A stretch of DNA of 38,806 bases from contig CANBER010000007.1 in NCBI GenBank assembly GCA_947367795.1, positions 1 through 38,806 on the forward strand. The letters are read 5' to 3'. This document shows positions 1 to 38,806 of this stretch, piece by piece. The notes beneath the pieces were generated by a model. The model was not told the origin of the DNA, did no database searches, and worked only from the letters and a program-made list of their open reading frames with translations. This DNA is from an uncultured Candidatus Saccharibacteria bacterium (GTDB lineage: Bacteria; Patescibacteriota; Saccharimonadia; Saccharimonadales; Saccharimonadaceae). Both the position numbers and the translations under genes were made by a program. Within the stretch, counting starts at the first letter, position 1, and every line of letters begins with the position of its first letter.

Positions 1-46
1 TCGATCGAAGAAGAGAGGAGCTAAGCCTACTATGACTATATATAAA

Positions 47-289
47 CTAATAGGCTAGGCAGCGGATGGGGAAACCGACCCAACGATTGTTCGGGCCGTT
101 CCATGGGACGACACCAGATGCAGAAAAACTGAAGTCGTACGCGGTAGCAGAGGTGACTTTATCAAACGTCACAGAAATTAAGCTCCATCCGTAACCATAG
201 ATGCCGAAATTTCTCACAGAGCCCCCAAGCAGGTCAACGAGCCCACTACGGACGAAGATTGTATTCTGGCATAAAAACTGGTAAAATAC
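47..289 (-). pseudogene. C-terminal remnant of a surface-protein (FISUMP-like) domain
   Basis: The minus-strand frame ends at position 47 and reads like the C-terminus of the Fibrobacter succinogenes major paralogous (FISUMP-type) domain found in repeat-rich surface proteins. Visible hallmarks are FVRSG, YGYGWS, AYDFSFSASGV, a W-N-G turn and the terminal GFPIRCLA. The frame stays open to an ATG at 421, but from position 290 upward it is only the antisense of the tRNA-Arg gene and its terminator, so the homologous part stops there. The gene has therefore lost its N-terminus, signal peptide and promoter. It probably marks a rearrangement at the tRNA gene. The domain assignment rests on pattern recognition only. 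Confidence 0.5.
259..287 (+). promoter_or_regulatory. Promoter of tRNA-Arg
   Basis: TTGTAT (259-264), a 17-base spacer and TAAAAT (282-287) place the transcription start about seven bases further on, at the 5' end of the tRNA. The promoter lies inside the truncated surface-protein remnant on the other strand. Confidence 0.5.
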
Positions 290-295
290 AGATGT

Positions 296-370
296 GGCGC
301 CATCGTTCAACGGATAGGACATAGACCCTCTAAGTCTACAATGCTGGTTCGATCCCAGCTGGCGCTGCCA
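296..370 (+). tRNA. tRNA-Arg (anticodon TCT), CCA encoded
   Basis: A 75-base cloverleaf folds cleanly: acceptor GGCGCCA/TGGCGCT, D stem GTTC/GGAC, anticodon stem TAGAC/GTCTA, loop CCTCTAA, T stem GCTGG/CCAGC with loop TTCGATC, discriminator G and encoded CCA. The anticodon TCT reads AGA (arginine). Two details are odd: position 33 is C instead of the near-universal U, and the first acceptor pair is G-U. All other stems pair fully, allowing a T-G wobble in the D stem. A promoter and a terminator flank it, so it looks functional. It abuts the truncated surface-protein remnant. Confidence 0.85.
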
Positions 371-390
371 AGCCGAATATAAATCACTAA

Positions 391-428
391 ATTGTCCATT
401 CGACCACTGTTGAACGGACAATTTTTTG
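391..428 (+). terminator. Terminator after tRNA-Arg
   Basis: ATTGTCC (391-397) pairs with GGACAAT (416-422), with extra TTC/GAA pairs inside the loop, followed by a run of six T. Confidence 0.8.
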
Positions 429-563
429 TTATGCTATGGTTAGCAGACAATTTTGACTATTTTTTTGCACGAGATAGTTAAACGGAAAAATAGAATTTTA
501 CCAATAAAGACAAAAGTGATTGGTTCTGGGTTGTTTTTTGGCTTATTTTTGGTTTGGAGGGGC

Positions 564-821
564 TTATTCAACTTGGAAACTGCCGGTTTGGAAGATTTGG
601 TCGGCGGGGTAGCCCTGATCGAGGAGATGTTGGATCAGAGCGCCGGCGACGGCAGAAAGTAGGATTTTGGCGGTGGTGGAAAGGTCTTTGAGCTGGACGA
701 TTGCGGTGGCTTCCATGTGGCCGAGGTGGTAGGTTTTACTTCTTAATTCGTCGAAGGTTTCACTGGCGGCCCAGATAATGCTGTCGGAATTTGGGCCGAG
801 GGTGTAGTGAATAGTGGTCAT
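564..821 (-). CDS. Small unknown protein, 85 aa
   Basis: I do not recognise this protein. It is 85 residues, soluble, without cysteine and without a membrane segment; the middle (HLGHMEATAIVQLKDLSTTAK) and the C-terminal half look helical. A strong Shine-Dalgarno (GGAGG) sits nine bases before the ATG. An extended -10 (TGT-TATAAT, minus strand, 901-906) lies about 80 bases upstream, so unlike the housekeeping genes here it has a real leader. No clear terminator follows it. It stands alone between tRNA-Arg and a VanZ-like gene. The opposite-strand frame at 453-662 is its shadow. Confidence 0.65.
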   Translation of the reverse strand: MTTIHYTLGPNSDSIIWAASETFDELRSKTYHLGHMEATAIVQLKDLSTTAKILLSAVAGALIQHLLDQGYPADQIFQTGSFQVE

Positions 822-960
822 GTTAATTATCCTCCAAAATTGAAGAAAAAAGGGATTTTGGAGCTTGGAAAAGGAATAATATCTCTGTTGTCATGATTTT
901 ATTATAACATTGCTGAGAATTTTATGAGCGTAGAAACTGAATGAAAATGATGGTTGGAAG

Positions 961-1497
961 CTAAGGCTTAGAAAGTTTAGATGGCTTTTGGAGGCAAGTG
1001 AGGAGCTTTGTGAGGAGAGGGCGCAAAAGAAGATAGAGGAGGTAGCCAATACAGCCACCGAGGACATTGGTGATGATGTCGGTAATGTCGGAGGAACGAA
1101 AGCCGTTGATTAGGGGTTGGAGCGTTTCGATACAAAAACTAAGGATAAAAGTATAGAGAAGGGTGGTTAAAAAAGAAGGTGCTGGATGTTTAGTAAGCGG
1201 CAACAAGAAGCCGAAGGGGATGGTCATAACGATATTAAGGACAATTTGGCGTATAAAATCACCGTGGCCAGCAGTAACGTCAATGAAGGGGATAAGATTC
1301 ATGGGTGTATAGGGGTGGTTAAAGATGAAAGGAAGAGATGTGAGAATTGGCATGAGGGTAAAATAGAGAACAAAAGTGAGGTAGATATACATAAGTGTAC
1401 GTGTAAAAAGAATGTCTCGATTTTGAGATTTCCAGTGGGGATAAAAAAAGGAAAAATAAATTAGAGCTAACGCAGTAAAATCGAGCAGTATTTTCAT
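961..1497 (-). CDS. VanZ-like family membrane protein
   Basis: The 178-residue protein has four to five hydrophobic segments and the family's scattered signature: NLIPF after the second segment, a conserved arginine, LNIVMTIPFGFLLP, the acidic E-x-LQ stretch, R-SSDITDIITN and a Gly-rich LGGCIGYLL. VanZ-family proteins are small integral membrane proteins; VanZ itself gives modest teicoplanin resistance, and most homologues have no known role. The ATG has no obvious Shine-Dalgarno; a TGT-TATACT box lies about 40 bases upstream on the minus strand. It appears monocistronic. The family call is good; the function is open. Confidence 0.85.
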   Translation of the reverse strand: MKILLDFTALALIYFSFFYPHWKSQNRDILFTRTLMYIYLTFVLYFTLMPILTSLPFIFNHPYTPMNLIPFIDVTAGHGDFIRQIVLNIVMTIPFGFLLPLTKHPAPSFLTTLLYTFILSFCIETLQPLINGFRSSDITDIITNVLGGCIGYLLYLLLRPLLTKLLTCLQKPSKLSKP

Positions 1498-1607
1498 GAG
1501 TTAAAAGAATTGTGGGTTAAATAATCCATAGTATTAGTATAACATAGTGTAAGTTGGACGGGAGATTTAGGGTGTTAGCTCAACAAACATATGAGAATTA
1601 CTTAAAT

Positions 1608-1677
1608 AAAATAACCCCTTGAGGTTGTATAGTTAGAGTTGTAAGACATCAACTAATACATCAAGAGGGGTTATTTT
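1608..1677 (+). repeat. Long hairpin before the transposase remnant
   Basis: AAAATAACCCCTTGA (from 1608) pairs with TCAAGAGGGGTTATTTT (ending 1677) apart from a two-base bulge, and the inner arms also pair in part. It lies directly over the transposase start region and may limit read-through transcription or translation of the transposase. Confidence 0.6.
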
Positions 1678-2282
1678 GAGTATAACACAAGAAATGCGCT
1701 ATCGCGACAGCGTGCTGAGGTATGCTGAGAGGCATAGTGTAGCTAAAGCAGCAGTTAAGTTCAATGAGCCAGATAAAAAACTATCAGACTTCTAAACTCT
1801 ATCAATTTACAGCCATAGACACTTTCTCAAGACTACGTATACTAGAAGGTTGCCTTGAGCAGAGTACCTATACTGCATGGCTGTTTCTCGTTCAGGTTTT
1901 ATCCTTCTATAAAGCCCATGGAATAGAGGTCAAAATGGTTCAGACCGACAATGGTCCCATCTTTACTAATCGCTTTTTAACTACCAATAATGATAAGCTT
2001 ACCCTCTTTGAACAAGAGCTAAAGAAACGACATATACGTTATAAGACCATTAAGACATATACACCAAAACATAATGGTAAAGTTGAACGTTCCCATCGCG
2101 AAGACCAACGGCGCCTCTATTCTGAGATGATACGATTAGACCAGCTATTAACAGATATAGGCAGCTTCAAACAGCGACTCAAGGCTCATCAGAAACGATC
2201 TAATAGTCGTGGTATGAGACCTCTATCCTACCTCTCTCCATTAGAGTTTCTACAGATTTACTTTTGGCTACATGGTAGATAA
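1676..2282 (+). pseudogene. IS481-family transposase, internally deleted and frameshifted
   Basis: Two frames make up the remnant. The first (from TTG 1676 or ATG 1694 to a stop at 1793) gives the N-terminal helix-turn-helix, RYAERHSVAKAAVKFN. The second (ATG 1764 to 2282, 172 aa) gives the catalytic core with all three acidic residues in typical context: FTAIDTFSRLR, QTDNGPIF and HNGKVERSHR. The frames differ by one base and overlap, and the 100 or more residues that normally join HTH and core are absent, so a deletion has fused them out of frame. A normal family member is about 300-350 residues. The element cannot make a complete transposase. Confidence 0.8.
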
Positions 2283-2324
2283 ATATATTGTTAAAGCCTG
2301 CCACACTGTGCCCTACCAAGCCAA

Positions 2325-2345
2325 AGGCCATCTCGGCCTATTTTT
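2325..2345 (+). terminator. Terminator between the IS remnant and the S51 peptidase
   Basis: AGGCC-ATCTC-GGCCT followed by ATTTTT. It can act on plus-strand transcripts leaving the IS remnant and overlaps the end of the convergent peptidase gene. Confidence 0.55.
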
Positions 2346-3000
2346 GTTTCAGTTTGCCTTTTTCCGCAATAATATAGTCGCTGCCAAGAATGATCGGCGG
2401 ATTATCATCTACAATCTGCAGCGCACAATTATCTGACAGCGCATAGACTGGTAAATCAGCTAATTCTGAGGCACGTAGGACTTCTGGCTGGTCAAATTTG
2501 AAAGCTCCATGCAAATGTGGAAGAAAAATAATCGGCACCAAGTCCAAGAATCTATCTGTCATGCGCTTCTCCTTATAGATAGCCTCTTGAACTTCGTCAG
2601 ACTCCTTATGACACATCACACATGATCCGGCCGAACTTCCCACCCATACTTTACTTTCCAAAATCCCTGGCAGCCTCTTCGAGAATCCAGTCTTTTCAAA
2701 GATATTGGCAAGATAATCCGTATTTCCACCAAAACAGAAAATCAAATCAGTCAAATCTATACGCGACTCGACGTAGTCCATATCATGGGCCTGCAAATCT
2801 ACAAATTCGATATTTCCGCCCAGAACCTGCGCCAGATTCTCGAGCTCGTCTGTAAACCAGCGCATGTCACCGGTTTCAGCCTTGATAGCCTCATTTATGA
2901 CAATAGTATTGATCGATTTGCGCGGCTTGCCGACCAAATTCTCAACTGCAGTGATAATTTCCTCATTAGCCAGCCCAGAAGACGCTAGAATCAGCTTCAT
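2338..3000 (-). CDS. Peptidase S51 (dipeptidase E-like) family protein
   Basis: The 220-residue protein carries the S51 nucleophile elbow GSSAGS (about residues 121-126, Ser123 the likely nucleophile) and the preceding FGGNTDYL motif of the class I glutamine-amidotransferase-like fold; PHLHGAFKFD supplies a plausible catalytic His. The family cleaves Asp-X dipeptides (PepE) or cyanophycin; the substrate here is unknown. The start has a modest AGGAA site, with a TGA-TATAAT -10 (minus, 3027-3032) about 27 bases before it. It is transcribed divergently from the 3096 gene. Length is normal for the PepE branch. Confidence 0.88.
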   Translation of the reverse strand: MKLILASSGLANEEIITAVENLVGKPRKSINTIVINEAIKAETGDMRWFTDELENLAQVLGGNIEFVDLQAHDMDYVESRIDLTDLIFCFGGNTDYLANIFEKTGFSKRLPGILESKVWVGSSAGSCVMCHKESDEVQEAIYKEKRMTDRFLDLVPIIFLPHLHGAFKFDQPEVLRASELADLPVYALSDNCALQIVDDNPPIILGSDYIIAEKGKLKQK

Positions 3001-3095
3001 AAATAATTCCTGTTTAATACGCTTTCATTATATCATGATCTATGAGTCCATTCGTGATGTGGTATAATGTAAAAAAATAACTGCGAAAGGTAAAT

Positions 3096-3482
3096 ATGGC
3101 AAACAAAGAAAAGCAAATTGCCAAATGGCAGCAAGCTCTCCGTGACCTTAATCTTATCTCCGACACCGACAAAGTCGAAGCCTACGTTGTGGCGAATTGG
3201 GCTGAGATTAGTTTTGGACCCTTCGGCAACTGGCGCCGCGGCACTCTCATTTTTACTCGAGAAAAGCTCGTCTACATGACCAGTTTTGGCATTAGTCAGC
3301 TGGCTATTAATTATAGTGATATCCGTGAAGTGAAGAAATGTTTTGCTGGCCTTCTTCCGATGGGTATGCGTATCGTTGCCTACGACAACAAGACTGACAA
3401 AATCAAGAAAACCAAATTTTGGCTCGGTCATCGTACCAAATGGATGCAGTTTGTCTCCGAGAAAGCTGGTTTGGCGCGCTAA
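3096..3482 (+). CDS. GRAM/PH-like small protein, 128 aa
   Basis: After a 30-residue helical, charged N-terminus the protein has a beta-rich middle, with GTLIFTREKLVYMTSFG and YSDIREVKK resembling the strand pattern of bacterial PH/GRAM-like domains. I see no signal peptide or membrane segment. GAAAGG lies seven bases before the ATG and a TATAAT box at 3063-3068 begins about 33 bases upstream. The next gene starts 15 bases after its stop, so the two are probably co-transcribed. Domain assignment is a guess from strand pattern; the function is unknown. Confidence 0.7.
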   Translation: MANKEKQIAKWQQALRDLNLISDTDKVEAYVVANWAEISFGPFGNWRRGTLIFTREKLVYMTSFGISQLAINYSDIREVKKCFAGLLPMGMRIVAYDNKTDKIKKTKFWLGHRTKWMQFVSEKAGLAR

Positions 3483-3497
3483 CCGGCAGTATTTGAC

Positions 3498-3929
3498 ATG
3501 TCCAAAGATGATTATGAGGCGGGCTATCAGGCGGGACGTCACAATGCGGCGATGAATTCCAGTGATCTGGACTATAGGCAAGGGTATTCTAGCGGCAAGC
3601 AAGCCTACGATTTTTGGAATGATAAAGACTTGTATCCTAGCCTCTGTGACGATAACCTGGCGTCCTCCAGTCAACACTCGTCTATACCAGGCGATGAGCC
3701 GCTGACGCTGGCATCGGCAATTTTTGGCTCAATAGCTCTGACTTTGCTCTGGTGGGCTTTTATCAGTTTCATTTTACTTTTGTTCTGGATTGGTGGGCAT
3801 AGCGGCGACTTCTGGTTTCAGCTCGTTTTTCAGTTTGCGCTCTGGAGCGGTATCGGCTTTATAATCATCATGACAGTGATAGGGATTATCCTGGCCATCA
3901 TGCGACAAGTTAAAAACCATTCCGATTAA
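3498..3929 (+). CDS. Small two-TM membrane protein
   Basis: The protein has a polar N-terminus of about 65 residues with two similar Gly-Tyr-rich units (DYEAGYQAGRHNA and DYRQGYSSGKQAYDF), then two long hydrophobic segments (about residues 72-98 and 107-134) and a short basic tail. The repeated D-Y-x-x-G-Y motif is of a type seen in short cytoplasmic tandem repeats. It follows the PH/GRAM-like gene by 15 bases and probably shares its transcript; both may act at the membrane. No known family recognised. Confidence 0.7.
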   Translation: MSKDDYEAGYQAGRHNAAMNSSDLDYRQGYSSGKQAYDFWNDKDLYPSLCDDNLASSSQHSSIPGDEPLTLASAIFGSIALTLLWWAFISFILLLFWIGGHSGDFWFQLVFQFALWSGIGFIIIMTVIGIILAIMRQVKNHSD

Positions 3930-3977
3930 TCAAGTTGTGGAACGGCCAAATCGGCCCTCTTTACTCTGTTATGAACA

Positions 3978-4003
3978 ACAAAAAAGAGCCTTCTTCTGGC
4001 TCT
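3978..4003 (-). terminator. Terminator after tRNA-Glu
   Basis: On the minus strand AGAGCC-AGAAGAA-GGCTCT is followed by six T, five bases after the encoded CCA of tRNA-Glu. Confidence 0.85.
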
Positions 4004-4007
4004 GGTA

Positions 4008-4082
4008 TGGTGACCTCTGCGGGAGTCGAACCCGCGTTGTCGGGATGAAAACCCGATGTACTAACCGTTATACTAAGAGGCC
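4008..4082 (-). tRNA. tRNA-Glu (anticodon TTC), CCA encoded
   Basis: The 75-base gene folds with acceptor GGCCTCT/AGAGGTC (one G-U pair), anticodon stem TCGGG/CCCGA, loop TTTTCAT, T arm GCGGG-TTCGACT-CCCGC, discriminator A and encoded CCA. The anticodon TTC reads glutamate codons. It has a consensus promoter immediately upstream and a terminator immediately downstream. Confidence 0.95.
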
Positions 4083-4090
4083 GTGACTTC

Positions 4091-4119
4091 ATTCTACCAA
4101 AAATCACGGCCTCAGTCAA
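4091..4119 (-). promoter_or_regulatory. Promoter of tRNA-Glu
   Basis: Minus-strand TTGACT (4119-4114), a 17-base spacer and TAGAAT (4096-4091); the tRNA begins nine bases after the -10. Confidence 0.8.
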
Positions 4120-4136
4120 CCCCCGACAGGGAATTA

Positions 4137-4880
4137 TTACCGCATCATCGACGACACTTTGTCTGTCAAATCCGTCGGCAGCAAGATCACTGTCTTTTGC
4201 GACGGGTCTGTGCTGATTTTTTCCAAGGTTTGCAACGTGCGGATGTTTAAGCCACCAGGAGTTTGTGCCAACATATTGGCAGCTTCCGCCACGGCCGCCG
4301 CGGCGCTCTTCTCACCTTCTGCTGAGATGATCGCTGCTCGGCGTTCACGCTCCGCCTCAGCTTGCTTCGCCATGGCGCGTTTCATGTCGGCCGGTAGTTC
4401 AATGTTTTGCAATTTCACGCTTTCGATGTCAATCCCCCACCTATCAGTTTGTGTATCCACGATCTCTCGAATCTGCGCCGAAATTTCATCTCGCTTCGAC
4501 AAGATCTCATCCAGATCAAAGTTACCTGTCACATCCCGGAGGGCCGTCTGTGCGAAAGTACTCGTCGCATAAGCATAATTTGTAGTTTCGAGCACCGCCT
4601 TCTGCGCATCAATCACCCGCGCATAGACCACCGCGTCGACATTTACCGTCACGTTGTCGCGCGTGATCACTTCCTGCTTCGGAATATCCATCGGTGTCGT
4701 GCGTACATCGACTTTGATCATTTTGTCAATATATGGCAAAATCACCCGAAACCCTGGATTCAGAATCCGCGAAAATTTCCCCAGTCTCAGTACCACACCT
4801 CGCTCGTATTGATTAATAATTCTTACCCCTGGAATAATCACCATGATCACTAGGGTGAACAACACCACTAATAGCGCCAT
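4137..4880 (-). CDS. SPFH/Band 7 (stomatin-like) membrane protein
   Basis: The 247-residue protein has one N-terminal membrane segment (residues 1-20) followed by the complete prohibitin-homology domain: INQYERGVVLRLGKF, NPGFRVILPYIDK, the D-V-R-T turn, VTRDNVTVNVDAVVYARV and ALRDVTGNFDLDEILSKRD. A long Ala/Glu-rich coiled coil (ERERRAAIISAEGEKSAAAA) follows. Such proteins form membrane-bound oligomeric rings and often act with an NfeD-type partner, but no nfeD is adjacent. GAGG lies before the ATG and a TGA-TATAAT -10 (minus, 4907-4912) about 27 bases upstream. tRNA-Glu lies downstream with its own promoter. Confidence 0.95.
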   Translation of the reverse strand: MALLVVLFTLVIMVIIPGVRIINQYERGVVLRLGKFSRILNPGFRVILPYIDKMIKVDVRTTPMDIPKQEVITRDNVTVNVDAVVYARVIDAQKAVLETTNYAYATSTFAQTALRDVTGNFDLDEILSKRDEISAQIREIVDTQTDRWGIDIESVKLQNIELPADMKRAMAKQAEAERERRAAIISAEGEKSAAAAVAEAANMLAQTPGGLNIRTLQTLEKISTDPSQKTVILLPTDLTDKVSSMMR

Positions 4881-4941
4881 AATAGCTCCTCAATTAAATT
4901 GACCCCATTATATCACAAAAAGAGGAGATTTTCTACTAATC

Positions 4942-5481
4942 TTATGGGCCGGAATCCGTATTCTCTGACTCCTGGGGCGCATCCTCTGGCTTTTCGATCT
5001 TTTCTACCCGCCCGGTATTCTTGTTTTTGGCCTTTTCCTCCGCTTCGCGCTCCTGTTCGCAGCTCCAGGTATAAGTGATTTTATAATCTCGTGGCCCATA
5101 AGGCTCAACCGGGTAATATTTCACCCCAGTCATATTCGTGTCACAATCAATTTCCGCAAAAGTCTCACTCATCTCGGCGTGCTCATCATCATTATAATGC
5201 AGTAGTTGGCGTAAATAGGTCACCGGCACGCCTGTCTCTGTGAATTCGCTTAGTACCTCCGCCGGGTTATTGCTCAAATTCCCCAGCAAACGCGGATAAA
5301 GGTATTCAATATAATAATCGTCCGACAGCGTCGCTAGTTGCTTCTCCGCCTTTTCCCGCGGCGTATCCCGCGTTTCCAGCAGCAAAGCAATTGAGACCAT
5401 TACCACGCAAGCCGCCACGATCGAAAGCAACAGCCACCTTTCCGACGACACCGATTCTCTATACGCAGACGACTTCCTCAT
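4942..5481 (-). CDS. Membrane-anchored unknown protein, 179 aa
   Basis: A short basic N-terminus is followed by one hydrophobic segment (about residues 16-35), so the rest is probably extracytoplasmic. The outer part is acidic with two cysteines (IDCDTN and WSCEQE) that could form a disulfide, and ends in a charged Lys/Glu/Pro-rich tail. I do not recognise the family. The start has TAAAAT only six bases before the ATG (minus, 5488-5493), which suggests a leaderless transcript, divergent from pyk. Confidence 0.75.
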   Translation of the reverse strand: MRKSSAYRESVSSERWLLLSIVAACVVMVSIALLLETRDTPREKAEKQLATLSDDYYIEYLYPRLLGNLSNNPAEVLSEFTETGVPVTYLRQLLHYNDDEHAEMSETFAEIDCDTNMTGVKYYPVEPYGPRDYKITYTWSCEQEREAEEKAKNKNTGRVEKIEKPEDAPQESENTDSGP

Positions 5482-5555
5482 AACTCCATTTTACCATAAC
5501 AATTATCAAAAAACAATTTTTCCCAAAACCTCTGTGATATGTTATAATTGAGCGC

Positions 5556-6992
5556 ATGAGTAATTTATTTAAACGCACTAAAACTTTGGCCACAATCGGC
5601 CCCGCTACTGATAGCGAAGAGATGATCGATCAGCTGATTGCTGCCGGTCTCGATAACTGCCGTCTCAATTTCTCCCACGGCACTTACGAAAAAATGGATG
5701 AATTTATTGGTTGGATTCGCAAAGCCGCTGATAAATATGGCCGGCACGTGGCGATTGTTCAAGATCTCCAGGGCCCCAAGATTCGCCTTGGTCAGATCAA
5801 AGACAACTATCTTGACATCAACGAGGGCGATGATATCATTCTCGACTATGCCCTAAAGGAACACGATGGTGGCCTCACCTTGCCGGTTCAATATAATCTA
5901 GCTGCTAAGGTCAAAGTTGGTGATCCGGTTTACATTTTCGACGGCAAAATCCGCACTCACGTCCAGGAGATTCTCTCAGATACTGCGATTCGACTGACTG
6001 CCGAAAACAAGGGATTTGTCAATAGCAACAAGGGTTTGAATCTTCCTGACACAGATTTTGGCGGGGATATTTTCCCAGAAAAAGACATTCGCGACCTTGA
6101 TTGGGGAGTATCGCGCGATTTTGACTATGTGGCGCTTTCCTTCATTCAAAAAGCTGAGGATATCTGCACCTTCCGTCGCATGCTCGATGAACGTGGTTCT
6201 CAGGCCAAGATTATTGCCAAGATCGAGACCAAAAACGCTGTCATGAACGATGAGCACCTCGAAGAAATCGTCAAAGCTGCTGATGCCATTATGGTAGCGC
6301 GTGGTGACATGGGTTATGAAGTGGGCGCTGAAATTGTGCCTATCATCCAGCGCAAGCTGATTCGTATGTGTCGTGAGCACGCCAAGGTCTGTATCGTCGC
6401 TACTCAGACTATGAGTACCATGGTTGATAATCCTATGCCGACTCGCGCCGAAGTTAGTGATGTGGCGAATGCTGTGATCCAGGGTGCCGATGTTGTGATG
6501 ACCTCGGAAGAGACTGCCATGGGTAAATATCCGCTGGAGACTATCAAAGAAATCTGCAATGTGATTAATTATGTCCAGGATCACGCTGAGATTACACCTA
6601 TTCCGCAGGATCCCCAGAGTGGCACCCCTGACTATGACGCAATTGCCGAAGCTGCAGCCAAAATCGCGGCTCACGTCGAAGCTGATGCTATTATCTGCCA
6701 GACCGCTTCTGGCCGTACTGCACGCGCTATGTCGGCTCAGCGTCCCGCCCTGCCGATCTATTCCGTCACCCCCAATGAACGCGTGGCTAATCAGCTTTCA
6801 TTGTTCTATGGCAACCGTGCCTATGTACGTGAATTTTCTCCCGAATTTGGCTTTGATCTTGCGAAGGAGCTAGTTGAGAATGGTACTTTGACTCCTCGCT
6901 CGGGCCGTAAGCATGTCGAGGTTGTGATTGTCTCTGGTGATCGCGATGTGGCCGGCACCGATACCATTCGTTTACGCCGCATCTCAATTTGA
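5556..6992 (+). CDS. pyk: Pyruvate kinase
   Basis: Pyruvate kinase transfers phosphate from phosphoenolpyruvate to ADP, the last ATP-yielding step of glycolysis. The 478-residue protein shows the full family pattern: TLATIGPATDS and NFSHG near the N-terminus, QDLQGPKIRLG, the active-site signature IIAKIETKNAV, MVARGDMG, and TSEETAMGKYP, then a C-terminal domain with ASGRTARAMS and ISGD-like VSGDRD. Length is normal. The start is leaderless in style: extended -10 TGT-TATAAT (5543-5548) with seven bases to the ATG and no Shine-Dalgarno. pgk follows 39 bases downstream with a strong ribosome site, so the two form a glycolytic operon. Confidence 0.97.
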   Translation: MSNLFKRTKTLATIGPATDSEEMIDQLIAAGLDNCRLNFSHGTYEKMDEFIGWIRKAADKYGRHVAIVQDLQGPKIRLGQIKDNYLDINEGDDIILDYALKEHDGGLTLPVQYNLAAKVKVGDPVYIFDGKIRTHVQEILSDTAIRLTAENKGFVNSNKGLNLPDTDFGGDIFPEKDIRDLDWGVSRDFDYVALSFIQKAEDICTFRRMLDERGSQAKIIAKIETKNAVMNDEHLEEIVKAADAIMVARGDMGYEVGAEIVPIIQRKLIRMCREHAKVCIVATQTMSTMVDNPMPTRAEVSDVANAVIQGADVVMTSEETAMGKYPLETIKEICNVINYVQDHAEITPIPQDPQSGTPDYDAIAEAAAKIAAHVEADAIICQTASGRTARAMSAQRPALPIYSVTPNERVANQLSLFYGNRAYVREFSPEFGFDLAKELVENGTLTPRSGRKHVEVVIVSGDRDVAGTDTIRLRRISI

Positions 6993-7031
6993 GGCTATGG
7001 CCAAGTAGGGGGACTAAACATAAGGAGGTAT

Positions 7032-8165
7032 ATGTTTCATAAAAAAACCTTGCGCGACGTCAATGTCAAAGGGCAAATTGTTCTGGTGCGCACAGATTAT
7101 AATGTGCCACTTGAAGCTGTAGCTGAAGGCGTGACCGCCGGGGAGGCTGGGACAGGGTCTCGGAAAGCCAGCGAGGCTTTGCGGATTTCGAGCGATTTTC
7201 GCATCCAAGCCAGCCTACCGACCTTGCAGTATCTTTTGGCCCATGGCGCCTCCAAAATTATTCTCCTCTCGCACCTCGGGCGGCCTGACGGTCGCCCGGA
7301 GCGACGCTTGTCACTCCGGCTAGTCGCAGAGCGCCTAGCCGAGCTGCTCGAGGGTCGGGCCGTCAACTTCGTAGACGAAGTTTCCGGCCCCGAAGTCGAA
7401 ATGGCTGTCGACAGCTTGCCCGAAGGCGGCATTTTGTTGCTCGAAAACCTCCGTTTTTCTCCCGAAGAAGAGGCTAATTCCGAAGATTATGCGCGAGAAA
7501 TCGTTGACTCTACTCATGCCGAGTTGTTTGTGCAGGATGGTTTTGCCGTCACTCATCGCGCCCATGCTTCAACCAGCGCCATTACGCAGTTGTTACCGTC
7601 AGTGGCGGGACTATTGCTCGAAAAAGAAGTCACAACCCTAGAGCAGGCTATGCAGGATCCAGCGCATCCCTTTGTGGTCGTGATCGGCGGCGCCAAAGTC
7701 TCCGACAAAATGCCCCTGATCGAGCACTTCTTGCCGCTCGCCGATCAGATTTTTGTCGGCGGCAAAATTGCCGCCGATGGTTATACCTCTTCTGACCCCA
7801 AAGTTTACGTCGCCGAAGATTTTGATACTGACAGTACTGGCGCCAAACTCGACATTGGTCCGCTCGCTACCATGCGGCTCACGGATATGGTGCAGGCGGC
7901 GTCCACCGTGCTCTGGGCGGGCACACTCGGCAAGGTGGAGGACGCCGCCTATGCCACCTCGTCCACCATCCTCACCGAGCTCCTCGGTGAGAACCCTACC
8001 CAGACCTCCATTATCTGTGGTGGTGACACTGCCGGGTTTGTCGAGGGGATCGCCGCCGATAAGCCCGATCTGCATTTCTCGCTCATCTCTACGGGAGGAG
8101 GCGCCGCTCTTAAGCTCCTCGCCGGCCAGGATCTTCCCGGAATCGACGCACTCGAAGATGCCTGA
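7032..8165 (+). CDS. pgk: Phosphoglycerate kinase with an N-terminal insertion
   Basis: Phosphoglycerate kinase makes ATP from 1,3-bisphosphoglycerate. Recognisable elements are VLVRTDYNVPLE, LLSHLGRPDG, LLLENLRFSPEE, the lysine-containing GGAKVSDK, CGGDTAGFVEG (the nucleotide loop) and STGGGAALKLLAG near the C-terminus. At 377 residues it is slightly short for the family, yet between NVPLE and the substrate-binding DFRIQA it carries about 24 extra residues (29-52) rich in Ala, Gly, Glu and Ser where most homologues have only a few. AAGGAGG lies six bases before the ATG; it is the second gene of the pyk-pgk operon. The insertion's nucleotide sequence contains two small hairpins. Confidence 0.96.
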   Translation: MFHKKTLRDVNVKGQIVLVRTDYNVPLEAVAEGVTAGEAGTGSRKASEALRISSDFRIQASLPTLQYLLAHGASKIILLSHLGRPDGRPERRLSLRLVAERLAELLEGRAVNFVDEVSGPEVEMAVDSLPEGGILLLENLRFSPEEEANSEDYAREIVDSTHAELFVQDGFAVTHRAHASTSAITQLLPSVAGLLLEKEVTTLEQAMQDPAHPFVVVIGGAKVSDKMPLIEHFLPLADQIFVGGKIAADGYTSSDPKVYVAEDFDTDSTGAKLDIGPLATMRLTDMVQAASTVLWAGTLGKVEDAAYATSSTILTELLGENPTQTSIICGGDTAGFVEGIAADKPDLHFSLISTGGGAALKLLAGQDLPGIDALEDA

Positions 8166-8177
8166 CCTCAAGGTCTT

Positions 8178-8206
8178 CACCTTTTTCCAGATATATGCTA
8201 TAATAA
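8178..8206 (+). promoter_or_regulatory. Promoter of rplY
   Basis: TTCACC (8178-8183), 17-base spacer and TATAAT (8201-8206) with an upstream TG (extended -10). The leader is about 25 bases and carries AAAAGGAGC. Confidence 0.6.
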
Positions 8207-8237
8207 CTCTATATTTTCAGAAAAGGAGCATTACTCT

Positions 8238-8885
8238 ATGTCAAATCAATTAGTTTTGGAAAATCGCACCGCCGAAGGCAAAAAGCTCAAACCTCTCCGC
8301 GCTGCCGGTCAGATTCCATCCGTCGTCTATGGTGCTGGAGATCCAGTCTTGACCTCTTCCGCTTACAACGCCACCGAAAAAGTCCTTCGCGAAGCCGGGT
8401 ATCACTCCCCGGTCGAGCTGCTGCTCTCTGGTCAGCCTCAGCTTGCCATTGTCAAGCAGGTTGCGATTGATCCGGTCAGTCGCCGTATTATGAATGTTGA
8501 ATTTCAAGCTATCTCTGCCGACGAAGTCGTCGAAGCCACCACTCCGATCAGAGTCACCGGTTTTGACGCTTCCGAAGCCGCCAAGCTCCACTATGTCCTC
8601 ATGCCAGTGCTCGAAGAGATTGAAATCAAGGCCAAGCCCTCCGATCTGCCTGAGGAGCTCACGGTGGATGGCGCCAAGCTTGCCACTACCGACGACAAGC
8701 TCACTATCGCCGACCTCATCCTGCCTGCCGGCGTCGAGCTGGCCAGCAAAGAGCTTGACCCAGCCACGGTCATCGTCAACGTTTATGATCCCGCCGTCGA
8801 AGCTGCTGCTCGGAAAGCCGAAGACGCTGCCACACCTGCTGAGGAATCTCCAGAGACTCCAGAATCTACCGAAAAGTCCGAATAA
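8238..8885 (+). CDS. rplY: 50S ribosomal protein bL25 (CTC-type)
   Basis: bL25 binds 5S rRNA in the large ribosomal subunit; the long form adds a C-terminal beta domain as in general stress protein Ctc. The 215-residue protein begins with LVLENRTAEGKKLKPLRAAGQIPSVVYG, typical of the family, in shorter parts: RTAEGKK then GQIPSVVYGAG. The TL5-like second domain contains LPEELTVD and ADLILPAGVEL. The last 30 residues are acidic and disordered (Glu, Pro, Ala, Thr). It has its own extended -10 promoter, a clear Shine-Dalgarno and its own terminator. Confidence 0.95.
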   Translation: MSNQLVLENRTAEGKKLKPLRAAGQIPSVVYGAGDPVLTSSAYNATEKVLREAGYHSPVELLLSGQPQLAIVKQVAIDPVSRRIMNVEFQAISADEVVEATTPIRVTGFDASEAAKLHYVLMPVLEEIEIKAKPSDLPEELTVDGAKLATTDDKLTIADLILPAGVELASKELDPATVIVNVYDPAVEAAARKAEDAATPAEESPETPESTEKSE

Positions 8886-8906
8886 TTCCTCGCTATCAGC
8901 GCATAA

Positions 8907-8930
8907 ATAGCCTCTTCAAGGGGCTATTTT
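8907..8930 (+). terminator. Terminator after rplY
   Basis: ATAGCCTCTT pairs with AAGGGGCTAT almost base for base around a tiny loop, followed by TTT-C. Confidence 0.75.
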
Positions 8931-8962
8931 CTGGCCAAACTCACAAATAATCATAAAAACTA

Positions 8963-8991
8963 TTGACATTTTCGCTAAAGTATGCTACAAT
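8963..8991 (+). promoter_or_regulatory. Consensus promoter of the 9104 gene
   Basis: TTGACA (8963-8968), 17-base spacer, TACAAT (8986-8991) with an upstream TG. The surrounding 59 bases (8945-9003) are nearly identical to the promoter at 11763-11791, one of a set of strong promoters serving accessory genes in this window. Confidence 0.85.
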
Positions 8992-9103
8992 GAAAGTATA
9001 AGGTGTAACATTATGTTATTCGCCTCAAGGGATAGGACGTGATGGACACTATGCGATTCACGAGTCGGACAACCCTACGCGCGAAGAGCTCGAGGCGCCA
9101 TCT

Positions 9104-9646
9104 TTGATCTTGGCTCCCCCACCAATCTCTAAAGACTCCCCTGACAAGGAAGAACTGGAAGCAGAATTCTGGAATTCGCTAAGGTCCGATTATACTGATG
9201 AGGATGTCCCGCCCATCATCATTCAGGCGCTCAAAGGTCAAAGTCAGAGCTGGAAATTTGTGCGCTGCTGTCCTACGTGCGGTGGTTTTATCTTTGTTGT
9301 GGCTAACCCAGAAATCATCGCTCTCAACCGTTCGCACATCGAACATGGGCGTGGTCTTGATAATGACATGAAACACGGTCTAGTCTGGACGTGGTTCACT
9401 ACAACAGAGATGCGCTTCGATGTTATAGAACAGCGTCGCAAGAAGGATGGAAGACTCAAAAGGCGTGCAAAGTATAGCTTCTTGCTTGAGTACAAAGACC
9501 TCTTCGTAGAGTACTTTTACTGTTTTGCTTGCTCCAAAAAAGCGACCTATCTCATCGAAGCGACACGCAAAGAAGACAACGGTATCAACGAGGAAACAGG
9601 CGTAGCAACATATAGCGTCTTCCTCGAAGAAAGCCGGTTGCTGTAG
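9104..9646 (+). CDS. Putative zinc-ribbon protein of unknown function
   Basis: The 180-residue protein has two CxxC pairs (Cys56-Cys59 and Cys140-Cys143) in strands far apart, a layout suited to one zinc site. I recognise no family. The start is uncertain: the first standard start in frame is TTG at 9104, but the frame is open from 9002 and its extra codons read plausibly (HESDNPTREELEAPS), so a longer form from a rare start is possible. A 21-codon upstream ORF (9042-9107) ends with its TGA overlapping that TTG, and GAGG lies before it. Own consensus promoter and terminator make it a self-contained unit. Confidence 0.7.
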   Translation: MILAPPPISKDSPDKEELEAEFWNSLRSDYTDEDVPPIIIQALKGQSQSWKFVRCCPTCGGFIFVVANPEIIALNRSHIEHGRGLDNDMKHGLVWTWFTTTEMRFDVIEQRRKKDGRLKRRAKYSFLLEYKDLFVEYFYCFACSKKATYLIEATRKEDNGINEETGVATYSVFLEESRLL

Positions 9647-9676
9647 TCACCTTTTCGCCACTAACTCTATCAACCC

Positions 9677-9710
9677 GGCCCGAGGCATAGCCTCGGGCCT
9701 ATTTTCTTAT
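9677..9710 (+). terminator. Terminator after the 9104 gene
   Basis: A perfect ten-base stem GGCCCGAGGC-ATA-GCCTCGGGCC (9677-9699) followed by TATTTTCTT. It sits between two convergent genes. Confidence 0.9.
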
Positions 9711-11605
9711 TGCACCCACACCCCAATCCGCTGCGCGCCCATATTGCCTCGCGGCTGGACTTCGGCATAGTGCAGTGCATCGGCATCCGCCGCCAAGTAA
9801 CGCATCAGCGCCGCTTGCGCCGCCTTGATATTCTCCTGTTTGCCCTTCCAGGTCGCCAAGACCGGTTCCTCCAGCGCTCGTGAAAACGCAAAAGTCATCG
9901 GCCAAGGGAACGGGGAATTTTGCATAATCGCGGTTAGGTTCTTCGTAGCCGTTTTTGGATCTTGTCCACCACTTAGTAGCCAAATCCCAGCCAAATATTT
10001 CGGCGCCGCATGTCTCAAAATCGCTGCCGTCGCTACACCGATATCTTCGGGTGTCGCCACGATCTCTGATTTTTCACCATTAATCACCATTCCTATTTTC
10101 AGGATACAGCCCGCGAGTACCACGTGCCGCTGGGCCAATTTCTCAAACACTCGGTCCAGCACTCGCGCTGTCACCTCGGCGGATTTTTCGATCGGATGCG
10201 CACCATCTCTCAGAATATCCACCTCCACTACCGGCACAATCCCGATCAGCTGACATTCTCGCGCAAAATTTGCCAGCTCGTCCGCATTTTGTTCCACCGC
10301 GAAAAATCCTGGCTTCTCTTTACCAATCGTAAACGCCGCCCGCCATTTGGCGAAACGGAACCCCTTATCATAATAAGTCCGCAGCCGCCCCGCCAAGCCC
10401 TCCTCGCCCAGCGTGTGTGTCTCGTCCGACCGTGCCATGGCTTGTAACCCCAGATCCACCTTAATCCCCGGGATAATCCCTCGATCCGTCAAACTCTCCA
10501 AAATATTTCGTCCATTCGGCAGCTTGATCTGTGCAGTTTCTTCGGACAAAATCACTCCGTTGAGGTATTCTCGGATGTTCGGCGTGGCAAAGATCATCCG
10601 ATAGAATTCCTGCGCCCGCTGCCTGGTATACGCGATGTCAAACTTCTCAAACCGCCGCATCAAGCTCTTCTCCGATTCGTCCGCCGCCAGAATCCCCTTA
10701 CCCGAAGTCATCAGTGAGCGTGTGATTAGCTTGAGATCCGCCCGTTTTGTCAGCTCTTCCTTGGCCAGCTCCTGCAATTTCTCCGCTGACAACACCGACT
10801 CTAGCGTGGCGTTCTCCGCATTTAATTTTGCCCACAAGAGAGCATCGGCCGGCGTCCCGCCCACTGCGATCACGCCCAAAATCGTCGCCACGATCGTAGA
10901 ATATACCGTCAGATGCGTCATCATATCCGTCCGGTCCAGACTCCAGCTCTCCTCCGCGTCGCTCAAATACAGCTTCCTCGGGCTGATGCGGCAGACCAGC
11001 TGCGTATTCGGCTTATCTAACTCGATTTTGTCCACGATCTTTTCGTCTGTATGCACCGGCGGCTCATCTTCGACGAAGAGCACATCTGCCATCTCCGCCA
11101 GGCGCTGTCCGTCTGGCGTAGCGTGCTTTTCGGCGTGCACTGCCAGTTTTGTGCTTGGGGAAAACTTCATAAAATTCTTCAGCTCATCTACAAGACGTGC
11201 CGACACCACCGTCGAGCGGTCTACTAGAATCCATTCTGGCCTCCCACTCGGCATCGACCAATCGGTCGGTTTGCGCTCGCTCGGCACGAAATACGTAATT
11301 CCACCCTTGTGCGACAAGATATAGCGGTATCCTGACGGGTCGTTCGCCCAGATGATTTCGCCTGATTTGATCTCGCTTTTGGAATTCAAAATTCCCGCGT
11401 CAATTCCGAGCTTACTCAGTACTGCAAGCGACACCGCAGCGCCGCCGTAGACGCTCGTCCTCCGGAAAAAACTATGCGCCTCTCCGTTAAATCCTAACTC
11501 CAGCCAATTAATGCCATGCTCGTCCTGCTCAAACTCATTCTGTCGCTCATCCAGCTTCAGATAGACATCTTTTAACACATTCCCGACGATCAAAATCTTG
11601 CTCAT
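9707..11605 (-). CDS. Fusion of a degenerate PfkB-like domain and class I fructose-bisphosphate aldolase
   Basis: Residues 295-632 are a class I aldolase, which reversibly splits fructose-1,6-bisphosphate: GKGILAADES (302-311), FAKWRAAF, GCILKIGMV with the likely Schiff-base lysine at 503, LSGGQ, and FAFSRALE...WKGK. Residues 1-285 resemble a PfkB (ribokinase-type) sugar kinase, with the family's first signature GGAAVSLAVLSKLG (54-67). The second signature, normally DTxGAGD with the catalytic Asp, is replaced by DMMTHLTVYST (227-237), so kinase activity is unlikely. Typical aldolases of this class are about 340-360 residues. The start is leaderless in style (TATACT six bases before the ATG). 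It is monocistronic, convergent with the 9104 gene. Confidence 0.9.
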   Translation of the reverse strand: MSKILIVGNVLKDVYLKLDERQNEFEQDEHGINWLELGFNGEAHSFFRRTSVYGGAAVSLAVLSKLGIDAGILNSKSEIKSGEIIWANDPSGYRYILSHKGGITYFVPSERKPTDWSMPSGRPEWILVDRSTVVSARLVDELKNFMKFSPSTKLAVHAEKHATPDGQRLAEMADVLFVEDEPPVHTDEKIVDKIELDKPNTQLVCRISPRKLYLSDAEESWSLDRTDMMTHLTVYSTIVATILGVIAVGGTPADALLWAKLNAENATLESVLSAEKLQELAKEELTKRADLKLITRSLMTSGKGILAADESEKSLMRRFEKFDIAYTRQRAQEFYRMIFATPNIREYLNGVILSEETAQIKLPNGRNILESLTDRGIIPGIKVDLGLQAMARSDETHTLGEEGLAGRLRTYYDKGFRFAKWRAAFTIGKEKPGFFAVEQNADELANFARECQLIGIVPVVEVDILRDGAHPIEKSAEVTARVLDRVFEKLAQRHVVLAGCILKIGMVINGEKSEIVATPEDIGVATAAILRHAAPKYLAGIWLLSGGQDPKTATKNLTAIMQNSPFPWPMTFAFSRALEEPVLATWKGKQENIKAAQAALMRYLAADADALHYAEVQPRGNMGAQRIGVWVQ

Positions 11606-11653
11606 GTTTATAGTATATCACACCTGCTCCCGTTTTTCATCCCTCTTGAGAAT

Positions 11654-11670
11654 GTTGTAAATTTCACAAC
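11654..11670. promoter_or_regulatory. Imperfect palindrome between divergent genes
   Basis: GTTGTAAATTTCACAAC has perfect five-base outer arms (GTTGT/ACAAC) and a near-symmetric AT core. It lies between the aldolase fusion and the 11894 gene and could be an operator; no regulator is identified. Confidence 0.25.
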
Positions 11671-11762
11671 AGAGTTTACCGGTGTAGAACAAGGGTAAGT
11701 CTGCTTTTACGACAAAATGACGGAAAAAGTCTTGCCAAATCCTTAAATAATCATAAAAACCA

Positions 11763-11791
11763 TTGACATTTTTGCAAAAGTGTGCTACAAT
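11763..11791 (+). promoter_or_regulatory. Consensus promoter of the 11894 gene
   Basis: TTGACA (11763-11768), 17-base spacer, TACAAT (11786-11791) with TG at the extended -10. It is a near-duplicate of the promoter at 8963-8991. Confidence 0.85.
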
Positions 11792-11893
11792 GAAAGTATA
11801 AGGACAATGGCGTCACTGTCTCTCAGATCGTCGATGCTAATCCTGGCATTTTAAGAGATAGTATGACGTCGCTTTCAAGAATAGGAGGAAAAT

Positions 11894-12700
11894 ATGAAAG
11901 CAAAAGTAAAGGCATTATTGAGCATGGGGCGTAGCATATTACGGCGGAACACACCGCGAAAAACACTGCTATTCATGGTTTTAACCAGTGCAATCGCAGT
12001 CCCAGCGACCATTTATATGGTGCACTTCTACAGTACTCTCAACTATTTTAATGATGGAATGGGGTGGATCGCCCTGGAAGCCTCCGAAACTAGCAGCTAC
12101 GGCACAGAACTGGACATAGAGGTTATGGCGGTTTCGTATGAAAAACCGCTGAAAGTGCTGAAAGATGCGATAACAGGCAAGTCATCTCTTTGGATGATCG
12201 ACGTTCGGATGACCAACCTTGACCAATATCTCAAAGATCAGGCTGAAACTTTTATGATTGATCCCGATGGAGGGGCACCTGTGATGATCGGTTTGGAGGG
12301 GGTAGGAAATGGCATATCGACCTCAACAAAATCACTAAAGATACAATCAACGGAGCCAATCGTTAAAGCCAATGACAATGACCAGGTAGAATACAGGCTC
12401 GGCAGTCATCCAGACGAGGCAGAAGCTGAATTTACTTATTGGGTTTGGATGACAGGAGAATCCGGGGGCGAATGTCAGCAGATATTCACTGTTAATGGTT
12501 ATGTTTCCAACGAGATTCTCAGAGATTGGGCCTTCAACCTGCGTGAATATCACAAGGTCATACTCAGTCTGGCTGTCGGACAAATCGCACTGGTCTGGGT
12601 GGTTATATTGTGGTTTTATGCGATGTGTCTTGGAGTGAGAATATTGCTTCTCCAGCGGCAGTATAATCGTTTAAACGCGCTCAAGAACTCTCACGTCTAA
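11894..12700 (+). CDS. Membrane protein of unknown function, two TM segments
   Basis: The 268-residue protein has a basic N-terminus, a membrane segment at about 24-46, a polar domain of roughly 175 residues and a second membrane segment at about 222-252 with a short basic tail. The central domain would face outside if both ends are cytoplasmic. I recognise no family. An AGGAGG site lies seven to eight bases before the ATG. The 90-base leader contains a long imperfect hairpin (about 11811-11876) and a 15-codon upstream ORF (11807-11854). With its own promoter and terminator it is a self-contained unit. Confidence 0.75.
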   Translation: MKAKVKALLSMGRSILRRNTPRKTLLFMVLTSAIAVPATIYMVHFYSTLNYFNDGMGWIALEASETSSYGTELDIEVMAVSYEKPLKVLKDAITGKSSLWMIDVRMTNLDQYLKDQAETFMIDPDGGAPVMIGLEGVGNGISTSTKSLKIQSTEPIVKANDNDQVEYRLGSHPDEAEAEFTYWVWMTGESGGECQQIFTVNGYVSNEILRDWAFNLREYHKVILSLAVGQIALVWVVILWFYAMCLGVRILLLQRQYNRLNALKNSHV

Positions 12701-12714
12701 CTCTCTAACCTATC

Positions 12715-12738
12715 AAGGCCTGGTTCAACCAGGCCTTT
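12715..12738 (+). terminator. Terminator after the 11894 gene
   Basis: AAGGCCTGG-TTCAA-CCAGGCCTT followed by a short T run. Confidence 0.9.
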
Positions 12739-12759
12739 TGACTTTTATTGATTTTACTC

Positions 12760-13032
12760 CTAGCGCACTTCTACGCGCACGCGAGGCACACTTTTGCCAG
12801 AAAAATGGCATTTTTTAGTCTTCACGAAGGTGACTACGCCATCTTTGGCGGCATGGATCGTGAAATTTCGGCTCATGTAAGTGCCCGGACCAGCGATCTT
12901 GGTAGCACCAGTTTGGCGGACCAAAACTTCGCCATTTTTGACTTTTTGTCCACCGAATCGCTTCACGCCAAGCCTCTGCCCAGCATTGTTATGGATGTTC
13001 TTGGCGGTACCGCCAGCTTTGACATGTGACAT
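12760..13032 (-). CDS. rpmA: 50S ribosomal protein bL27
   Basis: bL27 reaches toward the peptidyl-transferase centre of the large subunit. The 90-residue protein shows AGGTAKN, AGQRLGVKRFGGQKV, VLVRQTG and the Gly-rich KIAGPGTYM; length is normal. The N-terminus MSHVKAGGTA is of the unprocessed kind (no Firmicutes-type cleaved leader). Its ATG lies one base after the stop of the methyltransferase gene, and AAGGAAG within that gene's end serves as its ribosome site, so the two are translationally linked. rplU (bL21), the usual neighbour, is not here. Confidence 0.95.
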   Translation of the reverse strand: MSHVKAGGTAKNIHNNAGQRLGVKRFGGQKVKNGEVLVRQTGATKIAGPGTYMSRNFTIHAAKDGVVTFVKTKKCHFSGKSVPRVRVEVR

Positions 13033-13033
13033 A

Positions 13034-14275
13034 TTATTTCTTCCTTAATGCTATTATTTCTCGGGCCACGACCTGACCATCACGGTGGTATAATAGGTCC
13101 TCCTGTCCCAGATTCCTAAAACTCTTTACATTATAGCCCAGATTCTGAATTTCGTCAAGAATATTCAGCCTTTCGTAGTGCCCGTCCGGTCTCAGCCACG
13201 CCGGCACCGCGATCGTGACTGGCGTTTCTGACTGAATCTGTTCTAACAGGTTCTTCAAAAACCCTAGCACGATCTGTTTGCAAACCTGTTTTTCTTGTTT
13301 CAGCTTGATCTCAGCTGGCGGCAGCGACATCGGCTGCCCGAGATACGTTTCGCACGCCACCGCGTCAATTGGCGGCTGCCACCGAAACTTCGTCGCATCA
13401 CCTTGAGTGATTATGGTCTGCTGTCGCGTCAAAGGGTTCACCAATTCCTCGAGAGTATTTTCCGGCTGAGCCGGGTCAAAATCACGGCCCGAGCAGAGCG
13501 AGGGATTCGATTTTGAGAGGCTCCCCGACTCTCGAGAATGGTGACCCTCGCAAACAGCAGACCGTAACCAGTCAAGGTTCTTGCGACTATATTCCACCAT
13601 TCGTTCATTAATATCGGTGCCATAGGGCGTGTACCCCATCAGCGCTGCCTCCTGCAACACTACCCCCGTCCCGCAAAATGGATCCAATACTCGTGCCCCC
13701 TGCGGTAAATCACCGCAAAGGTTGATCAAAATCTGCGCTAACTTCGGCGGCAACATCCCCACTTTGGCGTCACGTGCTGGTCGAGCCTGATCACGCTTAG
13801 TATAGGAATCAATATCTTGTACCGCGATGACTCGATAAAAACGCTTCTCGTATTTAATTAGCTCAATTTTAGTTGAAGTGAAAAGATGATTGTGATAGCT
13901 AGTCGCGGTCGAAATCACGGCTTCTTTGTTTGGTACTACCCGCACGCTTCGCCCCGATTTAGCTAAGAAGCGCTTTAATTTCAAAGCCTCACCTTGAGCC
14001 CTAAACGCAGTGGCCCCTTTGGAATAATCCGACACGCCAAGTGTGATCTTCCTATCGCTCGGTAAACTCTTGAGGAATTCGTAAATTGGCTCCGTCAGTT
14101 CTTCGGCTAGCTTCAGACTGCCTCCCAGTCGATGCAAAGTTGGGGCGGCAGCTGTTTTGATTTCAAACTCAGCCAGTCGCCACTCCGGATCTACCGGGCT
14201 CACCCGAGCGTACAGACTCTCAAGCTCCACGATCGATATTTTCGGCTGCCGCCCCAAAACTGCAAGATATCTCAT
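13034..14275 (-). CDS. TRM11/Trm-G10-like tRNA (guanine-N2) methyltransferase
   Basis: The N-terminal ~160 residues resemble the THUMP-containing half of TRM11-type enzymes; the C-terminal half is a Rossmann methyltransferase with ARPARDAKVGMLPPKLAQIL, the SAM loop VLDPFCGTGVVLQEA and YGTDIN. The catalytic D/N-PP-Y of the superfamily is replaced by CETYLGQP, so the acceptor-site chemistry is altered or the role differs. About 32 residues (HSRESGSLSKSNPSLCSGRD and what follows) are encoded by a palindromic insertion, see 13444-13539. The start looks leaderless (TATAAT nine bases before ATG). It forms an operon with rpmA. The guanine-N2 role is inferred from the family. Confidence 0.75.
   Translation of the reverse strand: MRYLAVLGRQPKISIVELESLYARVSPVDPEWRLAEFEIKTAAAPTLHRLGGSLKLAEELTEPIYEFLKSLPSDRKITLGVSDYSKGATAFRAQGEALKLKRFLAKSGRSVRVVPNKEAVISTATSYHNHLFTSTKIELIKYEKRFYRVIAVQDIDSYTKRDQARPARDAKVGMLPPKLAQILINLCGDLPQGARVLDPFCGTGVVLQEAALMGYTPYGTDINERMVEYSRKNLDWLRSAVCEGHHSRESGSLSKSNPSLCSGRDFDPAQPENTLEELVNPLTRQQTIITQGDATKFRWQPPIDAVACETYLGQPMSLPPAEIKLKQEKQVCKQIVLGFLKNLLEQIQSETPVTIAVPAWLRPDGHYERLNILDEIQNLGYNVKSFRNLGQEDLLYHRDGQVVAREIIALRKK
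13444..13539. repeat. In-frame palindromic insertion element (96 bp)
   Basis: On the coding (minus) strand the outer arms ATTCTCGAGAGT and ACTCTCGAGGAAT pair, an inner pair CAAAATC/GATTTTG pairs again, and a third CCC/GGG closes the tip. The span is 96 bases, exactly 32 codons, in a surface position of the methyltransferase. This resembles REP-like or Rickettsia-type palindromic elements that insert inside genes without breaking the frame. Only one copy is seen here. Confidence 0.65.
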
Positions 14276-14302
14276 ATATTTTATATTATACCATACCTCG
14301 AC

Positions 14303-14332
14303 ACAAAAAGCCCCTCCGAGGAGGGGTGCTTT
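14303..14332 (-). terminator. Terminator after the 14353 gene
   Basis: On the minus strand AAAGCA-CCCCTCC-TC-GGAGGGG-CTTTTTG: a GC stem ending in five T. Confidence 0.85.
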
Positions 14333-14352
14333 CGTCCAAGAAGAGAAGGGAA

Positions 14353-15354
14353 CTATTCTTCATCACCGAGGTTGAAATACGCCTCGACCACCTGTTTCCA
14401 GAGACTACATCCAGTCTCAAATCCCGGCGTGCCTAAAATTTTATTGATCAGATCTACTCCATCCAGCCCAGTCAATACGTATCCATCCGGATCGATATAA
14501 TTGGTATAAACCAAAGTCTTTACGGTCTCCCTCCAGTCCTTCGGCAGTTGCTCGGTATAAGAACGCAGCCTCGAATCATCCAAGCTGATCTGCAAGATCC
14601 CATTCCTCATGCTCAACAAACTTCCCGGCACTTCATTCACAGTTTTGCCTGCGATCAAATCATCCGGAAAAGTTGCCGGCAGATAAACGTACCTCAAGAT
14701 CGGCAGCATCTCATATCGCATCATCCCATGCAGTTTCCGCCGTACCTCATACATGGCCTGTTCGTACTTTTCACAAGTGCGTTTAACTTCTTTGCGCCGC
14801 TGCCGATCCCCGTCGAAGAAAGACCTCCAGGGCTTCTGTGCCACCTGGTGCTTCATGAAGGCATAGTGTGTGTACGCTTCGTCATGTGCAGCGCTTAGTC
14901 TCTTATGCGCCTCCCTCAACACGTCCTGGTGTACCTCCCAGACGATCAGATGATGCACGGCTGCCATTAGGGTCAACAAATGCAATGAACGCTGGTTCAA
15001 TCCCTGAGTCACATGCGTGTAGAGTTGGCGTTCATCTTTATGTGACAGATCGAGCCAGGCATACTGCATTAAATCTAAAAGATGCGGCACAATAAACCCG
15101 CTCTCTTCCAGTACCTCATATCCCGGTTTCGGCTCCTCAAACGGCCAATAAAACTCCGCCGCCCGAGTGATTGCATGGATGGTTTTCAGATAGGTCTTGC
15201 GGAGTTTCATATAATCCTCCGGCGCATCGATCTGCCACCTCCCTCCTTCCATGTAGTCCAGTACATTCCATAGGCTGGGCGGATCGTTTTTTACGCCATA
15301 GCGCGTCCTGAGATTTATTCCCAGCTCTTCCATGATTTCAGTTACGCTTTTCAT
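14353..15354 (-). CDS. Unknown soluble protein, 333 aa
   Basis: I recognise no family. The protein is mostly helical and rich in Trp, Tyr, His and Arg, with no membrane segment; a basic KRTCEKYEQ-type helix lies near the middle. The ATG at 15354 was chosen because AAAAGGAGG lies just before it; the longer frame's ATG at 15453 overlaps the -10 box and cannot be in the message. A strong TTGACT-N17-TATAAT promoter (15480-15452) and the 14303 terminator make it monocistronic. The ~90-base leader has a GGGTA-GAAA-TACCC hairpin. It belongs to the window's set of independent accessory units. Confidence 0.75.
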   Translation of the reverse strand: MKSVTEIMEELGINLRTRYGVKNDPPSLWNVLDYMEGGRWQIDAPEDYMKLRKTYLKTIHAITRAAEFYWPFEEPKPGYEVLEESGFIVPHLLDLMQYAWLDLSHKDERQLYTHVTQGLNQRSLHLLTLMAAVHHLIVWEVHQDVLREAHKRLSAAHDEAYTHYAFMKHQVAQKPWRSFFDGDRQRRKEVKRTCEKYEQAMYEVRRKLHGMMRYEMLPILRYVYLPATFPDDLIAGKTVNEVPGSLLSMRNGILQISLDDSRLRSYTEQLPKDWRETVKTLVYTNYIDPDGYVLTGLDGVDLINKILGTPGFETGCSLWKQVVEAYFNLGDEE

Positions 15355-15451
15355 TCCGTTCCTCCTTTTTAAAGTACATAATTGCTCTATCTCCACTCTA
15401 TTTTGCGGCTTAGAGCATACCAAAACAAGGGTATTTCTACCCACTCTCTCC

Positions 15452-15480
15452 ATTATAGCACACTTAAGCTAAAAAGTCAA
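15452..15480 (-). promoter_or_regulatory. Consensus promoter of the 14353 gene
   Basis: Minus strand: TTGACT (15480-15475), 17-base spacer, TATAAT (15457-15452) with TG at the extended -10 position. Confidence 0.9.
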
Positions 15481-15563
15481 TAGCGGAATGTCAGATGACG
15501 TCAAAATGACACTTTTTCACAATCCTTGTTTCAAGTCAGACATCTTATGCTATAATTCAAATT

Positions 15564-16640
15564 ATGGGTAAAAATCAATCTCGATTTCACTTGTCATTTC
15601 GTACAGTGTTGAGCGTTTTGACGCTCGCGCTGATTATTTATGTAGTTTATCAAAATTTTGGCGACATTATGGAGGCGATTCAGCATCTTGGTGAGACTAA
15701 TATCTTCGTCCTGCTGCTTCTGATTCCGGAGCAGCTTTTTATGTATTATTGCTGCGGGCAAATGTTCTTCTCCTATATGCGCGCGAAAAAGGATGCTAAA
15801 AAGATTTCCGCCTGGACCCTCATGCGGGTCTCTCTGGAGCTAAATTTCGTCAATCACGCCGTGCCGGCCGGCGGGCTTGGCGGACTAGGTTACATCACTT
15901 GGCGACTCAAGCCCTTCGGCGCGACCGCCGGCCAGTCTAGCTTCATGTATGTCTTGCGCTACGTCATCACCATTTGTGCTAACCAGCTCCAGACGATCCT
16001 TGCTATCCTGGCACTTCTGATTATGGGCGGCGTTCCTGCTAGCGGCTCTTGGGTGATTTGGGTGACCGCCTTGCTCAGCGTTGGAATTATCGCTGCGATC
16101 GTTCTCATCGTGGTGGTCGCAAGTAGCGAAAAACGTATCACTTGGTTTGTCAAAACCGGCACCAGTTTCGTCAATTGGTTGGTGCGTCACCTCACCTTTG
16201 GTCGCAAGCCTGAGATTCTGCGTCGCGAAGTCGTAGACAAATATCTCTTTGATATCCACGGCGATCTGATGACTGCCCGCCGTCACAAACGCATGCTCCT
16301 TGCCCCCATTGCGTGGGGAATCCTCTATAGTTTTCTCGAAATTGCTACCTATTGGATTGTCGCCGCCAGCCTCGGTTCGCCGGAAATCCTGCCTCAAATC
16401 ATGATTGGCGAAGCTATCGGATCAGTTATGGGCGCGATCGTGCCGTATGGTCTCTATGAGCTGGGTATGGCGGGCATTATGGTCAGCCTCGGTGTCTCCG
16501 TCTCGCTAGCGGGCACCGTAGTCTTGATGACCCGTGTGATTGTCCTGGCTAGCACCATCATTAGCGGCTATGGTTTTTACCAACATTCAATCTCCAAAAT
16601 TGGTCGCAAAGAAAAGTCTGCCCTCGAAAATGACCATTGA
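15564..16640 (+). CDS. LPG-synthase TM-region (UPF0104) membrane protein
   Basis: The 358-residue protein has eight or so hydrophobic segments and the hallmark NHAVPAGGLGGLGYITWRLK region of the lysylphosphatidylglycerol-synthase/flippase membrane domain. The aminoacyl-transferase domain of MprF is absent, so it is the stand-alone transmembrane form, usually thought of as a lipid flippase. A TATAAT box (15551-15556) lies seven bases before the ATG, a leaderless arrangement. xseA overlaps its end by 11 bases, so the three genes to xseB are one operon. Confidence 0.9.
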   Translation: MGKNQSRFHLSFRTVLSVLTLALIIYVVYQNFGDIMEAIQHLGETNIFVLLLLIPEQLFMYYCCGQMFFSYMRAKKDAKKISAWTLMRVSLELNFVNHAVPAGGLGGLGYITWRLKPFGATAGQSSFMYVLRYVITICANQLQTILAILALLIMGGVPASGSWVIWVTALLSVGIIAAIVLIVVVASSEKRITWFVKTGTSFVNWLVRHLTFGRKPEILRREVVDKYLFDIHGDLMTARRHKRMLLAPIAWGILYSFLEIATYWIVAASLGSPEILPQIMIGEAIGSVMGAIVPYGLYELGMAGIMVSLGVSVSLAGTVVLMTRVIVLASTIISGYGFYQHSISKIGRKEKSALENDH

Positions 16641-17727
16641 GCCCAAATTCACCGTTTCTGAGTTCATCGAGGTCTGTAATCAAACCTTAGAATACGGTTT
16701 CACCGGCGTCATCGTTGAGGGGGAAGTGGCAAGTTTCAAAGTCAATCAAGGCAAATGGGTCTTCTTCGATCTCAAAGAAGGTGAATCTAGCATCAGTTGC
16801 TTCATGCCGCTTTTTCAGCTCAGCGTCGCTTTGAGCGACGGCATGCGGGTTCAGGTTCGTGCCACTCCGCGCCTCACCCGGTGGGGCAAATTCTCACTTA
16901 CTGTACAAAAAATCCGTCCCGTGGGTGAGGGCAGCATCAAGAAGAACTTCGAGCTCTTAAAACGCAAACTAGCTGCCGAAGGCTTGTTCGACCCGGCCAA
17001 AAAACGCGCCCTTCCGACCTCTTTGACCTCTATTGGTATCATTTCTTCCACCAATGCAGCTGGCTATCTTGACTTTCTCAAAATTCTCAACAACCGCTGG
17101 GGAGGTCTCAAACTTTTCACGATTAATACTCAGGTCCAGGGCCTCTCGGCGCCTGATCAGATCATCCGGGCTCTCGAATACTTCAATCAACGTGGCGGGG
17201 TCGAAGTCATCGCAATTCTGCGTGGCGGCGGTAGCGCGGACGATTTATCAGCTTTCAATGATGAAGCTTTGGTCCGCGCTATCGCCGCCAGCCGGCTTCC
17301 AGTGATTACTGGTATCGGTCACGAAATCGACGAAAGTCTCGCCGACCTCGCCGCCGATGTGCGCGCTTCCACACCCTCCAATGCCGCCGAATGGCTAGTT
17401 CGCGACCGCCATGCCGTCCTCGAGCAGACTAGGCTACAGCTTCAGCGCGCCAAACAGCGCCTCACTGCTGCCCTTGACGACGCTATTCTTGCGACTCGTC
17501 GCCAAATGTCCGACATTGCGTCAGAAATTCTCCATCACATTGAGCTCAACTTACAGCATATTCAAGCTTCCGAGAAACTTCTGACCTCGCTCAGTCCCGA
17601 AGCTACCCTCCGCCGTGGCTATGCTATCATCAGCGGCAAACTTTCGCCTGGCGAAACCCTCAATATTATCACTCAAGATCAAACTTTAACTGCAAAGGTT
17701 ACTCATGTCAAACCCCGAAAATCCTAA
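16630..17727 (+). CDS. xseA: Exodeoxyribonuclease VII large subunit
   Basis: Exonuclease VII degrades single-stranded DNA from both ends; the large subunit is catalytic. The 365-residue protein starts at the ATG overlapping the previous gene's last codons (MTIEPKFTVSEF); upstream in-frame ATGs fall deep inside that gene and are unlikely. An N-terminal OB fold (VEGEVASFKVNQGKWVFFDL) is followed by the nuclease core with ISSTNAAGYLDFL, ILRGGGSADDLSAFNDE and VITGIGHEIDESLADLAAD, then a long coiled coil. It is shorter than the E. coli enzyme in the C-terminal coiled region. xseB overlaps its end by 23 bases. Confidence 0.95.
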   Translation: MTIEPKFTVSEFIEVCNQTLEYGFTGVIVEGEVASFKVNQGKWVFFDLKEGESSISCFMPLFQLSVALSDGMRVQVRATPRLTRWGKFSLTVQKIRPVGEGSIKKNFELLKRKLAAEGLFDPAKKRALPTSLTSIGIISSTNAAGYLDFLKILNNRWGGLKLFTINTQVQGLSAPDQIIRALEYFNQRGGVEVIAILRGGGSADDLSAFNDEALVRAIAASRLPVITGIGHEIDESLADLAADVRASTPSNAAEWLVRDRHAVLEQTRLQLQRAKQRLTAALDDAILATRRQMSDIASEILHHIELNLQHIQASEKLLTSLSPEATLRRGYAIISGKLSPGETLNIITQDQTLTAKVTHVKPRKS

Positions 17728-17914
17728 ACCCACTCTCGAAACCAAACTTGCTCAGCTGGATGCTGCCACGGAATGGTTCTATAGCGACAACTTTACGCTA
17801 GATCAAGCCATCACTAAATATAAATCCGCCATCGAGCTTTCTCGCGAGATCGAAAACGACCTCAAAACCCTCAAAAACGAAGTGGAAGTCCTGGCCGATT
17901 TTACCAAAGAGTAG
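17705..17914 (+). CDS. xseB: Exodeoxyribonuclease VII small subunit
   Basis: The 69-residue protein matches the small subunit in length and pattern: FEE-like LAQLDAATEWFYSDNFTLD, then ALxxYKxAxEL as AITKYKSAIELSREIENDL, ending in an acidic tail. Several small subunits bind the coiled coil of one XseA. The 23-base overlap with xseA indicates translational coupling, which suits the fixed stoichiometry. Confidence 0.93.
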   Translation: MSNPENPKPTLETKLAQLDAATEWFYSDNFTLDQAITKYKSAIELSREIENDLKTLKNEVEVLADFTKE

Positions 17915-17970
17915 AGGAAGTCTGTTAATTTTGATTTGCATTTCGCAAAATCATGCGCTATAATAAACAT

Positions 17971-18921
17971 ATGCAGAATCAGCCACCCACCACAGGTGCT
18001 CCTAGCACACCGACTCCCGCCGTTGGCCCTGACCCAACGAATCCAGTTATGCCTAACGTAGCTGTCCCTGGGGCAACTGCGCCCAGTACTTCTATTACTC
18101 CATCTGCTAGCACCGCATCATCGCCGGCTTCGACTCCTAACCTTACTAGTACCCCCTCCGGCAGCGTCGTGGCTCCCGCCGCCGCGCAACCTTTTGGTCC
18201 AGCCGCTCCCGGCAGCGCAGCTAGCCCTACTCCGCTTACTCCCCTTGCCTCGACCCCTAAGTCTTCGCCTATCCCCCCTCCCCGCAAATCCTATCGCGGT
18301 CTAATTGAGATGATCATCTTGGTCGTCACGAGCCTCCTAGCTGTGACTTTTATTGGTCTATTCATCTGGAAATACATTGAATGGGACACCGTCAAGACCG
18401 ACATCGATGGTCAAATTGACGCCGCCGTAGCCGTGGCCGTTTCTGAAAACACCACCCAGCTCGAAAAGGACTTCCTCGAGCGCGAGAAATATCCGTACAA
18501 GAGCTTCATGGGTCCAGCTGACTACGGTAGCCTTGGCTTTGAATATCCGAAGACCTGGAATGTTTATATTGCCAAAGACGCCTCAAACGGTGGTGATTTT
18601 GAAGCTTATCTCAATCCTGGCGAAGTTCAGCCCGTCAGTGCTCGCACCATTAACGCCTTGCGTGTCACAATCCAAGACAAAGCCTTTGACAGTGTCGTGC
18701 GTAACTACGATTCCTACGTTCGTAATGGTCGCCTCAACGTCGTCACCCGCAACATTGGTAACGCCGTGGCCAACGTCTATACCGGCGAGCTCCCTAACGA
18801 CATTCATGGTATTCTCGCCATCTTTAAGCTACGCGATAAGACTGTCTTGATTCAGACTGACGCCGAGCTCTTCGCTGACGAATATTATAAACTTCTCGAT
18901 ACCGTGACTTTTGTCGAGTAG
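17971..18921 (+). CDS. Membrane-anchored protein with a Pro/Thr/Ser-rich N-terminus
   Basis: About 100 residues of low-complexity Pro, Thr, Ser, Ala are followed by one membrane segment (about 107-130), a short coiled stretch and a globular C-terminal domain of about 140 residues starting around YGSLGFEYPKTWNVY, a beta pattern reminiscent of PsbP/Mog1-like folds. The start is ATG 17971, six bases after TATAAT (17959-17964); the in-frame ATG at 17953 lies upstream of that -10 and cannot be transcribed. This is again a leaderless layout. The N-terminus is probably cytoplasmic. Function unknown. Confidence 0.8.
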   Translation: MQNQPPTTGAPSTPTPAVGPDPTNPVMPNVAVPGATAPSTSITPSASTASSPASTPNLTSTPSGSVVAPAAAQPFGPAAPGSAASPTPLTPLASTPKSSPIPPPRKSYRGLIEMIILVVTSLLAVTFIGLFIWKYIEWDTVKTDIDGQIDAAVAVAVSENTTQLEKDFLEREKYPYKSFMGPADYGSLGFEYPKTWNVYIAKDASNGGDFEAYLNPGEVQPVSARTINALRVTIQDKAFDSVVRNYDSYVRNGRLNVVTRNIGNAVANVYTGELPNDIHGILAIFKLRDKTVLIQTDAELFADEYYKLLDTVTFVE

Positions 18922-18974
18922 TCCTGTCCCAGTTTTCCTCTTTCACTAGCATTCTGTGCTAAAATAGATCTAAG

Positions 18975-19682
18975 ATGACAAGCGAGGTAATGACTGACGG
19001 TATTTTAGTGGCGGCGCACGAGCTTAAGGCTCCTCTCTGTCTCCTGCGTCAGCTTGCTCTGAGTCTCCCCGAGGCGGAACGTTTCGGATCACGTGCACAT
19101 CTAGAATCCCAGATCGTCGAAGTTTCCGAACGCGCTTTGCGCCAAGTGGAAGATTTGACCAAAATTTCGCGTCTCGCGGATAGTCATTTCACCATGGAGC
19201 CAGTGGGAGTGCGTGGCGTTTGTGAATCGGTTGTGCGTGAGCTCACCCCGCTCTTCACTCAGGCTGATCGCCGTCTCTCGCAGCACTACGCCAATCGCTC
19301 ACGTCTAGCCATCGCTAATCGTGACCTGCTCTATAGCATTATTTATAATTTCTGTGCCAACGCCCTGCATTACGCTGGCGATAATACCCCTAGCGAGCTG
19401 CGAGTACTGGACCGCCAGAATTATATCCAGATTCGAGTACGCGATTTCGGCCCCGCCCTGCCCACTAAGATATGGCGCGAATTTCAACACGGCGGTCTAT
19501 CTCAGCCCACCAGTATCGCGATGCGCCCCGGCAGTTCTGGTCTCGGGCTCTACATTGTAACCCAATTTGCCCACCATATGCGCGCTGAGCTTGGCGCCAT
19601 CCGTCATCGTGACGGCACTAGTTTCTTCGTCAATCTCCCAGTTTCACATCAAGCAAGTTTATTTAGCAGAAAGGAATTATGA
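18975..19682 (+). CDS. Sensor-less histidine kinase
   Basis: The 235-residue protein starts almost directly with the HisKA H-box (AHELKAPL, phosphoacceptor His15) and continues with an HATPase domain: N-box IIYNFCANALHYAG, G1 VRDFGPALP, G2 GSSGLGLYIV. There is no sensor, PAS, HAMP or membrane segment, so the signal must come from a partner or the cytoplasm. The D-x-G of the G1 box is present. TAAAAT lies nine bases before the ATG. The response regulator follows with a four-base overlap (ATGA), so it is the cognate partner. Confidence 0.88.
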   Translation: MTSEVMTDGILVAAHELKAPLCLLRQLALSLPEAERFGSRAHLESQIVEVSERALRQVEDLTKISRLADSHFTMEPVGVRGVCESVVRELTPLFTQADRRLSQHYANRSRLAIANRDLLYSIIYNFCANALHYAGDNTPSELRVLDRQNYIQIRVRDFGPALPTKIWREFQHGGLSQPTSIAMRPGSSGLGLYIVTQFAHHMRAELGAIRHRDGTSFFVNLPVSHQASLFSRKEL

Positions 19683-20173
19683 GCTTAGTATATATTATTG
19701 AAGACGATATGACGATGGCAGAGTGCATTGCTCTGTCCGTACGTGCGGCGTCCAATTCGCCCGCCGCTCAGGTCTTTCACAACGCCATTGAAGCTATGCA
19801 GGGAATTAGCCAGCAGCTCCCAGATGTGATTTTGCTTGACGTTTTGCTTGACGGTCCGGACGGTTTTACTTTTTTGAATGAATTAATCTCTTATCAAGAT
19901 ACTGCGCGCATCCCTGTTGTCTTGATTTCATCGTTAGACTTTAGTAATCGTAACCTCTCGCACTACGGCGTCGTCCAGGTGCTGCAAAAATCCACCATGA
20001 CCCCCGAAGATATCCAGCTCGCCGTGATCAATGCTCTCGCCTCAGACCCCCAAACCCCGTCCGCTCCCTCTCCTGTTTTCGACGCTAGTCCGCCGTCCAA
20101 TATTGCCGCTTTGAACCAAAAACTTGCAGCCGCCTCAGAAACCCCCACACCGGATGAACCTGCCGATGCCTAG
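19679..20173 (+). CDS. Receiver-only response regulator
   Basis: The CheY-like receiver domain is complete: acidic pocket EDD (8-10), phosphoacceptor Asp54 in LLDVLLDGPDG, Ser84 in LISS and Lys104 in LQKS. No DNA-binding or enzymatic output domain follows; instead about 45 residues of Pro/Ser/Ala-rich tail. It could act by protein contact or as a phosphate sink. AAAGGAATT serves as ribosome site at the end of the kinase gene. recO begins within its last codons, an unusual neighbour for a signalling gene. Confidence 0.87.
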   Translation: MSLVYIIEDDMTMAECIALSVRAASNSPAAQVFHNAIEAMQGISQQLPDVILLDVLLDGPDGFTFLNELISYQDTARIPVVLISSLDFSNRNLSHYGVVQVLQKSTMTPEDIQLAVINALASDPQTPSAPSPVFDASPPSNIAALNQKLAAASETPTPDEPADA

Positions 20174-20834
20174 CGATCTACGTACGCGCGCCGTCGTCTT
20201 ACGTCGGACCAACTACGGCGAATCCGACCGGATTCTCAATTTTCTCACGCCCACCGGCAAGGTCTCTGTCCTTGCGCGCGGCGTGCGCAAGGAAAAATCC
20301 CGTCTCGCCGGAGGCATCGAACTTTTCACGGTTTCTGACGTAGTAATTCATCAAGGCCGCGGCTCTCTCGGCACGCTCACTAGTGCCAAAATGTTGAATT
20401 TTTATCATAATATCATCGCTGATGTTTCGTGCCTCGAGCTCGCAGCCACCTTTTTGAAAAAAATCGATCGCGCCGCTGAGCAAATCACTAGCCCCGAGCA
20501 CTTCTCGTTGCTCTCCCAAAGTCTCGATGGGCTCAATCGCGGCCTCGACGCCGAATTAGTCCATACCTGGTTTTTATTAAATTTACGCCGCATTGGCGGG
20601 GAGGAGCTTAATCTCATATATGATATAAATGGCGCCAAACTTGTCCCCGAAGAGCGCTATATCTGGGATAATTCCGAGCAAGGCTTCAAAACTTATTCAT
20701 CTGGTGATATATCCTCTCGCGAGATTAAATTCCTGCGTTTTCTTCTCTCCAATTCGCTACTGCTCGCTACTAAAGTGGAGAATTATCAGCATTTCCTGCC
20801 TCAAATTACTTCAATTGCTGCCCAACTCAGCTAA
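20166..20834 (+). CDS. recO: DNA repair protein RecO
   Basis: RecO binds single-stranded DNA, displaces SSB and with RecR loads RecA in gap repair. The 222-residue protein has the N-terminal OB-fold pattern TRAVVLRRTNYGESDRIL, then GKVSVLARGVRKEKSRLAGG and a helical C-terminal domain. The zinc cysteines found in many RecO proteins are missing. ATG 20166 overlaps the response regulator stop by eight bases; ATG 20154 is an equally open alternative adding four residues. It is the last gene of the kinase-regulator-recO operon. Confidence 0.9.
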   Translation: MPSDLRTRAVVLRRTNYGESDRILNFLTPTGKVSVLARGVRKEKSRLAGGIELFTVSDVVIHQGRGSLGTLTSAKMLNFYHNIIADVSCLELAATFLKKIDRAAEQITSPEHFSLLSQSLDGLNRGLDAELVHTWFLLNLRRIGGEELNLIYDINGAKLVPEERYIWDNSEQGFKTYSSGDISSREIKFLRFLLSNSLLLATKVENYQHFLPQITSIAAQLS

Positions 20835-20879
20835 AATGGTCAGCCCTTGACAAAGCTAGGAGTATCAGAAACCAAACCA

Positions 20880-20908
20880 TTGACAAAATTACCAGTCTGT
20901 GATACAAT
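20880..20908 (+). promoter_or_regulatory. Consensus promoter of the 20975 gene
   Basis: TTGACA (20880-20885), 17-base spacer, TACAAT (20903-20908). A second TTGACA lies at about 20847 without a matching -10. Confidence 0.85.
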
Positions 20909-20974
20909 GATAATAAGGGTAGCGTATGCACCCCACCCATCATTTTGATGGAGTACATTAAGGAGGTACAGCGT

Positions 20975-21367
20975 ATGTTGTACAAGAAGAATTTGAAACT
21001 CAGTGTCACCGAAGGTCCATCTAAAATGGACCTGATCACAGCCTTAGCGTATGCGTTCCATGAACGCAGCCCGTTTTATCCCAGTTTCAAGGTCTCGCTG
21101 GCGAACGCTCGGGATGCAAAACAGCAGGAATTGTATGCGTTCTTATCCCACGATCGAAAAGACTCTTGGTTGACCCTTAGGATTCAGGGTCTTGAGCACG
21201 AAGATGGAAGCGGAGATAGCTTCATAATTCAGGGAATTATCATGGAGCAGTCTGCTCATCGCAGGCGATGTTATACTACGCACAAGGTGAACGGATACTA
21301 CTCCACTAAGACCCGCAAGGGGCACTTTGATGTTGAGATTTTTCTCGCTGACGGCTGTCCTTCGTAA
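20975..21367 (+). CDS. Unknown small protein, 130 aa
   Basis: I recognise no family. The protein is soluble, with an even mix of strands and helices and a Lys/Arg-rich C-terminal half (AHRRRCYTTHKVNGYYSTKT) that could bind nucleic acid. ATG 20975 was chosen because AAGGAGG lies eight bases before it; the frame also runs back to TTG 20945/ATG 20948, where CCATCA/TGATGG forms a small hairpin in the leader. Own promoter and terminator; one of the independent accessory units. Confidence 0.7.
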   Translation: MLYKKNLKLSVTEGPSKMDLITALAYAFHERSPFYPSFKVSLANARDAKQQELYAFLSHDRKDSWLTLRIQGLEHEDGSGDSFIIQGIIMEQSAHRRRCYTTHKVNGYYSTKTRKGHFDVEIFLADGCPS

Positions 21368-21377
21368 ACAAACTCTG

Positions 21378-21404
21378 GCCCCGGATTATCCCGGGGCATT
21401 TTAT
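21378..21404 (+). terminator. Terminator after the 20975 gene
   Basis: GCCCCGG-ATTATC-CCGGGGC followed by ATTTTATC; a strong stem with a weak T tract. It precedes the rarA promoter by only some 15 bases. Confidence 0.75.
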
Positions 21405-21429
21405 CTTCTCTTTATGGTATAATATAATT

Positions 21430-22641
21430 ATGAACCGTATCCCCCTTGCGGAGCGTATGCGCCCGCAAACCTTGGATGAGGTGATTGGGCAGAGCGCGAT
21501 CATCGGTGATGGTAAAATTCTCACGGAGATCGTGAAGAAAGCTGAGCCAGTCAACCTGATTTTTTGGGGCCCTCCCGGGACCGGTAAGACCACTCTCGCC
21601 CGCATCCTCGCTCACGAATACAATGCCGACTTTGTCGAGCTTTCTGCCGTCACCGCCAAAAAAGCCGACATTGAAGCCGTCGTCGAGCGTGCCAAAACCA
21701 ACTGGAATCTCAAAATCCGCACTGTACTATTCGTGGACGAGATTCACCGCTTCAATAAGGCCCAGCAGGATGCCTTCCTGCCTCACGTGGAGTCGGGATT
21801 GATTATTTTGATCGGTGCCACCACCGAGAACCCCAGTTTCGAAGTCATCTCGCCGCTACTTTCGCGCTCGCGCGTGGTGGTGGTGTCAGCTCTCAGCAAG
21901 GAAGATATTATTGAAGTCTTGAAACGCGCCATCAAGGCTGAAGGCGCTGAAAAACGCATTACCGATGAGGCTATTGAGTATATCGCTGAGCTCTCTGCTG
22001 GCGATGCCCGCTCCGCCCTGGGCGACCTTGAGCTCTCTCTCAGTCTGGCCGACCAAGTCGATAAAACCGTCGTCGAAACTGCCGTTGGTAAAAAAATGCC
22101 CCTGTACGACAAGTCCGGCGACTATCATTATGATAATATTTCCGCCTTCATCAAATCCATGCGCGGCTCAGACGTTGACGCCACGCTCTATTATCTCGCC
22201 CGCATGGTCAAGAGTGGGGAAGATCCCAAGTTTATCGCTCGCCGCATGGTAGTTTTTGCCTCCGAAGATATCGGTCTAGTCGGCAATGGCGCCCTCAACC
22301 TCGCTGTGAGCTGTTTTGAAGCGATCGAGCGTGTCGGTATGCCGGAAGGTGGGATCATTTTGAGCCACGTTGCCGTGGTTCTGGCCAAGGCCAAGAAAAA
22401 CCGCGACACCTACAACGGCTGGGCGCGCGCTCAGGCCGTTGCTGACAAGAGTATGGGCTGCCCAGTTCCAATCCACCTGCGCAACGCTCCGACCAAGCTC
22501 ATGAAAGATCTCGGCTTCGGTAAAGGGCAAAAATGGGAAGCCGGTTTTCACCTTGACCAGAGCTATCTCCCCGAAGCCGTCCAGCACGAAAAGATCTTCC
22601 TCGACCCCACTCAGAAACCCCATGATCACAATGCGAAATGA
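21430..22641 (+). CDS. rarA: Replication-associated recombination protein A (AAA+ ATPase)
   Basis: RarA (MgsA) is a DnaX-like clamp-loader-type ATPase acting at stalled forks. The 403-residue protein has Walker A GPPGTGKTTL, Walker B with the family-specific FVDEIHRFNKAQQDAFLP, sensor GATTENPSFEV, and the C-terminal MgsA domain with SMRGSDVDATLYYLARM and ASEDIGLVGN. Length is typical for a slightly short member. TATAAT (21418-21423) ends six bases before the ATG with no Shine-Dalgarno: leaderless. Confidence 0.97.
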   Translation: MNRIPLAERMRPQTLDEVIGQSAIIGDGKILTEIVKKAEPVNLIFWGPPGTGKTTLARILAHEYNADFVELSAVTAKKADIEAVVERAKTNWNLKIRTVLFVDEIHRFNKAQQDAFLPHVESGLIILIGATTENPSFEVISPLLSRSRVVVVSALSKEDIIEVLKRAIKAEGAEKRITDEAIEYIAELSAGDARSALGDLELSLSLADQVDKTVVETAVGKKMPLYDKSGDYHYDNISAFIKSMRGSDVDATLYYLARMVKSGEDPKFIARRMVVFASEDIGLVGNGALNLAVSCFEAIERVGMPEGGIILSHVAVVLAKAKKNRDTYNGWARAQAVADKSMGCPVPIHLRNAPTKLMKDLGFGKGQKWEAGFHLDQSYLPEAVQHEKIFLDPTQKPHDHNAK

Positions 22642-22671
22642 TCACGCCTCCGGACTCTGGCCTAAGTTATG

Positions 22672-22699
22672 CAAAAAGCTCCAGCCGTAGCCGGAGCTT
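22672..22699 (-). terminator. Terminator after the 22713 gene
   Basis: On the minus strand AAGCTCC-GGCTACGGCT-GGAGCTT followed by TTT-G; the stem could also end rarA transcripts from the other side. Confidence 0.85.
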
Positions 22700-22712
22700 C
22701 TCAGTCTCAACT

Positions 22713-23234
22713 TCATTCCAGAACCGAGACTTCCGTTTTTTCTAAAGTGACCTGAAGATGCGGCGCCCGCAGCAATGCCCACTCGCCAAGATCCGCTACC
22801 AAGCGTGACAAGCCCGGATATTCCGGTGACCCGATCGCTGTATAATAATACCGCATCTCGCGCTTGGGGTTGAGGGTGTCCGTTACCACGACTTCATCGC
22901 TGCGCATCGTCAATCTCAGCCCGAGAAACTCCGCCATTCCACACAAGCGGTTGTACTGCGGCTGCCACTGAATTCTCAGCTGCTTACCCACATCGTGTAA
23001 TATCGGAATAAAATGCCGGGGATTCAGCTGCTCCAGCGAGACTCGCTGCTCTAAGCCTTCTCCCGGCATCAACCCCGGGTAGTATAAGATCAGCTCATTA
23101 TCCTCGACTTCGAAGTATGCTCCCAGCTTCAGAGCCTGCTTCTGCTGACTCAGCAGCATCTTTTTAGTGTGCTCCGGCAGTTCCTGGTATTTTGCCGTCT
23201 CCATGCCATTAATCCTGATTAAGGTTCTTGCCAT
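22713..23234 (-). CDS. Unknown soluble protein, 173 aa
   Basis: I recognise no family. The protein is an alpha/beta mix without cysteine clusters (a single Cys) or membrane segments. The ATG at 23234 (MARTLIRING) follows AAAAGGAGG by seven bases; the longer in-frame start at 23267 would place the Shine-Dalgarno inside the gene and is less likely. The leader contains a GTATTG/CAATAC hairpin. Strong promoter, own terminator, monocistronic. Confidence 0.72.
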   Translation of the reverse strand: MARTLIRINGMETAKYQELPEHTKKMLLSQQKQALKLGAYFEVEDNELILYYPGLMPGEGLEQRVSLEQLNPRHFIPILHDVGKQLRIQWQPQYNRLCGMAEFLGLRLTMRSDEVVVTDTLNPKREMRYYYTAIGSPEYPGLSRLVADLGEWALLRAPHLQVTLEKTEVSVLE

Positions 23235-23299
23235 CTCGTATCCTCCTTTTCTAGGCATCAAAATCACGTAGTATTGACAAAAGCAATACCTGTCCTTCT

Positions 23300-23328
23300 A
23301 TTATAGCACACATACTTATAAAAGTCAA
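23300..23328 (-). promoter_or_regulatory. Consensus promoter of the 22713 gene
   Basis: Minus strand: TTGACT (23328-23323), 17-base spacer, TATAAT (23305-23300) with TGTGC before it, as in the 14353 gene promoter. Confidence 0.9.
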
Positions 23329-23400
23329 TAGATAGCGCGATTTTTTGATAATATATAATACTATCTTTTACCCGAAAAGCTGATCCAATATGAAAAATGC

Positions 23401-23429
23401 TTGACTTCTAGGATCAAGTATGGTACAAT
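23401..23429 (+). promoter_or_regulatory. Consensus promoter of the 23477 gene
   Basis: TTGACT (23401-23406), 17-base spacer, TACAAT (23424-23429). The leader carries a TGGGTG-TCACCCA hairpin and a six-codon ORF. Confidence 0.85.
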
Positions 23430-23476
23430 AAAAGCATGGGTGTCACCCAAAAATAATTCTTGAGGAGGGTACGAGA

Positions 23477-24109
23477 ATGAACCTTAAACAATTTAATAAA
23501 GTTGCCACATTCAAAACTGTGGTAGTCTGTTTCTTATTCCTCGCAGTAGCCTTGGGCGCGGCCATTTTGACACTCAATGTTATGGGGGTTCCGTGTGAAC
23601 GGTATCCTGCTATTGGCCCACCTTTTGGAAATATCGGCCCCATTTTACTCTGCTGCCCGTTCTGTCCATTTGTATCGGAGTGGATTGATGACTTTTGGCG
23701 CGCAAACCGTTTCAAGCCCCATCTTTCCCAGATCCGGCTTGCAACCACTGTAGTCCTGGTCATGGTCATAAATCTTGCAGTAATCTTTGGTTATCGCACT
23801 GGAGCTTACGAGGAATATCTTAGCTACGGATTCACTGGCTATTTCGATCTTGCTATACAACTGGGTTTTCATTACCTGATAATCCTATTTCCTGTTAGGT
23901 TTATGCTGTGTACGCCTCCGGACAAGTTAACTCCCGAAGAGGCGAAAATAGCCGAATTGCGTAGTACGATCGAAAGCAAGCAGCGCATTGTCCGCCAGGC
24001 CGAACAGCAGATTCTGGAGCAGCAGCAGATTATTCTGCGGGCCAACGAGGACATCGTCATGCTGAAGCAGGAATTACAGCAGATTCTGGACACAGATGTG
24101 CGACTTTAA
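23477..24109 (+). CDS. Membrane protein with C-terminal coiled coil
   Basis: The 210-residue protein has a membrane segment at about 13-35, a Cys/Pro-rich stretch (LLCCPFCPF, a possible metal or lipid site), two more hydrophobic segments (about 87-106 and 122-143) and a Gln/Glu-rich C-terminal coiled coil (about 152-205). The coiled coil probably lies in the cytoplasm and mediates self-association. No family recognised. GAGGAGG lies before the ATG. Own strong promoter and terminator. Confidence 0.75.
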   Translation: MNLKQFNKVATFKTVVVCFLFLAVALGAAILTLNVMGVPCERYPAIGPPFGNIGPILLCCPFCPFVSEWIDDFWRANRFKPHLSQIRLATTVVLVMVINLAVIFGYRTGAYEEYLSYGFTGYFDLAIQLGFHYLIILFPVRFMLCTPPDKLTPEEAKIAELRSTIESKQRIVRQAEQQILEQQQIILRANEDIVMLKQELQQILDTDVRL

Positions 24110-24119
24110 CAGGGGATTA

Positions 24120-24147
24120 GCCTCGCCACTTTCTCGGCGGGGCTTTT
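24120..24147 (+). terminator. Terminator after the 23477 gene
   Basis: GCCTCGCC-ACTTTCTC-GGCGGGGC followed by four T. Confidence 0.85.
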
Positions 24148-24172
24148 CTTGTATTTCCAGGTCGTTACCTAG

Positions 24173-24196
24173 GCCCAGCACTGCTGGGCATTTTTT
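24173..24196 (+). terminator. Second terminator upstream of ppa
   Basis: GCCCAGC-ACT-GCTGGGC followed by A and six T. It lies only 11 bases before the ppa -10 box, insulating ppa from upstream transcription. Confidence 0.85.
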
Positions 24197-24236
24197 CTGT
24201 AGCGTGCTATAATTATCTTATAAATAAGGAGTATTC

Positions 24237-24767
24237 ATGGCAGATTTTAATCAAATCCTCACCCCCGGTGATTATGAAAACGGCGAGATTAATGTCGTAG
24301 TAGAAATCCCGACTGGCAGCAATCATAAGATCGAGTGGGACCGCAAAAACGCCTGCTTTATGCTTGATCGCATCGAGCCGATCGCTTTTGCTAAGCCCAC
24401 CAACTATGGCTTCATTCCGCAGACTCTTGATGAAGACGGTGACGAGCTCGACGTGCTTTTGATCACCGACCAGCCGCTCACTACCGGGATCTACACTACC
24501 GCTCGCGTGCTGGGCGTGATGAAATTTGTTGACGACGGCGAAGTTGACGACAAAATTATCGCCGTAGTCTCTGATGATCGCAATAACGGTGACTGCTATC
24601 AGACGCTCGCGGATCTTCCTGACCGCTTGATTGAGCAAATTCGCTTCCATTTCAATCACTACAAAGACCTTAAAAAACCCGGTACTACCGAGGTAAAAGA
24701 GTTTGCTGGCGCAGACGAAGCCAAAAAGGTCATCGCCGACGCGATTGCTCGTTGGCAAAATCAATAA
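24237..24767 (+). CDS. ppa: Inorganic pyrophosphatase (family I)
   Basis: The enzyme hydrolyses pyrophosphate and pulls biosynthetic reactions forward. The 176-residue protein has the family I signature DGDELDVL with metal-binding Asp residues, KIEWD near the N-terminus, YGFIPQT, VVSDDRNN and HFNHYKDLKK. Length is that of the bacterial hexameric form. An extended -10 (TGC-TATAAT, 24208-24213) and AAGGAG in a 23-base leader start it, so unlike several housekeeping neighbours it is not leaderless. Confidence 0.96.
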   Translation: MADFNQILTPGDYENGEINVVVEIPTGSNHKIEWDRKNACFMLDRIEPIAFAKPTNYGFIPQTLDEDGDELDVLLITDQPLTTGIYTTARVLGVMKFVDDGEVDDKIIAVVSDDRNNGDCYQTLADLPDRLIEQIRFHFNHYKDLKKPGTTEVKEFAGADEAKKVIADAIARWQNQ

Positions 24768-24817
24768 TCTCGAGCTACGAAGAACGTAGTAAGCAGCCAT
24801 TGGCTAACTTAAACCAA

Positions 24818-24849
24818 GAAAAAGAGCCCGCCTTATTGTGGGCGAGCCC
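24818..24849 (-). terminator. Terminator after the 24864 gene
   Basis: Minus strand GGGCTCGCC and GGCGGGCTC pair with two G-U pairs, followed by TTTTTC. It lies between convergent genes. Confidence 0.8.
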
Positions 24850-24863
24850 TGTGCTGCAAGTTC

Positions 24864-25598
24864 TTAATTTTCCAAATCGGCGAAGATCGCCTCCTGCTGT
24901 ATCTGAGTCTCCAGATCCAGAAACTGCTGCGGCAGGAATTTCTTCGGGATCACCACGAATTCCTCCGCAATCGCCTTCGGATTTGCAGTTGTTGCCAAAG
25001 CGTGAATCCGGTCCCGCAGTGCTCCGACAAACTCCGACTTATCTTTCCAGGATGTCGTCCAGGTACTGACCTTCTGATTTGCCTCGTGCTGGCAATATTT
25101 CAGCCAGATCACTACTGCATTTGCTTCCTCGACTTTGGAAACCTGCATCCAGTCCGGGTTATAGTCGTAAGCCCTGTCGGGCAGACCCTTCGGACGCTGC
25201 ATCCGCTGCGGCGGCATTGTCTGGATCGTCAGGTAGCCCTTAAAGCACTCCGCATGCACCGACGGCACAAACGCTTTTTGTAACTCTTTGCTGGCTCCAT
25301 ACTGTATCAAGACATAATCTGTATCGCGGGCCCAGCTTCTGCTCCAGGAAAGCATTTTGACCGTCTCGCACGCTGACCAATCATGCGATACTTCAATCAG
25401 GCAATCCGGACGCCACACGATGCCGTCTCCAGCAAACGCGATCGTCTCGGGGCTGCCGGCCTGATCGTTCTTCGAAATATGGACCGGCAGCCCCATCGGC
25501 TGTATATAGCCTTTCCACATTTCTTTGTCCTTTAGGAGCTCCATGACCTCTCTTCCGTGATCGGTCAGATCATCGTACCATTTTACACCTTCCAGCAT
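24864..25598 (-). CDS. Unknown soluble protein, 244 aa
   Basis: I recognise no family. The protein is soluble and Trp-rich, with patches such as MPPQRMQRPKGLPDRAYDYN and IVWRPDCLIEV. AGAGGAGGG lies six bases before the ATG. The leader is about 115 bases and contains a 19-codon upstream ORF (25678-25619, minus) whose stop lies just before the ribosome site. Its leader shares a 17-base stretch (15 of 17 identical) with the leader of the 22713 gene. Own strong promoter and terminator. Confidence 0.72.
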   Translation of the reverse strand: MLEGVKWYDDLTDHGREVMELLKDKEMWKGYIQPMGLPVHISKNDQAGSPETIAFAGDGIVWRPDCLIEVSHDWSACETVKMLSWSRSWARDTDYVLIQYGASKELQKAFVPSVHAECFKGYLTIQTMPPQRMQRPKGLPDRAYDYNPDWMQVSKVEEANAVVIWLKYCQHEANQKVSTWTTSWKDKSEFVGALRDRIHALATTANPKAIAEEFVVIPKKFLPQQFLDLETQIQQEAIFADLEN

Positions 25599-25719
25599 AT
25601 TTTTCCCTCCTCTAGTTTTTATGCTGTGAGACTTGCATTATCGATTAATCTGCCAAAGCTTTTGTTCGCTCTGGCCATCAAAATCAATAGCGCAGCCTCG
25701 AACTGTACTTTACTCCACC

Positions 25720-25748
25720 ATTCTAGCACAGATTTGCCAAAATGTCAA
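25720..25748 (-). promoter_or_regulatory. Consensus promoter of the 24864 gene
   Basis: Minus strand: TTGACA (25748-25743), 17-base spacer, TAGAAT (25725-25720) with TGTGC before it. Confidence 0.87.
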
Positions 25749-25767
25749 GCTTTACGCTAGTTTTTTC

Positions 25768-27561
25768 CTAATCTTCCATGAAAGCGCCACTCTGCCGTTC
25801 CCACAATTTGTGGTAAACGCCACGCGGCTTCTCTAGCAGCTCGTGATGTTTGCCCTGTTCCACGATCTTGCCATTTTGTAGCACCACAATCCGATCTAGG
25901 CTTGCCACCGTCGACAAACGGTGCGCAATCACAATGCTCGTGCGCCCCTTCATTAAACGTGTTAAAGCCGTCTGGATGAGCGCTTCGGATTCAGAGTCTA
26001 GGGCCGAGGTTGCTTCGTCCAGCACCAACACTGGCGCATCTTTCAGGATCGCCCGCGCGATTGCAATCCTCTGGCGCTGTCCGCCCGAAAGCTTCACTCC
26101 TCTTTCCCCCACTAAAGTTTCATATTTATCCGGTAATTCTTGAATAAACTCGTCAGCGTTGGCTAACTTCGCGGCCCGCTCGATTTCTTCTGGAGTAGCA
26201 TCCGGCTTACCGTAGGCAATATTCTCCGCAATTGAACGGTGAAACAGGGAAGTCTCCTGCGGCACATAAGCGATATTTTGACGCAAGCTCTGCTGCGTAA
26301 TATCACGGATATTCTGTCCTGACACTGTGATTTGCCCATCATTTACGTCAGCGTATCTTAGCAGAAGTTTGGTCAGCGTCGTCTTACCCGATCCGGACAC
26401 CCCGACTAATCCAATCCGTTCTCCTGGCCGTACTTCTAGATTGAAATTTTCAAACACCGGCTCCTTCGCACCCTGATATTTAAATAAAACATTGTCGAAT
26501 TTTACTTCAGCTTTCTGCATTACTAAAGGCTTCGCTCCCGGCTCATCCACCACATCATCCTTCATGTCGAGAATTAAGGTCATTTCGTGTGCATCACCGA
26601 ATACGCGATTGACATTTTTAAGTACGGAATTAATATTCCACAGCTCACCCTGCATCGACTGTGCATAGTTCACCACCAGTACCAGGGTCGCGACCGAAAT
26701 CCCCAGCCATTCTCTCCCAAACATCAAGAACACTAAAATCAAAGCCGTAATCCCGATCTGTACGCAATTAAACATGATATCGCGCGTCACCGTCGCCCGC
26801 ATCAGTTTCATACTTACGTCATAAGTCGTCCGAGAATATTTCGCATAGCGCTTGCGCTCATGTGGCTCGCCGGCGTAAGATTTGACTGAAATAATGTTCG
26901 AGATTGAATCAGCCAACTGCCCAGTCTGCTTGGCCTCTGCCGCTGCTTCCTCATCATTGATATGAGAAATCTGTCCAAAAGCCAACCACGAAATCAGCGC
27001 ATAAATTATTGTAAAAATTATCAGTCCCACCACAAACCACGGCACCTGCGGCGCCAAAACTCCCACCACCAATAAAATATAAACTATCGTCGGCCAGATA
27101 TCCCAAATCACCACATCAAACAGGCGTTCGAACGCCCAGACGAACTTGTTCGTCTGGGACACCAGGGAACCAGAAAACCTATCATTATGGAACTGCATCG
27201 ACTGTTCGCTCACTGTGTTAAAACACTGATTAGCCAGATCATACATTGTCAGTAGTTCGATCTTCCAGCACCAGCATAGTCGTAGCTCCTCGAAGACGAT
27301 TTTGTTTACTGCATACAGCAAGAAAAACAGGATCACTTCCCAGAGCACCATACTGATCATTTCTTCCGTCGGCAAACCCTGTGATGCTTTCTCGATCAAA
27401 TCTGCAAAGATCAGCGGTGCCAGAATCGCTCGAATGAATACTACCACCGGCGTCAAAATAAACGTCCCCAGTGCGTACCACTTATACTTGATAATTTCTC
27501 GCCAATAGTAATACAATGTCCGTCCTGCAGTGGACTGTTTTTTGCGCTCGCTTTTTGTCAT
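25768..27561 (-). CDS. ABC transporter, fused permease and ATPase (exporter type)
   Basis: The 597-residue half-transporter has about six membrane segments in residues 25-320 and a C-terminal ATPase with Walker A GVSGSGKTT, Q-loop VPQETSLF, signature LSGGQRQRIA, Walker B VLVLDEATSALD and the H-loop IAHRLST. Exporters of this class work as dimers and move lipids, peptides or drugs; the substrate cannot be read from sequence. No partner half-transporter is adjacent, so a homodimer is likely. TATACT lies eight bases before the ATG, so a nearly leaderless start. Confidence 0.95.
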   Translation of the reverse strand: MTKSERKKQSTAGRTLYYYWREIIKYKWYALGTFILTPVVVFIRAILAPLIFADLIEKASQGLPTEEMISMVLWEVILFFLLYAVNKIVFEELRLCWCWKIELLTMYDLANQCFNTVSEQSMQFHNDRFSGSLVSQTNKFVWAFERLFDVVIWDIWPTIVYILLVVGVLAPQVPWFVVGLIIFTIIYALISWLAFGQISHINDEEAAAEAKQTGQLADSISNIISVKSYAGEPHERKRYAKYSRTTYDVSMKLMRATVTRDIMFNCVQIGITALILVFLMFGREWLGISVATLVLVVNYAQSMQGELWNINSVLKNVNRVFGDAHEMTLILDMKDDVVDEPGAKPLVMQKAEVKFDNVLFKYQGAKEPVFENFNLEVRPGERIGLVGVSGSGKTTLTKLLLRYADVNDGQITVSGQNIRDITQQSLRQNIAYVPQETSLFHRSIAENIAYGKPDATPEEIERAAKLANADEFIQELPDKYETLVGERGVKLSGGQRQRIAIARAILKDAPVLVLDEATSALDSESEALIQTALTRLMKGRTSIVIAHRLSTVASLDRIVVLQNGKIVEQGKHHELLEKPRGVYHKLWERQSGAFMED

Positions 27562-27616
27562 ACTTCCTAAGTATAAACTATCTTCAAACCATTAGCAAGC
27601 GTTTTATCTTGAATTT

Positions 27617-28927
27617 CTATAACGCTTCAATTTTCAATCTGACCTGTTCGGTCGTATCCCGGTCTCGTACTGTCACGCTGCCATCTTCTAGCGTCTCGAA
27701 ATCTATTACCACGCACTTAGGTGTTCCAATCTCATCCTGTTTTTTGTAGCGTTTTCCGATATTTCCCGAATCGTCCCAAGTTACAAAAGTGTACTTCTGT
27801 TTCAATAACTCGTACACCTCACGGGCCTTTTTCACTAACTCTGGCTTATTTTTGAGCAGCGGGCTGACACAATAATTATAGGGCGCAAGGTTCTCTGGTA
27901 ACTTCAAGACTATGCGTCCTTCTTCCTCGGCGTATGCACTACTGAGTACAGCCAAGAACAATCGCTCCACCCCAATCGAGGGTTCAATCACATGCGGCAC
28001 GAAACTCTCGCCAGTATTCTTATCACGATATTCCATACTCTTGCCCGATTCGCGCTGCACATTCATTAGATCAAAATCCGCGCGATAGACCAATCCCATC
28101 AGTTCTTCTTCACCATTCGGATAATCAAACATCATATCAATCGTCCGTTTCGAATAATGCGCCCGGTCTTCAGGTGGCACTTCAAGGTCATGAATTTTTT
28201 CTGCTGGCAGTCCCATCACGTCTTCAAGGAACTGGTGCTGCAATTGGCGCATCTTTTCAAACTCAGTTTCCCAATCTTCGGGCCGCACGAAATATTCAAT
28301 CTCCATCTGACTACACTCGCGGTCGCGTAAGATAAAATCGCGCGGTGAAATCTCATTGCGGAATGCTTTACCCTGCTGCGCGAGGCCAAATGGCAAACCT
28401 GGATAAATCGTATCCACTACGTTGCGATAATTTGTAAAAATCCCCTGCGCCGTCTCCGGCCTCAAATAGGCAATCGCAGAATCGTCCTCCACCGGACCCA
28501 CATGCGTCTGAAACATCATGTTAAACTTCTTAATTTCGCTCCAGTTTTCTTTCTTGCAAGTCGGGCACTTAACCTTGGCTGCCAGGAATTCCTCGGTCGA
28601 AATACTTTCGGTCGCCCCATTAACTAATTTGTCCGCCCGGAAACGTCCGTGGCATTCTTTACATTCCACCAATGGGTCAGCAAAAGTCGCCACATGCCCT
28701 GAAGCCACCCAAGTTTTGGGATTCATCAAAATCGCCGCATCCACGCCATACATGTCATCGCGCTGGTCCACCCAAAAGTGCCACCATGCATCCATGATTT
28801 TTCGCTTCAGACTCACGCCCAGCGGTCCAAAATCCCACGTCCCCGCCATTCCTCCATAAACATCCGACCCTGGAAATATAAACCCACGTCGCTTGCATAA
28901 ACTTACGATATCTTCTAATTTACTCAT
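27617..28927 (-). CDS. glyS: Glycyl-tRNA synthetase (class II, single-chain)
   Basis: The enzyme charges tRNA-Gly. The 436-residue protein is the dimeric, single-chain (bacterial/eukaryotic GlyQS-like) type: FIFPGSDVYGGMAGTWDFGP, motif 2 FRNEISPRDFILRDRE, motif 3 IEPSIGVERL and the C-terminal anticodon-binding domain. Four cysteines in two CxxC-like pairs (ECKECHG and KCPTCKK) lie in an inserted zinc ribbon. The ATG at 28927 is six bases after TACAAT (minus, 28939-28934), leaderless; the longer frame to 29026 starts upstream of that -10. Confidence 0.95.
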   Translation of the reverse strand: MSKLEDIVSLCKRRGFIFPGSDVYGGMAGTWDFGPLGVSLKRKIMDAWWHFWVDQRDDMYGVDAAILMNPKTWVASGHVATFADPLVECKECHGRFRADKLVNGATESISTEEFLAAKVKCPTCKKENWSEIKKFNMMFQTHVGPVEDDSAIAYLRPETAQGIFTNYRNVVDTIYPGLPFGLAQQGKAFRNEISPRDFILRDRECSQMEIEYFVRPEDWETEFEKMRQLQHQFLEDVMGLPAEKIHDLEVPPEDRAHYSKRTIDMMFDYPNGEEELMGLVYRADFDLMNVQRESGKSMEYRDKNTGESFVPHVIEPSIGVERLFLAVLSSAYAEEEGRIVLKLPENLAPYNYCVSPLLKNKPELVKKAREVYELLKQKYTFVTWDDSGNIGKRYKKQDEIGTPKCVVIDFETLEDGSVTVRDRDTTEQVRLKIEAL

Positions 28928-29019
28928 ATCTTCATTGTAGCATAGAACATCCGAAGTCTGGCCAGAATCTCGCAAATTTTGAACCTTAAAGCCTATGTCC
29001 ACCCCTGTATAAAAAGGTA

Positions 29020-29048
29020 TTGACAAAGTAGAAAAAATTTAGTAAAAT
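29020..29048 (+). promoter_or_regulatory. Promoter of the MORC-like ATPase operon
   Basis: TTGACA (29020-29025), 17-base spacer, TAAAAT (29043-29048). The ~75-base leader carries a seven-codon ORF (29091-29114) just before GAAGGA. Confidence 0.82.
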
Positions 29049-29127
29049 GGAAGCATGTGAAAGGCGCAAGTTTACACACTTAGCACGAAAATGAGTAAAA
29101 TATTAAGTAAATAACGAAGGAAACACC

Positions 29128-30693
29128 ATGGATAAGGAATTTCTTGAGAATATACCAAATGCTGGTCGTCTCATGGAGGCACTACGTAATACCGGTTATA
29201 GTAATATTTCAGCAATTTCGGACCTTGTCGACAACTCTATCGACGCCGAAGCTACTAAAATTCACATCAAACTTCAACTTTCGCCTCAAAATCTTCAAGA
29301 CAGTCAGGTTATTGTCGCCGACGATGGCTATGGTATGAGCTGGGAGACGCTACGCCAAGCCATGCGGCTTGGCTCTGATGTTTTTCATGACCTTGGCCGA
29401 GACCTCGGCAAATATGGCATGGGATTAGTTACCGCATCAATTTCTATCGGTCGCCGCTTGACTGTCATTAGCCGCAAAGATGGATTGACTAATACGGCGA
29501 TTCAAGACCTTGATACAATCATCGAGCGTAACCGCTTTGAAATCAGTCTACGCCCGGCCACCGAATCTGAAAGCGAGCTTTTTGACCAGGAAACTGGCAA
29601 CGCTACTTCTGGTACAGTTGTAATTATTAGCAATTGTGACCGCATTCAATATGCCAAGGAAAATGATTTCGCGAAAGCTTTGGAAGATGAAATTGGTAGA
29701 ATTTTCCGAGTATTCCTACGCTCGGCTGATAGAAATATTTATATTAATGACCAAAAGGTCGAAATGACCGACCCACTTTGGCTCAATGACTCCAAAACTG
29801 ACATAATTCTGGATGAAGACTGTGAAATTGAACTCAATGGTGTTCCAAAGCAAATTCATCTTCGTGCCGTGCTCCTACCAGATTTCGGGCGTCAGGTCAA
29901 TATCGCTTGCGGATTTAATATGAAAAATCAGGGATTTTATCTCATGCGCAATCGCCGCGAGATTGCCTCTGGCATTACGCTTGGCATTATTAAAAAACAT
30001 AACGACTACAACCGTATGCGCATCGAGCTAGAGTTTGGTAGTGACCTTGATGACGATATGGGTATTAATTTCACCAAACGCGACGCCAAGCCTAGCCAAA
30101 TTATCATTGATAAAGTTACAGAAATCACGGATAGCTTGCTTGAAACCGTGCGTCGACGCATGAAAAGTGAGCAGACTGCTCGTCGCCTAGAACGCGCTGC
30201 TAAAGCTTCAGTCGATGAAACTAGTCCAAGCGCCTCCGACTCGTCAACTGCAGAACCTCAACCCAACAAAACCGAGCCTAGCTCCACTCCGACGAGCTCC
30301 ACCCTTGAAAACTCCGACCAAAAATCTCCGTCTGAGCCTCAATCTATCAAAGCGTCTACATCATCTGGCAATAATTCCGTCTCTACTCCGAGTTCCACAA
30401 TCGTTAATTCTAACTCCGCTCCGGCCCCAGTTTTCGAATTTGAGGAGCGTCCGCTGGTCGGCGAGCGCGCCTTTGACATTATTACTGTTGGTCCAAAACG
30501 CATCATTTCGTATAATGTCAATAGTCCGTTCTATCAAAAAATGGTCAGTAATGCCGCCAATCCTGCACAGTGTCGCGCCGTACTCGACCGTGTGATTACG
30601 GCTACCTTGACTGCTTCTGCTCTAACTAAGTTCGATGACGCTGCAGTCAAAGCTTTTAATCGCAACTTCTTGCAAGCTTTACAGGAGGATTAA
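29128..30693 (+). CDS. MutL/MORC-like GHKL ATPase, defence-associated type
   Basis: Residues 1-340 form a GHKL ATPase with the Bergerat-fold motifs: N-box SDLVDNSID (31-39), G1 DDGYGM (65-70) and G2 LGKYGMGLVTA (93-103), followed by a transducer-like region with FYLMRNRREI. A Ser/Pro/Thr-rich linker (about 361-435) connects to a small C-terminal domain with ISYNVNSPFY. MutL/MORC-type ATPases are known to occur with restriction-modification systems. The next gene starts at the base after its stop, and a type I system follows. It has GAAGGA before the ATG. No nuclease motif is visible. The exact role is unknown. Confidence 0.85.
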   Translation: MDKEFLENIPNAGRLMEALRNTGYSNISAISDLVDNSIDAEATKIHIKLQLSPQNLQDSQVIVADDGYGMSWETLRQAMRLGSDVFHDLGRDLGKYGMGLVTASISIGRRLTVISRKDGLTNTAIQDLDTIIERNRFEISLRPATESESELFDQETGNATSGTVVIISNCDRIQYAKENDFAKALEDEIGRIFRVFLRSADRNIYINDQKVEMTDPLWLNDSKTDIILDEDCEIELNGVPKQIHLRAVLLPDFGRQVNIACGFNMKNQGFYLMRNRREIASGITLGIIKKHNDYNRMRIELEFGSDLDDDMGINFTKRDAKPSQIIIDKVTEITDSLLETVRRRMKSEQTARRLERAAKASVDETSPSASDSSTAEPQPNKTEPSSTPTSSTLENSDQKSPSEPQSIKASTSSGNNSVSTPSSTIVNSNSAPAPVFEFEERPLVGERAFDIITVGPKRIISYNVNSPFYQKMVSNAANPAQCRAVLDRVITATLTASALTKFDDAAVKAFNRNFLQALQED

Positions 30694-32448
30694 ATGGTAG
30701 ATTCCGCCCAACTCACTCTTGACGACATCAGTCCAGCTATTAACAGCATCAGCTCAGTTGCTGATAATAACAATTCTAGCGCTAGCACTATTAACCCCAG
30801 CACTAATTACCCCGTTGAAGCCTTACGCTGCTCTCCGCATATTACAGAAGTTCTCAAAACGCACGGTATCAATGTTGTCGCCGACCTCCTGCCGCTCACC
30901 GATGTCGAGCTTCAGGAGCTCACTGGTCTTCGCCCAAGCAGCGTTAAAAAAATCTCTGAAGGACTACGTGCTTTAGTTGGTATCGAGCTTGGTCACTATC
31001 TCGCCAATTTATCCACCAAATATCCTCCCAATCCGGAAAATCCCGAGGATGCCGTCCTGTTGCAGCCGATTGACCAATTTAATCTCAGCCCGCGTACCAT
31101 GAACGCCTTATATAGCAACGAGATCAAGAACCTTTACGATTATTTGATGTGCGACTGCGTTGGTGACTTGCGCGGTTTTGGTTCAAAGAGTCGGGATGAA
31201 ATGGATCGACTCATAGACTCTATTAATATGAACCCGGAGGCCCATCTTATCTCTAAGCGCCCGGCCCAAAGTTTTTATGAATTTATCCAAAGTCAGTGCA
31301 CCGAGCGTGAGCGTGATCTTCTTGAACGCTACTTTGGGTTAATCGATGATCAGCCCTTGATCGGGCACGCCATGGCGGAACACTATGGCATCACATCCTC
31401 ACGCTTGCACCAGATTCTCCAAAAAGGCCTCCACAAAGTTATACGTGGTGTTGCCAGTCAACAGATTATTCCTGAAACTCTTCGGGACTTACGTCAGACT
31501 GTTGCTGCTGGTGGCCAACGCATTAATCAAATCGCCGAGCTTGATAGTTTTTATACCAATCTCGGGATTGTACGGCTGCTTTGTCGTATTGAACCCTTCA
31601 GCATCTATGGCAGGCACTTGAAGCATGCGTGGCTAATTCCGCGCGACAAGCAACGGGTTTATGACTGGGATTTTGTAGTAGCCAAAAACCTCATCCGCGA
31701 GTCTAATATACCGCTTCCGCTGAGCGAACTTGCCGAGAAAAGTGGGATTAGTGAGAAGATGCTTGCAGACCTGGATGGATTTGAAATTCTCGACGGCCAA
31801 ATCAGTACCCAGAAGATTTACCGTATGACGCGCGCTCAAGAATATATGTTGAAGGTGGGGCGGCCGGTCAAAGTTGCAGAGATTGCTGAGCTGGTTGATA
31901 TTCCCATCGAACAAGCTCGCAATCTACTACTCTATATGCCCGAAGCTGTCAATATTGGCCGTTCGGTTTATGCCCTCAAAGAGCAAGGATTTAGCAATGC
32001 TAGCACTGTTGAACTGGTTTATAAAATTATTGCTGACATTGATGATCCGGTGCCGCGCCAACAAATCTATGATTATGTGCAACATTATCGTCAAATTGGG
32101 AAATCCGCTGTCGACCTTGCGATCTATGATAACCCCGATCTCTTTATGGAATTTGCCAGTAATACCGTTGGTCTAGCTGACTGGGAATTTCGTAACTATC
32201 AGCCCGCCGAGAAAACCACTCGCCCAACATACGAAATCCCGGCCGAGACTGCCGTTTTGGAGATCATCAACAATGCGGACGAACCGCTTACTTCTGACCT
32301 CATCCGCGAACGCATCCGTGAGACCTATGGCGACCGCGCCTCATCCAAGGCACCTACGGTGATGGCTGCGCTTTCTGCCCTAGTCAAAGCACGTCAAATC
32401 CGCCAGCTCAAACTATCCCAAGCTGCGGTGTATATGAAGAAGGGGTAA
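30694..32448 (+). CDS. Alpha-CTD-like / sigma-region-4-like multi-HTH protein
   Basis: The 584-residue protein combines several nucleic-acid-binding parts: a polar N-terminal tail; two helix-hairpin-helix units resembling the RNA polymerase alpha C-terminal domain (about 42-95 and 126-177, the latter with GFGSKSRDEMDRL); a unit resembling sigma region 4 (about 196-250, TERERDLLERYFGL then YGITSSRLHQILQKGL); and three or four winged-helix-like segments (about 325-582). It contains no catalytic motif. The start codon directly abuts the ATPase stop with GGAGG upstream, so the two are a translational pair. Domain calls are by pattern; it may touch RNA polymerase or DNA. Confidence 0.75.
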   Translation: MVDSAQLTLDDISPAINSISSVADNNNSSASTINPSTNYPVEALRCSPHITEVLKTHGINVVADLLPLTDVELQELTGLRPSSVKKISEGLRALVGIELGHYLANLSTKYPPNPENPEDAVLLQPIDQFNLSPRTMNALYSNEIKNLYDYLMCDCVGDLRGFGSKSRDEMDRLIDSINMNPEAHLISKRPAQSFYEFIQSQCTERERDLLERYFGLIDDQPLIGHAMAEHYGITSSRLHQILQKGLHKVIRGVASQQIIPETLRDLRQTVAAGGQRINQIAELDSFYTNLGIVRLLCRIEPFSIYGRHLKHAWLIPRDKQRVYDWDFVVAKNLIRESNIPLPLSELAEKSGISEKMLADLDGFEILDGQISTQKIYRMTRAQEYMLKVGRPVKVAEIAELVDIPIEQARNLLLYMPEAVNIGRSVYALKEQGFSNASTVELVYKIIADIDDPVPRQQIYDYVQHYRQIGKSAVDLAIYDNPDLFMEFASNTVGLADWEFRNYQPAEKTTRPTYEIPAETAVLEIINNADEPLTSDLIRERIRETYGDRASSKAPTVMAALSALVKARQIRQLKLSQAAVYMKKG

Positions 32449-32501
32449 ACAGGTTTTCTTAGTAATTGCATTGTCGCTAGCCGGCCGAAATAAAAAGGAT
32501 A

Positions 32502-32510
32502 TGATATAAT
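32502..32510 (+). promoter_or_regulatory. Extended -10 promoter before hsdR
   Basis: TGA-TATAAT at 32502-32510, about 45 bases before the hsdR GTG; no -35 is visible. No terminator separates it from the upstream pair, so read-through is likely. Confidence 0.5.
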
Positions 32511-32554
32511 TATAATTGAAGTGTTATAACTAAAGTATTGCGGAGAAAGATAAC

Positions 32555-35098
32555 GTGTCCCAAAAGGAAGCAAAAGCACGCCTCAAGATAAACATGCTCC
32601 TTTCTGATGCTGGGTGGAGATTGCTTGATAGCGAAGATGGCCCAGCGAATGTAGACGTGGAAAACAAGGTAGATATTGAAAACCCCGGTGATGATTTCGA
32701 GAATATAAGGAGGGGCTTTATTGACTATCTTCTTCTAGATTCTAACCAAAAGCCAATTGCCGTTCTTGAAGCGAAGCGCGAAAGCATTCCGCCTCTTTCC
32801 GCCAAAGAGCAGGCTCGTGATTATGCCAACTCGATACATGTTCGCTATGTAATTCTCAGCAACGGTAATACTCATTACCTATGGGATATGCAATTCGGTA
32901 ACCCGGAGCCGATAAGCAGCTTTCCGTCACTAAGCTCCCTTGAAGATGAGAAGAAATGGATCCCAGATGTCGACGCCCTCGTCAATGAGGACGTCTCTCG
33001 TACTTATATTGCCGAATCGCAAATGCCGGAGATTAAGCTTCATCCAGATTACATTAACGAAAGTACTCGTAAAGAGTTTATCGACAGGAATAAGTTAAAA
33101 ATTCTTCGCAATTATCAAGTTCACGCTATTCAGGCTGTTCAGAAGGCGGCTAGTAATGGTAAGAAGCGCTTCTTATTGGAAATGGCCACTGGTACCGGTA
33201 AGACGCTGACCTGTGCTGCAATTATTAAGCTATTCCTGAAGACCGGAAATGCTGGGAGGGTCCTCTTTCTGGTTGATCGAATTGAGCTTGAGAACCAAGT
33301 AAAGAAGTCCTTTAACCAGTCTATCGGTAAGGATTACGTTGTAAAAGTCTGGAAAGAGGATCGTGATAATTGGAAGACGGCAGATATCGTAATAAGTACA
33401 GTCCAATCGCTTTTAGCAAGCGGTAGATATCGTGACTTTAGTCCAAATGATTTTGACTTGATTATTTCTGATGAGGCTCACCGGTCCATCGGTGGTAATG
33501 CTAGGGCTGTCTTTGAGTATTTTACTGGATACAAAATTGGGCTTACGGCTACTCCGAAGGATTTCCTCAAAAACACTGATCCGGGATCAAATTCCGAAAA
33601 AGAGTTTGAACGTCGGGAACTTCTAGATACTTACCGGACATTTGGCTGTGAGTCAGGGCAACCGACTTTTCGCTACGATCTCAAGGATGGCGTCAACGAT
33701 CCTGATGGGCCATTCTTGGTAAATCCTATCATCCTTGACGCAAGGACCAATATTACTTCTCAATTGTTAGCTGACGAGGGCTACGCCGTTCATCATGTTG
33801 TCGATGGTGAGGATATTGATGAGAATTTCGGTATACGAGATTTTGAAAAAACCTTCTTCAATGACGAGACTAATCGCGTCTTTTGTGAGACGTTTATGAA
33901 ATACGCCGCAAGAGACCCATTGTCTGGCGAAATTGGAAAAACAATTATTTTTACTGTGAGTCAGAGACATGCCGAAAAGATTGTACAAATGCTTAATCAA
34001 ATTGCTATGGAATTATTTCCGGGCAAATATAATTCTGATTTTGCCATCCAAATCACAAGCAATGTTCGTGATGCACAACAATTTTCTATTAATTTTTCCG
34101 AAAACAACCTACGTGGACATACGAGATGGCTGCCAGATTATGAAAGTAGCCGCACAAGGGTTGCTGTTACTGTGGGTATGATGACGACCGGATATGATTG
34201 TTCTGATTTATTGAATCTTGTATTCATGCGCCCAGTATTTAGTCCGTCTGACTTTATTCAAATGAAGGGCCGTGGTACTCGTCTTCATGTCTTCAAGTAT
34301 GTAGACTATACTGACGATGAAAAAGTCACTGAAGTCAAGAAGGAAAACTTTCGCATTATTGATTTCTTTGCAGTTTGTGAATACTTTGAAGAGAAGTATG
34401 ATTACGACGCCCCATTAGTAGTCCCTGCTAATAAGGCTCAAGGCATCATGATTGTTTCACCAGGGTCAACTTCAGATACGTCTTTGCCAGAAATAGCGAT
34501 TATGCGTGGGGTAGAACTTGGTGAGGACGACGAATTGCAGAACTTGGATAAGACGGTAATTGGTAAAGAAGGTATGCGTGTCGACCGAGAAATGTTTCGC
34601 AGTTTTCAGGAAGAAGTGCAGTCTAATACTGAGTTTGTGAAACTTTATGAGGAGTTTCGTGACAAAGCGATTGAGTACTTCAAAACCTATATTCTGAATC
34701 AGCCAAATTTCTACATGACACCAGAAAAGATACGTAAGGCTTTGGGTCTGGATCGGCGTCTGGATCTTGGCGAAATTCTTGATAAAATTATGTTGGATAA
34801 AGAACCGCCCACAAGAGACCAATATATCCAGCAGAAATTTGATGAGTTTATCGCCGATAAAAAGCTATCTGACGAACTGGTTGGAGATATGTATAATGAC
34901 GCCTTTGAACTGTTTGACGCTTACATTACAAATCGGAGGATTGCTGAAGCAATTGATGAAAAGAACTTTAGTTTATTAGCCGGATTTGGATCTTTGACGA
35001 TGAAACAATTAATTCATCTAGGAGGGGAACGAATAAACCAGATTACAGAATATATCCGAGATTACATTAACGTAGAAAAATTAAGAGTAAAGGACTAG
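32555..35098 (+). CDS. hsdR: Type I restriction enzyme, R subunit (EcoEI-like)
   Basis: HsdR cuts unmethylated DNA after ATP-driven translocation. The 847-residue protein has an N-terminal nuclease with Asp57, Glu72 and Lys74 (FIDYLLLD then VLEAKRE), superfamily 2 helicase motifs TGTGKT (212-217), SDEAHRS (305-311), LTATP and KGRGTRL, and a C-terminal EcoEI-type domain. The start is a GTG with GGAGAAAG 11 bases before it; no better ATG is in frame. It heads hsdR-hsdM-hsdS with a four-base gap to hsdM. Confidence 0.96.
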   Translation: MSQKEAKARLKINMLLSDAGWRLLDSEDGPANVDVENKVDIENPGDDFENIRRGFIDYLLLDSNQKPIAVLEAKRESIPPLSAKEQARDYANSIHVRYVILSNGNTHYLWDMQFGNPEPISSFPSLSSLEDEKKWIPDVDALVNEDVSRTYIAESQMPEIKLHPDYINESTRKEFIDRNKLKILRNYQVHAIQAVQKAASNGKKRFLLEMATGTGKTLTCAAIIKLFLKTGNAGRVLFLVDRIELENQVKKSFNQSIGKDYVVKVWKEDRDNWKTADIVISTVQSLLASGRYRDFSPNDFDLIISDEAHRSIGGNARAVFEYFTGYKIGLTATPKDFLKNTDPGSNSEKEFERRELLDTYRTFGCESGQPTFRYDLKDGVNDPDGPFLVNPIILDARTNITSQLLADEGYAVHHVVDGEDIDENFGIRDFEKTFFNDETNRVFCETFMKYAARDPLSGEIGKTIIFTVSQRHAEKIVQMLNQIAMELFPGKYNSDFAIQITSNVRDAQQFSINFSENNLRGHTRWLPDYESSRTRVAVTVGMMTTGYDCSDLLNLVFMRPVFSPSDFIQMKGRGTRLHVFKYVDYTDDEKVTEVKKENFRIIDFFAVCEYFEEKYDYDAPLVVPANKAQGIMIVSPGSTSDTSLPEIAIMRGVELGEDDELQNLDKTVIGKEGMRVDREMFRSFQEEVQSNTEFVKLYEEFRDKAIEYFKTYILNQPNFYMTPEKIRKALGLDRRLDLGEILDKIMLDKEPPTRDQYIQQKFDEFIADKKLSDELVGDMYNDAFELFDAYITNRRIAEAIDEKNFSLLAGFGSLTMKQLIHLGGERINQITEYIRDYINVEKLRVKD

Positions 35099-35102
35099 TT
35101 AA

Positions 35103-36551
35103 ATGGATTACACCCACTTCAAACAAATTATCGATAATTCCCGAGACATACTGATGGGCAAACTGCCCAGTCCAATTGCGCAGGTAGATGCGATCTCGTA
35201 TGCACTGATTTATAAGTTTATGTCGGATACTGACGATGACTCGGCGGCATTAGGTGGCAAACGCACCTACTTTTCTGGGGAATATGAGAAATACGGCTGG
35301 CACAACCTTATGAGCCCGACAATTACTGGCGCCGATCGAGTAATTCTCTATCGTAACGCTCTTGAAAATATGAATCGCAACCCGAACATTCCTCCACTTT
35401 TCCGCGAAATTTTTAATGGTGCGACTCTCGGCTTTACCGATTCGAACACACTCAATCTCTTTCTTCGCGAAATAGATAAGATTAAGCAAAGCTCTGGAGA
35501 CTCCATAGGCGATGCCTATGAATATCTGCTCTCGACGATGGGTTCACAGGGCAAACTTGGACAATTTCGCACGCCGCGTCATATCATTGATATGATGGTG
35601 GAGTTAATCGATCCAGATAAATCAGATAAAATCCTAGATCCTGCCTGCGGCACGGCCGGATTTTTAATCTCTGCATACAACTGGATCAAGAAGAAGCACA
35701 TTGAAAAAGAGCGGCTAAGCAGTGAAGATATAGAAAAAATTCATCGTAACTTCTATGGTTTTGATATCGAGCCAAACATGACCCGCATTGCTCGAGTGAA
35801 TTTATTCCTTCATGGATTTAAATCCCCGCACATTATCGAGCATGATACGCTTAGCTCTGAAGATTATTGGGATGATCGATATGATGTAATTATTGCGAAT
35901 CCGCCCTTTATGACGCCAAAAGGTGGTATTACTCCGCATAAAAAGTTCGGTATTACCTCAAATCGTGCGGAATTACTCTTTGTCGACTATATCGCTTCAC
36001 ATCTAAAGCCGAATGGTCGCGCAGCAGTGATTGTTCCTGACGGTGTTCTTTTTGGCAGCAGTGTTGCTCACAAGACGCTCCGGAAAGAAATCGTCGAAAA
36101 TAAGAAACTTCAAGCCGTAATCTCGATGCCCTCAGGTGTCTTTAAACCATATGCTGGAGTTTCTACAGCCATCCTGGTCTTCACAAACTCAAATAATGAG
36201 AAGACCGACAAAGTCTGGTTCTATGATATGAAGACAGACGGCTATAGTTTAGATGATAAACGTTCTAAACTTAAAACAAGTGACATATCTGACATTATTG
36301 CGAGGTTCAAAAATCTCGAGGAAGAGAAAGATCGGAAACGTAATGAACAGTCATTCTTCATTGATAAGGAAGAAATTGTAAAGAATGACTACGATCTCAC
36401 AATTAATAAATATAAAGAAGTTGAGTATGAGAAAATTGAATATCCGCCAACTTCTGAAATTATCGCCGAAATTAAGAGATTGGACCGAGAGGCTTCAGAA
36501 AATTTGGCCGAACTTGAAAAATTATTAAATGAAACAAATTCGGATTTGTAG
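35103..36551 (+). CDS. hsdM: Type I modification methyltransferase, M subunit
   Basis: HsdM methylates adenine at N6 in both half-sites chosen by HsdS. The 482-residue protein has the N-terminal helical domain, SAM motif DPACGTAGFL (179-188) and catalytic NPPF (266-269) with the TPKGG loop. Its last codons (TNSDL-stop) lie within the direct repeat that starts at 36535. It begins four bases after hsdR and ends two bases before hsdS, so the three are one operon. Confidence 0.97.
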   Translation: MDYTHFKQIIDNSRDILMGKLPSPIAQVDAISYALIYKFMSDTDDDSAALGGKRTYFSGEYEKYGWHNLMSPTITGADRVILYRNALENMNRNPNIPPLFREIFNGATLGFTDSNTLNLFLREIDKIKQSSGDSIGDAYEYLLSTMGSQGKLGQFRTPRHIIDMMVELIDPDKSDKILDPACGTAGFLISAYNWIKKKHIEKERLSSEDIEKIHRNFYGFDIEPNMTRIARVNLFLHGFKSPHIIEHDTLSSEDYWDDRYDVIIANPPFMTPKGGITPHKKFGITSNRAELLFVDYIASHLKPNGRAAVIVPDGVLFGSSVAHKTLRKEIVENKKLQAVISMPSGVFKPYAGVSTAILVFTNSNNEKTDKVWFYDMKTDGYSLDDKRSKLKTSDISDIIARFKNLEEEKDRKRNEQSFFIDKEEIVKNDYDLTINKYKEVEYEKIEYPPTSEIIAEIKRLDREASENLAELEKLLNETNSDL

Positions 36552-36611
36552 GTATGAAAGTTAAGTTCACAGATCTAGTTAATTTTACGGGAAGAGCTTG
36601 TAGACCTTTCG
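36535..36611 (+). repeat. Direct repeat, copy 1 (hsdM end / hsdS start)
   Basis: These 77 bases recur exactly at 38730-38806. The repeat begins with CAAAT-TCGG-ATTTG, a five-base inverted repeat around a four-base centre, and covers the last hsdM codons and the first 19 hsdS codons. The bases before it differ (GAAA here, AATT in copy 2). Confidence 0.95.
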
Positions 36612-37708
36612 GTGGGCAAAAATACTACATTAGCACGGGCTGCGTTCACGACGATCATATTGCTGACAACGAGGTTGAGATTATTGATTACGAAAATAAG
36701 CCGTCTAGGGCTAACCTCGAGGTGATGGATGGTGATATCATATTTGCAAAAATGCAGGGCACAAAAAAGACGCTCGTAATTAATGATGAGTTAGCAAATC
36801 ATATCTATTCGACCGGTTTTTGTGCGATTTGCCCTAAAAATAATACCATAACACATGACTGTCTGTATTATTTGATATCAAGTAAACTCTTTCTGGATGC
36901 TAAGGATAAAAATTGTTCTGGCGCAACACAGAAAGCTATAACTAAAGCAGGTCTAAGTCGAATTGAACTAAGTATCCCAAGTATTAAAGATCAGGAAAAG
37001 ATTAGTGTTGCCCTGAAAAAGTTAGATGCTATCATATGGCTTAGAAATCGTCAACTGCAGCAACTCGATACTCTCGTCAAAGCCCGATTTGTCGAGATGT
37101 TCGGATTGCCTGGAACCGACCCATTTGGATATGGAAAAACCAAACTCGGAAGTTGCTGTGAGATAAATCCTAGGAAAGCCGACGACAAGAGATTGGTTAA
37201 TAATATTAAAGTTTCTTTTGTGCCCATGCCTTCTGTTTCCGAAAATGGCGAAATAGATGCGTCGGATATACGTACCTATAATGAGGTAAAGAAAGGTTTT
37301 ACTTATTTCGCGGAAAATGATGTACTGTTCGCTAAGATTACTCCGTGTATGGAGAATGGTAAGGGTGCAGTAGCTAAAGGCCTAATAAACGGCGTAGGTT
37401 TTGGGTCTACTGAATTTCATGTTTTGCGCCCAATTGACAACCTAAGTAATCCGCGCTGGATCTACACAGTAACATCATTTAAAACCTTCAGAAAAGATGC
37501 GGAATCCAATATGACTGGCAGTGCTGGACAAAGAAGAACGCCAGCATCGTTCCTAGAGAATTACGAGATATCAATTCCTCCAATCGAACTTCAAGACCAA
37601 TTCGCCAACTTTGTTTCTCAAGTCGACAAATCAAAATTTGCCATTCAAAAATCTCTCGAAAAAACTCAGCTCCTTTTTGATAGCCTAATGCAGGAGTATT
37701 TTGGTTAA
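36554..37708 (+). CDS. hsdS: Type I specificity subunit
   Basis: HsdS recognises the bipartite DNA target. The 384-residue protein has the usual two halves: a first target-recognition domain (about 1-140), a conserved helical spacer (about 145-187, EKISVALKKLDAIIWLRNRQ), a second target-recognition domain (about 195-340, with PRKADDKR and TGSAGQRRTP) and a C-terminal helix (about 348-384, ending FDSLMQEYFG). The 5' end lies inside the 77-base direct repeat. The recombinase follows 50 bases downstream. Confidence 0.94.
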   Translation: MKVKFTDLVNFTGRACRPFGGQKYYISTGCVHDDHIADNEVEIIDYENKPSRANLEVMDGDIIFAKMQGTKKTLVINDELANHIYSTGFCAICPKNNTITHDCLYYLISSKLFLDAKDKNCSGATQKAITKAGLSRIELSIPSIKDQEKISVALKKLDAIIWLRNRQLQQLDTLVKARFVEMFGLPGTDPFGYGKTKLGSCCEINPRKADDKRLVNNIKVSFVPMPSVSENGEIDASDIRTYNEVKKGFTYFAENDVLFAKITPCMENGKGAVAKGLINGVGFGSTEFHVLRPIDNLSNPRWIYTVTSFKTFRKDAESNMTGSAGQRRTPASFLENYEISIPPIELQDQFANFVSQVDKSKFAIQKSLEKTQLLFDSLMQEYFG

Positions 37709-37714
37709 GAATCT

Positions 37715-37754
37715 AATCCTTTCTTCAGTGGAGGTATTAACCTAAGAAAGGATT
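37715..37754 (+). promoter_or_regulatory. Hairpin that sequesters the recombinase ribosome site
   Basis: AATCCTTTCTT (37715-37725) pairs perfectly with AAGAAAGGATT (37744-37754). The AAAGGA before the recombinase ATG (37759) is inside the right arm, so translation should be reduced while the hairpin stands. There is no T run, so termination is less likely. Confidence 0.6.
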
Positions 37755-37758
37755 CCGC

Positions 37759-38727
37759 ATGGAAGAAGCCATCAAGGGCATTTTGGTGGATATGGACGAA
37801 TATCTCACCGCCAATCAATCGCAAAAATTACAGCGCGTGCTCGTTTCGCGCCTCATCAGGCGTACCGAAACCGAAAAGAGCATCCCAAATGCTCAGTATT
37901 TAACAATGTTTTTGAATGCCAAAAAGATCGAAGGTTGTTCTGAACGCACTCTAGCATATTATAAAACCACAATTGAAAGGTTGCTTGAATCGGTTCATGA
38001 ATCGATTCGCAAGGTTACGACAAATGACATTCGGGAATACCTTGCCGATTATCAAAGTTGGAATAATTGCAGTAAGACGACGATCGATAATGTCCGCCGC
38101 AATATCTCAAGCTTTTTTACTTGGCTTGAGGAGGAAGACTATATCATCAAGAGCCCTATGCGTCGCATTCATAAAATCAAAGTTACTCAAGTTGTTAAGG
38201 AAATTATTTCTGATGAAGAAATCGAGAAGATGCGTGACGAGTGCAAGAGTTTGCGCGATCTGGCGATTATTGATCTGCTTTATTCGACAGGAATACGGAT
38301 TGGCGAATTAGTGCAATTGAATGTTGACGATATTAATTTTGAAGAACGTGAATGCATTGTCTTCGGTAAGGGGAGTAAAGAGCGTCGAGTTTATTTTGAT
38401 GCAAAGACTAAAATTCACCTGCAAGGTTATATCAATAATCGTGTCGACAAGAATCCGGCGCTCTTTGTCACATTGCACGCACCGTATGCGCGCTTAAAAA
38501 TCTCTGGTATTGAAATTCGTTTGCGTCGTCTGGGGCGTGAGCTTGGGATTAGTAAAGTCCACCCTCACAAATTTCGTCGCACTATGGCGACACGCGCAAT
38601 TGACAAGGGGATGCCGATTGAGCAAGTCCAAAAGTTACTTGGCCACTCACAAATTGACACCACAATGCATTATGCCATCGTAAACCAGACCAATGTAAAA
38701 GTTTCTCATCGCAAATTCATTGCCTAA
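37759..38727 (+). CDS. Tyrosine recombinase (integrase) next to hsdS
   Basis: The 322-residue protein has an N-terminal core-binding SAM-like domain (about 45-135) and a catalytic domain with Arg180 (STGIRIGEL), Lys207 in GKGSKERR, His270-x-x-Arg273 (HKFRR), His296 (LGHSQ) and nucleophile Tyr305 (MHYA). The set is complete. It is of the XerC/D or phage-integrase type; recombinases of this kind next to hsdS genes invert or exchange specificity segments in other bacteria. Its ribosome site is sequestered by the preceding hairpin, and the direct repeat begins two bases after its stop. Confidence 0.92.
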   Translation: MEEAIKGILVDMDEYLTANQSQKLQRVLVSRLIRRTETEKSIPNAQYLTMFLNAKKIEGCSERTLAYYKTTIERLLESVHESIRKVTTNDIREYLADYQSWNNCSKTTIDNVRRNISSFFTWLEEEDYIIKSPMRRIHKIKVTQVVKEIISDEEIEKMRDECKSLRDLAIIDLLYSTGIRIGELVQLNVDDINFEERECIVFGKGSKERRVYFDAKTKIHLQGYINNRVDKNPALFVTLHAPYARLKISGIEIRLRRLGRELGISKVHPHKFRRTMATRAIDKGMPIEQVQKLLGHSQIDTTMHYAIVNQTNVKVSHRKFIA

Positions 38728-38729
38728 TT

Positions 38730-38806
38730 CAAATTCGGATTTGTAGGTATGAAAGTTAAGTTCACAGATCTAGTTAATTTTACGGGAAGAGCTTGTAGAC
38801 CTTTCG
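38730..38806 (+). repeat. Direct repeat, copy 2, reaching the window end
   Basis: The last 77 bases of the window equal 36535-36611 base for base, in the same orientation, including the CAAAT-TCGG-ATTTG palindrome. It begins two bases after the recombinase stop. Confidence 0.95.
38749..38806 (+). CDS. Start of a second hsdS-like gene (partial)
   Basis: Within repeat copy 2 the hsdS ATG and first 19 codons are repeated exactly and run off the window. It is either the start of a second hsdS with the same 5' end and possibly another recognition domain, or a junction belonging to an excised circular form of 36535-38729. The window cannot decide. Confidence 0.6.
   Translation, partial: MKVKFTDLVNFTGRACRPF

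What the first reader, a model, noticed from the sequence alone, without database searches (positions are those of the whole stretch)
36535..38806. Candidate rearranging specificity locus: hsdS and its recombinase lie between identical direct repeats that begin at a palindromic core
hsdS and a complete tyrosine recombinase are bracketed by two exact copies of a sequence of at least 77 bases in the same orientation. Each copy starts precisely at CAAAT-TCGG-ATTTG, a shape suited to a tyrosine-recombinase core site (two short inverted arms around a few central bases), and sequence identity begins exactly there. Recombination between the sites would delete or circularise hsdS plus recombinase, or insert cassettes that swap the whole specificity gene while keeping the hsdM stop and hsdS start. 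Known hsdS phase-variable loci usually use inverted repeats; a direct-repeat, cassette-exchange layout would be different.
Basis: partly seen in the sequence, partly recalled or inferred. Interest (0 to 1): 0.85.

Follow-up and report, generated by a model that had tools for sequence, protein, structure and literature searches.

The report
Recombinase-shuffled restriction specificity gene locus
A tiny Saccharibacteria genome carries a DNA-restriction locus whose target-choosing gene sits beside a recombinase between matching direct-repeat sites, so it can probably be popped out and swapped; such loci are known from pneumococcus, but this branch adds an extra site that frees the whole gene.

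Summary
hsdS (36554-37708) and an intact tyrosine recombinase (37759-38727) lie between two exact direct copies starting at CAAAT-TCGG-ATTTG. The figure 77 is an assembly number: copy 2 is the last 77 bases of the contig, and 15 other pairs of contig ends in this genome share exactly 77 bases. The true repeat length is unknown, but the junction is probably real: 25 of 80 relatives fetched with the recombinase (and this window) have the same kind of site within 60 bp after the recombinase stop. The same genome holds a second, complete direct-repeat hsdS-recombinase-hsdS locus.

Relatives show three recombinase-type sites per hsdS: S5 (hsdM/hsdS boundary), Smid (central) and S3 (3' end). Smid is conserved at codon level. 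hsdS repeats across the recombinase are direct in 52 of 71 loci and inverted in 3. Module duplications in three loci begin on these cores, and a fourth in part.

Best reading: a tvr/SpnIV-like excision-reintegration specificity switch. It is a new variant, because S5 also frees the hsdM-adjacent half, which is fixed in pneumococcal tvr. Direct layouts are known (Kwun 2018) but fell outside the inverted-repeat REBASE survey. Switching here is inferred, not shown.

The parts
32555..35098 (+). hsdR, type I restriction subunit (847 aa), upstream of hsdM
   Evidence: Pfam ResIII 3.7e-40, HSDR_N_2; PADLOC REase_I 2.4e-60
35103..36551 (+). hsdM, type I methyltransferase (482 aa); last codons and stop overlap and abut the S5 core
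   Evidence: Pfam N6_Mtase 3e-71; PADLOC MTase_I 7.5e-137
36535..36548 (+). S5 site copy 1: CAAAT-TCGG-ATTTG, at the hsdM 3' end / hsdS 5' boundary
   Evidence: S5-like sites 88 in 83 sequences vs 3.0 in shuffles
36554..37708 (+). hsdS, specificity subunit, two TRDs (384 aa), open
   Evidence: Pfam Methylase_S 1.6e-26, two stretches
37077..37099 (+). Smid site TCAAAGCCCGATTTGTCGAGATG in the central conserved region (codes KARFVEM)
   Evidence: codon-level constraint in 70 loci
37627..37640 (+). S3 site CAAAT-CAAA-ATTTG near the hsdS 3' end
   Evidence: same sequence in both sister species
37715..37754 (+). hairpin (AATCCTTTCTTC / TAAGAAAGGATT) holding the recombinase Shine-Dalgarno; putative expression brake
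   Evidence: -15.5 kcal/mol for the 68-nt stretch; 64 of 82 recombinase genes have a start-proximal stem of at least 8 vs 2.5 in shuffles, 56 different 3' arms
37759..38727 (+). tyrosine recombinase (322 aa), catalytic residues present
   Evidence: Pfam Phage_integrase 3.1e-36; relatives 64-83% identical
38730..38743 (+). S5 site copy 2, 2 bp after the recombinase stop, direct orientation
   Evidence: same position in 25 of 80 relatives
38730..38806 (+). second copy of the hsdS start, cut by the contig end at the assembler's k = 77

Best explanation
A phase-variable type I restriction-modification locus that works like pneumococcal tvr. The recombinase acts at short sites made of near-palindromic arms (CAAA[T/G]...ATTTG) around a 4-bp spacer that differs by site type: S5 (TCGG here) at the hsdM/hsdS boundary, Smid (CCCG) in the middle of hsdS, S3 (CAAA) near its end. 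Copies of one type lie in direct orientation on both sides of the recombinase, because a second hsdS starts right after it. Recombination between like sites excises a circle carrying the recombinase with all or part of an hsdS. Reintegration at another copy of the site puts a different hsdS, or half of one, next to hsdM and so changes which DNA motif is methylated and cut. Copy 2 at the contig end is most likely the start of that second hsdS, carrying the same first module as in L072; a tandem duplication or a circle are the alternatives. Shown here: the sites, orientation, conservation, module-exact duplications in relatives, and the junction in the assembly. Inferred: that the recombinase cuts these sites, that circles form, and that specificity switches in living cells.
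For: The same recombinase family sits between hsdS genes in relatives, same direction in 57 of 60. hsdS1/hsdS2 share short direct repeats at S5, Smid and S3, all with the same kind of core. S5-like sites: 88 vs 3.0 by chance; 25 of 80 relatives have one within 60 bp after the recombinase stop, as here. Smid is held at codon level (GCC 0.96 vs 0.16 background, CGA 0.96 vs 0.14, GTC 0.87 vs 0.13; downstream codons at background) and is nearly absent from hsdS genes not linked to a recombinase. Duplications away from contig ends fall on cores: 605 bp on C6 starts at AAATGATAATTT; L072's 522 bp runs from 2 bp before S5 to just past Smid; L103 has a 2273-bp tandem unit with the crossover inside CAAATTGAAA; L098's repeat starts at a core (its copy 2 is cut by the contig end). 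Recombinase catalytic residues intact. The mechanism is demonstrated for tvr (PMC6265443).
Against: No reads, circles or alternative arrangements of this genome could be examined. No contig in the bin begins with sequence from inside the repeat, so the second hsdS is not actually seen. Homology of this recombinase to TvrR was not tested. The window has no toxin-antitoxin gene between hsdS and recombinase. In the two closest relatives the hsdS after the recombinase is inverted.
Confidence: 0.78

Rival explanations
1. Copy 2 is not a second hsdS but the joint of an excised circle, or a tandem duplication of the hsdS-recombinase unit, collapsed in the assembly graph as a loop. (This rival concerns only what copy 2 is; it is compatible with the excision-reintegration mechanism.)
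For: Identity runs at least 63 bp past the core into TRD1 coding sequence, where different hsdS genes usually diverge at once. No exit contig was found among the 76 contig ends. L103 shows a real tandem duplication of a 2273-bp recombinase unit.
Against: The contig runs unbranched through the recombinase-S5 joint, so that joint is dominant rather than a minor circle (inference from de Bruijn assembly). 25 relatives have the S5-like site in the same place, in many with a distinct second hsdS after it. L072 shows that an identical first module can simply be duplicated.
Confidence: 0.35
2. The locus is a classical inverting (PsrA/ivr-like) hsdS switch; the direct copy is incidental.
For: Sister genomes G222 and G285 have an inverted hsdS after the recombinase, with inverted S3 sites and a fully palindromic S5 core. 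L086 and L104 also have inverted repeats.
Against: No inverted repeat of hsdS here. The spacer TCGG is not palindromic. An inverted second copy could not yield the recombinase-to-S5 direct joint. Direct repeats 52/71 vs inverted 3/71 in the family.
Confidence: 0.1
3. Assembly artefact: the end copy is a false join.
For: Copy 2 is exactly the terminal k-mer length.
Against: A k=77 graph needs 77-mers across the joint in the reads (inference). The joint copies the standard anatomy of relatives, S5 2 bp after the stop codon. A second locus in the same genome has the direct layout away from any contig end.
Confidence: 0.05
4. The repeats persist by gene conversion or homologous recombination between hsdS paralogues, and the recombinase is a bystander.
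For: Long identical modules (605 bp on C6, 522 bp in L072) could be homogenised by conversion.
Against: Identity boundaries fall on the short cores. Codon-level constraint covers only the ~20-bp Smid core. The site tracks the recombinase.
Confidence: 0.07

Closest known systems
Streptococcus pneumoniae tvr / SpnIV excision-reintegration locus (Kwun et al. 2018, PMC6265443)
   Same: Tyrosine recombinase among same-direction hsdS modules; short and long direct repeats sharing a core; N- and C-terminal modules keep their places; hairpin before the recombinase; hsdR part of the locus; half-gene modules shuffle.
   Different: Here an extra site S5 lies at the hsdM/hsdS boundary, so the hsdM-adjacent module should be mobile too (fixed in tvr). 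hsdR is upstream of hsdM. No toxin-antitoxin pair between hsdS and recombinase in this window. Three site types with different spacers. Host is a Saccharibacterium. Circles are shown for tvr, not here.
S. pneumoniae ivr/cod (SpnD39III, Spn556II) inverting hsdS locus with PsrA (PMC4948785)
   Same: Locus-encoded tyrosine recombinase exchanging hsdS modules at a short repeat (15-bp IR1).
   Different: Inverted repeats and inversion; here direct repeats. The sister species with an inverted cassette come closer to it.
Inverted-repeat hsdS loci of the REBASE survey (PMC7394358)
   Same: Duplicated hsdS genes plus a recombinase/integrase in commensals and pathogens.
   Different: That survey looked only for repeats in opposite orientation, so direct layouts like this one fell outside it.

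Membership tests
tvr-type excision-reintegration type I R-M locus | Direct repeats in one orientation flanking the recombinase | tested here: met
   relatives 52/71
tvr-type excision-reintegration type I R-M locus | Short core shared by different repeat types | tested here: met
   S5, Smid and S3 share CAAA[TG]-N4-[A/G]TTTG-type cores
tvr-type excision-reintegration type I R-M locus | hsdS modules on both sides of the recombinase | tested here: inconclusive
   Only the first 77 bp of copy 2 are in the contig; met in the C6 locus and in 57 of 60 relatives with same-direction hsdS on both sides
tvr-type excision-reintegration type I R-M locus | Circular intermediate / alternative arrangements | not testable with these tools
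   No reads available
tvr-type excision-reintegration type I R-M locus | hsdM-adjacent module lacks a 5' repeat and stays fixed | tested here: not met
   S5 present at 36535
tvr-type excision-reintegration type I R-M locus | Toxin-antitoxin homologues (tvrAT) before the recombinase | tested here: not met
   Only 50 bp between hsdS and recombinase; some relatives carry a DUF3990 protein and a second small ORF there
tvr-type excision-reintegration type I R-M locus | Hairpin before the recombinase gene that limits its expression | tested here: inconclusive
   Hairpin present; effect on expression not testable
tvr-type excision-reintegration type I R-M locus | Recombinase orthologous to TvrR | not tested
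   No TvrR sequence was obtained; NCBIfam's only match over its cut-off is recomb_XerA_Arch
Inverting hsdS locus (ivr/PsrA type) | hsdS copies sharing inverted repeats | tested here: not met
   No inverted hsdS repeat in the window; met in sister species
Type I R-M system | hsdR, hsdM and hsdS adjacent and open | tested here: met

The most novel reading that the evidence does not exclude
A dual-mode specificity switch: near-palindromic S5 cores (TCGG here, fully palindromic TCGA in sister species) let one recombinase family both invert and excise/reintegrate whole hsdS genes, with three spacer-coded site classes controlling which module (first half, second half, whole gene) moves, and with modules also passing between Saccharibacteria species.
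Probability: 0.3. Interest if true: 0.65.

Novelty: new variant of a known kind. Interest (0 to 1): 0.5.

Why it matters
It suggests that programmed change of restriction specificity reaches ultra-small Saccharibacteria, and that direct-repeat (excision) layouts are common in one recombinase clade in gut bacteria although a published survey searched only for inverted repeats. The three site classes give a clear, testable code for which part of the specificity gene is exchanged.

Tried and rejected
Looked for a contig in the bin that continues copy 2: none of 76 contig ends matches inside the window apart from the window's own end. Considered classical inversion for this window and rejected it (no inverted repeat, wrong joint). 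Considered a pure assembly artefact and rejected it from the relatives. A viral-contig scan found 32 relatives of the recombinase (40-71% identical in the best segment) but was not followed. Papers: no hit for hsdS with Saccharibacteria or Lachnospiraceae in the held library. The hsdS control set without recombinase is small for the motif (4 cases, three of them from genomes whose hsdS lies by a recombinase locus), so one search is supportive, not decisive. One script for the sister species' recombinase leader failed to find its start (L170).
Full report
OBSERVATION. The window is the whole of contig C7 of an 860-kb, 38-contig genome. Its nearest recombinase relatives are same-genus genomes G222 (85%) and G285 (83%; the Saccharibacteria MAG record L028). 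Exact copies lie at 36535-36611 and 38730-38806, and both begin at CAAATTCGGATTTG. The order is hsdR 32555-35098, hsdM 35103-36551, hsdS 36554-37708, tyrosine recombinase 37759-38727. Recombinase catalytic residues are in place.

ASSEMBLY. Copy 2 is exactly the terminal 77 bases. I fetched both ends of all 38 contigs and found 15 other pairs of ends that share exactly 77 terminal bases. That is the signature of a k=77 de Bruijn assembly (inference). So the length '77' is not biological and the repeat may be longer. The joint itself should be in the reads, because each k-mer across it had to be seen (inference). No contig in the bin starts inside the window's repeat unit, so what follows is not known.

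SECOND LOCUS. Contig C6 (L108, minus strand) carries hsdM, hsdS-A, a 130-aa CdiA_C-domain ORF, a 55%-identical recombinase, hsdS-B and hsdR, all in one direction. hsdS-A and hsdS-B share an exact 605-bp 3' module as a direct repeat. Identity begins exactly at AAATGATAATTT and ends at AAATAGTTATTT plus ATGC. hsdS-A is split by two 49-bp tandem units, each beginning with the same core. This is away from any contig end.

RELATIVES. Eighty recombinase relatives from genome contigs (64-83% identical) mostly show hsdM-hsdS1-recombinase-hsdS2-hsdR in one direction: same direction in 57 of 60 with hsdS on both sides. Exact repeats of at least 20 bp across the recombinase are direct in 52 of 71 loci and inverted in 3. 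The direct repeats fall at three places: S5 at the hsdM stop / hsdS start (for example CAAATTCGGATTTGTAGGGATG), Smid in the central region (ATCAAAGCCCGATTTGTCGAGATGTTTGG), and S3 near the end (GTCGACAAATCAAAAGTTG). The window holds all three: S5 at 36535 and 38730, Smid at 37077, S3 at 37627. S5-like sites number 88 against 3.0 in shuffles. In 25 of the 80 relatives (plus the window; 26 of 83 sequences scanned) one lies within 60 bp after the recombinase stop, which is precisely the window's joint.

SITE FUNCTION. Over 117 Smid occurrences in 70 loci the codons are nearly fixed (GCC 0.96 vs 0.16 background, CGA 0.96 vs 0.14, GTC 0.87 vs 0.13, ATC 0.83 vs 0.21), while the Gly, Asp and Pro codons just downstream are near background. 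That is constraint on DNA, not protein. Among 57 control hsdS loci the motif was found in 16 places in loci with a recombinase piece and 4 without; three of those four come from genomes of recombinase loci and the fourth is L243, below. Repeat boundaries in L103 (2273-bp tandem unit, third core CAAATTGAAActtg, so the crossover lies inside CAAATTGAAA) and L072 (522 bp starting 2 bp before the S5 core and ending just past Smid) coincide with cores, and so does the start of the repeat in L098. L072 is the best model for the window: an identical first module in both hsdS copies.

SISTER SPECIES. G222 (L170) and G285 (L028) have hsdM-S5-hsdS1-S3-recombinase-inverted S3-inverted hsdS2-S5-direct hsdS3-S3-hsdR. 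Their S5 core is a perfect palindrome (CAAATTCGAATTTG), which would have no orientation and could serve inversion and excision (inference). Between G222 and the window the hsdM end (73%) and recombinase (75%) align but the hsdS body mostly does not. In a third species, G321, a remnant without a nearby recombinase keeps the start of hsdR and a second TRD 90% identical to the window's, the identity starting at Smid. Only 15 of 99 genus genomes have hsdS at all, and 3 of 295 family genomes have a close recombinase, so the system is sporadic.

CONTROL OF THE RECOMBINASE. 64 of 82 recombinase genes have a stem of at least 8 whose 3' arm reaches the start codon region, against 2.5 in shuffles, with 56 different 3' arms. 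In the window the stem 37715-37754 contains the Shine-Dalgarno. It could be an RNA brake, as the tvrR attenuator is, or a DNA operator; I cannot tell which.

KNOWN SYSTEMS. Pneumococcal tvr shuffles hsdS modules by circular excision-reintegration at direct repeats that share a core, with a hairpin and TvrT limiting the recombinase, and with the module next to hsdM fixed. The present locus works like tvr, but has a 5' site that should free that module and lacks tvrAT, so I file it as a variant, not as tvr. The ivr locus uses inverted repeats. The REBASE survey searched opposite orientation only.

LIMITS. Switching, circles and recombinase action are inferred. The continuation of copy 2 is unseen. 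TvrR homology was not tested. Relatives were picked by recombinase similarity, so counts describe that clade, not all hsdS loci.

Noticed in passing
window 37715-37754 and leaders of 64 of 82 recombinase genes: Conserved start-proximal hairpin with many different arm sequences in front of the recombinase gene; RNA brake or DNA operator.
   Followed up: partly
L108:10638-10778 (C6, minus strand): hsdS-A is split by two exact 49-bp tandem units, each starting with the core AAATGATAATTT; looks like a tiny excisable insert that switches the gene off.
   Followed up: partly
L108:9656-10048 (minus strand): 130-aa CdiA_C-domain ORF between hsdS-A and the recombinase of the second locus; in some Lachnospiraceae a DUF3990 protein plus a second small ORF sit there.
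   Followed up: partly
L170 (reverse complement 10458-14783); L028:9948-13430: Third hsdS runs in frame into hsdR, giving one 1442-aa open frame in G222 and the same start in G285: an hsdS-hsdR fusion.
   Followed up: partly
L261 (reverse complement about 4460-5290), genome G321: Decayed remnant: start of hsdR joined to a second TRD 90% identical to the window's, identity starting at Smid; no recombinase found nearby.
   Followed up: partly
window 29128-32448: MzaB-like HATPase protein and a protein with RNA polymerase alpha C-terminal and sigma region 4 domains directly upstream of hsdR.
   Followed up: no
L172-L203 (IMG/VR contigs): 32 viral-collection contigs carry relatives of the recombinase, 40-71% identical in the best segment; contexts not examined.
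   Followed up: no
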